Assembly: GCA_019930625.1 (NCBI GenBank)
Contig: CP082844.1
Coordinates: forward strand, 310,001 to 374,000
Reading direction: 5' to 3'
Length of the DNA stretch: 64,000 nucleotides
From: Nocardia asteroides
GTDB lineage: Bacteria > Actinomycetota > Actinomycetes > Mycobacteriales > Mycobacteriaceae
Shown one piece after another: positions 1 to 64,000 of this stretch. The position numbers were made by a program, and so were the translations under genes. Position 1 is the first letter of the stretch, and each line of letters begins with the position of its first letter. The notes under the pieces were generated by a model, which made no database searches, was not told where the DNA came from, and saw nothing but the letters and a program-made list of their open reading frames with translations.

Positions 1-56
1 CGCTGTTGCAACAGCCCACGCAATTCCCGGTAACTGCTGGGTGCCTCGCTGGCCAC
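1..56 (-). CDS. N-terminus of an unidentified protein cut by the left edge
   Basis: An open frame begins at a GTG whose complement is at 54-56 and runs off the left end, giving 18 full codons (starting MASEAPSSYRELRG). A GGTAGGG sequence lies about six bases upstream and could be a ribosome binding site. It follows the first VirB6-like gene in the same direction and may be the next gene of the secretion-like cluster. Too little is present to recognise a family. The call rests only on frame, start and position. Confidence 0.35.
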   Translation of the reverse strand, partial: MASEAPSSYRELRGLLQQ

Positions 57-81
57 GTGTGCCCTACCGGAAAGCCACGTG
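52..81. promoter_or_regulatory. Two GCCACGTG copies spaced 22 bp
   Basis: GCCACGTG occurs at 52-59 and again at 74-81. Each contains the 6-bp palindrome CACGTG, and the 22-bp repeat distance is about two helical turns. The first copy covers the proposed GTG start of the left-edge gene. It looks like a tandem operator, but the motif is short and chance cannot be excluded. Confidence 0.25.
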
Positions 82-174
82 GGCGCTCTGCCGATCCATT
101 CGTTCGATATTGCCCGCGACGGCTTCGTCCACACCACCGATCGGCGAATATTGTCAGTCTGCACACACCTGCAC

Positions 175-2460
175 CTAGGGATCCCATGGGTCCGGCCCCG
201 CGTCCGGGTCGAAACTGTCGAGGTTGGATATCCTCCTGGTCGACCGCATCAGCAGCCGCCGGTTGGCCTCGCTCTGGTCGTTGAAATAGTTCTGTGCGGC
301 GTCCTGATGCTGCAGCGCCAGTTGTCGCCCGATGTGCTGGCGCACGTCTCGCCCGGCGGCGCGCCAATCGTCGGGTGTGATCGTTCCGAGTCGCTGTTCA
401 TCGTCTACTGCCGCCATCACCCGCTGCACGAACGGATGATTGTCGGGTACCGCGTTCATCGGCGCGATAGAGTGGCGCACGAAGTTGTCGGCCGCCACCA
501 CCGCCTGCGCCGCGAACGCGGGATGCGCTGGGATGCCTACGTGGCTCTCCACGGCACGGGCCGCGGCGACGGCTTTCTGCAACGGCGCGAAGCCGAACGG
601 ATTCTGCGACATACTGGCCTTCTGCACCGCCGCCGCACGCTGGGCGTCGACCACCTGCTGATCAGTGGCGTTCATCGCGCGCAGTATCGGCGCGATCATC
701 GAGTCCGGCACCTTGCTGTCGCCGAGCCCGTCGAGTACATTCGCGACCCCGAGGGCGGAGTTGATTCCGCCGTCCACGCCCTGCAACCGTCCAGCGGCTT
801 TGAAGCGCCAGTTCGCCCGAGCGGCATTGTTGTACTCGTGCATCTGCCGCAGCATCGGGGAGGTGACGAAACTGTCGAGTTCCTTCCGCTTCTTCCGGCG
901 GGAGAGCGGGCTCAACGGGTTCGGGGTGGCCGCAAGCAGCCAGGCGGTCATCGGCGACATGTTGATCGTGTTCAGCGCGGACATCCCGGCGACCAACCCG
1001 CGACCGCGCATCGCGCCTGCGGCCTGCGCACCACCCATGCCGAGTGCCGTTGCCGCCCCTCCTCCGCCGCCGGGCGGCGGTCCTTGGACAGCCGAGGCAA
1101 ATCGGTTCGCCACCCAATCGTTTCCGCTGCTCAGGCTCAGATCGAGTTTGCGAAGCTGGGAGATCCCGATGATCTCGACGGCGCCCGCGACGATGATCAC
1201 TGCCATGACCTGCCCACGGGCCTGCTGGAAGAGGTTGCCGAGGAACAGGACATAAATGCCGAGAAAGATGGTGTAGGCGGCCATGCGCGCGGCGGCGATG
1301 AATCCATCCACGATATTGCGGACCAGAAACGTCTGCGTCGGCCCGTACACGAAGCCACCCGCGGCGAATCCGAAGATCGTCATGAAACAGTGGTAGATCG
1401 CGTCCATCGCCGCCTTCATGACCCTGATGCCGAGATACGCCGCGAACAGCAGCAGGATGCCGCCGCACAGCAGCAGCAGTAACCCGGTGGCCACCTGGCC
1501 CATGCTCGGATTACTGGCCTTGGCGTAGGCGGCCGCGTCACCGCAGCTCTTCAGGCCGTTGCGCACGCGGTCGTCGTCACCGGACCGGACGCCCGCCGAC
1601 CACGCGGCGCTGCACGACGGGTTCTCATCCAGGACATGCCCGAAGTTCCACACCTGCAGCGGACGCCGCGCGAAATCGTCGGCCAGCGTCTCCTGCATCG
1701 TCGGGAGCAACTGGGACGGGTTCGGGCTTTCGTTGCCGTGCAATCCCGCGGCCACCGCGATGCCCAGATCACGGCCCTGCGCCAGCAGGCCGTGCGAGGA
1801 CAGCACCTCCGAAAGCGGCTCGGCTAGGAAAACCGGGCCGAGCACCGCGACCGTCACCATCGTCACGACCTGCACCGCGGCCTTGGCGTGGTATCCGCGC
1901 ACGATGAACCAGCCGACGAAGAACGCGCCGATGGCCGCCGCGGTCACCAGCACGACCGGCGTCGCGATCTGGCCGGTCAGAGCGTCGCCTACCCCCCGCA
2001 GCGCCGTTGCGAACCAGTCCATCCAACGGAAGCTCAGCGCGTAGCCGATCAGCCAGATGGCCGACGTCACGAGGGCCAGGTAGCCGATGAACTCCAGCCC
2101 GAGAATCGCCCACAGAATGGTGGCACCTGGATCGAGTGGACCCCCTCGATCGGTGGCGAAGGTGTAGCTGGACAGCGGAACACCTGAAGAGTCGCGGATA
2201 TTCATCCAGCTGAGGCCATCGACCTGGGAAGTCCCCGCCGTGGCGGCTGTGTTCTGGGCCGATGCGACCGCGCCCAGCAGACCGGGAAAGGCGACGAAGG
2301 CGACGAGGATCACGAGAAGCCCCGCGACTCGGCGGCGACGAGACCGATCACCGAGCCGGGCGCGCGCCCACGCGGCGACGCCGCCGGGACAGCGACCTTC
2401 CAGATCATCCGATTCGCGTTCCGGTCGTGCCGACCGGCTTCGCGGGGAACGCGCGACCAT
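175..2460 (-). CDS. VirB6/TrbL-like membrane channel protein, copy 1
   Basis: Predicted polytopic membrane protein of about 761 aa resembling VirB6/TrbL/TcpH subunits of type IV secretion systems. An Arg-rich cytoplasmic N-terminus is followed by a hydrophobic anchor (starting LLVILVAFVAF), an external loop with the motif SWMNIRDSSG, several further membrane helices, a Gly-rich stretch and a long soluble C-terminus. It is clearly paralogous to the gene at 6721-9183: both carry SWMNI-D-G, SSYTF-TDRGG, NDWV-NR and TAW motifs in the same order. The start is uncertain: ATG at 2460 follows GGAG closely, while ATG 2472, ATG 2493 (after AAGAGG) and TTG 2496 are in frame. Unlike the core genes it has a 240-bp upstream gap with its own palindrome, so it may be transcribed separately. 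Confidence 0.75.
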   Translation of the reverse strand: MVARSPRSRSARPERESDDLEGRCPGGVAAWARARLGDRSRRRRVAGLLVILVAFVAFPGLLGAVASAQNTAATAGTSQVDGLSWMNIRDSSGVPLSSYTFATDRGGPLDPGATILWAILGLEFIGYLALVTSAIWLIGYALSFRWMDWFATALRGVGDALTGQIATPVVLVTAAAIGAFFVGWFIVRGYHAKAAVQVVTMVTVAVLGPVFLAEPLSEVLSSHGLLAQGRDLGIAVAAGLHGNESPNPSQLLPTMQETLADDFARRPLQVWNFGHVLDENPSCSAAWSAGVRSGDDDRVRNGLKSCGDAAAYAKASNPSMGQVATGLLLLLCGGILLLFAAYLGIRVMKAAMDAIYHCFMTIFGFAAGGFVYGPTQTFLVRNIVDGFIAAARMAAYTIFLGIYVLFLGNLFQQARGQVMAVIIVAGAVEIIGISQLRKLDLSLSSGNDWVANRFASAVQGPPPGGGGGAATALGMGGAQAAGAMRGRGLVAGMSALNTINMSPMTAWLLAATPNPLSPLSRRKKRKELDSFVTSPMLRQMHEYNNAARANWRFKAAGRLQGVDGGINSALGVANVLDGLGDSKVPDSMIAPILRAMNATDQQVVDAQRAAAVQKASMSQNPFGFAPLQKAVAAARAVESHVGIPAHPAFAAQAVVAADNFVRHSIAPMNAVPDNHPFVQRVMAAVDDEQRLGTITPDDWRAAGRDVRQHIGRQLALQHQDAAQNYFNDQSEANRRLLMRSTRRISNLDSFDPDAGPDPWDP

Positions 2461-2473
2461 GGACTCCAGCATG

Positions 2474-2491
2474 GCGCAACAATTGTTGCGC
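2474..2491. promoter_or_regulatory. Perfect 18-bp palindrome at the start of VirB6-like copy 1
   Basis: GCGCAACAA-TTGTTGCGC is a perfect 18-bp palindrome. A further half-site GCGCAAC sits at 2504-2510. It lies either in the leader or in the first codons of the VirB6-like gene, depending on the start used. The flanking gap 2461-2699 is AT-richer than its surroundings and holds no other gene. This is a good operator candidate; the binding protein is unknown. Confidence 0.45.
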
Positions 2492-2699
2492 ATCAACCTC
2501 TTAGCGCAACGCTCTGTTCATCTTTCGGACATCTTCCGGAATTCCCGGGCAGTGAACAGGAAAGAACTTCAAAGCGCGAGTTTCACACTGCAGCAATTGA
2601 ATTGAACAAATGACCACTGCGCAGCACTGACTCGGATCTCGGAAGCGAACCGCTGCCCGTGCGGGCCTACTCCGGAACGAGCTCGGCTCACAACCGACC

Positions 2700-3917
2700 T
2701 CAATACCCCACGTACGAACCTCCGCCGCGCATCTGGACAATACCCGGCACATTGCTCACCGACCCATAGCGTTCGATGGCATAGCGCACGCCGGCGACGA
2801 TGTTGTCCACCGGGTTCCAAATATCCTTGTGTCCCGGAAGGGAATACGCGTTGAACGTCGGATCGATGGTCTGCATAAGACCTTTGGACGGGATCCCGGC
2901 CGCGGCGTTGCTGTCCCAGAGATTGATCGCGTTCGGATTTCCACCGGACTCGTGCTGGATGATTGCCGCGATATCGGCCGGATCGATCTGACGCGTGTCG
3001 TAGCCGTGCTGCCGCAACACATGCAGCGCTTCGTTGATCCACTGCCCCTGTTGCCCCGACGGCCGCGTGCGCGGCGGGCCGCCGCTGGGACCGCGTGTTC
3101 CCGGGTGTGTCGCGCCGCGTGGCCTGCGCGGCCGGACGGGACCCGATTCCCGCAGGTAGTTATCGGCGAGGGCGGCCACCCGCGCCGCGGTGAACACGGC
3201 GGATGCCTGCCCCTGACCGAGGACGGTTCCAGCGCGCTGTAGGGCGGTGTCCAAGGTGGAGATGACCAGCTGCCTGCTCGCGGCGGCGTCCTGGATGGTG
3301 CCCAGCGCGGTCAGAGCCGTGTTCACCTCGGCGATTATCGCTCCGATCGCAGCCCGTCCGTGCGTGGTGCTGTCGACCGCGCCGCCGAGGATGCGTTCGA
3401 GCTCGGCGTTCATCGACTGCGTCGCGTCGCCGTGCCGTGCCCGGTTCTGATTGCTCATTGCGTACTGAGAGCCCAGCGCGCCGTCCCACACTACGGGCCC
3501 GCTCGGCCGACCAGCCGGGATGTCTGGCGGCGCGTACGCCTGCCCTGTCGTCGCGGTCGGCGCTCCGTCACCGTATTGGACCGCAATAGCCGCGAGTGCA
3601 CCCATCGCCGCAGCCGCCATCGGCGTAGACGCGCCTGCCCCGGCGAATGCATCCGAGCGCGGCGCTGCTCCCGATCCGGAAGCAGTGGAGGAGTTTTCGA
3701 TGGCCGCAGGATGATTCTGGCTTCGTGGCTGCGCCGCAGCGGCGGGCGCCGTCGACGCGGGCGCACCGGTCAGCGGCGGCGCTGCCGGAGCCGTTCCTCC
3801 CCTCGCCGACGACTTGACCGGACGCCGAGGTGACGACGTGGTGGTCGCCCGGAAGTCACGTGTACCGGTGGGATCGTCGGATTCCGGCTCCGAAGGGGTT
3901 CGGTTCGTCGGCGCCAT
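2700..3917 (-). CDS. Secretion-associated lytic transglycosylase (SLT domain)
   Basis: 405-aa protein predicted to cleave peptidoglycan so the secretion channel can cross the wall. The first ~130 residues are Pro/Ala/Ser/Thr-rich with a hydrophobic stretch (MAAAAMGALAAIAV). A helical module (about 165-255) matches one in the neighbouring lysozyme-like protein. After a Pro/Arg linker, a C-terminal SLT-type domain shows IIQHESGGNP with the presumed catalytic Glu, GLMQTIDPTF and NIVAGVRYAIERYG, all characteristic of the family. The ATG at 3917 was chosen because the protein becomes low-complexity and ordinary from there; the frame upstream lacks plausible coding character. A hairpin at 4078-4100 separates it from the upstream gene. 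Confidence 0.82.
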   Translation of the reverse strand: MAPTNRTPSEPESDDPTGTRDFRATTTSSPRRPVKSSARGGTAPAAPPLTGAPASTAPAAAAQPRSQNHPAAIENSSTASGSGAAPRSDAFAGAGASTPMAAAAMGALAAIAVQYGDGAPTATTGQAYAPPDIPAGRPSGPVVWDGALGSQYAMSNQNRARHGDATQSMNAELERILGGAVDSTTHGRAAIGAIIAEVNTALTALGTIQDAAASRQLVISTLDTALQRAGTVLGQGQASAVFTAARVAALADNYLRESGPVRPRRPRGATHPGTRGPSGGPPRTRPSGQQGQWINEALHVLRQHGYDTRQIDPADIAAIIQHESGGNPNAINLWDSNAAAGIPSKGLMQTIDPTFNAYSLPGHKDIWNPVDNIVAGVRYAIERYGSVSNVPGIVQMRGGGSYVGY

Positions 3918-4077
3918 CAGTACTCCGTACCGACCTGGGCACTGAGCAAGCGCGGAACCGCGAGCTCGGCAGCGTGAATGCCGGTGCGGCAGGTATCGGC
4001 GGCCCCTGACATCGGTGTGGCAACCTCCGTCGATTCGCTGGCCCATGTCACGTGTCGCGCTGTGCACGCACCCCACG

Positions 4078-4100
4078 GAGGGCCTCGCGCTGAGGCCCTC
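4078..4100 (-). terminator. Hairpin between lysozyme-like and SLT genes
   Basis: GAGGGCCTC-gcgct-GAGGCCCTC is a perfect 9-bp stem with a 5-nt loop, 105 bp downstream of the lysozyme-like stop codon and upstream of the SLT start. No T-tract is evident, as is common in actinobacteria. It suggests the core operon ends here and the SLT gene has its own promoter in the 288-bp gap 3918-4205. Confidence 0.45.
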
Positions 4101-4205
4101 TCCCGCAACGTATCCGGAGCTTAGCCCAGTTTCCGAGGCTTTCTCACACAGCACGTTCCCGGAGGCGGGCATATCCCCTGAGACCGGCTCGAGCGCCGCG
4201 AACAG

Positions 4206-5762
4206 CTAGACGGCTACATTGCGCATGGCGGCCGCGACACTGTTGGCATAGGCGATACGTTGCCCTCGCGCCGCTCCGTCGCTTCTTTCGTAATATCGAT
4301 CGAACACCGCCGCCGCGGCAGCGGGCGTTTGCGCACCCCGGAGATATCCGTAGGCGGAGGATTCATTGGTCCGCAGTTCGTACATCATGAAATCGACCTG
4401 GACCTTCCAGTCGCTGACCGGCTTACCCTGCGCGGCGGCGTAACGCTCGAGGTTCTTCCGTCGGCCGCCCAGCCACTGGCACAGACCGATCGCGCCCTCG
4501 CGCGCGTTGTACGCGCCGGTGTTGAAGCCCGACTCGACCTTCATGTTGCCCACGATCCCCGCCGCCTGCGCGGGTGTGAGCCCGTATTTGGAGACGAGGT
4601 ACCGGTAGATGTCCGCAGGCTGGGGATTCGAGCCTCCGGGGAGGTTGTCCGTTCCGGGGGTGCCGGTTTTGGGTGGTGTGTAATTCCTACCCGCGATGTT
4701 GTACAGATACTGCTTGGTCAACCGATTGATCGCACCGGCAATATCATCCGACTTCGCCTGCCCACCCGACACGATCGCATGCGCCTTCCGCAACGCAGCA
4801 GTCAAAATCTGATGCACTTTCTGCTGCCCAGCCTTCGTATACGCCTGCGGCCCCAACTCCGCCAACGCCACATTCACCTCACGCACCAACCCCACGATCG
4901 CCTTCTTATCGACCTTGTTCGACCCCGCCAACCCCCGCATATACGACACCAACTGGTTATCCACATTATTGAACGCCTTCGCCGCATTCCGCTGAAACAA
5001 CCGCTTCGCCCGCACCGCCCGCGCCGTCTCACCACTCCCACCACCCGGCGAAATCCCCAACTGCTGCTGCAACTCCCGCACCCGCGGATCCGACGGATCC
5101 CCCTCCCCATACACCCCCTCCAACTGCTTCAACACCTCCAACGCCCGCACCGCCTCCGGCGACAACCCACCACCGGCCACACCCGACCCGTCAACTCCCG
5201 CGTTCGCCGCCACCGGCGCAGCCCCACCCCCACCACTCCCACCACCACTACCCAACCCCGACAACGCCGACGCGATCAACGGCAACATCCCCATCGCCAT
5301 CATCCCCGCCATCGGCAACACACCCGCCACCAACGCCGGATCCACCAACGGCCCCGGCTCCGGCCCACCCTCACCACCCGCACCCACCGGCGGCGCCTGC
5401 CCCACCCCCGGCGCCACCACACCACCCGGCACCACATCACCCGGACCCGGCAGCGACTGACCCGGAACACCCGGACCAGGAGCAGGAGCAGATTGAGGCT
5501 GACCAGCAACCGGAGGAGCCACACCCGGCTGAACCGGAACCCCGGCCTCCCCGCCACCATTCGGCTGACCAGACCTCGTTTGCTCCGGCCCGGGAGATCC
5601 GGGTTGCCCCGCTCCAGGGGAGGGACTGCCAGGCTGACCCGGCATCCCACCCGGTCGCGGCCGCTGCTGATCCGGCCGGTGCGTCCACGGTGTCACGGGT
5701 CCCGGCGGCGTCTCGGGATCCTCACCGGTCTCTACCTGGGGCTCTACGTCTGTCGGGGGCAT
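4206..5762 (-). CDS. Phage-tail-tip-lysozyme-like cell wall hydrolase
   Basis: 518-aa protein. The first ~150 residues are a Pro/Gly-rich linker, followed by a hydrophobic stretch (MAGMMAMGMLPLIASAL), a Gly run, a ~100-residue helical module homologous to that of the SLT protein (REVNVALAELG against AEVNTALTALG), and a C-terminal domain of the phage tail tip lysozyme type. The latter shows AAGIVGNMKVESGFN with the likely catalytic Glu, GAIGLCQW, and RIAYANSVAAAM. It probably opens peptidoglycan for the secretion-like complex. It lies 10 bp downstream of the NlpC/P60-like gene in an operon. Codons from about 4,690 to 5,550 favour G and T in third position, leaving the plus strand strikingly pyrimidine-rich, unlike the neighbours. 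Confidence 0.8.
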   Translation of the reverse strand: MPPTDVEPQVETGEDPETPPGPVTPWTHRPDQQRPRPGGMPGQPGSPSPGAGQPGSPGPEQTRSGQPNGGGEAGVPVQPGVAPPVAGQPQSAPAPGPGVPGQSLPGPGDVVPGGVVAPGVGQAPPVGAGGEGGPEPGPLVDPALVAGVLPMAGMMAMGMLPLIASALSGLGSGGGSGGGGAAPVAANAGVDGSGVAGGGLSPEAVRALEVLKQLEGVYGEGDPSDPRVRELQQQLGISPGGGSGETARAVRAKRLFQRNAAKAFNNVDNQLVSYMRGLAGSNKVDKKAIVGLVREVNVALAELGPQAYTKAGQQKVHQILTAALRKAHAIVSGGQAKSDDIAGAINRLTKQYLYNIAGRNYTPPKTGTPGTDNLPGGSNPQPADIYRYLVSKYGLTPAQAAGIVGNMKVESGFNTGAYNAREGAIGLCQWLGGRRKNLERYAAAQGKPVSDWKVQVDFMMYELRTNESSAYGYLRGAQTPAAAAAVFDRYYERSDGAARGQRIAYANSVAAAMRNVAV

Positions 5763-5772
5763 CGCTTACTCA

Positions 5773-6663
5773 TCACATTCCACTGCCGAGTACTCGCTTC
5801 ACCCGCACGTCGTTCGCGTTCGGGATGGCCAGCTCGACGAGTTCACCGGTCGGCGCATCGGTGGTGACGAGCCGTGTGTCACTGACGGCGATGCCTACCT
5901 GGGTCGGCGCGTTGTTCCGAAAATTCCAGAAGACCAGGTCGCCCGGAGATACCGCGGCGAGATCCACCCGATGACCACACGCGCCTTGTGCCGCGAGGGT
6001 GTTCGGCAGCACGACTACCGCCGCATCGCCGATCTCCCCACATGCCCGCCGCGCCGCACCGCTCGATTGCCCCGCACCACCTCCGGCCGGCGGCTGCGCC
6101 GCCGTGCCCTCGGTAGTCGCGCATCGACCTGTCGTTTGCGCGGCCGAGGCGTGGTAGATCACCGATCTGGTGAACTCCGCGGCGGTCTCACGGCCACCGG
6201 AGCCGCTGCGGGCCCCACTCGCCGCCAGCTGTGCCAGCGCGAGCTGACGCGCACACTCCGCGCCGATGCCCGAGTTGCCGGTCAGTAGGGGGACATTCTG
6301 GCGCGGCGCGAGTCTCATCGCTGTGGAGCAGGAACGCAGCCAATCGGAGGCGTTGGTGTCGTCGGGTGCGATGGTGAGTTCGGCGTACGGATTCGTGGTG
6401 GGCGCGGTGGTCACCCCCGCCGCCGGTGTCCTCGGCGCGGTCGGCCGTACCGCCGCCGCGGCGCGAGTGGGCGTCACGGTCAGGGACGGGTCGGGCCCTA
6501 CCGCACTGTCGCACTGATAATGCAGGTCGGAGGCGATCGCGGAGGCCGTGTTGCCGATGATCACCACCAAGGCCACCAGGACGGCCGACACGACACTCGC
6601 GGCTCCCAGCATTGCCCATATCCAGAACGGCATCACCACGAGCGTCCAGAGACGTCCGATCAT
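5773..6663 (-). CDS. Membrane-anchored NlpC/P60-like protein, possibly inactive
   Basis: 296-aa protein with one N-terminal membrane anchor (residues ~12-42), a Pro/Thr-rich external linker and a C-terminal region resembling an NlpC/P60 fold: LPNT, VSPGDLVFWNF, QVGIAVSD. In active family members a Cys about 15 residues before LP and a His before VGI are catalytic. Here the nearest Cys (in RACGEIGD) is only ~11 residues before LP, and the His position holds Gln (TQVGIAV). This makes an enzymatically inactive, structural role plausible. In the pCW3/Tn916 plan the equivalent position is taken by the TcpG/Orf14-type hydrolase. It lies 57 bp downstream of VirB6-like copy 2. The fold assignment is by motif only. 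Confidence 0.65.
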   Translation of the reverse strand: MIGRLWTLVVMPFWIWAMLGAASVVSAVLVALVVIIGNTASAIASDLHYQCDSAVGPDPSLTVTPTRAAAAVRPTAPRTPAAGVTTAPTTNPYAELTIAPDDTNASDWLRSCSTAMRLAPRQNVPLLTGNSGIGAECARQLALAQLAASGARSGSGGRETAAEFTRSVIYHASAAQTTGRCATTEGTAAQPPAGGGAGQSSGAARRACGEIGDAAVVVLPNTLAAQGACGHRVDLAAVSPGDLVFWNFRNNAPTQVGIAVSDTRLVTTDAPTGELVELAIPNANDVRVKRVLGSGM

Positions 6664-6720
6664 CGCGTACCTTTCTGTGTAGTCCGAGTCCTCGTCCGGA
6701 ATTCGAAATGTCGAGGCGGG

Positions 6721-9183
6721 TCAGCGGCTCCGGGCATTCCTGAACTGCTCCAGCAGGTGGTTCGGAATCGGCTGAAGCGGCTGCGCCGGGTTCGGCTGCG
6801 GGAGCGAGACCACACCCGTCGTATGCCGTTGCGCCTGCCACTGATCGGTCTGGGTGGCCTTGTCGATCTCCGAGCGGAGCACACGAATCCGCTCGAAGTC
6901 GGTCGGATCCTCAGCCACCCACGCTGTGGCCGCTTGCACCCGCAGCGCGTGCTCGTTGGCGATCCAGCTCCTCAATCGATCCGCGTCCACCTGAGTCAAG
7001 TCCGTACCGCCCATCCGGATTCTCGCAGCTCCTGCCTCGGTGATCGGCCCGTCCACATGGTTCTGCAGCGTTTGGATCCATTGCTTGGTCGGATTATCGA
7101 TGTAGCCCTCGCCGAGCGCGCGCAGGTCGTCCGAGATGCGGACACCGCCGGGGTAGTCGCCTCGGTACCGCGCGACGCTGGCTTCCAACCCGTACAGCCT
7201 GGGCCTGGCCCATTCCGGATTCAGGTAGTCGCGCTCGAAATGCTTGTGCGCGGCAAGCACTCGTCCGAGGTGCTTGGATGCCAGTGGCTCATCATCGGCG
7301 TGCCGGATGATATCCGCTCGCGCGATGGTCGCCTTCTGCCCTCGGCCCCAGCTGAAACCGGCCATCCGCAGGGCGGACTGCACGCCGCCCATCATGCCTG
7401 TGACGTGCGCGACGTTCTCCGCGGCGAAAGCGGCGGCTCGTTCGCTACCGCGGCGAGATCGAGACCTGGCGATGCCGGACCGCGCGACATCACCGGCGGA
7501 CACGCGATCGTACAGGTTACCGAGCCCAGCCTCTCTCATGTCTCGCGTACTCATGCTCTTCGCCTTGTTCCGCTTGTCGAGGTGATCCACCCGCGAGAAG
7601 GGATTCAACGGGTTGAGGCGGCCGCCTGCGATCCATGCGGTGAGCGGCGAGCTGTTGATCGTGCTCAGCGCGCCGAGCATCGCGAGCGGGGCCAACGAGT
7701 TGGCCGCACCCGCGTTGCCCATTCCCAAACCCATACCGAGCGGGCTGCCACCGGCAGCGCCTACCCCCTGTCCGGCATTACCGGACTGTATCGCCGCCCC
7801 GATGCGGTTGACCACCCAGTCGTTCGCATCGTCGATGTTCCTGCTGATGCGGCGCAACTGAACGATAGCGATGACCTCCACGCCCGCGCCGATGACGAAG
7901 ACCACCATGATCGAGTCGCCCGCCGATCGAAACAGACTGCCCAAGAACAGCTCATAGAACCCGAGGAAGATCACGAAGAAAGCCATTTTCGCGGCGGACA
8001 TGAAGCCGTGCACCACGCAACGGACGGTGAATGTCTGCGTCGGGCCGTAGATGTACCCGCCCGCGGCGAATCCGAAGATCGTCATGAATCCGTAGTAGAC
8101 GAGATCGAGGACCGCCCACATGATCTTGATGGACAGGTAGGCGGCGAAGGCCAGGAGGATGATCGAGCACAGCAGCAACAGCAACCCGGCTCCGATTTGA
8201 CCGACGCTCGGATTCTGGGTCGCGGCATACGCGGTGCTGTCGCCGCACGACCTCATCCCGTTCTTGACCCGGTCTTCGTCACCGGACCTCATGCCGGCCG
8301 TCCACATCGCCCGGCAGGATGGGTTCTTGTCCACGACGTGCCCGAAATTCCACACCTGCAATGGAAGACGGGCGAAGTTGTCCGCCCTGCTCGCCTGCAT
8401 GGTGCTGAGCAACTGATCCGGGTTCGGGTTGCTGTTCCCGTTCAGACCCGCGGCCACAGACAGCCCGAGGTCTCGGCCCTGTACCAGCACTCCGTGGTCG
8501 GAGAGAGCTTTGGACAGCGGATCGGACAGGAAGACCGTCCCGAAGATCGCGACCATCACCATCATGATGACTTGCCACGCGGCCTTGGCATGGTAACCGC
8601 GCACAATGAAATACCCGACGAAGAACGCGCCGATCGACACGGCCGTCGCCGCCATCAAAGGCGTCGCGATCTGGGCCGTGACGTTCGTGGCCATCCCTCG
8701 CAACGGTGCGCTGAACATGTTCATCCACCGGAAATCCAGCGTCTGATCGGGAAGCCAGAGCCCGGCCGTCACCAACGTCAGCCACGGAACGAAGACGAGA
8801 ATCAACAGGCCCCACAGCAGCATATTCCCCGGATTGAGCACTCCGCCGCGATCGGTCACGAACGTATAGCTCGAAACATTGACTCCCTGGGAGTCTTTGA
8901 TGTTCATCCAGCTGGTCGCACTGTTGGGCGCCGACGTCTGGACCAGTGTGCCGTTCTGCGCGATGGACACCGCGTGAATGAAGCCGGGGAAAACGAACAG
9001 CAGGAAGAGCGCGATGAGGATCCACGCGATTCGGCGACGACGACGGGACGCGGCGACCCAGGTCCGGAACCGTCGGAATATCACCTGCGGCCGCCAACGC
9101 TCGGTGTCCCAGAACTGTGGTTCCCAAGGCATCCCGAAGGAAGGCTGGTCTCTTCGAACGCTCGAGGCACGCAACGATCTCAT
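6721..9183 (-). CDS. VirB6/TrbL-like membrane channel protein, copy 2
   Basis: 820-aa polytopic membrane protein, the second and longer paralogue of the product of 175-2460. A basic N-terminus leads into a hydrophobic anchor (IAWILIALFLLFVF), an external loop (SWMNIKDSQG, SSYTFVTDRGG), about six to eight membrane helices including YGFMTIFGFAAGGYIYGP, a Gly-rich segment and a long charged C-terminal half. VirB6/TrbL/TcpH proteins form the inner-membrane channel of type IV secretion. The ATG overlaps the stop of the VirB4-like gene (ATGA), so the two are probably translationally coupled and act together. Copy 1 and copy 2 could replace each other or form a heteromer; this is inference. Confidence 0.8.
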   Translation of the reverse strand: MRSLRASSVRRDQPSFGMPWEPQFWDTERWRPQVIFRRFRTWVAASRRRRRIAWILIALFLLFVFPGFIHAVSIAQNGTLVQTSAPNSATSWMNIKDSQGVNVSSYTFVTDRGGVLNPGNMLLWGLLILVFVPWLTLVTAGLWLPDQTLDFRWMNMFSAPLRGMATNVTAQIATPLMAATAVSIGAFFVGYFIVRGYHAKAAWQVIMMVMVAIFGTVFLSDPLSKALSDHGVLVQGRDLGLSVAAGLNGNSNPNPDQLLSTMQASRADNFARLPLQVWNFGHVVDKNPSCRAMWTAGMRSGDEDRVKNGMRSCGDSTAYAATQNPSVGQIGAGLLLLLCSIILLAFAAYLSIKIMWAVLDLVYYGFMTIFGFAAGGYIYGPTQTFTVRCVVHGFMSAAKMAFFVIFLGFYELFLGSLFRSAGDSIMVVFVIGAGVEVIAIVQLRRISRNIDDANDWVVNRIGAAIQSGNAGQGVGAAGGSPLGMGLGMGNAGAANSLAPLAMLGALSTINSSPLTAWIAGGRLNPLNPFSRVDHLDKRNKAKSMSTRDMREAGLGNLYDRVSAGDVARSGIARSRSRRGSERAAAFAAENVAHVTGMMGGVQSALRMAGFSWGRGQKATIARADIIRHADDEPLASKHLGRVLAAHKHFERDYLNPEWARPRLYGLEASVARYRGDYPGGVRISDDLRALGEGYIDNPTKQWIQTLQNHVDGPITEAGAARIRMGGTDLTQVDADRLRSWIANEHALRVQAATAWVAEDPTDFERIRVLRSEIDKATQTDQWQAQRHTTGVVSLPQPNPAQPLQPIPNHLLEQFRNARSR

Positions 9184-11708
9184 GAACGTACCGACCGCTC
9201 CGGTAGCGCCGATCGCATGCCGCTGACGCTGGTGGGGGTGCTGGTGATGGCCGCGGCGCGGTCCGGACGCGCCGGACCGAGAACTTTGCCCCGACCGATG
9301 CGGTTGAGTGCGTCACGCATGAACATCTCGCCTCGTCGCTCCTCGGGAATCTGGCGACCGGGTCCGACCGGAGGCGAGGTCTCTTCCCGTAGGATCTGCA
9401 ACAAGAAGGGAGCTTCGTCCAGGTCGACGCCCAGCCACTCCAAGCTGTTGCGCGCCAGTGTCTCGTCGCGCTGACGGAAGACGAACCGGTTCGGGATGAG
9501 GTTGTGCGCCGCGCCCTGGAAGTCGGTGGCCGGGTCGTGCGAAGCGAGCCCGATCGCGGCCAAATGCTTACGGCCGTCGCGACTGAAATCCGACGTAACT
9601 GCCGAGCCGACCTGCGTCTGCGTGAAATGGTGCGCTTCGTCGCCGACCAGCAGGCCGAATCTGCCGTTGTCGGAGAGGAATGCCTCCCGCGCCGCGACAC
9701 CGACCAACTCGTAGAGCGCGGTACCGAGCCGCTTGGTCAACGGCAGCCGGTTGTACAGGTGCGGAGTGGTCAGTTCCTCGGCGGTGGGCAGTTGCAGGTG
9801 GTGGCTGCGCACGACGGTCGCGGCGGCGTCGAGGCGCAGCGGTCGCAGCGTGGGGTCGAACAGCACCGGCACCCGCTCCACCACGGTGCTCAGCCGTGCG
9901 GCGAGATCGGCGTACTCCTCCCCCCGTTCGGGGTGCTCCCGTAACCGGCGTACGACGTTGAACAGATCGAGCAGGCTCTTGATCTTGTGCTCGGCCATGC
10001 CCCTGGCGGACAACAGATTGCTCACCGCTGCGCCCGCGCCCGAGGTCGGTGAAAGATCCAGCAGCGGAAGGATCGAGTCCAGCGCACGCTCACCCGCGAT
10101 CCGTGGGTTGAACAACCGTAGCGGGTCCAGCGACACCGTGGGATTGGCCAGGTCGATGATGACCGCGTCATCGATCGACCGCGCGAAATGCTCCCATTCG
10201 CCGACCTGACTGCGGTCGATAGCGAGGAACTGCCCGCCCATGTCGTGCACGAGCACAGCCATCAGCTTGAGAAAATACGACTTCCCCGAGCCGAGTTCGC
10301 CGGTCACCGCGAACGAGGCGGACAGGTCGTGCAGCGCGGCCTCCATGATGCCGAAGTGGATCGGCTCGAAATGCCCCGACAGCAGGTTGACCCCGATCAC
10401 CGGGCCGCTGTCGTCACCGATCTGACTGGTGGTGAACGGCACGAAAGCGGCCCACATGTCCGAGGGGACGATGTGCGCGAAGTCGTCGAAAGCTCGGCGC
10501 GGCGGGCTACCGGGGATCAGCATCGACCAGAGGTCCACTTGCGCGCCGACCGGAGCCGTCATGTCGACCTGGAATCGCTTGTACCGACGCTTGAGGGTGT
10601 TGACCGCGTCCATCGTGGCGTCGCGCGAGGGGCCGCCGATGGCGATCACAGTGGTGAACGAGACTTCCGATTCGCCGCCGTTGACTTCGAAATGATGGTT
10701 GTACTCACCGAGCATCTGCGCTTTCGAAGCAAGCGTGTTCTGCGCGAACGAGACCTCCTGATCGCGCTGATCCATTTGCTCGCCCAGCCTGCGCAGGTTG
10801 AGTTCGTTGTTCTTGAGCACCAGTTCGGCGGGCTTGGTCGAGATCCGCATTCCCCAGTCCACGGTGACGTCCCCGAGACCTTCGAGCACGTTCAAGAACT
10901 CACTGCCGCCGGGAAACGTCATGCCCGAGTAGGGGAAGGAGTGGGGCGTCAGCATCGCCTGATAGGACGGGCGGTACTCGAAATCCGGCTGTACCACCTT
11001 GATCACAGGGACGAACGACGGCCGGATACGCCGGTTGCTATCGGCTTGGGCCCCCTCGTCGAGCGCGGCGGAGCGGAACACCGCGGCCGTCGCGTCGTCC
11101 AGCGCGCCCGCACGGGTGGGCGCCACCGGATCTCCGGCCGCGCCGCGGGAAAGATAATGCTCCCACAACCATTGGAACAACGCCGCGGGTACCGGGACCG
11201 GATCGAAGTCTCCGCCGATCCTGGACAGGATCTGGTTCGCCTTCTCGTCGTACTCATCCAGGTCGGCACGGGAGATCGCTGTCGCATCGATGGTGGTGGT
11301 GCTGCCACGCCACAGGCGCGACAACGCGGACATGCTGGAGTTGCTGGTCCCTACCGGGATCGAGAGCAGGAAGACGCGGGTCTGCGGCATGATCGCATGC
11401 ACGCGCTCATAGGAGGCCACCACCTCGTCGGCGTAGTCCTCGCACTCGTCCAGGTCGACGCCCTCCACCATTTTGGTGAGCACGTCGATCGTGTTCAGCC
11501 GCGCCTGGATGCCCAAAAGCAGCGACCCACTGGGCAAGTTCGTGATCAGCGAGTGGTGCGCCATCTTCACGTCATATTTGTCGCTCGCCTTGCGCAATCC
11601 GTAGCCGAGCGGATTGATGAAGTAAGTGGCGGTGACCAGGCCGGAATGGGTGAACTGGAGATTGCCGCGGATCGCGGCCGTGGGCTGTAGATCTCGTCCG
11701 AGTGCCAT
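9180..11708 (-). CDS. VirB4/TcpF-like secretion ATPase
   Basis: 842-aa cytoplasmic ATPase expected to power assembly or transport by the type IV secretion-like complex. Walker A is GELGSGKS at about residues 470-477 and Walker B is LLVGDEAHH at about 686-694. The ~450-residue N-terminal half resembles the VirB4/TraC N-terminal region, and the following stretch (FLAIDRSQVGEWEHFA, SLDPLRLF) is typical of conjugative ATPases. The start ATG at 11708 overlaps the preceding stop as TGATG, and the end overlaps the next start as ATGA, showing tight operon coupling. An upstream in-frame start at 11771 is disfavoured because it lies within the preceding gene. No coupling protein of the FtsK/TcpA type is in the window. 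Confidence 0.88.
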   Translation of the reverse strand: MALGRDLQPTAAIRGNLQFTHSGLVTATYFINPLGYGLRKASDKYDVKMAHHSLITNLPSGSLLLGIQARLNTIDVLTKMVEGVDLDECEDYADEVVASYERVHAIMPQTRVFLLSIPVGTSNSSMSALSRLWRGSTTTIDATAISRADLDEYDEKANQILSRIGGDFDPVPVPAALFQWLWEHYLSRGAAGDPVAPTRAGALDDATAAVFRSAALDEGAQADSNRRIRPSFVPVIKVVQPDFEYRPSYQAMLTPHSFPYSGMTFPGGSEFLNVLEGLGDVTVDWGMRISTKPAELVLKNNELNLRRLGEQMDQRDQEVSFAQNTLASKAQMLGEYNHHFEVNGGESEVSFTTVIAIGGPSRDATMDAVNTLKRRYKRFQVDMTAPVGAQVDLWSMLIPGSPPRRAFDDFAHIVPSDMWAAFVPFTTSQIGDDSGPVIGVNLLSGHFEPIHFGIMEAALHDLSASFAVTGELGSGKSYFLKLMAVLVHDMGGQFLAIDRSQVGEWEHFARSIDDAVIIDLANPTVSLDPLRLFNPRIAGERALDSILPLLDLSPTSGAGAAVSNLLSARGMAEHKIKSLLDLFNVVRRLREHPERGEEYADLAARLSTVVERVPVLFDPTLRPLRLDAAATVVRSHHLQLPTAEELTTPHLYNRLPLTKRLGTALYELVGVAAREAFLSDNGRFGLLVGDEAHHFTQTQVGSAVTSDFSRDGRKHLAAIGLASHDPATDFQGAAHNLIPNRFVFRQRDETLARNSLEWLGVDLDEAPFLLQILREETSPPVGPGRQIPEERRGEMFMRDALNRIGRGKVLGPARPDRAAAITSTPTSVSGMRSALPERSVRS

Positions 11709-12250
11709 CAGGGGCTTCCTCCGGGGGCTGGATCGCTGCCGTTGCCGTCGTTTCCATTCAGTCGCCGCCACAAGTCGGTCGCCTTGCCGCCCCCGCTCAT
11801 CACCTCGAGCAGCCGGATACCGGATTTCGGCTCCGGGGTCTCCACCGCGTCGACGCGGTCGGGCAGCAAGAGAACCACCGTCTCCTCGATGAACATGGTG
11901 TGGCGGGCCGAGTCACCGGTGATCGGCATGCCGGAGGCCGATACGGGCTTGCGGTAGACGACGAGCCTGCCCAGCCATAGAGCACGGGAGGTCATCCGAA
12001 CCCCGGTGTACGGCACGAGTCCGAGGACGAAGACCGCCAGTATGGTCATCGCCAGACCCGCGATGAAGGTGACGGCGGGATTGACCGGGAAGGCCATCGC
12101 GCACACCGAGGTCACCGACATCATCACCACGGCGGCGGCGACCTGGGGCAGGGTGTAGGGGCCGAACGGGAGTTTCTGCCCGTTCTGCGCCTTGCCGATC
12201 ATCGTGGGCACACGTTTGATCGGCGTGAACACCTTGATCACTTGGGTCAT
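11708..12250 (-). CDS. TcpE-like small conjugation membrane protein
   Basis: 180-aa protein with two adjacent membrane helices at about residues 35-80 (VAAAVVMMSVTSVCAMAF and TFIAGLAMTILAVFVLGLV), then a soluble tail containing RKPVSASGMPITGDSARHT. Size, topology and its position immediately before a VirB4-like ATPase match TcpE of pCW3 and Orf17 of Tn916; PrgI-type proteins are an alternative family name. The ATG at 12250 overlaps the stop of the upstream gene (ATGA), and its own stop overlaps the ATPase start. The longer open frame upstream is out-of-register reading of the TcpD-like gene and was rejected. Confidence 0.72.
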   Translation of the reverse strand: MTQVIKVFTPIKRVPTMIGKAQNGQKLPFGPYTLPQVAAAVVMMSVTSVCAMAFPVNPAVTFIAGLAMTILAVFVLGLVPYTGVRMTSRALWLGRLVVYRKPVSASGMPITGDSARHTMFIEETVVLLLPDRVDAVETPEPKSGIRLLEVMSGGGKATDLWRRLNGNDGNGSDPAPGGSP

Positions 12251-12507
12251 CGATACCCGCCGATAGGGTGATCGGGGACGATGAGGTTGGCGTCCGTTCG
12301 CGCGTAGTTGATGGTCGTGGGCAGAATCCAGATCACCACCCCGGCCATCAACCCCGAGCCGAAGACGACGATGATCCGCGCCGGCGACAGCCTGGATTTC
12401 GCTGCCTCGGAGATCACCACGCCGATCGTGACGATGGCGATGATGATCATCCCGCCCCACCGGACAAAGATAAGGATGCCATAGAGGATGTTGCTGAGAT
12501 TACCCAT
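12247..12507 (-). CDS. TcpD-like small two-helix membrane protein
   Basis: 86-aa protein with two predicted membrane helices (about 6-35 and 43-64) separated by a short basic loop (SEAAKSRLSPAR). This is the layout of TcpD of pCW3 and, more loosely, of VirB2-type small subunits. A GAGAGG Shine-Dalgarno sequence lies just upstream of ATG 12507. It starts 16 bp after the TcpC-like stop and its end overlaps the TcpE-like start. The sequence alone is too short to prove homology; position and topology carry the call. Confidence 0.65.
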   Translation of the reverse strand: MGNLSNILYGILIFVRWGGMIIIAIVTIGVVISEAAKSRLSPARIIVVFGSGLMAGVVIWILPTTINYARTDANLIVPDHPIGGYR

Positions 12508-12523
12508 CGGGCTGCCTCTCGGA

Positions 12524-13549
12524 TCAGTTCTGCGTCGCCGGCGGAATAGTCACCGACGGCGAGGAAGACGAGGTCGAAGTGGGCGGCGCTCCGCCGCGGG
12601 AATCCTGGCCGACTACCACCGCCAGCGGACTCGACAATGCGGGAATCGGATCTATCGACACCACCTGCCACTGGCCCCCGTTGCGGATCATGGTGAGCGG
12701 GTAGGCCAGTGTCGCGGCGGCGCCGGTGTCGGCTTTGGGGTTGACGGTGGCCAGCACTTGGGCCTTCGCGCCACCGGAGCCGCAGCTCGAATCATCCGTG
12801 GTGAGCGAGGTCAGCTCGACGGCGGTGTAGGGAGCGGGCTTGAGCGCGGCCAGCCCGGCATCCGGTGTGGTGTATCGCGCCACGTCGCCGCTGCCTGCCA
12901 GCATGGCGCTCAGGAAACCTGCGGCGACCTGACCGAGCGGTGTGTCCGGTGCGCAGGGCGAGCCGTAGGCAAGTTTGAGGTCGACGCCCTTCGCGGGAGG
13001 CTGCACCACCGCGGGCATCGACAGCGCACGAAGCCGCCCATCCGATACCGACACCGCGACGCGGTAGAACTGCCGATGATCCGGCGCGGTGGCGGCGCCG
13101 GCTTTGCCGACTCGCACCGAGACCGTCACCGACCAGACATCGACCGCGCCGGTCGACATCACGCGCGACACATAGGCGACCGACGGGTCGGACACTTGAC
13201 GCGCGGACGAAGGCAAGGTGATCTGCTGGTTGGAGCCCACGAATTCGCCGATCCGATCCTGTTGCCCCGCAACGGCGGTCAGATAGGTGACGACGAACTG
13301 CTCGGCGAAAGAGCCCGCCAATTGGGCACGCCCGACAATTGCCGTCGTCGAAGCGTCCGACGGCGGAGGCGGGGGGGTGTCGAAGACGCTGAGAACAGCG
13401 TGGCCGCCGCCGAGCACGGCGAGTACCGCCAGTACGGCGACCACAATGTTGTCGCGACGGCGGCGTGCGGCCATCCGGCGAAGCAGTGCCTCACCAGAAT
13501 CTGCCGGACTACGAACCACTGTCCTCACTCTCGAAATGGTAGAGAGCAC
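12524..13549 (-). CDS. TcpC-like conjugation protein
   Basis: 341-aa bitopic protein: an Arg-rich cytoplasmic tail, one membrane helix (NIVVAVLAVLAVLGGGHAVL, about residues 34-53), then an external region built of two NTF2/VirB8-like halves (about 75-190 and 205-305) and a Ser/Thr/Pro-rich C-terminus. This is the architecture of TcpC of pCW3 and Orf13 of Tn916, a VirB8-like assembly factor required for conjugation. The GTG start at 13549 places the basic tail directly ahead of the helix. It heads the TcpC-D-E-VirB4-VirB6 series and lies 46 bp after the Rv3651-like gene. Confidence 0.75.
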   Translation of the reverse strand: MLSTISRVRTVVRSPADSGEALLRRMAARRRRDNIVVAVLAVLAVLGGGHAVLSVFDTPPPPPSDASTTAIVGRAQLAGSFAEQFVVTYLTAVAGQQDRIGEFVGSNQQITLPSSARQVSDPSVAYVSRVMSTGAVDVWSVTVSVRVGKAGAATAPDHRQFYRVAVSVSDGRLRALSMPAVVQPPAKGVDLKLAYGSPCAPDTPLGQVAAGFLSAMLAGSGDVARYTTPDAGLAALKPAPYTAVELTSLTTDDSSCGSGGAKAQVLATVNPKADTGAAATLAYPLTMIRNGGQWQVVSIDPIPALSSPLAVVVGQDSRGGAPPTSTSSSSPSVTIPPATQN

Positions 13550-13595
13550 AGTCGTTCTTAACCGGCCGGTAGTTCCCAGCGATGGGAATCAAACG

Positions 13596-14732
13596 TCAGC
13601 AGGCGGGGTTGCTTTTCATCCTCCCCGCGAGCCAATGCCGCAATTGTTCGTCATAGCCGATCGGCGCGCTGCGCTGCCGTGACTCCAGTACCTGGCGATG
13701 GGTTTCCAGCAGCGGGACGTCATCGGCGGCGCGAACCAGCTGCGCGATAGCCAGCTGTCTGCTCGAGTACCCGGGATAGGGGTAGAGCAGTAGCGATGTG
13801 GGCGTGTAACCACCGCCGTAGTTGAGCACCCGCAGCGTCACGCCCGCGCTGTCACCGGATCGCAGCCGCTCGCCGAGTTCCGCGAGCCGGGGACGGTCGT
13901 CGGGATGGAACACGTCGACCGGCCGGAAGAGATAATCCCAACGAACCCACGGTGCGGGATCGGTGAGCCAGTGCGAGATGCTGGTGCGCTCGAGTTGCAC
14001 CACGGCCAGGTGCGTTCCCGCCCGGCGATGCGCCTCGCGCAACCCGATTCGCTCCAAGGTCGGCCACGCCGGCGGTGCGTTCTCCGAGGTGACATCCTCG
14101 ATCAACCACCAGGCGCCGCGGGTGCGCTCGTCGTCACGGGCGCGAATCGTGATCCGCCACTGCGCCGGGCGGCCGAACCCGTGCACCACGGTGGTGTCGA
14201 ACTGCATCCGGTCACCCGGCTTGGGGTCGTAGAGGAGATCGAGAACCTCCGCATGCCGATCGAAGCTCGACACCCGGTGGAACAGTTCCGCGATCGACAG
14301 CCTCGGGACGTACTGTTCCGCGGCGCTGCCGGACAGCCGCGTGATACCGCTCGGTTGCTGGATTGTCTGACTACTCAAGTCCCAGATGGCGCCCACCGCC
14401 GGGCGCAAGGTGGGCACCCGTTCGGACGCCGGGCCGAGCCACAGCCGCACAGCGTGCACGTCACCGGCCGGTCCGAAGATCGGACGGATGAGCAGTTGGT
14501 GCTTGCCAGCGCGCGTTTGAATGACCAGGTCGACATCCTTGGCTTGATCATGCGCGGTGTGAATCGCCTCCGTCAATCCCGCAGTCGTTAGCTTGTCGTA
14601 CAGGACGGGCGCTTTCGACAGCGTTCGCTGCAATACCCGCTGCCAGCTGGCGAACTCACGCGGCGCATCCCCCACCGACGCCACGGACATGCCGTCCGGC
14701 GCCAACGTCTCGATAGTCACCCATGGAATCAC
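13596..14732 (-). CDS. Rv3651-like GAF/PAS-type protein
   Basis: 378-aa soluble protein. The N-terminus (WVTIETLAPDGMSVASVGDAP) matches the Rv3651-like N-terminal family of mycobacteria, known from structure to combine GAF- and PAS-like domains; later stretches (residues ~120-350) fit two PAS-like repeats. The ligand and role are unknown, and I infer a sensor or scaffold. It is the first gene of the secretion-like cluster, 46 bp before the TcpC-like gene. GTG 14732 is preferred because family members begin just before the WxxIETL motif and because a short upstream reading frame ends there in a GTGA overlap; TTG 14789 is an alternative. Confidence 0.65.
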   Translation of the reverse strand: MIPWVTIETLAPDGMSVASVGDAPREFASWQRVLQRTLSKAPVLYDKLTTAGLTEAIHTAHDQAKDVDLVIQTRAGKHQLLIRPIFGPAGDVHAVRLWLGPASERVPTLRPAVGAIWDLSSQTIQQPSGITRLSGSAAEQYVPRLSIAELFHRVSSFDRHAEVLDLLYDPKPGDRMQFDTTVVHGFGRPAQWRITIRARDDERTRGAWWLIEDVTSENAPPAWPTLERIGLREAHRRAGTHLAVVQLERTSISHWLTDPAPWVRWDYLFRPVDVFHPDDRPRLAELGERLRSGDSAGVTLRVLNYGGGYTPTSLLLYPYPGYSSRQLAIAQLVRAADDVPLLETHRQVLESRQRSAPIGYDEQLRHWLAGRMKSNPAC

Positions 14733-14806
14733 TGCGCCACTTCGCTTCGCACTTGCCCGTACCCAGCCGTTCCTCCGGATCCGCTCCAACCCGGATGAGA
14801 CAACAT
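14729..14806 (-). CDS. Possible 25-codon upstream ORF
   Basis: ATG 14806 opens a 25-codon frame whose TGA overlaps the GTG start of the Rv3651-like gene (GTGA). The ATG lies only a few bases after the start point predicted from the promoter at 14819-14847, so translation could begin at the end of the transcript and re-initiate at the GTG. The peptide has no recognised features. The support is positional only. Confidence 0.25.
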   Translation of the reverse strand: MLSHPGWSGSGGTAGYGQVRSEVAQ

Positions 14807-14818
14807 GTGACGCTAGGC

Positions 14819-14847
14819 AATGTACCGTTGTTCAGCGGCTCAATCAA
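14819..14847 (-). promoter_or_regulatory. Candidate promoter of the secretion-like cluster
   Basis: On the minus strand TTGATT (14842-14847) and TACATT (14819-14824) are separated by exactly 17 bp, matching a primary sigma factor promoter in four of six positions each. Transcription would begin near 14812, just upstream of the Rv3651-like gene and the Tcp-like genes that follow. Confidence 0.45.
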
Positions 14848-15104
14848 CTCCTAAGGAACACGCCGCGTTGCTATGAAGTGTGCAGCACGTTCATCGAACA
14901 CCATGGGGATGTTCATTTTGTTCACGTTAAGTTCAGTGCCGACCTGGCCGAGACCGGCACGCGACCTGACGGCACACCGAGCGCAAACCTGCGGCAGTGA
15001 CCCGAACAGCGGCTGAAAACGAGGTAGATGGCATTCACGTAGCTAATCCTGCAGCTAGCTATATCCCTCTCTCGCGGCGGGATACCCCGGAAGTACGAAC
15101 GGCG
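14848..15104. other. Gap between ROK gene and secretion-like cluster
   Basis: 257 bp without a credible gene. It is AT-richer than its surroundings, with two TAGCTA palindromes at 15040-15045 and 15056-15061 (16 bp apart). No hairpin terminator for the ROK gene was recognised. Confidence 0.4.
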
Positions 15105-15995
15105 TCACGCTCCGATGTTTGCCGCCAACACGCCGGCGCCCGCGAGCACTGCGATATCGCCGAGTTCGGAAGGAATGACTCGCAACCCCGGCAGATAGCT
15201 CAGTCTGGCGTGCGTGGCGACCGCCTCGCCCAGCGGTTTCCACAGGGCGGGACCGCCTTCGGCCATCGAGCCGCCGATGACGACGAGGTCCATGTCGAGC
15301 AGCGCTGCTACCGATGCGACAGCTCGGCCGAGCGCCGTACCCGCTCGGCCGAGCGCAGCGGCGGGAATGGCGTCACCAGCACGGCCGGCCTCTACGAGGT
15401 CGGATACCGAGGTGCCGGTCCATCCCTGCTCCCGAGCCCAGCGCACCGCCGACGCCCCACTGGAAACGGCCTCCAGGCAGCCGCGCCCGCCGCATACGCA
15501 GCGTTCGTCGAAACCGGGAACGAGAACATGGCCGACATGTCCCGCGTTGCCGGTCCGCCCGACCACCGTGAATCCGCCGACGACGACTCCGCCACTGATG
15601 CGGTCGGACACGGTGATCACCATGGCGTCCATCACCGTGTTCAGGACGCCGAGGCTCCGCTCGGCCAGCGCCAGGCAGACTCCGTCCAGCGCCAGCTGAA
15701 TTTTTGCGGTTGGAAACAACTTTCGCGCAGCGTCCACGATCGCGAAACCCGCACGCCACTCGGGCACGTCCGCGGGTGCGACAACACCCGCCGCCATATC
15801 GATCGGTCCCGCCGAGGCGATGCCGAGGGCAGTGACCTCGCCCCCACCCGCGGCTTCGAGCAGGATGTCCCGGCAACGGTCCCACGCGCCGGAGCTGGGG
15901 ATCGGGATCCTCCGGATCTCATCCTTCTCGACGTCGTCGGCGACTCGGCACGCCGCGAACGTGGAGGACCCGATCTCCAGGGCCAGCAGTGTCAT
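15105..15995 (-). CDS. ROK family protein (sugar kinase-like)
   Basis: 296-aa ROK family protein. It shows the nucleotide-binding start (LLALEIGSSTFAACRV), the GNAGHVGHVLV signature and the zinc-binding motif CVCGGRGCLE (Cys-x-Cys-x4-Cys), in family order. Members phosphorylate glucose or amino sugars with ATP or polyphosphate; those with an added N-terminal HTH are repressors, which this one lacks. The canonical DxGGT phosphate-1 motif is replaced by EIGSST, so the residues contacting phosphate are unusual and activity is uncertain. It stands alone, 50 bp downstream of the WhiB-like gene in the same direction. Confidence 0.8.
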   Translation of the reverse strand: MTLLALEIGSSTFAACRVADDVEKDEIRRIPIPSSGAWDRCRDILLEAAGGGEVTALGIASAGPIDMAAGVVAPADVPEWRAGFAIVDAARKLFPTAKIQLALDGVCLALAERSLGVLNTVMDAMVITVSDRISGGVVVGGFTVVGRTGNAGHVGHVLVPGFDERCVCGGRGCLEAVSSGASAVRWAREQGWTGTSVSDLVEAGRAGDAIPAAALGRAGTALGRAVASVAALLDMDLVVIGGSMAEGGPALWKPLGEAVATHARLSYLPGLRVIPSELGDIAVLAGAGVLAANIGA

Positions 15996-16045
15996 GACTT
16001 ACGCACCGTTCGAGGGACTAGGCGGCAAAGGTTCACGCAGCATAG

Positions 16046-16498
16046 TCACAGACCGTCGGTACCGGTCGGCTTCAGGGGTTGCCCGAGCACGATGTGCCTG
16101 CGGGGCGCGGGAAGCGTGGACACGGTGCGCAGCGGACGTGAGCCGTTGCGGATGATGCGCATCGGGCGCTTGTGGTCGATCGGAGCGGCGCGGTGCCGGT
16201 CGAGATTCTCGATGACGCTGCCCGAGTTGTCGTAGGCGACGCCCGCCCAGATCATCGCGCGGGGACCGTCACCGCGGGTGGTGAGCGTCTGTGCCAACTG
16301 ACGGCACTGCACGAGCAGGGGGCAACTCTGACAGGTGCGCACCGCCGCTCGCCAGGCATCCGGATTCCCGGTGTCCATGTCCCAGTTGTCAGGGACGTCT
16401 GCGCACGGGGGTCGCTGGTTCGACTTTGCCGGAATCGACGAGATATTTGCTGGCGCAATGGATCTCGTGTCCATCGGAAGGGTTCGCGTAATGCTCAT
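16046..16498 (-). CDS. WhiB-like iron-sulfur regulator, atypical
   Basis: 150-aa WhiB-like protein. Four cysteines at about 32, 56, 59 and 65 follow the family pattern C-xn-CxxC-x5-C (RTCQSCPLLVQC) that binds a [4Fe-4S] cluster. The usual G(V/I)WGG turn is replaced by MIWAG, and the C-terminal tail (DHKRPMRIIRNGSRP) is basic and may contact DNA. WhiB-like proteins act mainly through sigma factor region 4. Start ATG 16498 is favoured by GGAG six bases upstream; in-frame ATGs at 16504 and 16564 are less well placed. It diverges from the MerR gene across a palindrome-rich region. Confidence 0.78.
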   Translation of the reverse strand: MSITRTLPMDTRSIAPANISSIPAKSNQRPPCADVPDNWDMDTGNPDAWRAAVRTCQSCPLLVQCRQLAQTLTTRGDGPRAMIWAGVAYDNSGSVIENLDRHRAAPIDHKRPMRIIRNGSRPLRTVSTLPAPRRHIVLGQPLKPTGTDGL

Positions 16499-16524
16499 AG
16501 CCATCTCCGGGGATGCCTTGCACA

Positions 16525-16539
16525 CACCTGTGGCAGGTG
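16525..16539. promoter_or_regulatory. Inverted repeat in the whiB-like leader
   Basis: CACCTG-tgg-CAGGTG, 27-41 bp upstream of the WhiB-like start, is a perfect 6-bp inverted repeat with a 3-bp spacer. It could be an operator or a small leader hairpin. Confidence 0.3.
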
Positions 16540-16662
16540 CGTGGCCCATGAATCGGACGGTCATCAGGGCTGCTCAACAGTCCCCGGTAGCCAGCCGCGA
16601 TAAGCTGGTCTACGCCACGGTAGCCCACTGTTGCCCAGCACACAAGATCTTGTACCGCTGTG

Positions 16663-16717
16663 TAACGGCTCGTTGACCTCCGAGCAACACCTGGCTACCG
16701 TCTTTAACGGCACGTTA
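16663..16717. promoter_or_regulatory. Two near-identical TAACG-N3-CGTTA sites 42 bp apart
   Basis: TAACGGCTCGTTG (16663-16675) and TAACGGCACGTTA (16705-16717) match at 11 of 13 positions; the second is a perfect inverted repeat with a GCA centre. The 42-bp repeat distance equals four helical turns. They lie between the divergent WhiB-like and MerR genes, upstream of the MerR -10 candidate TATGGT (16749-16754), and look like paired binding sites for one dimeric regulator. Confidence 0.45.
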
Positions 16718-16766
16718 TGAAACGGACCATTTTCCAGGCGGGCCCGACTATGGTTTCCTTTTAAAC

Positions 16767-17495
16767 ATGGCTGCAGACTCTGAATTCACGATCGACGAAC
16801 TGGCGCGGGCAGCCGAGACCACCGTGCGCAGCGTCCGCGTGTACCACGAGCGAGGTCTCCTGCCCTCGCCGGAGGTGCGCGGGCGGATCGGGTATTACGG
16901 GTCCGACCACCTCAACCGGCTGCAAACGATCAGCCGCCTGCTGGGGCGGGGCATGAAGCTCAACGGCATCAGGGAGTTGCTGGAGGCCTGGGATCGCGGC
17001 GACGGGCTCGCCGACGTACTCGGCGTGAAGAACGCGAACGCGAACGCGGCCGAAGCGGACCCGGATGCCACCACCGAGCCACAGGACAGCTACGCCGAGC
17101 TGCCCGACTACGCCAAGCAGGCGCTGGCCTCCAGCGAGGATCCGCTCGAGGCCTACCGCGTGACGAACCCGCGCTGCTGCGATCTTGCCACCCGGCTCAC
17201 CGACACCGGGCTGCCGATGCAGGACACGTTCCAGTTGGTCGAGCGTCTGCGCGCCGATTGCGATCGCATCGCCGACCGCTTCGCCACCGAGTTGTTCTTC
17301 CGGCTGGCCGGGCAGACCTACGAGGAGTCCGGCCGGACTCCCCGGGATCGCACCAAGCTGGAGACCGACCTGGCGATCGCTCGCTTGATCGTCACCCGCG
17401 CCGCTTCCGAGCTCATCGATCAGGCTTTCGCCCGGCACTCCGAGCTGCCGCCGCCCTCGGTGGCCTCCAGCCCGCAGGCCCAAGTCGAGCAGTGA
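16767..17495 (+). CDS. MerR family transcriptional regulator
   Basis: 242-aa regulator. Residues ~6-75 form the MerR winged helix-turn-helix (FTIDELARAAETTVRSVRVYHERGLLP, then GYYGSDHLNRLQTISRLLGRGMKL). The C-terminal ~160 residues are helical and acidic without the cysteines of metal-responsive members, so the effector is probably an organic ligand or protein. It diverges from the WhiB-like gene. The -10-like TATGGT ends 12 bp before ATG 16767, implying a very short leader, and MerR proteins commonly control their own divergent region. Confidence 0.85.
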   Translation: MAADSEFTIDELARAAETTVRSVRVYHERGLLPSPEVRGRIGYYGSDHLNRLQTISRLLGRGMKLNGIRELLEAWDRGDGLADVLGVKNANANAAEADPDATTEPQDSYAELPDYAKQALASSEDPLEAYRVTNPRCCDLATRLTDTGLPMQDTFQLVERLRADCDRIADRFATELFFRLAGQTYEESGRTPRDRTKLETDLAIARLIVTRAASELIDQAFARHSELPPPSVASSPQAQVEQ

Positions 17496-17899
17496 CGCCG
17501 CGGCCACGAACTTCGGATACCTTCGACCGTTCTCGTATTTCCCTACCGCCCTGTCGAATACTTACGTAGACAATCCTGTTCACGTCATTCCGGCAGCGCG
17601 GCGAGGAATGTGCGGTAGCCCGGCTCGGTTCGTCGAACACAACGCGCCCGGCGAATGGCCGAACCCACCTACGCATGGCCTGTGCCGAAGAGTTGCCATG
17701 AGATGCCCAGCGGCAGGCCCCACAGGCTCAGCCGGAGGCGACACCGCCGCGTCGACTCCGTGCACCCCGTTCCGCCTTCCCGCCCGCGAAACGCGCTGGC
17801 ACACCTACGCCTACCGCTCCGAGCATCGAAGAGGCCGAAGCGTTCGGCACTACTGACGACGCCGGACGAAAGCCGAGCGCGAACCCCACCCCCGAACGA
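17496..17899. other. Gap between MerR and tRNA-Pro
   Basis: 404 bp. Open frames exist on both strands, but none has a ribosome binding site, a -10 element or the third-position GC bias of neighbouring genes. I see no hairpin or repeat. Confidence 0.4.
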
Positions 17900-17976
<77 letters not shown>

Positions 17977-18023
17977 TGGCCCTCGCGGCGGCGGGGCGGC
18001 CGCCGACGAGGATGAATGCTCCG

Positions 18024-18097
<74 letters not shown>

Positions 18098-19020
18098 AGG
18101 CATACGACACCGATGGGATCGCCACGATGTCGTGTGCGATCCGACTGTACCGAACCCGGCTTGCGAAACGCCAATCAGGCCCCCGCGCAGCGAGATCTCG
18201 CAGGTTGCCCGTCGGAGCGCTCCGCGGTTGCCACACCCAGTGTGGCACGGCTCGCCCGACCGGACGCGGCGGCACGCTGGGGAAAAATTTTAGAGGTTAT
18301 TTTTCATTGAAACTCTGGCGTGTCGGATTGCGGTGGGCGAAACTCGAGTGACACGCTGGCCCCGGCCGGGGAAACGTGGCTCACCCGCCACCTGTTCACG
18401 CCAGGAACTTCGCTCGAGGGAATTCCGATGAGGACCGCACGACTCGCCGTCACTGCCGACACGCTCGGCGTGCCGGGGAGCCACGGCCACGACACCGGGA
18501 GCCAACCGGTGCGATGCGCGCCGAGAACGAGTCCACCCCTCGAATCGTCGGCTCACGACACGGCAACCCCGGCTCCGGCCGCGACGCCGCCGCGACCGGC
18601 CGGCGCGCACACTCCCCGGCCGTACACCACGCGGTCGACCGATGCGAGCTGCGGCGTCTCGGCTCGCCCCAGCGCACGCTGCCACCCGAGCCCCACGGCA
18701 GGGAAGACCGCGAGTAGACGACCATCTACCCTGGAACGCCCAGGACATCGGCTCGGAACTCCGAACGGAAGACGAGGACGTCGCGTGCGAGAACAGATTC
18801 TCGTGACACCGGCGCCACGGGGCCTGCCCGGACCACCCCCGTGGCGCGCGCATCACTGTCCGCACACCTCCTACAGCGTGTCGTCAGCGCGTCGCGGCGC
18901 GATTTTGCAGCGAACGACAATCGGGTGTAACACCTACGCGACGGGAACGAACACGTACCCGATCGCTTTTCGCGAGGCATCGAGAACACGTTGCAAATCA
19001 TCGCTTTTCGATGCCGAGTG
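18098..19020. other. ~920-bp stretch without a convincing gene
   Basis: Long open frames occur here in both directions, but their products are Arg/Pro/Ser-rich low-complexity sequences typical of shadow reading, and none has credible start signals. The tRNA pair must be transcribed from this side. The AT-rich patch at 18282-18310 and the AT-rich stretch 18896-19035 are the likeliest promoter areas. I cannot exclude a non-coding RNA. Confidence 0.35.
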
Positions 19021-19026
19021 GCTTGC

Positions 19027-19032
19027 TAGGAT
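19027..19032 (+). promoter_or_regulatory. Extended -10 element upstream of the GGDEF gene
   Basis: TGC-TAGGAT is an extended -10 (TGN followed by TANNNT). Transcription would begin near 19040, giving a leader of about 150 bases before the GGDEF start that contains a small reading frame. Confidence 0.4.
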
Positions 19033-19068
19033 CCTTTTTGCCGGACGGGGGTATCTGGAAAGGGGGCG

Positions 19069-19185
19069 GTGAGCGTGCGCCGAACCAGGTGGACACAACC
19101 GCGTAGCAGTGGGAACGATCAGGGTGACGCCGGCGCCTGTGTGAGTACAGCGCATCTGGGTACCGACGTCGCTCACACCGGGTGA
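19069..19185 (+). CDS. Possible 38-aa upstream ORF
   Basis: GTG 19069 follows a strong AGGGGG ribosome binding site at the right spacing and opens a 38-codon frame. Its TGA overlaps an in-frame GTG of the GGDEF gene (GTGA at 19182-19185). The peptide is basic at its start (MSVRRTRW) with no known motif. The good start signal and stop/start overlap argue for a translated leader coupled to the diguanylate cyclase; no homology supports it. Confidence 0.35.
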   Translation: MSVRRTRWTQPRSSGNDQGDAGACVSTAHLGTDVAHTG

Positions 19186-19190
19186 GTCCG

Positions 19191-20141
19191 ATGTCGACCG
19201 GCATCGAGCCCCCGGTAGCCACCATGGCCCGCGCCTGGGCACGGGCGGTCTGCGCCGAGCCCGGGTCGGGCGCGGCGCCCCATCAGCTGGAACCGGTCCT
19301 GATCGAGATCGTCCAGCGCCTGCTCACCCTCGCCGCGTCCGAGCCGTTCCCCGTGCTCGAAGCGCGAATGCTCGGCGCCCGGCTCGCCGAGGCTCCCTTC
19401 GACCGGATCCGGATGCTGGCGCAGGCCACGCGCTGGCTGCTCGGTTTTCCGTCCGGCCCGCCCGGCTCCCTGGTGGCCACGCGCTGGCCGTTCATCGCCA
19501 GTCAGGCCATCGACAGTTACGCCCAGGCACTGCAGGAGCGAGCCCTCGCGCAGCAAGAACAGAACCTGTCGGCGAAGGTGTCGCTGCGGGTGCAGGAGAT
19601 CGCCGCGTTGCAGCACCGGCTGCGCCACGAGGCCACTCATGACGCGCTCACCGACCTGGCCAACCGGACGCTGCTGCAGGACAAGGTGCGCATGATGGCC
19701 ACCGACCCGACCCGCGGCGTCGGACTGCTGCTGATCGACCTGGACCGGTTCAAGCAGATCAACGACGGATACGGGCACGCGATCGGTGACGAGGTGCTGG
19801 TCGAACTGGCGGTCAGGCTGCGCGAAGCCTGCCCGCCGGACACGGTGATCTGCCGGTACGGCGGCGACGAGTTCGTGCTCGCGACCAATCCGCACCGCAA
19901 CAACCTCGGTGACCTCGCACACCGGATCGTGGCCGCACTGCGCGACCCGGTCTGGTCCTCGGCGGGGCCGGTTCCGGTGTCGGCCAGCGTCGGCACCGCC
20001 TACAACCCGCCGGGCAGCCCGTTCGATTTCACCGATCTGCTCCGCCGCGCCGACCGCGCGATGTATTCCGCGAAGACGGCCGGTGGTCGCCGCTTCGCCC
20101 TCGCGGACGAGCCGGACATCGACACCGCTGTCGCGGGCTGA
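19191..20141 (+). CDS. Diguanylate cyclase (GGDEF domain)
   Basis: 316-aa protein. The N-terminal ~135 residues are a helical, uncharacterised sensor-like region ending in a probable coiled coil (ALQERALAQQEQNL...). The C-terminal GGDEF domain (about 145-305) keeps HDALTDLANRTLL, LLLIDLDRFKQINDGYGHAIGD and the active-site YGGDEFVLA, so c-di-GMP synthesis from two GTP is expected. There is no EAL domain and no membrane helix. ATG 19191 has GGTGAG four bases upstream; GTG 19182, overlapping the stop of the small upstream frame, is the alternative start. Confidence 0.88.
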   Translation: MSTGIEPPVATMARAWARAVCAEPGSGAAPHQLEPVLIEIVQRLLTLAASEPFPVLEARMLGARLAEAPFDRIRMLAQATRWLLGFPSGPPGSLVATRWPFIASQAIDSYAQALQERALAQQEQNLSAKVSLRVQEIAALQHRLRHEATHDALTDLANRTLLQDKVRMMATDPTRGVGLLLIDLDRFKQINDGYGHAIGDEVLVELAVRLREACPPDTVICRYGGDEFVLATNPHRNNLGDLAHRIVAALRDPVWSSAGPVPVSASVGTAYNPPGSPFDFTDLLRRADRAMYSAKTAGGRRFALADEPDIDTAVAG

Positions 20142-20163
20142 CAGGCACGGCGATCCGGCGAGC

Positions 20164-20976
20164 TCACCCGGGTTGACAGGTGGGGCACCAGAAGAGATTC
20201 CGGGCCTGCATCACCTGATGGGCGATCGGCGTTCCGCACAGCCTGCAGGGCTCGCCTTGACGGCGGTAGACATAGGTGCGCGGACGGTCCGGGGCGTAGG
20301 AAGGCTCGCCGTGATCGTGTTCGGGGCGCACCACGACCATCTTTCCGACGCGTACCCCCACCCGCATCAGCGCGACGAGATCGGTCCACATCTGCGCCCA
20401 TTCGCCCGCGGACAGATCCGCGCCGGGGCGATGCGGCGAAATCCCATGGCGGAACAACAGTTCCGCGCGGTAGACGTTCCCGACCCCGGCGACCACCTGC
20501 TGGTCCATCAGGAGCGCGCCGATCGGTCTGCGGGAGCGATGGATGCGCTGCCATGCCCGGTCGGTATCGGCGCCGCGCCGCAGGGGATCCGGGCCGAGCC
20601 GGGCGGTGAGCGCGGCGACCTCCGGCGGGAGCAGGATCTCGCACGCGGTGGGCCCGCGCAGGTCGGCGCCGAAACCCGGCTGGCCGTCCGGTTCCCCGAA
20701 CATGCGCATCCGAACCTGCCCGACCGGCTCCCCCATCGGCAGCCCGGATTCGGTGAACGTGCCGTAGAGGCCGAGATGCACGTGCACGACCAGTCCCGAC
20801 TCGTAGTGGTGCAGCAAGTGTTTGCCCCACGCCTCGGACCTGGTCAGCACCTGGCCGTCCACCCGGGCCGCGCCCGCGGCGAACTTGCCCTGCGGGCTCG
20901 ATACGCGCACCACACCGCCCGCGAGGCGACGCTGATGCAGCCGCGCGAGGCGGTGCAGCGTATGTCCTTCCGGCAC
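20164..20976 (-). CDS. Fpg/Nei family DNA glycosylase-AP lyase (Rv2464c type)
   Basis: 270-aa base-excision repair enzyme. It begins MPEGHTLHR with the catalytic Pro2 and Glu3 exposed after Met removal, keeps the helix-two-turn-helix region (VVAGVGNVYRAELLFRHGISP), and ends in a C4 zinc finger (CRLCG...FWCPTC) whose preceding RRQGEPC stretch is typical of the family. Nei enzymes excise oxidised pyrimidines and cut the abasic strand. It closely resembles Rv2464c of M. tuberculosis and likewise follows rpiB by a short gap (23 bp), so an operon is likely. It converges on the GGDEF gene. Confidence 0.92.
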   Translation of the reverse strand: MPEGHTLHRLARLHQRRLAGGVVRVSSPQGKFAAGAARVDGQVLTRSEAWGKHLLHHYESGLVVHVHLGLYGTFTESGLPMGEPVGQVRMRMFGEPDGQPGFGADLRGPTACEILLPPEVAALTARLGPDPLRRGADTDRAWQRIHRSRRPIGALLMDQQVVAGVGNVYRAELLFRHGISPHRPGADLSAGEWAQMWTDLVALMRVGVRVGKMVVVRPEHDHGEPSYAPDRPRTYVYRRQGEPCRLCGTPIAHQVMQARNLFWCPTCQPG

Positions 20977-20999
20977 AGCCGGTTACGACCCCGGTCGGC

Positions 21000-21482
21000 T
21001 CAGTACGCGGGGACTTCCGGGGCGACGCCGGTCTTCTCGTACTCGGCGAGGATGTCGATGCGACGCTGGTGGCGCTCCTCGTCCGACCACGCGGTGGTCA
21101 CGAACGCGTCCACGATGGCCAGCGCCTCCTCGGTGGAGTGCATCCGGCCGCCGATGCCGATCAGCTGCGCGTTGTTGTGCTCGCGGGCCAGCTTGGCGGT
21201 CTCGACGCTCCAGGCCAGCGCGCAGCGGGCGCCGGGCACCTTGTTCGCGGCGATCTGCTCGCCGTTGCCGCTGCCGCCGAACACCAGGCCGAGGCTGCCC
21301 GGGTCGGCGACGGTGCGGCGGGCCGCCTCGATGCAGAACGCGGGGTAGTCGTCGAGAGCGTCGTATTCGAGCGCGCCGCAGTCGACGACCTCGTGGCCCG
21401 CCTGCTCCAAGTGGGCTTTGACGTGATTCTTCAGTTCGAAACCGGCATGGTCGGCACCCAGGTAAACGCGCATGGCAGGCAT
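21000..21482 (-). CDS. rpiB: Ribose-5-phosphate isomerase B
   Basis: 160-aa RpiB interconverting ribose 5-phosphate and ribulose 5-phosphate in the pentose phosphate pathway. It shows MRVYLGADHAGFELK with the Asp-His pair, the phosphate loop FGGSGNGEQIAANK and EHNNAQLIGIGGRMH. The Glu in GNGEQ takes the place of the Cys used as catalytic base in Escherichia coli RpiB, as in mycobacterial enzymes. ATG 21482 gives the N-terminus MPAMRVY, parallel to MSGMRVY in Rv2465c; ATG 21473 is possible. No Shine-Dalgarno is visible. It precedes the nei-type gene as in M. tuberculosis. Confidence 0.93.
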   Translation of the reverse strand: MPAMRVYLGADHAGFELKNHVKAHLEQAGHEVVDCGALEYDALDDYPAFCIEAARRTVADPGSLGLVFGGSGNGEQIAANKVPGARCALAWSVETAKLAREHNNAQLIGIGGRMHSTEEALAIVDAFVTTAWSDEERHQRRIDILAEYEKTGVAPEVPAY

Positions 21483-21633
21483 TGTGTCAGGCGGCCGGGA
21501 GGGGACGGCCAAGAGGGCATCCCCGGCGATTGACACTGCGGTCTGCCTGCGCGAATCGGCTGATACGCCAGTTGTGTTCGCGCCATGGGCCCGGCGACAC
21601 GGCGACGCACCGACCCCGTTCCCGGCAACTGAA

Positions 21634-21639
21634 TAGAGT
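21634..21639 (+). promoter_or_regulatory. -10 element giving a leaderless M48 protease transcript
   Basis: TAGAGT (TANNNT) ends exactly 7 bases before ATG 21647, so the expected transcription start coincides with the start codon. Confidence 0.5.
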
Positions 21640-21646
21640 TCATCCC

Positions 21647-22750
21647 ATGCAGCCGTTCGAACCCCAGCCACCCGACCAGGCGGGCCCACAGACCGATCCG
21701 TATGCCCCGCACGGTGGGTGGGCCCCGGCTCCGCAGACACCTGCCGCGCCCTACGGCCAGCCGTACACCTCGGGCTCGTATCCGGCCGCACCCTCGTCTC
21801 CGGCTCCGTACGGCTCCCACCCCGGCGCCCCGGTGCCGCCCGCGATGCCGCCGCAGCGGCAGCCGCGGGGGCTGTCACCGTTCGGCATGCCCGCCCGGCA
21901 CAGCTGGGAGATCCCCATGCTCGTCATCGTGGTGGTGCTCACGGTGTTCGCGTATGTGATCGCGCTGGTGCTGTTGGCCACCGGCAACTTCGACCAGTAC
22001 GTCGTGGCCTTCGCGGCCGCCCCGCTGCTGCTGTGGTTCGGCCGCGGCGTCAATTACGCCAGTCAGCGGGTGAACGGCGTGAAGATGTCGCCGACCCAGT
22101 TCCCCGAGGGCTACCAGTTGGTGGTGGACGCCGCCGCTCGCTTCGGCATGGCGAAGGTGCCGGACGCGTACGTGGTGCTCGGCAACGGCCAGATCAACGC
22201 GTTCGCCAGCGGACACGGCTTCCGGCGCTATGTGGTGGTCTACAGCGACCTGTTCGAGATCGGCGGCGCCGCCCGCGAACCCGACGCGTTGGCCTTCATC
22301 ATCGGCCACGAGGTGGGCCACATCGCGGCCGGGCACACCTCGTATTGGCGGCAACTGGGCATGTTCCTGGTGCCGTTCCTGCCGATCATCGGCAGCAGCC
22401 TGATCCGCGCGCAGGAGTACACCGCCGACAACCACGGCTACTGCAACCGGCACACCGGAGCGCCCGCCGCCATGGGCACCCTCGCCGCGGGCAAGTACAT
22501 GAATCGGCTGGTCGGCTTCGACGAGATGGCCGATCGGGCAGCTCTCGAGAAGGGCTTCTTCGTCTGGATGGTGAACGCCCTGTCCAGCCACCCGGTACTC
22601 ACCTGGCGGATGTGGGCGCTGCGCGATCGCAGCAGGCACGGAAAAATGTTCCTGCGCCCGGAACCACCCGCGGGCGCAGGCGCGCCCGCGGGTGGTTATC
22701 CCACTTCCTACGGTCAGGCGCCGGCGAGCCCGCCGAAGTCCGTGCTCTGA
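21647..22750 (+). CDS. M48 family membrane metalloprotease
   Basis: 367-aa membrane protease. A Pro/Gln-rich cytoplasmic N-terminus (~80 residues) is followed by two membrane helices (about 90-135), a zinc protease domain with HEVGH at about 221-225 and a downstream Glu in AQEYTADNHGYC as third ligand, and a Pro/Gly-rich tail. It resembles HtpX/M48 peptidases that remove damaged membrane proteins. A TAGAGT -10 element placed 7 bp before ATG supports the start and leaderless expression. It diverges from rpiB and converges on the DsbA-like gene 23 bp away. Confidence 0.87.
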   Translation: MQPFEPQPPDQAGPQTDPYAPHGGWAPAPQTPAAPYGQPYTSGSYPAAPSSPAPYGSHPGAPVPPAMPPQRQPRGLSPFGMPARHSWEIPMLVIVVVLTVFAYVIALVLLATGNFDQYVVAFAAAPLLLWFGRGVNYASQRVNGVKMSPTQFPEGYQLVVDAAARFGMAKVPDAYVVLGNGQINAFASGHGFRRYVVVYSDLFEIGGAAREPDALAFIIGHEVGHIAAGHTSYWRQLGMFLVPFLPIIGSSLIRAQEYTADNHGYCNRHTGAPAAMGTLAAGKYMNRLVGFDEMADRAALEKGFFVWMVNALSSHPVLTWRMWALRDRSRHGKMFLRPEPPAGAGAPAGGYPTSYGQAPASPPKSVL

Positions 22751-22773
22751 CTGGGGCGGTCGCCGTCCGGCGC

Positions 22774-23415
22774 TCAGTCGAACGACGGGTCTTCGGTCCG
22801 CGTGCGCTTCAGCTCGAAGAAGTGCGGATAAGAGGCCAGCGCCACCGCGCCGTCCCAGACCTTGCCCGCCTCCTCGCCACGCGGAATCCGGGACAGGACC
22901 GGACCGAAGAACGCGGTGCCGTTGATGTGGATGGTCGGGGTGCCCACGTCCGGGCCCACCTTGTCCATGCCCGCGTGGTGACTCTCGCGCAGCGCCTCGT
23001 CGTAGTCGGCGCTCTCCGCGGCCGCGGCCAGTTCGGCGGGCAGGCCTACCTCCGCCAGCGAGTCGGCGATCACCGCGGCGAGGGACTCCTTGCTGCTGTC
23101 GCGTTCGTACTCGGCGCGCCGGTTGTGGATGCGGGTGCCCATCGCGGTGTACAAGGGCAACAGCACCTTGTCGCCGTGCTCCCGCGCCGCCGCGATCGCG
23201 ACGCGGACCGGTCCCCAGCCCGTGTCGAGCAGTTCCTGGTACTGCTCGGGCACGTCCTTGCCCTCGTTCAGCACCGCCAGGCTCATCACGTGGAAGCGGG
23301 CTTCGATGTCGCGCACCTGCTGAACCTCGAGGATCCAGCGGGACGTGATCCAGCACCAGGGGCACAACGGGTCGAACCAGAAATCGGCGACGTCCTTGGC
23401 GGCTTTCTCGGTCAC
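22774..23415 (-). CDS. Rv2466c-type mycothiol-linked DsbA-like oxidoreductase
   Basis: 213-aa thioredoxin-fold protein of the DsbA/FrnE type. The active-site motif CPWC (Cys18 and Cys21) lies in [11 protein letters not shown], the helical insertion follows, and the conserved cis-Pro region reads [16 protein letters not shown]. The close M. tuberculosis relative Rv2466c uses mycothiol and activates nitro-prodrugs, so a role in oxidative stress defence through mycothiol is expected. GTG 23415 has an AGGAAG ribosome binding site. The gene keeps its place in the Rv2464c-Rv2468c neighbourhood although an M48 gene is inserted beside it. Confidence 0.87.
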
Positions 23416-23596
23416 AAGCGGCTTCCTCTCGATCGCACGCGGACGGACGGCGCGCACACGCTCGCCGCCCTACCGAGCAACCACGGCGGCCGGCGATTCG
23501 TTCCCACCCGGCGCGCCGTTTTCCCGAGCCGCCGCCACGGCTGCCAGTAGGGTTGGGCGGCAGGAGCCTGGTTCCCTTCGGAGTAAGGAGTCCGCT

Positions 23597-24829
23597 ATGA
23601 GTTCTGACCAGCGTTTCGTCATCGTCGGCGGCGGACTGGGCGCGGCCAAGATCGCGGAAACGTTGCGAGCCAAGGACTTCCCCGGCAGCGTGACGCTGAT
23701 CAGCGCCGAGGAGCACTTGCCCTACGACCGGCCGCCGCTGTCGAAGGACCACCTCGCGGGCAAGAAGTCGTTCACCGAATTCCTCGTCGCTCCCCCGCAG
23801 TGGTACCGCGACCACCACGTCGAAGTCCGCCTCGGCACCACCGTCACCGGCCTCGACCCCGCGGCGAAGACGATCACCCTGCCCGACGGCTCCACACTGC
23901 CCTACGACAAGCTGGCGCTCGCCACCGGTTCGACGCCGCGCACACTGTCCGTTCCCGGCGCCGACGCGCCGAACGTGTACACGCTGCGGACCATCGAGGA
24001 CTCCGACACGTTGATCGAGTTGTTCGGCAGCGCGCGCCGGATCGTCGTCATCGGAGCGGGCTGGATCGGCTTGGAGGTCACCGCGGCGGCTCGGGCGGCG
24101 GGCGTCGAGGTCACCATCGTCGAACGCGCCGACTTGCCACTGCGGGCGGTGCTCGGCCCGGAGATGGGCCGGGTGTTCGCCGACCTGCACCGGGCCAACG
24201 GTGTCGACTTCCGGTTCGAGGCCCAGGTCGAGGCGATCACCACCGAAGATGCCATCGCGACCGAGGTGGCCAACGGTGTCCGGCTCGCCGACGGCAGCAC
24301 GATCGAAGCCGACGCGGTGCTGGTCGCCGTCGGCGCGCGGCCGAACGTCGATCTGGCCGCCGATGCCGGGCTCGCCGTGGAAGACGGCGTGCTCGTCGAC
24401 GAGCGCCTTATCACCAGCGATCCGGACATCGTCGCGGTCGGCGACATCGCCGCGCACCAGCACCCGGTCCTCGGCAGGCGCATCCGGGTGGAGCACTGGG
24501 CGAACGCGCTCAATCAACCAGCGGTCGCGGCCGCGACCATGCTCGGTGAGCAGGCCGCTTACGACCGGCTGCCCTACTTCTTCACCGACCAGTACGACCT
24601 GGGCATGGAGTACACCGGCTTCACCACGCCGGGCGACTACGCCAGGGTCGTCGTGCGCGGCGACACGGCGGCTCGCGAATTCGTGGCGTTCTGGCTGGAC
24701 TCGGACAACCGCGTGCGCGCCGGGATGAACGTCAACGTCTGGGACGTGACCGACCGGATCAAGGAATTGATCCTCGCGGGCGAACCGGTCGACCCGGATC
24801 AGTTGGCCGACACCACGACGCAACTGTGA
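23597..24829 (+). CDS. FAD-dependent ferredoxin/rubredoxin reductase-like protein
   Basis: 410-aa flavoprotein. It has the FAD-binding loop FVIVGGGLGAAKIAETLRAK at the N-terminus, an NAD(P)-binding loop VVIGAGWIGLEVTAAARAAG near residue 150, the second FAD motif (ITSDPDIVAVGDIAAH) near 275, and a C-terminal reductase domain. This architecture is that of putidaredoxin/rhodocoxin reductases, which pass electrons from NAD(P)H to a small iron-sulfur protein serving P450s or dioxygenases. No ferredoxin or P450 lies nearby, so the partner is unknown. AAGGAG six bases before ATG 23597 fixes the start. Confidence 0.87.
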   Translation: MSSDQRFVIVGGGLGAAKIAETLRAKDFPGSVTLISAEEHLPYDRPPLSKDHLAGKKSFTEFLVAPPQWYRDHHVEVRLGTTVTGLDPAAKTITLPDGSTLPYDKLALATGSTPRTLSVPGADAPNVYTLRTIEDSDTLIELFGSARRIVVIGAGWIGLEVTAAARAAGVEVTIVERADLPLRAVLGPEMGRVFADLHRANGVDFRFEAQVEAITTEDAIATEVANGVRLADGSTIEADAVLVAVGARPNVDLAADAGLAVEDGVLVDERLITSDPDIVAVGDIAAHQHPVLGRRIRVEHWANALNQPAVAAATMLGEQAAYDRLPYFFTDQYDLGMEYTGFTTPGDYARVVVRGDTAAREFVAFWLDSDNRVRAGMNVNVWDVTDRIKELILAGEPVDPDQLADTTTQL

Positions 24830-24830
24830 T

Positions 24831-24875
24831 GTGGATCACCGGAAAGACATGTCGGATCCACGCGCTGGGCTCCGA
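24831..24875 (+). promoter_or_regulatory. Inverted repeat and possible ECF-type promoter before the YCII gene
   Basis: GTGGATC (24831-24837) and GATCCAC (24855-24861) form a 7-bp inverted repeat with an 17-bp interior just after the reductase stop. Overlapping it, TGTCGG (24850-24855) is followed after 17 bp by CGA (24873-24875). This resembles the TGTCGA/CGA promoter pattern I recall for ECF42 sigma factors and would let the sigma factor drive its own operon. Confidence 0.35.
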
Positions 24876-24938
24876 CCTCTTCGCGAGCGCCACCGAGGCG
24901 CTCGATACGGCCCAATGCCGCAGGAGAGGAAACGAATC

Positions 24939-25340
24939 GTGAAGTACATGCTGCTGAAGACCTACGGGCGCACCGCGTACTGCGACACACCGATCAACGA
25001 ATGGTCCCCGGAAGAGATCCAGGCGCACATAGACTTCCAGCGCGCACTGGGTGCGCAACTGGCCGAGGCGGGCGAGTTGGTGGAGGCACAGGGGCTGGCC
25101 GGGCCGGAGGACGCGCGGATCGTCAGTTCGGACGGCCGGTCGGCCCCGGTGGTCACCGACGGGCCTTTCCCGGAGACCAAGGAATTCTTGGCGGGGTACT
25201 GGATCGTCGACGTGGACAGCCCCGAACGGGCCTACGAGATCGCCGCGCAGGCCTCCGCCGCCCCCGGCCCCGGCGGTGCACCGATAGGCGAGTACATCGA
25301 AGTTCGCGCGGTGATGGGCGCCCCCGCCACCGAGCAATGA
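24939..25340 (+). CDS. YCII-related (DGPF domain) protein
   Basis: 133-aa small protein of the YCII superfamily with the signature VVTDGPFPETKEFLAGYWIVDVDS that gives the DGPF family its name. Such proteins are regularly encoded beside ECF42-type sigma factors; their biochemical role is not established. GTG 24939 is preceded by AGGAGAGGAAA, a strong ribosome binding site. Its stop overlaps the sigma factor ATG (ATGA), so the two are probably made together. Confidence 0.9.
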   Translation: MKYMLLKTYGRTAYCDTPINEWSPEEIQAHIDFQRALGAQLAEAGELVEAQGLAGPEDARIVSSDGRSAPVVTDGPFPETKEFLAGYWIVDVDSPERAYEIAAQASAAPGPGGAPIGEYIEVRAVMGAPATEQ

Positions 25341-26599
25341 GCGACCGGCGTGCGGTGCCCGACGACACACCGCTCCCGGCGAGCACCGAGGACCTGCTGC
25401 GCGCGCTGGCGCCGCAGGTCCTCGGAACGCTCGTCCGCCGCTTCGGCGACTTCGACACCGCCGAAGACGCACTGCAGGAGGCGCTGCTCGCGGCCGCGAC
25501 GCAATGGCCGCGGCAAGGCCTGCCGGACAATCCGCGGGCCTGGCTGATCCAGGTCGCGCAGCGGCGCATGGCCGACGCCGTGCGCGCGGAAGTCGCGCGG
25601 CGGCGCAGGGAGACCACCGCCTTCGATCGCGAGGTGACCGACGCCGTCCCTGTGGACCACGACGACACGCTCACCATGCTGTTCCTGTGCTGCCACCCGG
25701 CGCTGTCGCCTGCCGCGGCCATAGCGCTGACGCTGCGCGCGGTGGGCGGGCTCGGCACCGAACAGATCGCCCGCGCCTTCCTGCTGCCGGAAGCGACGAT
25801 GGCGCAACGGATCACGCGGGCGAAGAAGAAGCTGGCCACGGTGGAGCGCCCCTTCGCGCAACCGGGTGACGAGCGGTGGCGCGAGCGGCTCGGCGCGGTG
25901 CTGCACGTGCTGTACCTGATCTTCAGCGAAGGACATACCAGCAGTTCGGGGCCCGACTTGCAGCGCACCGATCTGTCCGACGAGGCGATCCGGCTCACCA
26001 GGGCGGTGCACCGGCTGTTGCCCGCGGACCCCGAAGTCACCGGGTTGCTCGCGCTGATGCTGCTCACCGATGCCCGGCGCGCGGCACGCACCGGAGCGCA
26101 CGGCGAGCTGATCCCGCTGGCCGAACAGAACCGCGAGCTGTGGGATCGCGGGCTGATCACCGAAGGGACGGCCCTCATCACCGGCACGCTGGCGCAGGGC
26201 CTGCGCGGGCAGTATCAGATCCAAGCCGCCATAGCGGTCCTGCACGCCCAGGCCACCCGCGCCGAGGACACCGAGTGGACCAAGATCCTGGCGCTGTACG
26301 ACCGGCTCGAGCGACTCTCGGACAGTCCGATGGTGACGCTCAACCGGGCGGTGGCGACGGCGATGGTGTCGGGACCGGAAGCCGGTCTCGCGCTGGCCGC
26401 CACGCTCGACGACCGGCTGGCGGGCACGCATCGGCTCGACGCCGTGCGCGGCCATCTGCACGAGATGGCGGGCGACATCGATGCGGCCGTCGCCTGTTAT
26501 GCCAAGGCCGCGGCCCGCACGACGAGCACCCCAGAACGCGACTACCTCACCATCCGCGCCGCACGGCTGCGACACGCTCGTACGGATCTCGTCCGGTAG
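25337..26599 (+). CDS. ECF42-type RNA polymerase sigma factor
   Basis: 420-aa extracytoplasmic-function sigma factor. Region 2 (FGDFDTAEDALQEALLAAATQWP...PRAWLIQVAQRRMADAVRAEVARRR) and region 4 (ALTLRAVGGLGTEQIARAFLLPEATMAQRITRAKKKL) are followed by a ~230-residue helical C-terminal extension (EGHTSSSGPDLQRTDLSDEAIRL region onward, TPR-like), the hallmark of ECF42. There is no anti-sigma factor gene; regulation is thought to use the C-terminal extension. It is coupled to the DGPF gene upstream by an ATGA overlap. Confidence 0.9.
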   Translation: MSDRRAVPDDTPLPASTEDLLRALAPQVLGTLVRRFGDFDTAEDALQEALLAAATQWPRQGLPDNPRAWLIQVAQRRMADAVRAEVARRRRETTAFDREVTDAVPVDHDDTLTMLFLCCHPALSPAAAIALTLRAVGGLGTEQIARAFLLPEATMAQRITRAKKKLATVERPFAQPGDERWRERLGAVLHVLYLIFSEGHTSSSGPDLQRTDLSDEAIRLTRAVHRLLPADPEVTGLLALMLLTDARRAARTGAHGELIPLAEQNRELWDRGLITEGTALITGTLAQGLRGQYQIQAAIAVLHAQATRAEDTEWTKILALYDRLERLSDSPMVTLNRAVATAMVSGPEAGLALAATLDDRLAGTHRLDAVRGHLHEMAGDIDAAVACYAKAAARTTSTPERDYLTIRAARLRHARTDLVR

Positions 26600-26660
26600 T
26601 TCCGGAAGGCTGCTCCGGCCTCGCGCCTCTACGCTCGACCTCTCGCCTCGGGAGGCGATG

Positions 26661-26701
26661 TCGCCAGTTCATGCGGCGATGTTCGCCAGTCCATGCGGCG
26701 A
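26661..26701. repeat. Tandem 19-bp repeats, 22-bp period
   Basis: TCGCCAGTTCATGCGGCGA (26661-26679) recurs at 26683-26701 with a single T-to-C change. Each unit is an inverted repeat (TCGCC/GGCGA) around a 9-bp centre. The 22-bp period is about two helical turns. They lie between the sigma factor and the Nudix gene, where they could be operators for the latter. Confidence 0.45.
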
Positions 26702-26817
26702 GCGCGCCTCGCGCGCGACAGTACGCGGGGCGATGGCGGCGCGTTCGTACGAGCACGCGCCGCGCAGCAGTGGACGAGACGTGCCCCTGAACGGCGGCGA
26801 CCAGGCAGACTACGCGT

Positions 26818-27300
26818 ATGGCAGACAAACACAGCGCCGGAGTCCTGCTCTTCCGCCGCGACTCGGACGGCGCCGTCGAGGTGCTGCTCGGGCACATGGG
26901 CGGCCCCTTCTGGGCGCGAAAAGACGCGGGCGCGTGGTCGATTCCGAAAGGCGAGTACGAGCCGGACGCGGAGGACGCACGGTCCGCGGCGAGCCGCGAG
27001 TTCACCGAGGAACTGGGACTGCCGGTCCCGGACGGTACGTGGCTGCCGCTGGGTGAGGTGCGCTACGGAAGCGGCGCGGGCAAGAAGGTCCTCACCGTCT
27101 GGGCCGTCGAAGGCGATCTCGATCCCGCCGCCGTGGTGCCGGGAACCTTTCAGCTGGAGTGGCCGCCGCGCTCCGGACGGTTCACGCAGTTCCCCGAGAT
27201 CGATCGCGCCGAGTGGTTCGACCCGGCCACCGCACGCGACAAGCTGGTCGCGGGCCAGCGGCCCTGTTTGGAACGGCTGGCCGAGCGACTGGCGGACTGA
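26818..27300 (+). CDS. Nudix hydrolase
   Basis: 160-aa Nudix protein. The Nudix box (G-x5-E-x7-REFTEELG) runs from about residue 43 to 66 with all metal-binding Glu residues present. The preceding SAGVLLFRR and PFWARKDAGAWSIPKGEYE segments are typical of a subgroup often annotated as MutT-like or diadenosine-type pyrophosphatases; the true substrate cannot be read from the sequence. No classical ribosome binding site precedes ATG 26818. It converges on purC with a 3-bp gap. Confidence 0.87.
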   Translation: MADKHSAGVLLFRRDSDGAVEVLLGHMGGPFWARKDAGAWSIPKGEYEPDAEDARSAASREFTEELGLPVPDGTWLPLGEVRYGSGAGKKVLTVWAVEGDLDPAAVVPGTFQLEWPPRSGRFTQFPEIDRAEWFDPATARDKLVAGQRPCLERLAERLAD

Positions 27301-27303
27301 CCG

Positions 27304-28140
27304 CTACCTCGACACGCCCGCCCAGGTCCGGCCGGTGAGGAGTTCGTAGGCTTCCACGTACTTCTGGTGCGTCGCCTCGACCACATCGGCCGGGATCTGC
27401 GGGCCGGGCGGCTCCTTGTCCCAGCCGGTGGAGGTGGACCAGTCGCGGACGAACTGCTTGTCGAACGAGCGCTGCGGCCGGCCCGGCTCCCACTCGTCGG
27501 CGGGCCAGAAACGCGAGGAATCCGAAGTGAGCACTTCGTCACCGAGGGTGAGAACGTCACCGTCCCAACCGAACTCGACTTTGGTGTCGGCGACGATGAC
27601 GCCGCGTTCTGCGGCGTGCGCAGCACCGCGGGCATAGATGTGCAGGGTCAGTTCGCGCAGTCGTTCGGTGACCTCGCGCCCCTCTTGGTGCGCCACGTCC
27701 GCGAAGGTGATCGACTCGTCGTGCCCCTCGGACGCTTTGGTGGTCGGGGTGAAGATCGGTTCCGGCAGCTTGTCGCCCTCGCGCAGCCCGGGCGGCAGCG
27801 CGACCCCGGACACCGAGCCCGTCCGCCGGTATTCCACCAGCCCGGAACCGGTCAGGTAGCCGCGCGCGATGCATTCCACCCCGACCATCTTCAGCGGTTT
27901 GACCCGGATGCCGCGGCCCGCGAACTCGGCGGGCACGTCGGTGGCGGAGACGACGTGGTTGGGCACGTCGGTGAAGAACTCGAACCACCAGTTCGACAGC
28001 TGGGTCAGCAGGGCGCCTTTCTCGGGGATCGGCGTCGGCAGCACCACGTCGTACACCGACACCCGGTCGGAAGCGACCAGCAGCAGCGTGTCGCCGTCCT
28101 CGTACAGGTCACGCACCTTCCCGGCGTGCACATGCTTCAA
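27304..28140 (-). CDS. purC: Phosphoribosylaminoimidazole-succinocarboxamide synthase
   Basis: 278-aa SAICAR synthetase, joining aspartate to CAIR with ATP in purine synthesis. It keeps HAGKVRDLYE, LLLVASDRVSVYDVVLPTPIPEKG, VECIARGYLTGSG, ADTKVEFG and SFDKQFVRDW, and matches the usual family length. The start is a TTG at 28140 with GGAGG seven bases upstream; in-frame starts further up have no such site and would add a non-conserved extension. It stands opposite pepN with a ~190-bp shared upstream region. Confidence 0.92.
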   Translation of the reverse strand: MKHVHAGKVRDLYEDGDTLLLVASDRVSVYDVVLPTPIPEKGALLTQLSNWWFEFFTDVPNHVVSATDVPAEFAGRGIRVKPLKMVGVECIARGYLTGSGLVEYRRTGSVSGVALPPGLREGDKLPEPIFTPTTKASEGHDESITFADVAHQEGREVTERLRELTLHIYARGAAHAAERGVIVADTKVEFGWDGDVLTLGDEVLTSDSSRFWPADEWEPGRPQRSFDKQFVRDWSTSTGWDKEPPGPQIPADVVEATHQKYVEAYELLTGRTWAGVSR

Positions 28141-28326
28141 CGTCGAGCCTCCGAATCCGTGGTGGTGAACCTGCGCTGCACCAGGCACAATACCGCCGCT
28201 GTCCGGCCGTGGCCGTCGCGCCGTCCGCATCACTAGGGTTGGTCGGGAAAGTCCCGCGCGACCTGCCACACCGAGGTGGCATTGTGGGTGTCGCCCGTGC
28301 CAGTTCTTCGACCACGAAGGAGCCTT

Positions 28327-30909
28327 ATGTCCGCACCCAACCTCACTCGCGACCAGGCGATCGAACGCGCCGCCACGGTAGCGGTCGAGAACTACCGCGT
28401 CGAGCTGGATCTGACCGACGGGGCGGGCAAACCGGGCGAGCAGACCTTCTTCTCCCGCAGCACCGTGACCTTCACCGCTACGCCGGGCGCGAGCACGTTC
28501 ATCGACATCGTGGCCCGTAGCGTGCGCTCGGCGGTGCTCAACGGCACCGCCCTGGACGTTTCCGGATACGACGAGTCGACCGGGATCACGCTGACCGACC
28601 TGGCCGAGCGCAACGAGCTGGTGGTGGAGGCCGACTGCGAGTACTCACACACCGGAGAGGGCCTGCACCGGTTCGTCGATCCGGCCGACGACGCCGTCTA
28701 CCTGTACTCGCAGTTCGAGACCGCCGACGCCAAGCGGATGTTCGCCTGCTTCGACCAACCGGACCTGAAGGCCACCTTCGACCTCGCCGTCACCGCCCCG
28801 GCCGACTGGCAGGTCGTCTCCAACGCCGCCGTCGTGGAAACGCTCGCGCCGGAGCCGGGCAAGCACGTCTTCCGCACCACCCCGAAGATGAGCACCTACC
28901 TGGTCGCGCTCATCGCCGGCCCGTACGCGCAGTGGACCGACGTCTACACCGACGAGCACGGCAGCATCCCGCTGGGCATCTACTGCCGCGCCTCGCTGGC
29001 CGAGCACATGGACGCCGAACGACTGTTCACCGAGACCAAGCAGGGTTTCGGCTTCTACCACCGCAACTTCGGCGTCCCGTACGCGTTCGGCAAGTACGAC
29101 CAGCTGTTCGTCCCAGAGTTCAACGCGGGCGCGATGGAGAACGCCGGCGCGGTGACCTTCCTGGAGGATTACGTCTTCCGGTCCAAGGTCACCCGGGCCT
29201 CCTACGAGCGCCGCGCCGAGACCGTGCTGCACGAGATGGCGCACATGTGGTTCGGCGACCTGGTCACCATGAAGTGGTGGGACGACCTGTGGCTGAACGA
29301 GTCGTTCGCCACCTTCGCGTCGGTGCTGTGCCAGTCCGAGGCGACCGAGTACACCAACGCCTGGACCACGTTCGCGAACGTGGAGAAGTCCTGGGCCTAT
29401 CGGCAGGACCAGCTGCCGTCCACCCACCCGATCGCGGCGGACATTCCCGATCTCGCCGCGGTCGAGGTGAACTTCGACGGCATCACCTACGCCAAGGGCG
29501 CCAGTGTGCTGAAGCAGCTCGTCGCCTACGTCGGTCTGGAGCCGTTCCTGGCCGGCCTGCGCGCGTACTTCGCCGACCACGCCTACGGCAACGCCACCTT
29601 CGACGATCTGCTGTCGGCGTTGGAGAAGTCGTCCGGACGCGATCTGTCCACCTGGGGCGCGCAGTGGCTCAAGACCACCGGCTTGAACATTTTGCGCCCG
29701 GACTTCGAGGTGGACGCCGAAGGCAGGTTCAGCTCGTTCGCGGTGGTGCAGGAGGGTGCCCAGCCGGGCGCGGGCGAGCGGCGCGTGCACCGCCTCGCCG
29801 TCGGCGTGTACGACGACCAGGACGGGAAGCTGGTTCGCATCAAGCGGGTCGAACTCGATCTCGATGCCGCCGAACGCACCGAGGTGCCCGAACTGATCGG
29901 CGTTCCCCGCGGCCAGTTCGTGCTGGTCAACGACGACGACCTGACCTACTGCTCGATCCGGTTGGACGCCGATTCGCTCGACGTGCTGGTCAACCGCATC
30001 GCCGACATCGCGCAGCCGCTGCCGCGCACGCTGGCCTGGTCGGCGGCCTGGGAGATGACCCGTCAGGCCGAGTTCCGCGCCCGCGATTTCGTCGCGCTGG
30101 TCGGGCGGGGCGTCGGCGCCGAGACCGAGATCGGCGTGGTGCAGCGGCTTCTCATGCAGGCCAACACCACCTTGGGCAGCTACGCCGATCCGGAGTGGGC
30201 CGCCACCACCGGCTGGCCGGAGTACGCGAACCGGCTGCTCGAGCTGGCGCGCGAAGCCGAGCCGGGCTCCGACCACCAGTTGGCCTTCGTCAACGCGCTG
30301 ACCGGCGCGAAGCTGTCGGCCTGGCACACCGAGGTACTGCGCGAACTGCTCGACGGTGATCCGGCGAAGGTCGGGCTGCCGGGCCTGGTGGTCGACACCG
30401 ACCTGCGCTGGCGGATCGTGGCCGCGCTCGCGGCGGCGGGCGAGATCGATGCCGAGGGGCTCGATACGCCGGTCATCGACCAGGAGTTGTCCAACGATCC
30501 CACCGCGGCGGGCAAGCGGCAGGCGGCCGCCGCGGCGACGGCGCGTCCGATCGCCGAGGTGAAGGAGCAGGCGTGGGCGACGGTGATGGGCGACGACTCG
30601 GTGCCCAACGTCACGGCCCGCTCGATCGTCGGCGGCTTCGCGCCCGCTGGGCAAGATGAGCTGCTCACCTCGTACGTGGAACGGTACTTCGCCGAGGTCC
30701 CCGGCGTCTGGGAGCGTCGCTCCAGCGAGGTCGCCCAGACCGTGGTGGTCGGCCTCTACCCGCACTGGGCGATCAGCGAGGACGCGGTGGCCGTCGCGGA
30801 CAAGTTCCTCGCCGGCGACCACCCTCCGGCGCTGCGCCGCCTGGTCAGCGAAGGCAAGGCGGGCATCGAGCGCTCGCTGCGCGCCCGCGCCTTCGACGCA
30901 CAGCCGTAA
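28327..30909 (+). CDS. pepN: Aminopeptidase N
   Basis: 860-aa M1 zinc aminopeptidase, the same length as Rv2467 of M. tuberculosis. GAMEN (about 268-272) recognises the substrate N-terminus, HEMAH (302-306) with the later Glu in LWLNESFA holds zinc, and the ERAP1-like C-terminal helical domain follows. It removes N-terminal residues from peptides in the cytoplasm; there is no signal peptide. AAGGAG five bases before ATG 28327 sets the start. A strong hairpin follows the stop. Confidence 0.95.
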   Translation: MSAPNLTRDQAIERAATVAVENYRVELDLTDGAGKPGEQTFFSRSTVTFTATPGASTFIDIVARSVRSAVLNGTALDVSGYDESTGITLTDLAERNELVVEADCEYSHTGEGLHRFVDPADDAVYLYSQFETADAKRMFACFDQPDLKATFDLAVTAPADWQVVSNAAVVETLAPEPGKHVFRTTPKMSTYLVALIAGPYAQWTDVYTDEHGSIPLGIYCRASLAEHMDAERLFTETKQGFGFYHRNFGVPYAFGKYDQLFVPEFNAGAMENAGAVTFLEDYVFRSKVTRASYERRAETVLHEMAHMWFGDLVTMKWWDDLWLNESFATFASVLCQSEATEYTNAWTTFANVEKSWAYRQDQLPSTHPIAADIPDLAAVEVNFDGITYAKGASVLKQLVAYVGLEPFLAGLRAYFADHAYGNATFDDLLSALEKSSGRDLSTWGAQWLKTTGLNILRPDFEVDAEGRFSSFAVVQEGAQPGAGERRVHRLAVGVYDDQDGKLVRIKRVELDLDAAERTEVPELIGVPRGQFVLVNDDDLTYCSIRLDADSLDVLVNRIADIAQPLPRTLAWSAAWEMTRQAEFRARDFVALVGRGVGAETEIGVVQRLLMQANTTLGSYADPEWAATTGWPEYANRLLELAREAEPGSDHQLAFVNALTGAKLSAWHTEVLRELLDGDPAKVGLPGLVVDTDLRWRIVAALAAAGEIDAEGLDTPVIDQELSNDPTAAGKRQAAAAATARPIAEVKEQAWATVMGDDSVPNVTARSIVGGFAPAGQDELLTSYVERYFAEVPGVWERRSSEVAQTVVVGLYPHWAISEDAVAVADKFLAGDHPPALRRLVSEGKAGIERSLRARAFDAQP

Positions 30910-30917
30910 GAACGAAA

Positions 30918-30954
30918 CCGGCGCGTCCACCCGGTGATCGGGTGGACGCGCCGG
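30918..30954. terminator. Bidirectional terminator between pepN and the DUF5130 gene
   Basis: CCGGCGCGTCCACCCG-gtgat-CGGGTGGACGCGCCGG, a perfect 16-bp stem with a 5-nt loop, begins 9 bp after the pepN stop and lies between convergent genes. Confidence 0.8.
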
Positions 30955-30985
30955 GAACATCCAGCGCCGCAGGCGCCGGCGGAGA

Positions 30986-31450
30986 TTACCGCCCGATGGC
31001 GGCGGCCATCACGCGGACGGCGGAGACCACGCCGTCGATCAGCTGGCCCTGCCGGAACGAGCTCAGCGCGGCGGTGACGCCGAGCTGGCAGACGCGATCG
31101 TTCGCCCGGTCGGCGACGTCCCGGCCCGAGCGAACCTCGATCGCCTTCTCGTTCGGCGAGACGGCGATGAGCACCGAACGCTCCGCCTCGGGCGTGCCGG
31201 GGAAGATCGCGTCCGCGCCTGCGGCCGGATCGGCACCCAGATCGCCGATGTAGACGGTGAAGCGCACCTTGGTCGCGCGGGTCGCCTCGGTGAGCACGTT
31301 GTCCATGGTGAGCCGCTCTTCATCGTTGAACGGCGCTTCCTTGAACACATCGCCCGCCTCGTGCACGCCAGAGACGCGCCCGCTGCTGGTGATCGCGTAT
31401 CCGTGCGGCAACTCGGCTTCGACCACCGCGGGCCACTTAGAACCTGCCAC
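30986..31450 (-). CDS. DUF5130 protein (Rv2468c-like)
   Basis: 154-aa protein of the DUF5130 family, which resembles TPM-fold domains (VRFTVYIGDLG, VSPNEKAIEVRSGRDVADRANDRVCQLGV). The function is unknown. The neighbouring CtaJ-like gene overlaps its start by 14 bp, and both sit next to pepN as in M. tuberculosis, suggesting co-expression with cytochrome oxidase subunit CtaJ. GTG 31450 has GGAGG about nine bases upstream. No membrane helix is seen. Confidence 0.83.
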   Translation of the reverse strand: MAGSKWPAVVEAELPHGYAITSSGRVSGVHEAGDVFKEAPFNDEERLTMDNVLTEATRATKVRFTVYIGDLGADPAAGADAIFPGTPEAERSVLIAVSPNEKAIEVRSGRDVADRANDRVCQLGVTAALSSFRQGQLIDGVVSAVRVMAAAIGR

Positions 31451-31718
31451 TTGCCCGTCCTCCGATCAGCTCCACCTCGGTGGACTCGATGGCCGCATGC
31501 TGCTGTCCATGCGGCGTTTCCGGAAAGTGGTGACCCGAGCCGATCACCTCTTCGGTGGCACTCCACAGCACCGGCGGCTGGGTCCACTCCTGACCGAGGG
31601 CGAAGTGGACCGGCTTCTCGCCAGGCAGTGGCTTACCGAGAAACGACAATCCGGCGATTACGCCGTAGATCACCAGTGGAATGCCGACGAAGATCAGCAC
31701 TGTCTCGAGAATGCTCAC
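31437..31718 (-). CDS. ctaJ: aa3-type cytochrome oxidase subunit CtaJ-like
   Basis: 93-aa protein with one N-terminal membrane helix (ILETVLIFVGIPLVIYGVIAGLSFL) and a short hydrophilic tail containing GEKPVHFALGQEWTQPPVLWSA. This matches the accessory subunit CtaJ found in the mycobacterial respiratory III2-IV2 supercomplex, whose gene also neighbours pepN. A TACCTT -10 element placed 6 bp before GTG 31718 suggests a leaderless transcript also covering the DUF5130 gene. The assignment is from topology, motif and context. Confidence 0.7.
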   Translation of the reverse strand: MSILETVLIFVGIPLVIYGVIAGLSFLGKPLPGEKPVHFALGQEWTQPPVLWSATEEVIGSGHHFPETPHGQQHAAIESTEVELIGGRASGRF

Positions 31719-31724
31719 GGATCA

Positions 31725-31730
31725 AAGGTA
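31725..31730 (-). promoter_or_regulatory. -10 element giving a leaderless ctaJ transcript
   Basis: On the minus strand TACCTT ends 6 bases before the GTG start at 31718. Confidence 0.45.
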
Positions 31731-31822
31731 GACGATCCTCTGTAGTAGTTCTCCGTCCGGTAGCGCCGGGCCGCCGTCCGTGTCGGCTGCACCCGGCCCG
31801 AGCTGGGACTTCACCGAGCGCC

Positions 31823-33427
31823 TCAGACCAACCAGGCCGACGCGTTCGGCGGCAGCTGCCCGCCCTCGGTCGGCGCACTGGCCAGCAGCACGTCTCCCGG
31901 CGGTAGCTGGATGGGAGCGTCGGAGGCGTTGAGCACGCAGACCAGCCCACCCGGCCTGCGGAACGCCAGACACCCCTGGGGGCTGCCGTACCACTCGATC
32001 CGGTCCCCCGCGAACTCCGGCCGCTGTGCCCGCAGTTCGATCGCCAGTCGATACAGCGACAGCGTCGACCCCAGCTCCTCGAGTTGCGCCTCGACGGTCA
32101 GCGGCGCCCATTCGGGCGGGATCGGCAGCCACGGCGTCGCGGTGGTGAACCCGAACGGCGGCGCGGCGCCTTCCCAGGGCAGCGGCACCCGGCAACCGTC
32201 GCGGCCGCGCTGCGTGTGCCCGGAGCGCTCCCACACCGGGTCCTGCAACACGTGGTCGGGGAGGTCGTCGACGTTGGGCAGCCCCAGCTCGGAGCCGTTG
32301 TAGATGAACACCGCGCCGGGCAGCGCGAGCTCCAGCAGGATCATCGCCCGCGCCCGCGCGACGCCGAGCGCGCCGCCGCCGTACCGGGTGACCTCGCGCT
32401 CGATGTCGTGATTGGACAGCGTCCAGGTGGGCACGGCGAAGACCGGTGCGACGGCGGCGAGCGAGTTGTCGATCGCGTCGCGCACCGCCTCGGCTTCGAA
32501 CGCCGATTCGGCGAGACGGAAGTTGAAGGCCAAGTGCAGTTCGTCGGCGCGCACGTACTCGCCGAAGCGGGTGTTGTCGTTCACCCACACTTCACCGATG
32601 AGCACCGCGTCCGGATACTCGTCGACGACCTTGCGGATCCGGCGGTGGATGTCGTGGACGGCCGGATTGTTGAACCGCGGGTCGCTGTCGTCGTGCGCGA
32701 GCAAGGCCGAGACGCTCAATTGGGGCATGTCGGGCAAGCCGTCCGGCTTGGCCATGCCGTGTGCGACGTCGATCCGGAACCCGTCCACGCCGCGCTCGAG
32801 CCAGAACCGCAGTGTCTGCTCGAAATCGGCGGCGACCTCGGGATTCGACCAGTTCAGGTCGGGCTGCTCGCGGGCGAAGATGTGCAGGTACCACTGGCCG
32901 GGCGTGCCGTCGGGCTCGGTGATCCTGGTCCAGGCGGGTCCGCCGAAGATGCTCGGCCAGTTGTTCGGCGGCTCGGCGCCACCGGGCCCACGGCCGTCGC
33001 GGAAGATGTACCGGTCACGTTCCGGACTGCCGGGCGCCGCCGCCAGCGCCGCGCGGAACCACGGATGCTGGTCGCTGGTGTGGTTGGGCACCAGGTCCAT
33101 GGTGACCCTGATCCGACGGGCATGCGCCTCCGCGATCAGGGCGTCCATCGCGGCGAGCCCGCCGAAGAGCTGATCGATGTCGCGCGGGTCCGCAACGTCG
33201 TAGCCACCGTCGGCCATCGGCGACCGCATCACCGGGCAGATCCACAGCGCGTCGACGCCGAGCAGTTCGAGATAGCCGAGCTTGTCCCTGACTCCGCCGA
33301 GATCACCGACCCCGTCTGCGCCCGAGTCCGCGAAGGATCTGGGATAAACCTGGTAGAACACGGCCGACCGCCACCACGACTGCGTGGTGCGATCCACCGG
33401 CGCCGTTACGGCTGGTGCATCACTCAC
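31823..33427 (-). CDS. aglA: Alpha-glucosidase, glycoside hydrolase family 13
   Basis: 534-aa GH13 enzyme, probably an oligo-1,6-glucosidase or alpha-glucosidase like AglA (Rv2471). The catalytic residues are visible: nucleophile Asp220 in DGFRIDVAHG, acid/base Glu279 in LIGEVW, and Asp341 in TLSNHDIE. The first conserved region is MDLVPNHTSD. There is no signal peptide, so it acts on cytoplasmic alpha-glucosides such as maltose or trehalose-derived sugars. The GTG at 33427 is the likely start. It lies in the same order as in M. tuberculosis, with glbO upstream. Confidence 0.9.
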   Translation of the reverse strand: MSDAPAVTAPVDRTTQSWWRSAVFYQVYPRSFADSGADGVGDLGGVRDKLGYLELLGVDALWICPVMRSPMADGGYDVADPRDIDQLFGGLAAMDALIAEAHARRIRVTMDLVPNHTSDQHPWFRAALAAAPGSPERDRYIFRDGRGPGGAEPPNNWPSIFGGPAWTRITEPDGTPGQWYLHIFAREQPDLNWSNPEVAADFEQTLRFWLERGVDGFRIDVAHGMAKPDGLPDMPQLSVSALLAHDDSDPRFNNPAVHDIHRRIRKVVDEYPDAVLIGEVWVNDNTRFGEYVRADELHLAFNFRLAESAFEAEAVRDAIDNSLAAVAPVFAVPTWTLSNHDIEREVTRYGGGALGVARARAMILLELALPGAVFIYNGSELGLPNVDDLPDHVLQDPVWERSGHTQRGRDGCRVPLPWEGAAPPFGFTTATPWLPIPPEWAPLTVEAQLEELGSTLSLYRLAIELRAQRPEFAGDRIEWYGSPQGCLAFRRPGGLVCVLNASDAPIQLPPGDVLLASAPTEGGQLPPNASAWLV

Positions 33428-33590
33428 ACCCGCAATAGTGCCAAAGTTCTGCGGCGAAAGCCTTCAGGCGACGCGCGGCCACAGATGACGGGCAAACATT
33501 CAGCACCTTAGCCATAGAGACGAAAAACCTCGCCCCACATCGTCTCTCACGCGCAAGGTTCCCGTCACCCGTGGTTCATCAGCGAATTCA

Positions 33591-33637
33591 CCGCCACCTC
33601 AACGCGGTAGAAAACACATTTTTCACAGAGGTGGTCG
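33591..33637 (-). terminator. Possible glbO terminator
   Basis: CCACCTC (33594-33600) and GAGGTGG (33628-33634) form a 7-bp stem around a 27-nt AT-rich interior, just beyond the glbO stop on the minus strand. A second inverted repeat (AGAGACGA/TCGTCTCT) lies at 33516-33547. Confidence 0.3.
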
Positions 33638-33657
33638 GCCCAGAGGTGAACGCGTTG

Positions 33658-34062
33658 TCAGAACGGGGCATTCACCAAAGAGTTGGCCGCCATCTCCAGA
33701 TAGTCGAGCAGCGCTGTGCGGTGCTCCTCGTCCAGGGTTTCCGGCTCGATCTCGGCGACCGCGATACGCATGCAGCGCAGCCACGCGTCACGCTCGATCG
33801 GTCCGATGGTGAACGGCATGTGCCGCATGCGCAGGCGCGGGTGGCCGCGCTCGTCGGAGTAGGTGCGCGGACCGCCCCAATACTGCTCGAGGAACATCCG
33901 CAGACGACGCTCCGCCGGGCCGAGATCCTCCTCCGGATAGAGCGGGCGCAATACCTCGTCGGCGGCCACCTCGCGATAGAACGTCGCGACGAGCCGCCGG
34001 AACGTCTCCGCCCCGCCGACCGCCTCGTAGAACGACGTCGCCGTTTGCTCGCCCGAAGTCAT
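33658..34062 (-). CDS. glbO: Group II truncated haemoglobin
   Basis: 134-aa 2-on-2 haemoglobin like GlbO (Rv2470). Conserved features include [34 protein letters not shown], the proximal His in [11 protein letters not shown] and the Trp in DAWLRCM that is diagnostic for group II. It binds oxygen with high affinity and is thought to serve respiration or redox protection. ATG 34062 has GAGAGG upstream; the in-frame ATG 34098 would add a non-conserved tail. It is divergent from the HNH gene. Confidence 0.93.
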
Positions 34063-34305
34063 AAACCCTCTCGATTCACCGGATGCGCCGCTGTCCATTG
34101 TGCCCGCGCCAGGGCGACGCCGCCGCACTGCCCGTATGCTGCCGCTCAGCGGCTGGAACATCGCACCTCAACGGCACTTCAGCCACAGTTAACCGGACAT
34201 TGTTGAAAATCACCGTGCAATGCCCGACATTCCATGGTCAACTGGGTGACAGTCTCTGCTTTGCAGATACCACATGATCCTGCCAATCATGAAATCGAGG
34301 TCGAG

Positions 34306-35010
34306 ATGAAGCAGCGGCACAGCGCCCGGTCACACGAGGCGCGAGCGCACCGACAACTCCAGCCCGCCGACGTCCACAATCGTGGGTCGGGGGCTACTCC
34401 GCTGCACATCTTGTCCGAACATTATCCGGGTGGACATCGTGGCCATCACGACCACGGACCCCGCCCCACCGCCCCGCTCGTCGAGGGCACGAACTGGCTC
34501 AAAACCAGGGTGCTGCTGTTGAACGCCACCTACGAGCCGCTCACCGCTTTATCCGCACGCCGCGCGATCGTCCTGCTCATCTGCGACAAAGCCGACGCCG
34601 TCCACCACAACGACGAAGGGCCGATAGTGCACTCCGCCGAGACGTCGGTGGCCATTCCTTCGGTGATCCGCCTGCGCAGCTACGTCCACGTCCCGTACCG
34701 GGCCCGGGTCCCCATGACCCGCGCCGCCCTCATGCACCGGGATCGGTACCGCTGCGGTTATTGCGGCGGCAAGGCCGAGACCATCGACCACGTCATCCCG
34801 CGCAGCCGCGGCGGGGAGCATTCGTGGGAGAACTGCGTCGCCAGTTGCGCGCCGTGCAACCACCGCAAAGCCGACAAACTTCTCAGCGAGCTGGGCTGGA
34901 CGCTCCGATCGCCTCTGGTCTCGCCGAAGGGCCCGCATTGGCGCCTGCTGTCCACCACCGCGGAACTCGACCCCGTCTGGTTGCAATATCTGGGCGAAGG
35001 CGCGGCCTGA
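34306..35010 (+). CDS. HNH endonuclease-fold protein (Rv2469c-like)
   Basis: 234-aa protein. After a His-rich, probably disordered N-terminus (GGHRGHHDHG), residues ~70-135 (TRVLLLNATYEPLTALSARRAIVLL) match the conserved actinobacterial family, and the C-terminus holds an HNH nuclease fold: CGYCGGKAETIDHVIPRSRGG, NCVASCAPCNHRKAD with two CxxC zinc-binding pairs. The family is widespread and single-copy; its biological substrate is unknown. GAGG precedes ATG 34306. It diverges from glbO, as Rv2469c does from Rv2470. Confidence 0.85.
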   Translation: MKQRHSARSHEARAHRQLQPADVHNRGSGATPLHILSEHYPGGHRGHHDHGPRPTAPLVEGTNWLKTRVLLLNATYEPLTALSARRAIVLLICDKADAVHHNDEGPIVHSAETSVAIPSVIRLRSYVHVPYRARVPMTRAALMHRDRYRCGYCGGKAETIDHVIPRSRGGEHSWENCVASCAPCNHRKADKLLSELGWTLRSPLVSPKGPHWRLLSTTAELDPVWLQYLGEGAA

Positions 35011-35015
35011 GCGGA

Positions 35016-35582
35016 TCAGGTGTACTCGACCACCAACGTCGCCCAGGTCCGGGGAGCCAGCGCCTCGAACACGTGCGGCTGATCGCCTGGGTAGGCGATG
35101 TAATCACCAGAATGTAGTTCGACGGGGGCCTCGACCGGTCCGACCAGCGCATGCCCCTGCGCGAGCAGCACGTGCTCGACGACACCGGCGATATGTGGCT
35201 CCGATCGGCGCGCATGCCCCGGCTCCGCGGTGATACGAAACAGGTCACGGCGGGAATTGGCCGGCCCGGCCGCCAGCAGGGTCGCTTGGTACTCCGACCG
35301 CTCGGCCGCGACCACCGGGCCCTCACCGGCCCGGATCACATGGACGCTCCGGCGCGGTGGATCGAGCAACCGGGAGAACGGCATATCCAGCGCGACGCAC
35401 AATGCCCACAACGTTTCCAGGCTCGGGTTGCCGGTTCCCGATTCCAACTGCGACAGCGTCGATTTCGCGATGCCCGCCCGATGGGCGACCTCACTCAACG
35501 ACAACCCGGCCCGGGTGCGCTCGCGGCGCAGCGCGGCGGCGATCACCGCCTGAGGTGTCGTCGTCGCGTCTTGCCGCGTCAT
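35016..35582 (-). CDS. XRE-cupin transcriptional regulator
   Basis: 188-aa regulator: an XRE helix-turn-helix (RRERTRAGLSLSEVAHRAGIAKSTLSQLESG, split here by nothing) at about 18-70 and a cupin sensor domain at about 110-185 (GHALVGPVEAPVELHSGDYIAYPGDQPHVFEA). Such proteins often control an adjacent amino-acid export or catabolic gene in response to a small ligand. It is divergent from azlCD, which is its likely target. GGAG six bases before ATG 35582 sets the start. Confidence 0.86.
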   Translation of the reverse strand: MTRQDATTTPQAVIAAALRRERTRAGLSLSEVAHRAGIAKSTLSQLESGTGNPSLETLWALCVALDMPFSRLLDPPRRSVHVIRAGEGPVVAAERSEYQATLLAAGPANSRRDLFRITAEPGHARRSEPHIAGVVEHVLLAQGHALVGPVEAPVELHSGDYIAYPGDQPHVFEALAPRTWATLVVEYT

Positions 35583-35740
35583 TCTCGCTCCGTGTCTGCG
35601 TCCTGCACCTTGACTTACTCGACAGGAAACCAGATCGATGAGCCGCCTCGCTATGCGACCGCCTCTTGCGCCTTGCTCGTATCCGCGGTGGTCACCGAGA
35701 GGAGCCTCCGGAGCCGAACGGATTGACGAAGCCGCTCACC

Positions 35741-36454
35741 ATGTTCACTATAAACAACATGCGTTCGATATGGCGAACACTCGATCGGGACACCTTGCTG
35801 GGCATCGCGGCGGTGTGCCTGGCCGTGGGCGTGATCGGGATCTCCTACGGCGCGACGGCGGTGAGCGCGGGCTTTCCGATCTGGCTACCGATTCTGCTCG
35901 GGTGCGTGGTGCTCGCCGGGAGTTCGGAGTTCCTGTTTCTGGGAATCGTCGCCGCAGGGGGTAGTCCGATAGCGGCGGTGCTGGCCGGCCTGCTGGTGAA
36001 CGCCAGGCACGTGCCGTACGGATTGTCGGTTCCCGACGCGGTCGGCACGGGCTGGCGCCGGCCGCTCGGGGTGCATCTGATGAACGACGAGTCCGTCGCT
36101 CTGACCATCGCGCAACCCGATGCGAGTCGCAGGCGCGCGGCCTACTGGATCACCGGAGCCGGGATATTGCTGGCGTGGCCCGGTGGCGCGGCCATCGGAG
36201 CGCTGATCGGATCGGTGGTCACCGACACCTCGGCGCTCGGACTCGACGCGGTGTTTCCCGCGGTGCTGCTCGCGCTGGTCCTGCCCGCCCTGCGCGACCG
36301 GACCACCCTCGCGGCGGTGTGCGTTGGCACCGCGATCGCGCTGATAACCGCCCCCTTCCTGCCTACGGGACTGCCGGTCCTGCTCGCCCTGGCCGGACTG
36401 CTGGTGGCGGCGCGGGAGAAGCCGCGACCAGCGACCGCATCGGAAGCGGCATGA
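35741..36454 (+). CDS. azlC: AzlC family amino-acid exporter subunit
   Basis: 237-aa membrane protein with about seven helices and the AzlC-family features GIAAVCLAVGVIGISYGA, LLGCVVLAGSSEFLFLGIVAAGGSP, LLVNARHVPYGL and DESVALTI. With AzlD it forms a two-part exporter; characterised pairs export branched-chain amino acids. ATG 35741 is chosen although ATG 35759 is possible; the frame extends further upstream without conserved sequence. The end overlaps azlD. The cassette is absent from the equivalent M. tuberculosis position, suggesting lineage-specific gain. Confidence 0.85.
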   Translation: MFTINNMRSIWRTLDRDTLLGIAAVCLAVGVIGISYGATAVSAGFPIWLPILLGCVVLAGSSEFLFLGIVAAGGSPIAAVLAGLLVNARHVPYGLSVPDAVGTGWRRPLGVHLMNDESVALTIAQPDASRRRAAYWITGAGILLAWPGGAAIGALIGSVVTDTSALGLDAVFPAVLLALVLPALRDRTTLAAVCVGTAIALITAPFLPTGLPVLLALAGLLVAAREKPRPATASEAA

Positions 36455-36762
36455 TGCTGGCCGCCGGAATCGTCGCGCTCGCCGCGGGAACCTACGCGTT
36501 CCGGTGGGCGGGCCCCGCGCTGCGCGAGCGGGTGCGACTTCCGGCACGCGTGGTGCGGCTGTTGGAAATCGGCGCCGTGGTGCTGCTGGCCGCACTGGTG
36601 GCCGTGACCACCCTGCCGCTCGGTACCGCTGGTCTCGGATTCGCCGTGCCCGCAGGCGTTCTCGTCGGCGGCGCACTGGCGTGGCATCAACGCCCCATAC
36701 TGGTGGTCATCCTGGCCGCCGCCGCGACGACCACGTTCCTTCGCCTGATCGGCATCTCTTGA
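36451..36762 (+). CDS. azlD: AzlD family amino-acid exporter subunit
   Basis: 103-aa membrane protein with three to four helices (YAFRWAGPALRERV, LLEIGAVVLLAALVAVTTL, VLVGGALAWHQRPILVVILAAAATTTFLRLIG), the size and pattern of AzlD. ATG 36451 overlaps the azlC stop (ATGA), indicating coupled translation of the two-part exporter. Confidence 0.85.
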   Translation: MMLAAGIVALAAGTYAFRWAGPALRERVRLPARVVRLLEIGAVVLLAALVAVTTLPLGTAGLGFAVPAGVLVGGALAWHQRPILVVILAAAATTTFLRLIGIS

Positions 36763-36805
36763 GCGGCTCGAAAATCCAGCCCGCGCAACCGTTCCGTGCC
36801 GACAA

Positions 36806-36841
36806 AGGCGGCGCCGTCCCCTCCTGCCGACGGCGCCGCCT
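36806..36841. terminator. Bidirectional terminator after azlCD
   Basis: AGGCGGCGCCGTC and GACGGCGCCGCCT form a perfect 13-bp stem with a 10-nt loop between two convergent genes. Confidence 0.75.
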
Positions 36842-36973
36842 ACCTCATCGATCGCTCCCGGGCATTGTTGTGCTACCGAAAATCGGTCTATGGCCCTTGC
36901 ATCTTCCGGTGCTCGCGAAATCGGTTGTGCACACGCGTGATAGCGATGGCGTCCGGAGGGACGAGCCGCGTGC

Positions 36974-37639
36974 TCAGCCTGCGATCAAGGGGATTGCTCC
37001 ACCCAGGCGGCGGGCCACCGAACCGTAGCGGGCGTCCAGGCGCAGCCATGTCCTCGTCGCGCGTACGCGCACGATCTCGGCGGGCGGGATGCGGCGCGGA
37101 TCGGCCTTCTCCCCCGAGTGCGGGATGAAGTCCATCGCCGTGAGCGCGAAGACCACCCGCATCGGCACCTGCACCTGAGCGCCTGCGCCGGACACCGTCA
37201 GCACCGTCTGGTCGAGCAGCGAGGCGGGCGGACCGTGGTTGCTGCCGTGCTCCTTCGCCAGCTGCGCACCCTGCTCGGCGAGTTCGACCAAGGTACGGGC
37301 GGGCACGTCCTCGACGTGCGCGAAACCGTCCGTGGGCGGCAACGCGCCACGCCACGCGGAGTCCATCGGATATCCGAGGTCGATCGGACTGCCGCTCGCC
37401 ATACCGGCCAGCACGAGATCGGCGCCGACCGTCACGTCGTCGACGCCGAGCTCGGCGATCACTGTGCGTCCCGCCAGCGCCTCGAAACCCGTCGCGACCC
37501 ATGCGGAGACGTAATTCTCCCCGCGGCGGCGCAGGCGCACCACCACCGCCGGGTCCAGCCGCACGGCCCTGGTCAGGAACGTCGCGAGATTCTCCCGCTC
37601 CGCCGGATCCGGTACGTGCAGTACTCGTTGTTCCGTCAT
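36974..37639 (-). CDS. Conserved protein of unknown function (Rv2474c-like)
   Basis: 221-aa soluble protein with no recognised catalytic motif. The N-terminal part (ENLATFLTRAVRLDPAVVVRLRRRGENYVSAWVATGFEAL) suggests an alpha/beta fold, and the C-terminus is basic (RTWLRLDARYGSVARRL). By position it corresponds to Rv2474c, lying downstream of the Rv2475c-like thioesterase and glutamate dehydrogenase, and it probably ends that operon. ATG 37639 is used; GTG 37642 immediately before it is equally possible. Confidence 0.75.
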   Translation of the reverse strand: MTEQRVLHVPDPAERENLATFLTRAVRLDPAVVVRLRRRGENYVSAWVATGFEALAGRTVIAELGVDDVTVGADLVLAGMASGSPIDLGYPMDSAWRGALPPTDGFAHVEDVPARTLVELAEQGAQLAKEHGSNHGPPASLLDQTVLTVSGAGAQVQVPMRVVFALTAMDFIPHSGEKADPRRIPPAEIVRVRATRTWLRLDARYGSVARRLGGAIPLIAG

Positions 37640-37687
37640 CACGGCTGCCCCGCCGTCAGCATTCGACGATCACCGATGCGCGGTCGC

Positions 37688-38152
37688 TCACTCCATCCAC
37701 TCGGACAGGTAATCACGCTCGGCGTCGGTCAGCCTGCGCAATCGCTGCGCCCGCATGTCGAATGCCGCGATCTGCGTGGACGCGACCACCGCCGCGGGCG
37801 AATCGGGCTCGGCGCCCGCCGCCCGCACCTCGTAACCGATGGTGAAGTCGACCGCGCGCAACTGCTCGATCCACATGGCGATATCCAGCGGCGTGTCCTC
37901 GTGCCGCAGCTGGCCGCGGTAGCGGACGTGCAGGTCGGCGAGGACGCAGCCCTCACGCAACGGGGCGGTCGGGCGGCCGTCCTCGAACAGCCACGGGATC
38001 CGCGCCTCCTCCAGCAGCGTCACCATCCGGGCATGGTTGACGTGCTGGAACACGTCCATGTCCGACCACCTGACGTCCACCTTGGCATGGAAACGCCGGG
38101 GCAGCACCAGGCTGCCCGCCGCCTTCCCGCTTCCGCTCACCGAACTCGTCAA
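37688..38152 (-). CDS. Acyl-CoA thioesterase-like hot-dog protein
   Basis: 154-aa hot-dog-fold protein of the 4-hydroxybenzoyl-CoA thioesterase group. The VDVRWSDMDVFQHVNHARMVTLLEEAR stretch carries the Asp and the following HVNH turn typical of the active site. It corresponds to Rv2475c. The TTG at 38152 overlaps the glutamate dehydrogenase stop (TTGA), pointing to coupled translation; a downstream GTG (codon 5) is an alternative. Confidence 0.85.
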   Translation of the reverse strand: MTSSVSGSGKAAGSLVLPRRFHAKVDVRWSDMDVFQHVNHARMVTLLEEARIPWLFEDGRPTAPLREGCVLADLHVRYRGQLRHEDTPLDIAMWIEQLRAVDFTIGYEVRAAGAEPDSPAAVVASTQIAAFDMRAQRLRRLTDAERDYLSEWME

Positions 38153-41100
38153 CGTGGTACCTCCGATTGGGCGCCCACCCCGCTCACCATGCTCCGCACT
38201 TGCCGCGCCGCAACCGAAAGCGTGGCGAGATCGTGGGTTCCGGATTCGAACAACTCCGACAGCGCCGCCCTGGCTCGGCCGAGGCGGGACTGATTCTTCG
38301 ACTCCCAGTATGCAATCTTCTCGTTCGCCGTCTCTTCGGGGTCACCGCCGGAGAGCACGTCGAGGGTGAGCGAGCGCAGCGACGCGTACATGTCGTCGCG
38401 CAGCGCGAGCCGCGCCAGCGCATGCCAGCGGTCGCCGCGTTCGAGGTGGCTGACCGCCTGCAACAGCCAGTCGATCTTGAGGTGATCGTTGAGCGCGTAG
38501 TACAGCGACCCGACCTCGTCGCCGTCCCGGTCGGTGATATCGGCGATGTCCACGATGTCCAGCAGAGGGAAGAGGTTGAGCAGACCGAAGACCTCGGTGG
38601 CCAGATCGGTCGGCGCGCCGCGGGCGATCAATTCGGCGGACTGGTCGGTGAGGGTGGACACATGGTGTCCGCGCAGCCATCCCGCCACCTTGGGGGCCAG
38701 TTCACGCACGTCGGCGCGGTACCGACTGATCTCCGAGCCCACCGCGATCGGCTGCGGCCGGTTGCTCAGCAGCCATCGGGACGCCCGGTCCAACGTCCGC
38801 TTCGTCTCCAGTTCGAGCAGGTCGCGCACCGAAGTGGGTGCGTCACACGCACGGATTCGCTTCCACATGTCGTGCAGATCGAAGATTCCGCTGGCCGCGG
38901 CGAAGGCGCGCACCGCATCGGTGGTGGTGGCGCCGACCTCCTCGTTCAACCGGTGCGCGTAGGTGATGCCGCCGTAGTCCACCATCTCGTTGGCGATCAT
39001 GGTGGTGACGATCTCCCGGCGCAGCCGGTGGCGTTTGATCGCCGCCGCGAAGCGGTCGCGCAGCGGTGTGGGGAAGTAGTCCGGCAGCCGCGTGGCGAAG
39101 TACTGACTGTCGGGCAGGTCGGATTCGAGCAGATCGGCCTTGAGCGACAGCTTCACATGCGCCATCAGATTCGCCAGCTCCGGCGACGTCAGACCGGAGC
39201 CTTCTCCCAGCCTGCGCTTCATCTCCTGATCGGAGGGCAGCGCCTCGAGTTCACGGTCCAAGCCGCGACGCTCTTCGAGATCCTCGATCAACCGCATCTG
39301 CACGGGCAGCATCTGCGACGCCTCGGTGCGCGAAATACCCATGAGGAAGTTCTGCGCCACGTTGTCCCGCAGGACCATCTGCGCGACCTCGTCGGTCATC
39401 GAGGCCAGCAGCGGATTGCGCTCGTCGGGCAGCAACTGCCCCCCGGACACGACGGCGTCGAGCAAGATCTTGATGTTGACCTCGTGGTCGGAGCAGTCCA
39501 CGCCCGCCGAGTTGTCCAGCGCGTCGGTATTGATCTTGCCGCCCTTGCGGCAGAACTCGATGCGGCCCAACGCCGTCGCGCCGAGGTTGCCGCCCTCGCC
39601 GACCACTTTGACCCGCAATTGGCTCCCGTTGACACGTACCGCGTCGTTGGACTTGTCGCCCACTTCGGCGTTGGTCTCCGTGCTCGCCTTGATGTACGTG
39701 CCGATACCGCCGTTCCACAGCAGGTCGACCGGCGCGAGCAGGATCGCGCGGACCAGATCCGGCGGCGACAGCGATACGACGTCATCGCCCAGCCCCAGAG
39801 CCGCCCTGGCCTGCGGGCTGATCGGCACCGACTTCACGGTGCGGTCCCACACACCTCCGCCGGGGCTGATAAGTGACGGGTCGTAGTCGGCCCACGACGA
39901 CCGCGGCAACGCGAACATCCGCTGCCGCTCCCGGAACGAACGCGCCGCATCAGGATCCGGATCCAGGAAAATGTGGCGATGGTCGAACGCGGCCACCAAA
40001 CGAATGTGCTCCGACAACAACATACCGTTACCGAACACATCACCACTCATGTCACCCACACCCACCACAGCGAAATCCTGCGACTGCGTATCGAGCTCCA
40101 TCTCACGGAAATGCCGCTTGACACTCTCCCAAGCACCCTTGGCCGTGATACCCATCGCCTTGTGGTCATAACCCGCCGACCCACCCGAGGCGAACGCATC
40201 ACCCAGCCAGAACCCATAACTCTGCGCCACATCATTGGCGATATCGGAGAACGACGCGGTGCCCTTGTCCGCCGCGACCACGAGATAGGTGTCATCACCA
40301 TCGCGGCGCACCACTCGGTCAGGAGGCAATACCTGCCCACTCGCGCGATCCACATTGTCGGTGATATCCAGCAAGCCGGAGATGAATGTACGGTAGCAAG
40401 CAACCCCTTCGGCGCCCAACGCCTGCCGGTCCGCCACCGGATCACCGGTAGCCGCGGGCGGCTGCTTCACCACGAAACCGCCCTTCGCGCCGACCGGCAC
40501 GATCACCGCGTTCTTCACCGCCTGAGCCTTCACCAAACCCAGGATCTCGGTACGGAAATCCTCCAACCGGTCCGACCACCGCAACCCACCACGCGCCACC
40601 GAGCCGAAGCGCAGATGCACGCCCTCCACCCGCGGCGAGTACACGAAGATCTCGAACTGCGGCCGCGGCTTGGGCAACTCGGCGATTTCCCGCGGTTCGA
40701 CCTTCACCGAAACGTACTCGCGTGGTTTGCCTTCCGCGTCGATCACGTAGTAGTTGGTGCGCAGCGTCGCCTTGATCAGTCCGAGGATCGACCGCAGGAT
40801 GCGGTCCGCGTCCAGGCTGACCACCTCATCGATGCGCCCTCGCACCTGGGTCTCCAGCTCCGCGGCATGTTCGGCGGAGACGGTGTCGGGATCGAAACGC
40901 GCAGCGAACAGATCGACGAACAGGCGCGCGATATCCGGATAGGTGAGCAGCACACGGCAGATGTTGGCCTGGCTGTACGGGAAATTGGCCTGCTGCAGAT
41001 ACTTCGCGTAGGTGCGCAGGATCGAGACGGCCCGCCACGGCAGCCGCGCACGCAGCACGAGTTCGTTCAGCCCGTCCGCCTCCGCGCGGCCGTACCACAT

Positions 41101-43086
41101 GGCCTCGAAGGCTTCCACGAACCGCTCACGCAGGCCGCGCACCTCGGCCTCCAACACGTCGGCGCGTTTGGAGGACTCGAGCAGTTCCGCGTCCAGATCC
41201 CGGTCGAGCGAACTGCGCAACAACTCCGGGCGGGCGAGCAGACCGAAATCGTAGATCCACCGTTCACCACCGGCGCCGCCGGCCGCGTCCTCCAGCTCGA
41301 TCTGGTACGGGCGCTCGTCGACCACCTCGACACCGAGGCTTTGCAACACCGGAAGTACTTGGCTCAGCGAGATACCGCTGCCACCGATGTAGAGGGTGAA
41401 GCGCCACGAACCCGGCGCCGAACCCGGCTTCCGGTAGAGGTATTGGTCGATACCGCCCGCACTCAGCCGCTCCAGGCGCACGATGTCTCGCAGCGCCCGT
41501 GCCGCGGCGAAATCCTGTTTGTAGCCCTCGGGGAAGGCCTCCGCGTACCGCTGCACCACGGCCGGATCGAGCACCGTCGACGTGCTCACCTCGTCGTTCA
41601 GGCGGTCGTCCCAAGTGCGGCTGGCCTCGGCGAGCAGGTTCTGCAGACGCAGCCGGTTGGGCTCGGAGGTATCGGCGACCGGGGGTGTCCGATGCGGAGC
41701 ACCGAGCTCGGCTTCCGGCATGCGCACCGTGAAATAGACTCGCGCCAGCTCGCTTTCGCCCACCCGCGCGGAATAGTCGATGGACACCCCACCCAATTCG
41801 CGGACCAGGATCTCCTGCATCTCCAGCCGCGAGCTGGTGGTGTACCGATCACGCGGCAGATAGACCAGGCAGGCGACGTAGCGGCCGTAGGTGTCCGCGC
41901 GCAGGAACAGGCGCACCTGGCGGCGCAGGCCCACACTCAGCACGGCGGTGGCGGTGCGGCGCAGCGTCTCGGCGTCGGCGGAGAAGAGTTCGGTGCGGGG
42001 GAAGGATTGGATGACCTCGAGCATCGCCTGCCCGGAGAACGATTCCAGGTCGAATCCGCTGTCCTCGATCGCCGAGCGGACCCGGCGCTCGATCACCGGG
42101 ATGTCCAGGACGTTCTCGTGCACGGCGGAGACGGTGAAGACGCCGATGAACAGGTGCTCGCCGACGACGGTTCCATGCGCGTCGAAATCGGCGACGCTGA
42201 CGAAGTACGGGTACACCGCACGGTGCACGGTGGCGGGAACAAGCCCTTGGGTCAGCGTGAGCAGCGGACGGTCACCGCTGTTGACCGGCACGTGGAAGTC
42301 GGTGCCGACGTCCGGTCGCAGCACGCCGAGGCAGGTGGCGGGCACGACGGTGGACATCTCCCTGCCCTCGTCGGTGTTCAGTCGGTAGCGCGCGTAGCCG
42401 AGCAGGGTGAAATTCCCTCCGGCCAGCCAGCGCAGCAGGTTGGCGGTGTCGGTCAGCTCGGCCGAGTCGAACGGCGCGGAGCCGGACCCCGCGGCGAGCT
42501 CGAGGTCGTCGGCCAGCTTGCTCTGCACGTCCTTGATCGCTTCGGTGTCGCCGATCACCTGACGCACATCGTCCACCACGTCCGGCACCGCGGCCTCGAC
42601 CCTGGCCAGCAGTGCCGCACTGGTCGACGGGTGCAATTGCACGTGCATCCAGGATTCGCGCAACCCGGCCGCGCCGGTGCCGTCCACCTCGTGCGCGGCG
42701 GCGTGCGTCAGGCGTCCCTCCGCGTCCCGCTCGACCTCGAAGATCGGATGGATGATCTCGCTGACGCTGACGCCGATCCTGCTCAGCGACGAGCTGATCG
42801 ACTCGACCAGCAGCGGCATGTCGTCGGTGACGATCTGCACCGCCGCACCGATTCCGGAGCCGTCATCCGGGTGGTATACCCGCACCAGCGCGCGACCGGG
42901 GCGGCGCGTCACCCCCAGCTCCAGATGCCTGCGGAAGATCTGGGTGATGCCGGTGATCGCACAGTCCACATCGCCCGCGTCGACGTGGCGGAAGTACGCT
43001 TCCTCGAGCGTCGCGAGATCGCCGCGCAATGACTGCGGCAAACCCGCGGCCCACGCCGCGCTGGACAATTCGGACGAGACGGTCAT
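38149..43086 (-). CDS. gdh: NAD-dependent glutamate dehydrogenase, large (GDH-180) type
   Basis: 1645-aa enzyme converting glutamate to 2-oxoglutarate with NAD, similar in length to Rv2476c (1624 aa). It has long N-terminal regulatory (ACT-like) regions, then the catalytic core ([39 protein letters not shown], with the conserved Lys residues) about residues 790-900 and the nucleotide-binding region with [16 protein letters not shown], and a long C-terminal helical domain. In mycobacteria it is controlled by phosphorylation-dependent GarA. ATG 43086 follows AGGGAG. Bases ~39,900-40,600, covering part of the core, use far more T- and G-ending codons than the rest of the gene. Confidence 0.95.
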   Translation of the reverse strand: [1645 protein letters not shown]

Positions 43087-43279
43087 TTTTCGCCAACTCC
43101 CTCGGATATCGGTTCCGTAACAAAGTGACGCTGGTCCGAGGGTAACTGTGCGCCGAGGACGCGTGGGTGAATTCCCTTCCTGGATCGGGGTGTTCACCGC
43201 GACCGCGCAGTTCGCCGCCCGTGTGCCGAGATCGTGCGGACGACCTCGGGCACAGCACAGGAATCGGACCCGCGAACGT

Positions 43280-43402
43280 TCAGGTGAGCGCTACAGGTCG
43301 TATCCGCGGCGGCAGGGGCGCCGCACCGGTACCTCGGGTCAGCTCGGCCACCGCGTCGGCGGTCGAAGCCACCGGTTGCTCGAACTGCGCCTGCGCATTC
43401 AC
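43280..43402 (-). CDS. Candidate 40-aa leaderless small gene upstream of gdh
   Basis: GTG 43402 opens a 40-codon frame (MNAQAQFEQPVASTADAVAE...RIRPVALT) ending at TGA 43280. The -10 element TAGGGT lies exactly 7 bp upstream, so the transcript would start at the GTG. Third-position GC is about 75 percent, somewhat below neighbouring genes. It ends 193 bp before the gdh start on the same strand, so it may be a leader peptide or an independent small protein. No homology is recognised. Confidence 0.4.
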   Translation of the reverse strand: MNAQAQFEQPVASTADAVAELTRGTGAAPLPPRIRPVALT

Positions 43403-43409
43403 GACTCCC

Positions 43410-43415
43410 ACCCTA
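43410..43415 (-). promoter_or_regulatory. -10 element in the gdh upstream gap
   Basis: TAGGGT on the minus strand, 7 bp before GTG 43402, is the only convincing TANNNT element seen in this gap and may drive the small gene alone or gdh as well. The remaining gap, 43416-43675, shows no gene. Confidence 0.4.
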
Positions 43416-43675
43416 GCGAGCTACGCGCGGGTAGGTGTCACTCCTGTTCCGCGTTGCCGATAAAGACTCATCGAGCTGCCCCACCGAGGCGCTCCTCCCC
43501 CCGTTTTCCCCGTCGATTTCTGGCGTCATCGCCCACACGATGCGTCAGCAAACGCCAGGCAGTGGCCGGCTCCGAGCCCGATGAGGCAGGCTGCCAACTG
43601 CGATCCGGCGGACGCATGACACCCGCCGGACCCCGGACGAATGCGAAGTCCGGTCTGCGGCGAGGCGTCCTGGGC

Positions 43676-43708
43676 CGGGTGGGTGCGGCCTGTGCCCGCA
43701 CCCACCCG
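43676..43708 (-). terminator. ettA terminator
   Basis: CGGGTGGGTGCGG and CCGCACCCACCCG form a perfect 13-bp stem with a 7-nt loop, starting 13 bp beyond the ettA stop codon. Confidence 0.75.
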
Positions 43709-43721
43709 CCGAGGGCCGGGC

Positions 43722-45398
<1,677 letters not shown>

Positions 45399-45406
45399 AA
45401 GTCAAA

Positions 45407-45412
45407 AGCCTA
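45407..45412 (-). promoter_or_regulatory. -10 element giving a leaderless ettA transcript
   Basis: TAGGCT on the minus strand ends 8 bases before ATG 45398, leaving at most a one-base leader. Confidence 0.45.
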
Positions 45413-45477
45413 TCGGTGCGGGAGATGAAGGGACGAAGCAGAGCTACCCTGCCGCCAGGACGAAACCGGTCGTGCGA

Positions 45478-45978
45478 TCACGCGTCGACAGGCTCGGGTG
45501 CGCTGCCGCGAGGCGGTGCCGAACCGGCGGCTGCCACATTCTCCCCCGGCGCGTCGCCGACCGGCACCCGACCTTCAGCGCTCGACCCCCCGGAAGTATT
45601 CCGCGACGGGGGCATATCGGACAGCCGCGTCAGTTGCGCCGCACAGCGGGACAGGTCCGGGCCGACCACGGAGGCGCGCATCTCCAGATCCCGTCGTTCC
45701 ACGCCGTCTTTGCTACGGTACTCGTGCGAGCGCAGCTGACCGTAGGCGATGATCGGATCGCCGCGCCGCAGGGACGCGTCGACTCCCGCCACCAATCGAC
45801 GCCAGCAGCTGACGGTGAGATACAACGTGCCGTTGTCCACCCATTGCCCCGACGCGTGATCCAGCCGGCGAGAATTGCTCGCCAGACGGAAGGTGACCAC
45901 CTGCTCGCCATTGGTCAGGTCCCGCTTGACCGGATGGGTGGCGATCGTCCCGATCACGGTCGCGTTGGCTTCGTACAT
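45478..45978 (-). CDS. ssb: Single-stranded DNA-binding protein (second SSB type)
   Basis: 166-aa OB-fold protein. The N-terminal ~105 residues keep the SSB pattern (VIGTIATHPVKRDLTNGEQVVTFRLASNSRR, WRRLVAGVDASLRRGDPIIAYGQLRSHEYRSKDG). The Pro/Gly/Ala-rich tail ends in PVDA rather than the acidic DDDIPF tip that recruits repair proteins in canonical SSB. It therefore fits the paralogue SsbB (Rv2478c), which lies beside ettA in M. tuberculosis and is linked to competence or stress in other actinobacteria. AAGGGG precedes ATG 45978. Confidence 0.88.
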   Translation of the reverse strand: MYEANATVIGTIATHPVKRDLTNGEQVVTFRLASNSRRLDHASGQWVDNGTLYLTVSCWRRLVAGVDASLRRGDPIIAYGQLRSHEYRSKDGVERRDLEMRASVVGPDLSRCAAQLTRLSDMPPSRNTSGGSSAEGRVPVGDAPGENVAAAGSAPPRGSAPEPVDA

Positions 45979-46000
45979 GGTTACGCCCCTTCACACTCGG

Positions 46001-46018
46001 CTCCGGGCCTGCCCGGAG
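46001..46018 (-). terminator. Hairpin after the dehydratase gene
   Basis: CTCCGGGC-ct-GCCCGGAG is an 8-bp inverted repeat between the dehydratase stop (46139) and the ssb start; the effective loop is four bases. Confidence 0.4.
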
Positions 46019-46138
46019 TTCCTCCCCCTCCAGGAGGGCTCCTCCAGGGTGCGTCCAATTCCGGGGCGCCGAGCAGACCCGTCCGGAAATGTGCACAACT
46101 CCCCGAAGTGTGAAAATCATCGCTTTCACGCCGTGCGA

Positions 46139-47107
46139 TCAGAACACCGCCACGTCGGTGTTGGCGCCGCAGAGGACGACCACCGGTCGCTCGTCCGGCG
46201 CGGGGACATAGGCGCCGCTGTGCAGGGCGGCCAGGGCGACGGCGCCGCCCAGTTCGACCAAGATGCGGAATTCGCGCCACAGATACTCACGCGCCGCGCT
46301 GATCGCGTCGTCGCTGACCAGCAACGACCGCACCCCGTGTCGGCGGGCGAGGTCGAAGGCTATTTCACCGATCCGCGTGGGACCCAGCGAATCGACGGTG
46401 ATACCGGTCCCGGCGATGTCGACGGGACCGTCCGCCTCCGAAGCCGCCCGCAGGATCGCTGCGCCCTCGGGCTCCACCCCGATGACCTGCTGACGGCGCC
46501 CGACCGCGGCCGCGATCCCGGCGATCAGTCCGCCGCCGCCCACCGCCGCCAGCACCGGCGGCCGCCCACGTACCTGCTCTTCGAGTTCCAGCCCGACCAC
46601 CCCCACGCCCGCGACCACCGCGGGCAGGTCGTAGCCGTGCAACAGCAACGCGCCGCGTTCGGCGGCCAGTTCGGCCGCGTGCCGCATGGCCTCGGCGTAG
46701 GTGGTGCCGCACCAGAGCACTTCGGCGCCGTGTGACCACATCGCGGCGACCTTGGTGTGCGGCGCGGTCTCCGGGACGACGACCGTGCAGGACTTGCCCA
46801 GCCGTGCGGCGGCCAGCGCGGCCGCGATGCCCGCGTTGCCGCCGGATGCGATCACCACCTGATCGACGCCGTCGCCCGACTCCAGCAGCGCGTTCAGACT
46901 GCCGCGCACCTTGAACGTCCCGCCGTGCTGGAGGTGCTCCAGCTTCATCGTCACCGGCACCGGGCCGGACGGGCTCGCGACGGAGGTATGGAAGACCGGC
47001 GTCTTGCGGATCTGCCCGGCCAGCCGCTTGCGTGCGGATCGCACGTGCGACCGCTCCACCCGCCCGACCGGTCTGTGTGGGGAGACCGCGGTGGCGCGTT
47101 CACTCAC
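46139..47107 (-). CDS. Serine/threonine dehydratase-like PLP enzyme
   Basis: 322-aa fold-type II pyridoxal-phosphate enzyme. The Schiff-base Lys is in GGTFKVRGSLNA, the substrate loop is SGGNAGIAAALAA, the phosphate-binding glycine loop is VGGGGLIAGIAAA and the C-terminal ring contact is CGANTD. These are features of threonine/serine dehydratases and racemases without a regulatory ACT domain. It would deaminate threonine or serine to 2-oxo acids; exact specificity is open. Its GTG overlaps the stop of the CopD-CtaG gene (GTGA), so it is co-transcribed with it. Confidence 0.87.
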   Translation of the reverse strand: MSERATAVSPHRPVGRVERSHVRSARKRLAGQIRKTPVFHTSVASPSGPVPVTMKLEHLQHGGTFKVRGSLNALLESGDGVDQVVIASGGNAGIAAALAAARLGKSCTVVVPETAPHTKVAAMWSHGAEVLWCGTTYAEAMRHAAELAAERGALLLHGYDLPAVVAGVGVVGLELEEQVRGRPPVLAAVGGGGLIAGIAAAVGRRQQVIGVEPEGAAILRAASEADGPVDIAGTGITVDSLGPTRIGEIAFDLARRHGVRSLLVSDDAISAAREYLWREFRILVELGGAVALAALHSGAYVPAPDERPVVVLCGANTDVAVF

Positions 47108-49137
47108 TTACGCACTTCTCCATCTCGCTTGGCCAGTTCGGCGAACATGGCGTTGTGTGCGGCGAGTGCGGCGTCGTTGTCGCGTACGGCGGCTCGATCG
47201 GTGCATTGCGCGAGCCGCTGGTCGCTGCGCGACCATTGGATCAGCAAAGCCAGCATCACCACCACCAGAGGAACCTCACCGCTCGCCCAGGCGAGACTGC
47301 CGCCGGTGCGCTGGTCGCCGAGCAGATCGCCGTTCCAGCCCAGACCGAGGCCGCGGTAGAACCAGCCACCGAGCACCGTGGTCATGCTCATCAGCGCGAT
47401 GCCGAAGAACGCGTGGAACGGCAGCGAGCCGAACACCATGGCGAGCTTGGTCAGCGGCTCCACTTGCCTCGGCTTGGGATCGATGCCGATCACCACCCAG
47501 TAGAACAGGTAGCCGCTGAGCAGGAAGTGCAGGTTCATCAGCAGGTGCGCCGCGTGCGAGTCGGCGTAGGCGTCGAAGATGCCGCCCAGATACAGCGCGT
47601 AGAACCCGGCGACGAAGATCGCCGAGGCCACGATCGGATGGGTCAGGAAACGCGACACCGGGTTGTGTACCGCGGCCAGGAGCCATTCCCGCGGTCCCGG
47701 CGCTCCACCGCGCCCCGCGGGCGGCAGCGCGCGCAGCGCCAGCGTCACCGCACCACCCAGCGCGAACAGGATCGGCGCGAGCATCGACAGCGCCATATGC
47801 GCCCCCATGTGCACGCTGAACATGGCAGGCGAGTACCGGCCGACTCCGGAGCAGGTCGCGACCAGCAGCACCACGCAACCGGACAGCCAGGCGAGCGTCC
47901 GCCCGGCCGGCCACGCGTCGCCCCGCGCTCGTAGCCGCCGCACGCCGAGCAGGTACAGCAGCGCCAGCACGAGCGACAGCGTTCCGAAGATCAGATCGAA
48001 GCGCCAGTCGAACAGCAAACGAGCGACGCTCGGCGGCCCAGCCAGGTCGTAGCCCAGTTCCACTTCCACGGGGTTCGGGACGGAATCCGGGGGTGGCGGC
48101 GGCGTGCGTCCGAGTCCGACCGCGAGGCCGATGGTCGCGGCGAAGATCAACACCTCCACGCCCGCGTACCGGACCAGCGCGGCGCGATCGCGGGGATCGG
48201 CCGCGAGCGCGGGCAACGCGGCGCGGCGCTGCAAGTAGCCGAACACACCGAGCAGCGCCAACGCGGCCGCCTTGGCCAGCACCAGCCTGCCGTAGGTGCT
48301 GGTGAACAACTCGCCCGGGGGCACGCGGACGAACGCGTTGATCACACCGCTGACCGCGATCACGCCGAACGCGACCGTGGCGGTCAGGGAGAAGCGCCGC
48401 GTCGCCACGTCGGTGTACGCGCCGCCCCGCAAGGCGTGCGCCAGCACCGCGAACAGGCCGCCCACCCAAACGGCGGACGAGATCAAATGCAAGATCAGGC
48501 TGTTGGTCGCCACGTCGTGCGACCCGCCCGAGGAGGAATGCCCGGTCAACGCCAACGGCATCATGGCGGCGATCGCGGCGCCCAGCAGTACCGGGGCCCA
48601 GCCCCAGCGCAAGGCCAGTCGGCAGCCCACCGCCACGATCAGGGCGAAGACCACGGTCGTGCGCCAGGCTCCGGCCAGCTCGATCTGGTCGATCGCCCGC
48701 CAGAGACCCTCCGGCCGCAGAACCTCACCCACCGGCTGACCCGTGGTATCCGAAACCGTCAGGGGCACCAGGAGCGCGGCGCAGCATGCCCAGACCAATG
48801 CGAAGTTCGACGCTCGCCGCACCGCGCGGTAGCCCCCGACGTCCAGCAATCCGTTCGGCTGCGGTGGTACGAGGAAGGCCGCGAAGAGCAGGGAACCGAC
48901 CGTCAGCGCCGCCGACAGGTCCGCGAGCGCCCGGATCGCGGGCAAGCCGTAGGTGGTCGCCACGCCCGGGTCGGGAATGCCGAGCAGGCTCAGCGCCTGC
49001 GCCGCCGACAACCCCACCACCAGCGCCGCGACCACGGCCGCGAGGGCGCCGGCCAGCACGGTGACCGTCGCGAACGTCGCCCCGGACCGGGAGGCCGCGG
49101 CTTCAGGCGCGGCGGACGAGGTGGCGGCGGAGGACAT
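47104..49137 (-). CDS. CopD-CtaG fusion, copper/cytochrome oxidase assembly membrane protein
   Basis: 677-aa membrane protein with some 16 helices. The N-terminal half (to about 330) resembles CopD copper-import proteins, with a conserved ALTGHSSSGGSHDVATNSLILHLI region; the C-terminal half is a caa3_CtaG domain (FSVHMGAHMALSMLAPILFALGGAVTLAL; NLHFLLSGYLFYWVVIGIDP). The same fusion occurs in Rv0102 of M. tuberculosis. It likely delivers copper for cytochrome oxidase. TACGCT 7 bp before ATG 49137 marks a leaderless start. Confidence 0.9.
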   Translation of the reverse strand: MSSAATSSAAPEAAASRSGATFATVTVLAGALAAVVAALVVGLSAAQALSLLGIPDPGVATTYGLPAIRALADLSAALTVGSLLFAAFLVPPQPNGLLDVGGYRAVRRASNFALVWACCAALLVPLTVSDTTGQPVGEVLRPEGLWRAIDQIELAGAWRTTVVFALIVAVGCRLALRWGWAPVLLGAAIAAMMPLALTGHSSSGGSHDVATNSLILHLISSAVWVGGLFAVLAHALRGGAYTDVATRRFSLTATVAFGVIAVSGVINAFVRVPPGELFTSTYGRLVLAKAAALALLGVFGYLQRRAALPALAADPRDRAALVRYAGVEVLIFAATIGLAVGLGRTPPPPPDSVPNPVEVELGYDLAGPPSVARLLFDWRFDLIFGTLSLVLALLYLLGVRRLRARGDAWPAGRTLAWLSGCVVLLVATCSGVGRYSPAMFSVHMGAHMALSMLAPILFALGGAVTLALRALPPAGRGGAPGPREWLLAAVHNPVSRFLTHPIVASAIFVAGFYALYLGGIFDAYADSHAAHLLMNLHFLLSGYLFYWVVIGIDPKPRQVEPLTKLAMVFGSLPFHAFFGIALMSMTTVLGGWFYRGLGLGWNGDLLGDQRTGGSLAWASGEVPLVVVMLALLIQWSRSDQRLAQCTDRAAVRDNDAALAAHNAMFAELAKRDGEVRK

Positions 49138-49144
49138 ACGACTG

Positions 49145-49150
49145 AGCGTA
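49145..49150 (-). promoter_or_regulatory. -10 element giving a leaderless CopD-CtaG transcript
   Basis: TACGCT on the minus strand ends exactly 7 bases before ATG 49137. Confidence 0.5.
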
Positions 49151-49339
49151 GTTCGGCGAGTATTGCGTGGCCCGGTCGGGTTTGTACCGATATTGTTGGC
49201 CGCGGATCACCACGGGCACGTCACCTACTGTCTCGGGATGGCTGAAACGTTGCTAACGCTAAGAATATGGCCACCTGGACGGTCGCTATAATTGGCCCGC
49301 TGGACAGCGCGGCCAATGTCGGCCATCGTGGAACCCGCT

Positions 49340-49413
49340 GCCTCCGTAGCTCAGTTGGATAGAGCAAGGGCCTTCTAATCCCTAGGTCGCAGGTTCGATT
49401 CCTGCCGGGGGCG
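49340..49413 (+). tRNA. tRNA-Arg (anticodon TCT)
   Basis: Cloverleaf: acceptor GCCTCCG pairs with CGGGGGC (one G-T pair), D-arm TAGCTCAGTTGGATAGAGCA, anticodon loop CTTCTAA giving TCT, T-arm GCAGGTTCGATTCCTGC. The last base pair of the anticodon stem (31-39) is a C-T mismatch. CCA is not encoded. A 16-bp hairpin follows five bases later. Confidence 0.93.
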
Positions 49414-49418
49414 CAGCA

Positions 49419-49452
49419 CACTGGAGACCCGCAACTTTGCGGGTCTCCAGTG
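49419..49452 (+). terminator. tRNA-Arg terminator
   Basis: CACTGGAGACCCGCAA and TTGCGGGTCTCCAGTG are perfect 16-base complements separated by two bases; with an opened tip this is a 14-bp stem. The stretch beyond it, 49453-49670, shows no gene. Confidence 0.85.
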
Positions 49453-49670
49453 CTATTACCCCCCGAGCGCGAAGCTCAAACACTTCGAAATCTCCCTCTG
49501 CGTACGAGGAAAGAAGCCGCGCTCCCACCGCCCTACCGCTCGACTTGCGAGCTGGTTGCGGGATGGGTGGACCCGCCGCCGCGCCCGTGCCGAACGGGCT
49601 GCCCGGGTGCCGGGCGAACGGTCTGAGCAGATCCGCCCGCCATCTCCGCTCGATCTGCTTCAATCGATGG

Positions 49671-50501
49671 ATGTGCAGGTGGATGGCTTATTCGGGTGAG
49701 CCGATCCGGGCCGAGGACCTCTTGTTCCGGCCGAAGCACTCGTTGATCGACCAGAGTTTGCACTCGCGGCTCGGCGCGACGACCACGAACGGCGACGGCT
49801 TCGGGATCGGCTGGTACGGCGAAGGCACACGACCGGCGGTGTTCAAGAACATCGAACCGGCATGGAACGACCGGAACCTGCGCGAGATCGCCGCGCAGGT
49901 GCGCACGCCGCTGTTCTTCGCGCACGTGCGCGCGTCGACCGGGACCGCGGTCCAGCGCAGCAACTGCCACCCGTTCCGGCACGAGCGGTGGTTGTGGATG
50001 CACAACGGAGCGCTGCGCGGCTTCCACGAGATCAAGCGCGATCTCGTCACGGCGATCGACCCGGTCCTGTATCCCGATATCGAGGGCTCCACCGACTCGG
50101 AGGTCCTGTTCTTCCTCGCGCTCACCTTCGGCCTCTTCGACGACCCGTTCGGCGCGGTCGCCCGGGCGGTCGGGTTCGTCGAGGAGGTCGGCCGGGAGCA
50201 CGGCGTCGCCGATCCGGTGCAGATGACCGTCACGACCACCGACGGTACGTCGATGTGGTTCTTCCGGTACTCCAGCGAGCGGCAGTCGCGGTCCTTGTTC
50301 TACTCCACAGATATCGGAACACTGCGGCTGCTGCATCCGGAGGTCGAAGTCCTCTGGGAGCTCAGCATGGAAGCCCGCTTCGTGGTCTCCGAGCCGCTGC
50401 GCGACCTGCCGGGGGCGTGGAAGGAAGTGCCGGAATCGGCAGCCGGTGTCGTTCGTGCCGGTCACGAGGAGGTCAGGGCATTCCAGCCGGTGGCTCCATG
50501 A
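49671..50501 (+). CDS. Class II glutamine amidotransferase (YafJ/EgtC-like)
   Basis: 276-aa Ntn-hydrolase. It begins MCRWMAYSGEPI, so Cys2 becomes the N-terminal nucleophile after Met removal, which fixes ATG 49671 as the start although the frame stays open upstream. Also present are GDGFGIGWYG, FFAHVRAST and WLWMHNGALRG with the conserved Asn-Gly pair, and STDSEVLFFLAL. The family hydrolyses glutamine or gamma-glutamyl compounds; EgtC of ergothioneine synthesis is related, but no other egt gene lies nearby, so the substrate remains open. It is convergent with the DUF4389 gene across a hairpin. Confidence 0.87.
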   Translation: MCRWMAYSGEPIRAEDLLFRPKHSLIDQSLHSRLGATTTNGDGFGIGWYGEGTRPAVFKNIEPAWNDRNLREIAAQVRTPLFFAHVRASTGTAVQRSNCHPFRHERWLWMHNGALRGFHEIKRDLVTAIDPVLYPDIEGSTDSEVLFFLALTFGLFDDPFGAVARAVGFVEEVGREHGVADPVQMTVTTTDGTSMWFFRYSSERQSRSLFYSTDIGTLRLLHPEVEVLWELSMEARFVVSEPLRDLPGAWKEVPESAAGVVRAGHEEVRAFQPVAP

Positions 50502-50536
50502 CCCGCCTGTGCGGGCCGGCGGCGGTGTCGCAACGA

Positions 50537-50563
50537 ATCCGCCCGCCGAGTCAGCGGGCGGAT
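50537..50563. terminator. Bidirectional terminator
   Basis: ATCCGCCCGC-cgagtca-GCGGGCGGAT, a perfect 10-bp stem with a 7-nt loop, between the convergent amidotransferase and DUF4389 genes. Confidence 0.7.
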
Positions 50564-50586
50564 CGGGTGGCACAGCGGCATCGGGT

Positions 50587-51264
50587 TCACTCGGACTCGC
50601 GAGCTCCCTGGTCGAGACGGAAGGGCGGGTACTCGTCCCGCATCAGGCCGGCGTACGCCTGGACGCGAATGACCCAGCGGTTGATGCCCATGACGAAGTC
50701 GTAGACGCCCTGGGGGTACCGCGCCGTGAACAGCAGCGCGATCAGCGCGACGAGCAGCAGGACGCTCAGCAACGAGATCGAGCCACCGCTCCAGTCGTCG
50801 CCATCACTCATCCCGAGCGCGATACCCCCGCTCACTGCCGCGGCGACGATCAAATAGTGCGGAATGGCCAGCAGCCACCACTTCACCAGCACCAGACCGC
50901 GGTGCAGCGACTCCGGGTAGTCGATCTCCAGGTCCGCCGGGTATTCGGCGTTCGGCCGCAGACTGAACGGCGGATACTTGTCGGTGCCGAGCACCGAGAG
51001 CGCGTAGAAGACCACCCGCCATCCCCAGCGCATGACGCCGACATTGAAGTCGAACAGGCGCCGCGGGTACTTGCCGGTGACAAGGATCGCGAAGAAGGCG
51101 ACGATCGTGAGCACCGCGTACGCGATGTGCAGGAAGAACAACACGATGTAGTGCGGAATGGCTAGTAGCCACTTGACCAGCCACATCCACCGCGACAACG
51201 CGGGGTCCAGATCGCCTCGAACGCGAATCGGCGCGGTCGGTACGACGGGCTTCTCTGGTTCCAT
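50587..51264 (-). CDS. DUF4389 membrane protein
   Basis: 225-aa membrane protein made of two similar halves, each with the motif WLLAIPHY(I/L)(V) followed by membrane helices and ending KYP or RYP (LVKWLLAIPHYIVLFF; LVKWWLLAIPHYLIVAA), then FDFNVGVMRW or YDFVMGINRW. This internal duplication is typical of DUF4389. The function is unknown. GGAGG about ten bases before ATG 51264 sets the start. The leader or promoter contains a perfect TGTGA-N6-TCACA site, so CRP-type control is likely. Confidence 0.87.
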   Translation of the reverse strand: MEPEKPVVPTAPIRVRGDLDPALSRWMWLVKWLLAIPHYIVLFFLHIAYAVLTIVAFFAILVTGKYPRRLFDFNVGVMRWGWRVVFYALSVLGTDKYPPFSLRPNAEYPADLEIDYPESLHRGLVLVKWWLLAIPHYLIVAAAVSGGIALGMSDGDDWSGGSISLLSVLLLVALIALLFTARYPQGVYDFVMGINRWVIRVQAYAGLMRDEYPPFRLDQGARESE

Positions 51265-51285
51265 GATCAACGCTCCTCCGGTTGT

Positions 51286-51301
51286 TGTGATTGAAGTCAC
51301 A
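51286..51301. promoter_or_regulatory. Perfect CRP-type binding site upstream of the DUF4389 gene
   Basis: Minus strand TGTGA-cttcaa-TCACA (51286-51301) sits within a longer inverted repeat, GTTGTGA/TCACAAC (51284-51303). TGTGA-N6-TCACA is the classical CRP consensus, also used by the mycobacterial cAMP receptor protein Rv3676. It lies 22-37 bp upstream of the start codon; such proximity suggests repression or a promoter close to the gene. Confidence 0.6.
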
Positions 51302-51303
51302 AC

Positions 51304-51725
51304 CAGTACAGGTGAGCTGATTCTCTCGCATTCAACCATTCTCGAACGGCACCATCCGATACCGACATGCCAACGAATCGGGGTGCGCGGCGGCGTGGTC
51401 ATGGGGGTGCGTACCGGCCGATGGCTCGCTTCGATCACTGCTGTGTCCGGATGTGGGCTTCGCCCATGATGTTTCGATGTCCTTCCGCGCGGATGCGCTG
51501 TTCGCTCCGAGATCCGCGTGGTGCGACTCCGCCAGGCGACGCAATGACGGTCGGCGTACCGACAGCCTTCACACGCGCTGTCACAAACAATCCGTATATC
51601 GAATTACACTGCGGCGCACGATGTTCAGCACAACCGTTCACCGGGGCGGACGATGGCAGAGCGAGGATGCGCGTACCGGATCGGTGGCACTCCTCGCCGC
51701 GCTCCAGCTACGACGGACGGCCCGG
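51304..51725. other. Gap downstream of the small hypothetical gene
   Basis: About 420 bp with a relatively AT-rich stretch near 51,590-51,620 and no frame with coding-like third-position GC or start signals. A TACACT -10-like element lies at 51605-51610, but the frame after it is not convincing. Confidence 0.35.
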
Positions 51726-52046
51726 TCAGGCGGGCCCGCTCGACTGCGCCGAATACAGGCTGACCTCGCCTTCTTCACTGAGGAAGGCGTTGACCAGCAT
51801 GGTGCGGGTGGCTCGCAATTCCTCTTGATCCGGCGCTGCGGTGGTGATCGAGATCTGCGGGATGACCGCCCAGTTGACCACGTAGCGCTCCGGCGGGCCG
51901 TCGTCGTCGGACAGCCGGGCGAGACGGAAGACCGAGACGGTCTTGCGGACGATCAGATTGCGCACGACCTCCGCGATTCGCTCGGGGTCTTCCAGCGCGA
52001 ACATGAAGCCGAATGTCAACTCGGGCGATGACACGTAGGCGGGCAC
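51726..52046 (-). CDS. Small hypothetical protein
   Basis: 106-aa protein, family not recognised. It has an alpha/beta pattern with FGFMFALEDPERIAEVVRNLIVRKTVSVFRLARL followed by YVVNWAVIPQISITTAAPD, suggesting a compact fold with no membrane segment. Third-position GC is high, supporting coding. GTG 52046 is preferred because TAGCCT lies 8 bp upstream, in the same leaderless arrangement as other genes here; GTG 52052 is the alternative. It diverges from the DUF4254 gene. Confidence 0.55.
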   Translation of the reverse strand: MPAYVSSPELTFGFMFALEDPERIAEVVRNLIVRKTVSVFRLARLSDDDGPPERYVVNWAVIPQISITTAAPDQEELRATRTMLVNAFLSEEGEVSLYSAQSSGPA

Positions 52047-52054
52047 GAACACCG

Positions 52055-52060
52055 AGGCTA
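52055..52060 (-). promoter_or_regulatory. -10 element of the small hypothetical gene
   Basis: TAGCCT on the minus strand ends 8 bases before GTG 52046. Confidence 0.35.
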
Positions 52061-52187
52061 GCGGATCGGGCTGCGACGCGCAGCGGTCGCATCGAATCGG
52101 TTGCCGCGCATGCGCTCGGTGAATTCGAAGACGTACCACCACGGGGCGGGTCCGGGTGACCGATCCGTAACGGAACATAACGATTTC

Positions 52188-52201
52188 CCGGCAGCTGCCG
52201 G
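52188..52201. promoter_or_regulatory. 14-bp palindrome in a divergent promoter region
   Basis: CCGGCAG-CTGCCGG is a perfect 14-bp palindrome in the 388-bp gap between the small hypothetical gene and the DUF4254 gene. TCCGT-a-ACGGA lies close by at 52164-52174. No other feature was recognised in this gap (52061-52434). Confidence 0.3.
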
Positions 52202-52434
52202 ATTCGTACACCAGAGTATTGCGCGGGTTCGGCTACCGCGCTTTCCTGAAAGTGTCCCGATTTTCTCGGACCGTCTTCTCTCGCATCGTCGCGGATTTCC
52301 CGGTTTCTCTGCCGTGCCGGTGGAACGTGGGATGGCAGCCGGGTGCGGGACTGCGCCGGAGCCGAGGGGCGCCCCTCCCGAAATCCCCCTCGGCCCTGGC
52401 GTACCCAGGATTCATCGTGTCGCAGAGGTATGCC

Positions 52435-52965
52435 ATGCACACCGAATACGCTCAGCGCAGTTTCGGCACCGAAGAGCTGCCGTCGTCCGCGGCGGTGCTT
52501 CGCGCGATTCGCGAACCCGGTGAGAATCAGCACCGGCACAGCGTGCTGCACGCGGCGCGCGAACTCGTCGACTGCCACGAGCGACGGCAGCGGGCGCTCG
52601 AACGAGCACACGTCCCGGGGGCGTCCAACACCCTCGTCGCGGCGTGCAGCCAACAGGTGGACGACATCGACGGCTGCCGCGCCGAATGGATCGGACGTAT
52701 CGACGCGTGGGTCGCCGCGAACGTGCCGCACCGCCAGGGCGCATCCCTGCACACCGAGACACTCGGCGCGGTCATCGATCGGATCGCGGCGAAATGGGTT
52801 GCGGCTCGGCGCTATTTGGGCGACGAGGTCACGCCTGCGCCGGGTGCCGCGCAGGTGGGCGGGGAAGCCCACCTGCGATGGACCCGGCTGGCCGAACTGA
52901 TCGACGGCTATCAGGATCTGATCACCGACGTCATCGAACACCGGCGCAGGCTGCCGGTGTGGTGA
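52435..52965 (+). CDS. DUF4254 protein
   Basis: 176-aa helical protein with the DUF4254 pattern: HAARELVDCHERRQRALERA, AACSQQVDDIDGCRAEWIGRIDAWV and the conserved LHTETLGAVIDRIAAKWVAARR. Its role is unknown; relatives occur near glycosyltransferase genes in some bacteria, which is not the case here. AGAGG six bases before ATG 52435 sets the start, and upstream frame extension is rejected. It ends one base before the stop of the convergent small gene. Confidence 0.82.
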   Translation: MHTEYAQRSFGTEELPSSAAVLRAIREPGENQHRHSVLHAARELVDCHERRQRALERAHVPGASNTLVAACSQQVDDIDGCRAEWIGRIDAWVAANVPHRQGASLHTETLGAVIDRIAAKWVAARRYLGDEVTPAPGAAQVGGEAHLRWTRLAELIDGYQDLITDVIEHRRRLPVW

Positions 52966-53280
52966 TCAGCGCGGCTCTTCGACCCCCGGCTCGACGACCT
53001 CGGCGTCGAGGAACCCCTCCGGCTCGCCGACCGGCGGCTTCGTGACCGTGGCCTCGGTCTGGTCACCGAGGTCGCGATCGGGATCCTGCTGCTCCGCGTC
53101 CCGACGAGCCGCGGCCGCCGCCTCGTTCATCTCGATCGCGTCGGTGATCCACTCACCGATCTCCCGGGTGACCTCGGCGACGGTGCCCGTGATGATGTTG
53201 GCGATATTGCCGACATGCCGGGCGCCGGAGGACGTCAATTCCTGAATGAGATCCTTATTGCTTTCGAATTTCCCGATCAT
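52966..53280 (-). CDS. Small hypothetical protein of the desaturase operon
   Basis: 104-aa protein. The first ~60 residues are predicted helical (ELTSSGARHVGNIANIITGTVAEVTREIGEWITDAIEM) and the rest is acidic, Pro/Glu-rich and probably disordered. No known family. Its ATG follows the desaturase stop directly (TGA then ATG), so it is translated with the reductase and desaturase and may be an accessory or regulatory partner. Confidence 0.7.
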   Translation of the reverse strand: MIGKFESNKDLIQELTSSGARHVGNIANIITGTVAEVTREIGEWITDAIEMNEAAAAARRDAEQQDPDRDLGDQTEATVTKPPVGEPEGFLDAEVVEPGVEEPR

Positions 53281-54429
53281 TCACACGCCCGCTTCGCTCG
53301 CCTTCGGCTGTCGCATCACGATAACACCGGGAGACGGCTCGCTCTCGACCCAGCGAGGCGGCAGTGCCAGTTTGAAGATCTTCTTCCACACCGAGCCGAT
53401 CTGCTTACCGAGCGGGCCGGCGTTGTACGGCAAACCGTACTTTTCACACAATGCGCGCACGGTGGGCGCCATCTCCGGATAACGGCTCGCGGGCAGGTCC
53501 GGAAACAGGTGGTGTTCGATCTGGTGCGACAAATTGCCGGACATGATGTGGAACAGCTTGCTTCCGGTGATGTTCGCCGAGCCGAGCATCTGCCGGATGT
53601 ACCACTCGCCGCGGGTCTCGTCCGCGGTCTCCTCCTCGGTGAACGTCTGTACGCCGGTCGGGAAGTGACCGCAGAAGATGATGGCGAAGGCCCACACGTT
53701 GCGCACCAGGTTGGCGGTGGCGTTGCCCGCCAGCGTGTGGAAGAACAGCGGACCGGTCAGGGCGGGGAACACCAGGTAGTCCTTGAGCACCTGCCTGCCC
53801 GCCTTGCGCCACTGGCCCAAGAGCAGCTTCTTGACCTCGGGCCACTTCTTCTTGCCCGCCAGGATGTTCTCGACCTCGAGGTCGTGGCCCATCACGCCCC
53901 ACTCGAACAGCATCATGAGCACGAAGGCGTACAGCGGCTGCCCGAGCCGCAGCACGTTCCACTCCTGGGCCTCGTCCATACGAAGGATGGAGTAGCCGAT
54001 GTCGCGGTCCTTGTTGTGGATGTTGGTGTAGGTGTGGTGCAAGTAGTTGTGCGAGTGCTTCCACTGGTCGGCCGGGCAGACCGTGTCCCACTCGAACACC
54101 CGGGAGTTCAGCCCGGGCTCGCGCATCCAGTCGTACTGGCCGTGCATGACGTTGTGGCCGATCTCCATGTTGTCCAGGATTTTCGACACACTCAGCGCCG
54201 CCACCGCGGCCAGCCAGACCGGCGGAAGGAAGCCGAGATACATCAGGCCGCGCCCGGCGATCTCGAACCCGCGCTGCGCCTTGATGATCGAGTACAGGTA
54301 TTCCCGGTCACGCTCGCCCAGATCGGCGACGATCGCGGCGCGCAGTTCATCGAGTTCCCCGCCGAGTTCCTCGATCTGGTCCGGGCTCAGGACCAGCGGT
54401 CCGTTCTCGGTTTCGGTCAGTATGGTCAT
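53281..54429 (-). CDS. Membrane fatty acyl-CoA desaturase (DesA3-like)
   Basis: 382-aa di-iron membrane desaturase. Three histidine boxes are present: HNVMHG, HSHNYLHHTY and HQIEHHLFP, with the QIEHH form typical of acyl-CoA/front-end desaturases, and there are about four membrane helices. It introduces a double bond into fatty acyl chains using electrons from the reductase encoded 19 bp upstream, the same pairing as Rv3229c (DesA3) with Rv3230c. AAGGGGAG precedes ATG 54429. Expression is probably controlled by the divergent TetR protein. Confidence 0.92.
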   Translation of the reverse strand: MTILTETENGPLVLSPDQIEELGGELDELRAAIVADLGERDREYLYSIIKAQRGFEIAGRGLMYLGFLPPVWLAAVAALSVSKILDNMEIGHNVMHGQYDWMREPGLNSRVFEWDTVCPADQWKHSHNYLHHTYTNIHNKDRDIGYSILRMDEAQEWNVLRLGQPLYAFVLMMLFEWGVMGHDLEVENILAGKKKWPEVKKLLLGQWRKAGRQVLKDYLVFPALTGPLFFHTLAGNATANLVRNVWAFAIIFCGHFPTGVQTFTEEETADETRGEWYIRQMLGSANITGSKLFHIMSGNLSHQIEHHLFPDLPASRYPEMAPTVRALCEKYGLPYNAGPLGKQIGSVWKKIFKLALPPRWVESEPSPGVIVMRQPKASEAGV

Positions 54430-54448
54430 GATTGGCTCCCCTTCTTAA

Positions 54449-55570
54449 TCAGATGTCGACCTCGACGTCGCCGACCGGCGCGCTGATGCACAGCTGGATC
54501 GGCTGGTCGGGGTCACTGTCGGTTTCGCCGGTGCGCAGATTGCGCGTGCAGCCGGAGCGGCGTACCGCCGTGCAGGAGAAGCAGATCCCCATGCGGCAGC
54601 CGTACTCGGGACTCAGTCCGGCGGATTCGGCCTGCTCGAGCAGGCTGGCGCCGTTGTTCTGCGCGCTCAACCCGCTGGCCGAGAAGCTCACCGTGCCATG
54701 AGCGTCCGCGGTGTCGGCCGGTGCGACCGACAGCGTGAACTCCTCGGTGTGCAGCCGGTCTTCCAGCTGCTCGGCCTGATAGATCGTCCGCACCGCGTCC
54801 ATCAGCGACTGCGGGCCGCAGACATAGGTCTGCGCGTCGGCGAACCAAGGCGCGACGCGCTCCAGTTCGTCGTAGTCGAAATATCCGCCGGTCTTCGGAC
54901 GGGCCAGGTCCACCCACGGCGCGCCGGGGTCGACCCGTGGCGCCACGTCCTGCGCCCGATGCGGATACCGCAGCTCGATGCGGAAGTTCGGGTGCCGCTG
55001 CGTGATCGCGTCCAGTTCGGCTCGGTGCGGCAGCACCCCGGGCGACTTCGCGTAGTGCAGGAACACGACCTCGCCCGGATGGTTCTCCTCGGCGAGCGTG
55101 CGCAGCATGGACAGCACCGGCGTGATGCCGCTGCCGCCGCTGATCAGCAGCATGCGCTTCGGACGCGGCTCGGGCAGGCGGAACACGCCCTCGGCGGGCG
55201 TCAGGTCGACCACCATGCCGGGGGCGGCGTGGTGGTAGAGGAACTGCGACACCAAGCCGCCCGGATGCGCCTTCACGGTCAGTTGGATGTGGCGATCCCG
55301 ACCGCCTTCCGGATTGACCGGCGAATAGCACCGCGTGTGCCGCACGCCATCGATCACCACGCCGATCTGGACGTACTGTCCTGCGACGTGGCCTTTCCAC
55401 TGCCGCGTCGGGCGCAGCGTGAGCGTCACCGAACCCGGCGCCGAGCGGCGCACATGGGTGATTTCGGCCCGCATGTCCCGCACGGTGAGAGTGGGACGGA
55501 CCAGCTCCAGATACCGGTCCAGCGGGTGTGGCGAGGTCAGGGTCTGCACCAGGTTGATGAGATCCACCAT
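54449..55570 (-). CDS. Desaturase electron-transfer reductase (FAD, NAD(P), 2Fe-2S)
   Basis: 373-aa ferredoxin-reductase-type protein like Rv3230c. The FAD-binding motif RCYSPVN at about 100, NAD(P)-binding GGSGITPVLSML near 165, and a C-terminal plant-type [2Fe-2S] domain with CRMGICFSC and the later fourth Cys (LCIS) are in order. It passes electrons from NAD(P)H to the desaturase encoded next. GGAG before ATG 55570 sets the start. The 170-bp region shared with the divergent TetR gene carries a 15-bp palindrome. Confidence 0.92.
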   Translation of the reverse strand: MVDLINLVQTLTSPHPLDRYLELVRPTLTVRDMRAEITHVRRSAPGSVTLTLRPTRQWKGHVAGQYVQIGVVIDGVRHTRCYSPVNPEGGRDRHIQLTVKAHPGGLVSQFLYHHAAPGMVVDLTPAEGVFRLPEPRPKRMLLISGGSGITPVLSMLRTLAEENHPGEVVFLHYAKSPGVLPHRAELDAITQRHPNFRIELRYPHRAQDVAPRVDPGAPWVDLARPKTGGYFDYDELERVAPWFADAQTYVCGPQSLMDAVRTIYQAEQLEDRLHTEEFTLSVAPADTADAHGTVSFSASGLSAQNNGASLLEQAESAGLSPEYGCRMGICFSCTAVRRSGCTRNLRTGETDSDPDQPIQLCISAPVGDVEVDI

Positions 55571-55629
55571 TGTTCTCCGTGCCTCTTGTCGGGCTGACGA
55601 CGTGCAATCAATTTTCAGTGCACGTCTGT

Positions 55630-55644
55630 ACACTAAACTAGTGT
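55630..55644. promoter_or_regulatory. Candidate operator of the desaturase operon
   Basis: ACACTA-aac-TAGTGT is a perfect inverted repeat of 15 bp, 60 bp upstream of the reductase start and 97 bp upstream of the TetR start. It is a likely binding site for the divergent FabR-like regulator. Confidence 0.5.
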
Positions 55645-55740
55645 GACGGATACCCGGGGTTAGGTGTCAACCGGCGAAACGTGTGACTCGAACTACATCT
55701 ATGGATAGGTCGAATGGTGAACGGATGTATGCTCACCGGA

Positions 55741-56361
55741 ATGAGCGAGCAGGCGGCGACCCGAGGCGAGCGCAAGGAGCGGACCAGGCAGGCACTGCTG
55801 GACGGCACCCTCGCGTTGGCCGCGGAGCGCGGATTCGCCGCGCTCAGCCTGCGGGAGATCGCCCGCTCGGCAGGGATCGTGCCGACAGCGTTCTACCGGC
55901 ATTTCGCGTCGCTGGAGGACCTCGGCGCCACGCTGGTCGATGACGGCGTCACCGCACTGCGGCTGGCGTTGCGCGAAGTCCGCCGCAACGCCGAGGCGAG
56001 CCTGTCGGACACGGTGCGATTCGTGTTCGCGCAGGTCGGCCCCAAGCGCGATCTGTTCGGTTTCCTGACCAGGGAGCGCCACGGCGGGTCGGCGGCGCTG
56101 CGCACGGCCATCGCGCGGGAGATCCACCTGATCGTGCGGGAACTCGTCGCCGATCTCTCCCGGATCAGGGCCCTGGACTCCTGGACCCCGCGGGACCTGG
56201 AAATCGCCGCCGACCTGATGGTCACGACGGTCACCGACGGAATCGCCGCCTACGTGGCGGCGGCGCCGCGCCAGGAGCAGGCGATCATCGACCGCACCGT
56301 TCAGCAGATGCGGTTGATCGCACTCGGCATGGGCAGCTGGCGGCCGCCGAACCGGCGCTGA
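55741..56361 (+). CDS. TetR regulator, FabR/DesT-like
   Basis: 206-aa TetR protein. The DNA-binding helix-turn-helix (GFAALSLREIARSAGIVPTAFYRHFASLEDLG) and the following region (DLFGFLTRERHGGSAALRTAIAREI) closely resemble FabR of E. coli, which represses unsaturated fatty acid genes in response to acyl-CoA or acyl-ACP composition. Divergence from the desaturase operon makes that operon the natural target. The start is uncertain: ATG 55741 is used; ATG 55714 and 55729 are in frame. It is convergent with the MFS gene. Confidence 0.85.
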   Translation: MSEQAATRGERKERTRQALLDGTLALAAERGFAALSLREIARSAGIVPTAFYRHFASLEDLGATLVDDGVTALRLALREVRRNAEASLSDTVRFVFAQVGPKRDLFGFLTRERHGGSAALRTAIAREIHLIVRELVADLSRIRALDSWTPRDLEIAADLMVTTVTDGIAAYVAAAPRQEQAIIDRTVQQMRLIALGMGSWRPPNRR

Positions 56362-56389
56362 TCCGGCGCTCGGCCGCTCGCCGCGGATC

Positions 56390-57754
56390 TCACGCGGCCG
56401 ATCGGGGCTCTTCGGTGGCGCCACGGTCCGGCGCGACCGGATCCGGCGACCGCACCGGCAGCAGCACCGCCAGGCCCGCCGCGAGCACGATCAGCAGTCC
56501 CGCGATACCCGCGCGGTCGGAGCCGAACAGCCAGACGAACAAGCCGAACAGCGTCGGCGCGAGGAAGGACACCGCGCGCCCCGTTGTCGTGTACAAGCCG
56601 AAGAGCTGGCCCTCGCGGCCCGGCGGCGCGAGCCTGGCCAGGAATGAGCGCGCCGACGCCTGCGCGGGACCGACGAAAACGGTGAGCAGCAATCCGAAAA
56701 TCCAGAACATCAACGGGCCGGACACCACCAGCAGCGCCAGCCCCCACACCAGCATGGCGGCCAGCGACACCACGATGACGACCTTCGGCCCGACCCGGTC
56801 GTCGAAGCGTCCCGCGACGATGGCGCCCAGCGCCGCGACGACGTTGGCGGCGATGCCGAACAGCAGCACGTCCGAGTCGGCGATGCCGTAGACCCGTACG
56901 GCGAGCACCGCGCCGAAGGTGAACACCCCGGCCAGACCGTCACGGAACACCGCGCTGGCGACCAGGAAACCCACCGTGCGCCGGTCGGTGCGCCACAGCT
57001 CACGCAGATCACGCCACAGCACCCGGTAGGAGCCGAGGAATCCGGCGCCCGCCGCGCCGGGATCGGCGTCTGTCCGCGGCATTTCGGGCACCGCGAACAG
57101 GACCGGCAGCGCGAACGCGGCGAACCAGACGGCGGCGAGCACGGCGACCAGCCGGATGTTGAGCCCGTCGTCGGTGGGCACACCGAGCAAACCGCGATTG
57201 TCGCCGTCACCGGCGATGAAGCCGAAATAGCAGATCAACAGCAAGAAGATGCCACCGAAATAACCCATCGCCCAGCCGAATCCGGAGACGCGGCCGACGG
57301 TCTGTGGCGTGGACACCTGCCGCAGCATCGCGTTGTACGGCACGTTCGACAGCTCGAAGCAGGTCGACGCGAACGCCAGCAGCACCAGTCCGAGCCACAG
57401 GTCGCGATAGTCGTCGTGCACGAAGAACATCAAGGTCATCGCGGCGATGGTGAGCGCGGTCAGCGCGGCGAGGGAGCGTTTGCGTTTCGCCGAGGCGTCG
57501 AAGCGCTGTCCGCTGATCGGCGCCGTCAACGCCACGGTCAGGCCCGCGATTCCCAGTGACCACCCGAGCCACGCGCTGGCGGAAACACCGCCGGGCAGGT
57601 CGTCGCCCACCTTGTCGGTGAGATACACCGAGAACACGAATGTGAGGATCACGGCGTTGAATGCCGAAGACCCCCAATCCCACAGCCCCCACGCCACCAC
57701 TTGCCCGCGCCCGGCAGCCTGTCCGACCGTCGCCTGAGCGTTCACCTCGGTCAT
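56390..57754 (-). CDS. MFS transporter, UMF1/Atg22-like
   Basis: 454-aa membrane protein with about twelve helices. The start VVAWGLWDWGSSAFNAVILTFVFSVYLTD is the signature of the Atg22/UMF1 branch of the major facilitator superfamily; yeast Atg22 releases amino acids from the vacuole, but bacterial substrates are unknown. TAAGCT lies 7 bp before ATG 57754, predicting a leaderless transcript. It shares a 169-bp region with the divergent PadR gene. Confidence 0.87.
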   Translation of the reverse strand: MTEVNAQATVGQAAGRGQVVAWGLWDWGSSAFNAVILTFVFSVYLTDKVGDDLPGGVSASAWLGWSLGIAGLTVALTAPISGQRFDASAKRKRSLAALTALTIAAMTLMFFVHDDYRDLWLGLVLLAFASTCFELSNVPYNAMLRQVSTPQTVGRVSGFGWAMGYFGGIFLLLICYFGFIAGDGDNRGLLGVPTDDGLNIRLVAVLAAVWFAAFALPVLFAVPEMPRTDADPGAAGAGFLGSYRVLWRDLRELWRTDRRTVGFLVASAVFRDGLAGVFTFGAVLAVRVYGIADSDVLLFGIAANVVAALGAIVAGRFDDRVGPKVVIVVSLAAMLVWGLALLVVSGPLMFWIFGLLLTVFVGPAQASARSFLARLAPPGREGQLFGLYTTTGRAVSFLAPTLFGLFVWLFGSDRAGIAGLLIVLAAGLAVLLPVRSPDPVAPDRGATEEPRSAA

Positions 57755-57761
57755 GCCGCGC

Positions 57762-57767
57762 AGCTTA
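57762..57767 (-). promoter_or_regulatory. -10 element giving a leaderless MFS transcript
   Basis: TAAGCT on the minus strand ends exactly 7 bases before ATG 57754. Confidence 0.5.
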
Positions 57768-57875
57768 ATGCGCGCGACCGCGCGAGCCCGGCCGAAACCG
57801 CATCCTCCCGGGCGGAGATGACCAGCGGCTCGCCCCTCGCAAGTCGGTTCGCCACGATCCTGGAGCACAAGTTCC

Positions 57876-57895
57876 CTATGCACCTAGTTGCATAG
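57876..57895. promoter_or_regulatory. Likely PadR autoregulatory operator
   Basis: CTATGCA-cctagt-TGCATAG is a perfect 7-bp inverted repeat with a 6-bp spacer. It covers the proposed -35 hexamer of padR (57888-57893), so occupancy would block transcription. PadR proteins typically bind ATG-rich inverted repeats at their own promoters. Confidence 0.6.
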
Positions 57896-57917
57896 TACCG
57901 AGTGTCACGACTATCCT
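57888..57917 (+). promoter_or_regulatory. padR-type gene promoter
   Basis: TTGCAT (57888-57893) and TATCCT (57912-57917) are separated by 18 bp, and the -10 lies 6 bp before ATG 57924, predicting a leaderless transcript. Confidence 0.5.
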
Positions 57918-57923
57918 CGCCGC

Positions 57924-58481
57924 ATGGCACTCGAGCATGCGCTGCTGGTATCGCTGACCGAGCGCGCCGGCTCCGGATACGAGCTCGCGCGCCGCTTCGA
58001 CAAGTCCATCGGCTACTTCTGGAGCGCGACCCATCAGCAGATCTATCGCGTCCTCAAGCGCATGGAGGAGTCCGGCTGGGTCGACGGCGAGTCGGTGACG
58101 CAGGAGGGCAGGCCGGACAAGAAGGTGTACTCGGTCAGCGAGGCGGGGCGCGCCGAACTCGCGCGCTGGATCGCCGCACCGAGCGACTCCGGCACCCCGC
58201 GCAACGAACTCGCGGTGAAGATCCGCGCCGCCGCCTACGGCGACGTCACCGCGTTGCGCGCCGAGGTGGCTCGCCATCGTGACCAGCACGCCCAGCGGCT
58301 CGAGCTGTACCGCCACATCGAGAAACGCGACTTCCCCGCCCCGGAACAGCTCACCGGGACGGCCCTGCACCAGTACCTCGTCCTGCGCGCGGGCATCCGC
58401 GTGGAGTCGGGGTTCGTCGAATGGTGCGACGAAGTTCTGCAAGCACTGCACCCGCGCGCGTCAGCCCCGCGCGCGGATTGA
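57924..58481 (+). CDS. PadR family transcriptional regulator
   Basis: 185-aa regulator. The N-terminal winged helix (MALEHALLVSLTERAGSGYELARRFDKSIGYFWSATHQQIYRVLKRMEESGWV) is typical PadR, and the C-terminal half is the dimerising helical region of the subfamily with a long tail. PadR proteins repress in the absence of an aromatic or lipophilic ligand. It is followed 21 bp later by the FadH-like gene in the same direction, so the reductase, itself and perhaps the divergent MFS gene are likely targets. Confidence 0.88.
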   Translation: MALEHALLVSLTERAGSGYELARRFDKSIGYFWSATHQQIYRVLKRMEESGWVDGESVTQEGRPDKKVYSVSEAGRAELARWIAAPSDSGTPRNELAVKIRAAAYGDVTALRAEVARHRDQHAQRLELYRHIEKRDFPAPEQLTGTALHQYLVLRAGIRVESGFVEWCDEVLQALHPRASAPRAD

Positions 58482-60533
<2,052 letters not shown>

Positions 60534-60578
60534 CCGGGCCGGGCGGCCACCGTCGGCGTGGCCGCCCACCGCATCGCC

Positions 60579-60584
60579 TAGGCT
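60579..60584 (+). promoter_or_regulatory. -10 element giving a leaderless SDR transcript
   Basis: TAGGCT ends exactly 7 bases before GTG 60592. Confidence 0.5.
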
Positions 60585-60591
60585 GCACCGG

Positions 60592-61395
60592 GTGAGCCTG
60601 CCCTCCCCCACCTCCGAGAACCGCGCGGTCGTCACCGGCGCCTCCTCCGGCATCGGCACCGCGCTCGCCGCCGAACTCGCCGCGCGCGGCTACTCGCTGA
60701 TCCTGGTCGCCCGCCGCGAAGAACTGCTCACCGAGCTCGCGCAGCGGCTGACCCTGGCCCACGGCATCACCGCCGAGGTACGCCCCGTCGACCTGGCCGA
60801 CCGCGACCAACGTGGCGCGCTGGTGGAGGAACTGGCCGCCCGCGACATCGCCATCCTGTGCAACAACGCGGGCATCGCGACCTTCGGCGCGGTCGCCGAA
60901 CTCGATCCGGCCTACGAGCGCGCGCAGATGGAGCTCAATGCCGTCGCGGTGCACGACCTGACCCTGGCCGTGCTGCCCGGCATGCTCGCCCGCGGGGGCG
61001 GCGGCATCCTGATCAGCGGTTCGGCCGCGGGCAACATGCCGATCCCGAACAACGCCACCTACGCCGCGAGCAAGGCGTTCGCCAACACCTTCTCCGAGTC
61101 GCTGCGCGGCGAGCTGAAGGGCTCCGGCGTGCACGTCACGCTGCTGGCGCCCGGACCGGTGCGCACCGAGACACCAGACCCGGCGGAAGCCTCCATCGTC
61201 GACCGGATGGTGCCCGACTTCATGTGGGTCTCCTCGGAAGCCACCGCCAAGGTGTCCATCGACGCGCTCGCCCGCAACAAGATGCGCGTGGTTCCCGGCC
61301 TGATCAGCAAGGGGATGAGCGTGGCAGGCCAGTACGGCCCGCGCGCGGTCACCGCACCCATCGCGGGCGCGTTCTACAAGAAGCTCGGCAGCTGA
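60592..61395 (+). CDS. Short-chain dehydrogenase/reductase
   Basis: 267-aa classical SDR. The cofactor motif TGASSGIG is at about 16-23, NNAG near 91, the catalytic Ser in ISGSAAG and the catalytic pair in YAASK near 158. It resembles actinobacterial enzymes annotated as DltE/SadH-like; the substrate cannot be deduced. GTG 60592 is supported by TAGGCT seven bases upstream; longer frames run back into the FadH gene. Confidence 0.88.
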   Translation: MSLPSPTSENRAVVTGASSGIGTALAAELAARGYSLILVARREELLTELAQRLTLAHGITAEVRPVDLADRDQRGALVEELAARDIAILCNNAGIATFGAVAELDPAYERAQMELNAVAVHDLTLAVLPGMLARGGGGILISGSAAGNMPIPNNATYAASKAFANTFSESLRGELKGSGVHVTLLAPGPVRTETPDPAEASIVDRMVPDFMWVSSEATAKVSIDALARNKMRVVPGLISKGMSVAGQYGPRAVTAPIAGAFYKKLGS

Positions 61396-61508
61396 GCCGA
61401 CAAGTCGGTCGGCCTCCGTTCATCGCCGTCCGGCATGGGCACTTCCAAGAAACCGGTACGCGGGGCCGCCCGCGACATCGCCGCTGACCCGCATCCGACC
61501 TCGACCGT

Positions 61509-63206
61509 TCAGCGGCGCCTGGTGCCGAACAGACTGCGGGTGATCTGACGACCGGCCGCGCCGGCGGCCGAACGCAGGAAGCTGCGCACGGCCGGATTCT
61601 TCATGATCCGCTCGGCTGCGGACTCCTCCTCCGTGCGGGTCGCGGCACGGCCGGGCACGGAAGCGGGCTCCGGTTCCGGCGCCGCGGCGGCGACTTTCGC
61701 GGCGAGCAGTTCATAAGCCGACTCCCGGTCGATGGTCCGGCCGTACTTCGAGGCCAGCGGGCTGGACAAGGCCCGCGATTTGATCGCGTCCGCGCCGATG
61801 GTGTCCATCAGTGAACGAGGCGGCCGAATCCTGGTCCATGCCACCGGCGTCGGCGCGCCCTCTTCGGAGAGGACGGTCACGATCGCCTCGCCGGTGCCGA
61901 GAGAGGTCAGCGCCTGCTCCAAGTCGTAGACACCGGTCCTGGGGTAGGTGCGGACGGTCTTCGACAGCGCTTTCTGGTCGTCAGGGGTGAACGCGCGCAA
62001 CGCGTGCTGAATGCGGGCCCCGAGCTGGGAGAGCACCTGGTTCGGGATGTCGGTGGGCAGCTGGGTGCAGAAGAACACGCCCACGCCTTTGGACCGGATC
62101 AGCTTCACGGTCTGCTCCACCTGCTCCGAGAAAGCCTTGGAGGCGTCGGAGAAAAGCAGGTGCGCCTCGTCGAAGATGAAGACCAATTCGGGCTTGTCCA
62201 CGTCGCCGACCTCCGGCAGCGTCTGGAACAGGTCGGCGAGCACCCACATCAGGAAGGTGGAGAACATCACCGGCCGCGCCGCCTGCGCGCCGAGTTCGAA
62301 CAGCGTGATCACCCCCTTGCCGTCCACGACCCGCACCAGGTCTGCCGGGTCGAGTTCGGGCTCGCCGAAGAACGTGTCGCCGCCGTCGGCCTCCAGGTTC
62401 ACCAGGGCTCGCAGGATCACTCCCGCGGTGGCCGCGGAGACCCCGCCGGTACCCTTCAGGTCCTGCTTGCCCTCCGGGCTGGTCAGATGGGTGATCACGG
62501 CGCGCAGGTCCTTCAGATCCAGCAGCGCGAGGCCGTTTCGGTCGGCCCAGTGGAAGATCAGGCCGAGGGTGGATTCCTGTGTCTCGTTCAGCTCGAGCAC
62601 CTTGCTCAGCAGCACCGGGCCGAAGGAGCTGATCGTCGCGCGGATCGGAAGCCCGGTCCCGGTGGTGCCCAGCGAGACGAATTCGGTCGGAAAGCCGGTC
62701 GGCGCCCATTCCGTGGCGCCGGTCTCCGCGATGCGCGCGGCGAGCTTGTCACTGAGCTGCCCCGGCTCGCACAAGCCGGACAGGTCACCTTTGATGTCGG
62801 CCAGCACCACAGGCACCCCGGCGCTCGACAACTGCTCCGCGATGCATTGGAGGGTCTTGGTCTTCCCCGTGCCGGTCGCTCCGGCGACCAGACCGTGCCG
62901 GTTCGTCATCCGTATCGGGATACGGACGCGCGCGGTGGGATCCACCGTCCCGTCGACCACGACGGCGCCCAGCTCCAGCGCGGCGCCTTCGAATGCGTAG
63001 CCCGCGGCGATCTGCCGCGCGGCGGGCACGTCTTCGCGCTCGCCGACCGGTTCGTCGTGTCGCGCGTCGTCCGCCGCGCCGACCGCCGTTCGCTCGGCGA
63101 GTTCACGTTCGGCGGCCTCCGCGGCGGCGGCTGCCTCCGCTGCGATGCGCGCCGCTTCGTCGGCGGCCCTGCGCGCCGCGGCGGCCTTCTCCTGAGGGGT
63201 GGTCAT
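61509..63206 (-). CDS. HerA/DUF853-type ATPase (Rv2510c-like)
   Basis: 565-aa P-loop ATPase. An Ala/Glu-rich N-terminal helix (residues 1-60, probably coiled coil) precedes Walker A GATGTGKT (109-116), LADIKGDLSGL, Walker B LVFIFDEAHLLF near 345 and the arginine-bearing sensor region. It belongs to the DUF853/HerA-like helicase family of unknown cellular role. Its position opposite orn is the same as Rv2510c beside Rv2511. AGGAC precedes ATG 63206. Confidence 0.88.
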   Translation of the reverse strand: MTTPQEKAAAARRAADEAARIAAEAAAAAEAAERELAERTAVGAADDARHDEPVGEREDVPAARQIAAGYAFEGAALELGAVVVDGTVDPTARVRIPIRMTNRHGLVAGATGTGKTKTLQCIAEQLSSAGVPVVLADIKGDLSGLCEPGQLSDKLAARIAETGATEWAPTGFPTEFVSLGTTGTGLPIRATISSFGPVLLSKVLELNETQESTLGLIFHWADRNGLALLDLKDLRAVITHLTSPEGKQDLKGTGGVSAATAGVILRALVNLEADGGDTFFGEPELDPADLVRVVDGKGVITLFELGAQAARPVMFSTFLMWVLADLFQTLPEVGDVDKPELVFIFDEAHLLFSDASKAFSEQVEQTVKLIRSKGVGVFFCTQLPTDIPNQVLSQLGARIQHALRAFTPDDQKALSKTVRTYPRTGVYDLEQALTSLGTGEAIVTVLSEEGAPTPVAWTRIRPPRSLMDTIGADAIKSRALSSPLASKYGRTIDRESAYELLAAKVAAAAPEPEPASVPGRAATRTEEESAAERIMKNPAVRSFLRSAAGAAGRQITRSLFGTRRR

Positions 63207-63381
63207 CGCACGTCCTGTCGTCCGGATTCGGCTCCGACTGCTTTACGCAGTGTTTGCCTGTCACACCGAAACACCATGTGCCGATCTGAGACCAACTGTA
63301 TCCCTGCCGGTCAGGTTGGAGGGCGCATCGGCAGCTGCGCGATTGCCGTGCCGTACCGCGGGCACGGGACCAGCACCCGGC

Positions 63382-63387
63382 TAATGT
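63382..63387 (+). promoter_or_regulatory. -10 element giving a leaderless orn transcript
   Basis: TAATGT ends exactly 7 bases before GTG 63395, so the transcript should begin at the start codon. Confidence 0.55.
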
Positions 63388-63394
63388 TGCACGA

Positions 63395-64000
63395 GTGTCC
63401 GACAAATACATGGTGTGGATGGATTGCGAGATGACCGGCTTGCGCTTGGACAGCGACAAGCTGATCGAGGTGGCCGCGCTCGTGACCGACAGCGATCTCA
63501 ACATCCTCGGCGAGGGCGTGGACATCGTCATCCACGCCGACGACGACGCGCTGGCCGCGATGCCCGCGGTCGTCGCCGAGATGCACGCGCGCTCCGGGCT
63601 GACCGAGGAGGTTCGTCGCTCCACCGTCACCCTCGAAGAGGCCGAGCAGCGCGTGCTCGACTACATCCGCCAGTACATCCCCACGCCGCGCACCGTGCCG
63701 CTGGCCGGTAACTCGATCGCCACCGATCGCGGTTTCATCGCCAGGGACATGCCCCTGCTGGACGCACACCTGCACTACCGGATGGTCGACGTCAGTTCGA
63801 TCAAGGAGCTGTGCCGCCGCTGGTACCCGCGCATCTACTTCGGCCAGCCGGAGAAGGGCTTGAGCCACCGCGCGCTGGCCGACATCCAGGAGTCCATCCG
63901 GGAGCTGGAGTACTACCGGCGTACCGCGTTCGTCGCCCCGCCCGGCCCCTCCACCATCGAGATCGCCGCCATCGCCGCCGAGATATCCGAGATCACCGTC
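63395..64000 (+). CDS. orn: Oligoribonuclease, cut by the right edge
   Basis: The first 202 codons of Orn, a DEDDh 3'-to-5' exonuclease that degrades dinucleotides and short RNAs, including the pGpG left from c-di-GMP turnover. Catalytic residues are visible in [11 protein letters not shown] (Asp10, Glu12), [14 protein letters not shown] and the [12 protein letters not shown]is/Asp pair. Mycobacterial Orn is about 215 aa, so little is missing. GTG 63395 is preferred: the protein begins [15 protein letters not shown] and the -10 element lies exactly 7 bp before it. Confidence 0.95.

Follow-up and report, generated by a model that had tools for sequence, protein, structure and literature searches.

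Hybrid type VII/type IV secretion systems are described for mycobacterial plasmids of the pRAW and pS2b types and for ICEMyc226, and in the available text of these reports ESX genes, virB4 and tcpC lie on one element (PMC12803027, PMC7478629). Mycobacterial linear plasmids that carry a hybrid T7/4SS and no relaxase are described in the same portion of PMC12803027, and transfer without a relaxase is suggested for them. Whether type IV (T4) and type VII (T7) parts form one chimeric channel is stated to be unknown in the accessible part of a 2025 review (PMC12857230), which also describes T4 secretion systems (T4SSs) without VirD4 (Ptl, Brucella VirB and Bartonella Trw) that release or deliver proteins, secretion being described for Ptl and Brucella VirB. 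In Nocardia, an ESX system with eccA-E, mycP, espG, pe and ppe, termed ESX-1AN, was reported for N. cyriacigeorgica (Newton-Foot et al. 2016, PMC4791881); type IV secretion is tied in the available sections of that paper to pRAW-type plasmids and not to ESX-1AN.

The window analysed here, a stretch of 64,000 nucleotides of Nocardia asteroides DNA (CP082844.1, positions 310,001 to 374,000), contains ten adjacent minus-strand genes at positions 175-14789 (Table 1), as described in a first-pass annotation. Core junctions read directly in the sequence were TGATG between the genes for TcpE and VirB4 and ATGA both between those for TcpD and TcpE and between those for VirB4 and VirB6, in agreement with the overlaps noted in that annotation. 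Because of the TGATG junction, VirB4 probably starts at 11708 (842 aa) rather than at 11771. Both the N- and C-terminal domains of the leading gene product matched those expected of an Rv3651-like sensor, as first proposed. In pCW3, an example of the Tcp/Tn916-type (MPF-FA) T4SSs, the gene order is TcpC-D-E-F. The module follows this order, and TcpC, VirB4/TcpF (by profile) and wall hydrolases are shared with this type.

Table 1. Features of the T4 module and its right flank, with positions in the window
Feature	Position	Strand	Size and evidence
Second VirB6-like protein, accessory	175..2496	-	773 aa
DUF4226 + SLT transglycosylase	2700..4172	-	490 aa; PF01464 2.3e-12; PF10774 4.1e-4, below cut-off
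DUF4226 + phage tail lysozyme	4206..5762	-	518 aa; PF18013 1.8e-37, PF10774 3.2e-27
NlpC/P60-like wall protein	5773..6663	-	296 aa, one TM (18-36); PF00877 0.017, below cut-off
VirB6-like polytopic membrane protein	6721..9183	-	820 aa; 8 hydrophobic segments
VirB4 / TcpF ATPase	9180..11708	-	842 aa from TGATG start; AAA_10 1.9e-33
TcpE-like	11708..12250	-	180 aa, two TM; position, topology, ATGA junction
TcpD-like small membrane protein	12247..12507	-	86 aa, two TM; position and topology only
TcpC / VirB8-like	12524..13549	-	341 aa, one TM (35-53); PF12642 1.1e-19
Rv3651-like sensor gene	13596..14789	-	397 aa from first possible start, start uncertain; PF18007 3e-11, PF21043 1.7e-8
ROK-family protein, right end of unit	15105..15995	-	PF00480 1.6e-34
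WhiB-like protein	16046..16564	-	PF02467 0.0029, below cut-off
MerR regulator, right edge of conserved unit	16767..17495	+	PF13411 3e-18
tRNA-Pro(tgg) + tRNA-Gly(tcc), chromosomal flank	17900..18097	-	

The Tcp assignments were made at first from topology, motifs and order, and profile searches bore them out for TcpC and VirB4. Thus, PF12642 (TcpC) matched a single protein in the whole genome, the TcpC of the module, with a score over the cut-off, and VirB4, also over the AAA_10 cut-off, was the sole protein of the genome with a match over most of that profile. VirB4 matched the NCBIfam TcpF model as well (4.4e-17), yet with 61 bits where the cut-off is 1100. In contrast, a Pfam scan gave no match for TcpD, TcpE did not match the TcpE profile and VirB6 had no useful match among sequences of solved structures. 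The second VirB6 matched the CD3337/EF1877 family weakly (E=0.095), two of four relatives scanned matched this family at 2.4e-7 and 8.4e-8, and some homologues are named TrbL/VirB6 in UniRef. TcpD, TcpE and VirB6 are putative identities, suggested by topology, gene order and weak or indirect matches.

The two VirB6-like proteins were 41% identical in alignment, and the second is a real paralogue in this genome, yet it is accessory among relatives, being present in 2/10 of these and in 4 of 43 loci with both 10-kb flanks (one VirB6 was seen in the other 39), a set from which most of the closest relatives are left out as their contigs end sooner. Among the same 43 loci, TcpC, TcpD, TcpE and VirB6 were matched in 42-43, the NlpC/P60-like protein and the Rv3651-like sensor in all 43 (the sensor also in 10/10 relatives) and the SLT transglycosylase protein in 21. 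Like the second VirB6, an RpiR gene is accessory, and so is the particular combination of wall hydrolases. On the right, ROK-family and WhiB-like genes adjoin the module in 9/10 relatives and the tRNA-Pro/tRNA-Gly pair adjoins the unit described below in 5/10; in a genome without the unit (G040) that place holds different genes.

Left of the module and on the same strand, inspection of the region beyond the window revealed a full ESX (type VII) locus with EccA-E, MycP, EspG and PE/PPE/EspB/EspC-type substrates. This locus and the T4 module belong to a single conserved unit (about 67 kb), which also includes genes for PknG, for an amino-acid permease and for NAD-glutamate dehydrogenase (NAD-GDH). 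The unit is largely collinear with plasmid NZ_CP107850.1, collinearity ending on the right at the MerR gene. EccB, EccC, EspG and EccD were identified by Pfam, EccA, MycP and EccE through their matches to genes annotated on plasmids, and an espI-like gene by a MinD/ParA-type match and its position. The alternative named at the outset, an ordinary phage or ESX locus, was half right, in that an ESX locus is linked, but the whole is not an ordinary ESX locus. As far as the available text on ESX-1AN allows comparison, both systems have eccA-E, mycP, espG, espI, pe and ppe, and N. cyriacigeorgica, for which ESX-1AN was reported, also has the unit VirB4 (L103). ESX-1AN branches immediately outside ESX-1. 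The two systems are equated only tentatively, as EccB of the unit scored best against EccB3 (318 bits), then EccB5 (250 bits) and EccB1 (182 bits), the constructs compared being unequal.

Fixed linkage of the two halves was evident from presence/absence mapping across Nocardia. Close orthologues of VirB4 and EccB occurred together in 92/148 genomes and were both missing from 56, and neither occurred alone (Fisher P 3e-42, a value that ignores relatedness). When both were on one contig (n=52 pairs entered), they were on the same strand in 52/52 and in the same order, 23-89 kb apart, in 51/52. The unit VirB4s were monophyletic (20/20, support 1.0), with coupling-positive systems (H3 and G076b) as nearest sisters, and the best-ranked non-Nocardia plasmid match was M. 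avium p1-JPH1 (45.7%). Presence was patchy, with 8 changes and no clumping on a 30-taxon single-gene tree. The unit was on the chromosome in the one-contig Nocardia genomes seen, at different positions among complete genomes, with a tRNA-Pro flank in 6 genomes including this one. Two named strains have it on plasmids.

These features of distribution and position would suit a mobile island of the ordinary kind or a plasmid remnant, in which the T4SS would be a conjugative-plasmid leftover that is carried with cargo and does nothing for the host by itself. Such a remnant is an improbable explanation for the state of the genes. VirB4 is under purifying selection as in core genes (dN/dS 0.051-0.094 compared with 0.051-0.087 for native GDH), and decay would keep neither this constraint nor the Walker A and B motifs, which were intact in 19/19 genomes, nor the TcpC, TcpD, TcpE and VirB6 matches noted above. 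Moreover, mean VirB4 distance across the 19 genomes was like that of a core protein (0.168 and 0.158, respectively), and searches of the unit revealed neither a tyrosine integrase nor a relaxase. The module was at first suggested to be immobilised, which holds only in part, given the several chromosomal sites and the plasmid copies of the unit.

As originally noted for the window, no relaxase, coupling ATPase or integrase (of the tyrosine type) was found, and this result now extends to the whole conserved unit. In the 230-374 kb region of this genome, an HMM built from five plasmid coupling proteins matched EccC and a HerA-like helicase and nothing else. It detected no coupling FtsK in the 40 kb covered for each of the 10 relatives, in 199/329 kb of plasmid NZ_CP107850.1 or in 78 named loci, 46 of these extending to 9.9 kb downstream. 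In contrast, an FtsK-type coupling gene was present in 5/5 non-Nocardia plasmid relatives examined, and outside its training set the HMM detected such a gene in G377 (2.3e-176) and in the second system that Nocardia G076 carries, which is 45% identical (3.9e-173). The unit is not alone in lacking this gene, since the 20 kb examined of G022 (36% VirB4) and of each of four systems at greater distance contained no match to the coupling HMM. No relaxase was noted among the unit genes scanned with Pfam, and PF08751 (MobF relaxase) had its one match in the genome on plasmid C2. PF00589 (tyrosine integrase) had 17 matches genome-wide, of which the one at C1:38991 was closest, and none in 260-374 kb, the window or the unit.

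The unit differs from the pRAW, pS2b and ICEMyc226 hybrids in that no FtsK-type coupling gene or relaxase was found, in its presence in 92/148 species of the genus, with a chromosomal location in the one-contig genomes seen, and in its PknG, permease and NAD-GDH genes, and from Tcp/Tn916-type T4SSs in that no TcpA-type gene or relaxase was found and a full ESX system is attached. Like Ptl, Brucella VirB and Bartonella Trw, as described in the accessible part of PMC12857230, it has a T4SS without a coupling protein, although those systems span a Gram-negative envelope and have no type VII partner.

The unit might nevertheless still transfer DNA, either by serving in trans plasmids that supply their own relaxase and coupling protein or through EccC, which may move double-stranded DNA as TcpA/FtsK-type motors may. 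Plasmid C2 (58 kb) of the same genome encodes a MobF relaxase (PF08751 2.6e-86), a VirD2-like relaxase (PF03432 6.5e-10) and a VirD4-type coupling protein (PF12696 8.6e-28, PF02534 5.9e-15) in a genome where the unit VirB4 provides the only match over most of AAA_10, and NZ_CP107850.1 bears, besides the unit, a MobF relaxase and a TraM-recognition protein. Two coupling FtsKs were compared with NCBIfam and had their best matches in EccC/EssC models, and transfer without a relaxase is the suggestion made for hybrid linear plasmids in the available text of PMC12803027. However, the plasmid evidence comes from one genome's plasmid, and C2 may carry an unrecognised mating module (all called ORFs were compared with the unit proteins and the coupling HMM, the Pfam scan covering nine whole ORFs and one fragment). 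The unit clade, moreover, is without the coupling gene kept by its nearest sisters, and DNA transfer as the present role is judged somewhat unlikely.

Three wall-active proteins had been proposed, and two of these, the lysozyme and SLT proteins, were established by profile, while the NlpC/P60 match fell below the cut-off. DUF4226 proteins have swappable wall-hydrolase ends (lysozyme, SLT, CHAP or NlpC/P60), and relatives of the DUF4226-lysozyme protein elsewhere end in NlpC/P60. PknG was within 20 kb in 18/19 unit-bearing genomes and NAD-GDH within a few kb in 17/19. Together with the fast-changing middle or end parts of ESX-side proteins, these observations would suit a machine of the envelope or of cell contact that serves in competition or scavenging, in which wall hydrolases and ESX proteins act on neighbours and the PknG/permease/NAD-GDH cassette uses the amino acids freed. 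Such a role seems remote, given that no toxin domain was recognised, that the WXG555 protein seems to be of low complexity at its variable end and that the hydrolases may attack no wall other than that of the producing cell, as in conjugation machines.

The explanation preferred here, with a probability of roughly 0.5, is that the unit derives by domestication from the hybrid ESX and Tcp-type machines used by mycolata plasmids for conjugation and now serves mainly to export proteins. The T4 half (TcpC, TcpD, TcpE, VirB4 and VirB6) would keep the membrane parts and ATPase of the ancestor, the wall would be opened by the DUF4226 hydrolases and the NlpC/P60-like protein, and the coupling ATPase would have disappeared along the stem branch of the clade found in Nocardia. 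Both halves might then build one trans-envelope machine, fed by EccC, the sole motor of FtsK type noted in the unit, with ESX-type substrates and wall hydrolases as its main cargo and with the Rv3651-like sensor and the PknG/NAD-GDH/permease cassette tying it to nutrient state. The more specific proposal of one chimeric, mainly protein-exporting machine, in which EccC took over loading after loss of the coupling ATPase and which has its own PknG/glutamate-dehydrogenase circuit, is possible but doubtful. The domestication reading is weakened by the patchy presence, the various genomic locations and the copies on plasmids, which a mobile element would explain equally well, by the weak correlation of VirB4 distances with those of core genes (Mantel 0.39 and 0.29), by the further systems without a coupling match, and by the VirD4-type proteins of NZ_CP107850.1, where they lie outside the unit, and of C2.

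These results bear on the movement of ESX systems between plasmids and chromosomes and on protein passage across the mycolic-acid outer layer. N. abscessus and N. nova, both opportunistic pathogens, have the unit VirB4, as does N. cyriacigeorgica, and the T4 half therefore belongs in surveys of Nocardia secretion systems. The last species is likewise described as an opportunistic pathogen in the available text of PMC9239197. Kept together across the genus without the DNA-loading part, the two halves provide a natural test of the one-channel question as stated in the accessible part of PMC12857230. If the chimeric reading is true, a mainly protein-exporting Tcp-type T4SS would be widespread in a mycolic-acid genus.

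The ten adjacent minus-strand genes described in the first-pass annotation were present at the left end of the window, and the overlapping core junctions that it listed (TGATG and ATGA) were evident in the sequence. Its assignments of TcpC and of a VirB4-type ATPase were borne out by profile searches. The Pfam TcpC profile was matched above its cut-off (1.1e-19), this being the single match across the 7.4-Mb genome of N. asteroides, and the ATPase matched AAA_10 at 1.9e-33, its match to the TcpF model (4.4e-17) being far under that model's own cut-off. No match was noted for TcpD or TcpE in profile searches, and the VirB6 assignment is backed by topology (eight hydrophobic segments) and by matches that are weak or indirect. 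A VirB6 homologue with 73% identity (P0033) occurs in a record labelled Streptomyces gardneri, possibly a mislabelled Nocardia.

The alternative that these genes belong to an ESX locus was partly upheld by the DNA left of the window: an ESX locus lies there, mostly on the same strand as the type IV (T4) genes, but it is not an ordinary ESX locus. Gene calls in this region, listed below, were made with a simple GC-based caller.

Genes left of the window (L002, a stretch of N. asteroides DNA in that region)
Feature	Coordinates	Strand	Place	Basis or remark
EspB/PPE-, YbaB-, EspC-, NlpC/P60-, WXG100-type genes		mostly (-)	first genes left of window	
Third DUF4226 hydrolase of unit, CHAP domain	L002:16810-18576	(+), opposite strand	just left of window	
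RpiR/SIS regulator	L002:18672-19664	(-)	adjoining second VirB6	
Protein with conserved end and variable rest	L002:14413-16023	(-)	adjoining EspB	
EccA			after WXG100-type group	82% match to annotated plasmid eccA
EccB			after EccA	1.3e-165
EccC			after EccB	three Walker A motifs
Two small proteins			Esx position, after EccC	weak matches only
PE, PPE, EspG, MinD/ParA-type protein, EccD			in this order beyond Esx position	
MycP, EccE			after EccD	match to annotated plasmid genes
Helix-turn-helix protein, F5/8-type-C-like protein, membrane protein			in this order beyond EccE	F5/8-type-C match just under cut-off
NAD-glutamate dehydrogenase (GDH)			beyond membrane protein	annotated plasmid homologue
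SPFH/zinc-ribbon protein, amino-acid permease			in this order between GDH and PknG	
PknG			beyond amino-acid permease	1.6e-129
DUF1707 protein, MerR			beyond PknG	

The N-terminal part of the variable protein matches DUF4226 (hhalign), and two tandem copies of this protein are often present in relatives. The RpiR/SIS gene was matched in one of ten relatives and in 0/43 loci with both flanks, where it would lie at the edge of reach. Two large GDH genes are about 80 kb apart (window 38149-43197 and C1:267025-272049, C1 being contig CP082844.1); the copy in the window is past the tRNA flank, and the other is close to where the unit ends on the left. Adjacent AAA/LuxR-type regulators of 859 and 842 aa are encoded just left of the unit (L004:3670-8859, minus strand, L004 being a second stretch in this region).

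The region bounded by PknG (261607) and the right-hand MerR (327495; genome coordinates) and plasmid NZ_CP107850.1 from Nocardia sp. NBC_00511 are for the most part collinear, and both have a MerR/DUF1707 pair to the left of PknG. Because of this agreement the unit is taken as 260306-327495, about 67 kb, with a less certain left edge. The plasmid has this MerR in inverted orientation, with additional ESX-type genes in between, and at the matching place it has neither the second VirB6 nor RpiR.

In a survey of one genome per species, some of them drafts, the VirB4 of the unit (at least 76% identity) was found in 92 of 148 Nocardia genomes, split over two contigs in one of them (G002), and the EccB of the unit (at least 62%) in exactly the same 92, a co-occurrence for which Fisher's test ignores kinship. 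Further EccB copies among those listed reached at most 44%, and one genome with a VirB4 at 36% only (G022) was scored absent. All 52 same-contig VirB4/EccB pairs entered from the 92 genomes shared a common strand, and order was identical, at distances of 23–89 kb, in 51, the pair of G099 being reversed. The 40-kb pieces taken from ten relatives each contained matches to TcpC, TcpD, TcpE, VirB4 and a VirB6 (the last on the opposite strand in two), and EccA fell inside the piece in eight; EccB was 60 kb off in G120 and 55 kb in G037. A set of 30 genomes comprised 19 with the unit and 11 without it. The membrane-protein gene adjoining GDH was present in 19/19 of the former versus 0/11 of the latter, with GDH no more than a few kb away in 17/19 (one lies at the other end in G037, and none is nearby in G111) and PknG within 20 kb in 18/19 (exception, G047). 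Of the 43 named loci that extend for 10 kb on either side of VirB4, all matched TcpC, TcpE, VirB6 and the NlpC-like, Rv3651-like and WhiB-like proteins, 42 matched TcpD and likewise 42 the lysozyme/CHAP DUF4226 proteins, 40 ROK, 39 MerR and 21 SLT. The 78 named loci from a VirB4 pattern search (best 80 of 93 stretches) carried Nocardia titles, apart from two that belong to a Mycobacteriaceae bin, and VirB4 matches above 80% occurred only in Nocardia among 397 genomes of the order, others being at most 39%.

On each of the five related plasmids examined from outside Nocardia (H3, H4, H5, H12 and H15), an FtsK-type ATPase was noted downstream of VirB6, annotated as hypothetical in H4. These five share 28–36% mutual identity, and the two scanned against NCBIfam best matched EccC/EssC models. 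A coupling HMM built from the five matched only EccC (1.9e-16) and window gene 61509-63206 (1.5e-6) in N. asteroides 230-374 kb; the latter encodes, by sequence, a HerA-like YjgR helicase. The HMM matched EccC wherever the examined pieces contain it. No coupling gene was detected with it in the 40-kb pieces of the ten relatives, in the 199 kb searched of the 329-kb plasmid NZ_CP107850.1 or in the 78 named loci, 46 of which reach 9.9 kb downstream. Beyond its training set, it found the gene in a second system of genome G076, directly after an SLT-type gene, and in G377, and gave no match in G022 (36% VirB4) or in four systems at 26–29%, two contigs being too short to count. The reported lack of a coupling ATPase held, as did that of a relaxase (none among the unit genes scanned) and of an integrase (no tyrosine integrase in unit or window). 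A MobF relaxase, a TraM-recognition (VirD4-type) protein and an integrase are carried by NZ_CP107850.1 far outside the unit.

The VirB4s of the unit formed a single clade (20/20, support 1.0). The systems placed as its closest sisters, H3 and the second one of G076, both keep the coupling gene. The simplest reading would be that this gene was lost once, on the stem of the unit clade. The second G076 system (VirB4 about 45%) lies beside ESX-type genes on a 98.5-kb contig, with its FtsK-type coupling gene kept, in a genome that carries the unit in addition. Distant VirB4-VirB6 pairs (27–28%) with an EccA-like gene close downstream were also noted in the same family, on a 5.4-Mb contig of G299 and a 225-kb contig of G385.

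Between N. asteroides and three relatives, dN/dS was 0.051–0.094 for VirB4, 0.091–0.137 for EccB and 0.051–0.087 for native GDH, and VirB4 Walker A and B were intact in all 19 unit-bearing genomes. VirB4 had 5 of 16 splits in common with the core-protein tree and EccB 4, label shuffles giving at most 3; Mantel r was 0.39 for core-VirB4, 0.61 for core-EccB and 0.82 for VirB4-EccB. Unit presence required eight changes on the 30-taxon tree, with no clumping. The tRNA-Pro/tRNA-Gly flank was common to five of ten relatives, G040, which lacks the unit, had the same flanks with other genes between, and in four further unit-negative genomes the tRNA region was rearranged or the right flank alone was kept. 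The unit VirB4 is also borne by two named plasmids. These selection figures, with the patchy presence, tRNA-flank and plasmid data, indicate that the unit is kept under selection but often moves or is lost.

Hybrid T7/T4 systems are described on mycobacterial plasmids and one ICE in the accessible parts of PMC12803027, PMC7478629, PMC4791881 and PMC12857230, and pRAW transfer, according to the review among them (PMC12857230), requires both systems. ESX-1AN is reported in N. brasiliensis and N. cyriacigeorgica but not N. farcinica (PMC4791881); the accessible text mentions no type IV genes for ESX-1AN, whereas the present unit has a T4 half. No published report of the Nocardia locus was found among the titles and abstract openings listed, a coverage mostly outside subscription journals.

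VirB4, VirB6, TcpC, TcpD and TcpE would form the T4 inner-membrane and wall part, and the DUF4226 proteins, which end in lysozyme, SLT or CHAP domains in N. asteroides and NlpC/P60 in other genomes, would supply interchangeable wall hydrolases. The ESX part would contribute ESX substrates and EccC; with a T4 coupling gene lacking, no FtsK-type motor other than EccC was seen in the unit. As the main alternative, which we think less likely, the unit may move DNA with help in trans: the 58,137-bp plasmid of N. asteroides encodes a MobF relaxase, a VirD2-like relaxase and a VirD4-type coupling protein (as well as a Tn3-type transposase), no VirB4 was recognised on it, and the unit VirB4 was the only match in the genome covering most of AAA_10. 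Since the DNA-loading parts are absent and the remainder is under strong selection, protein export is favoured as the main function, and we give it a probability of about 0.5.
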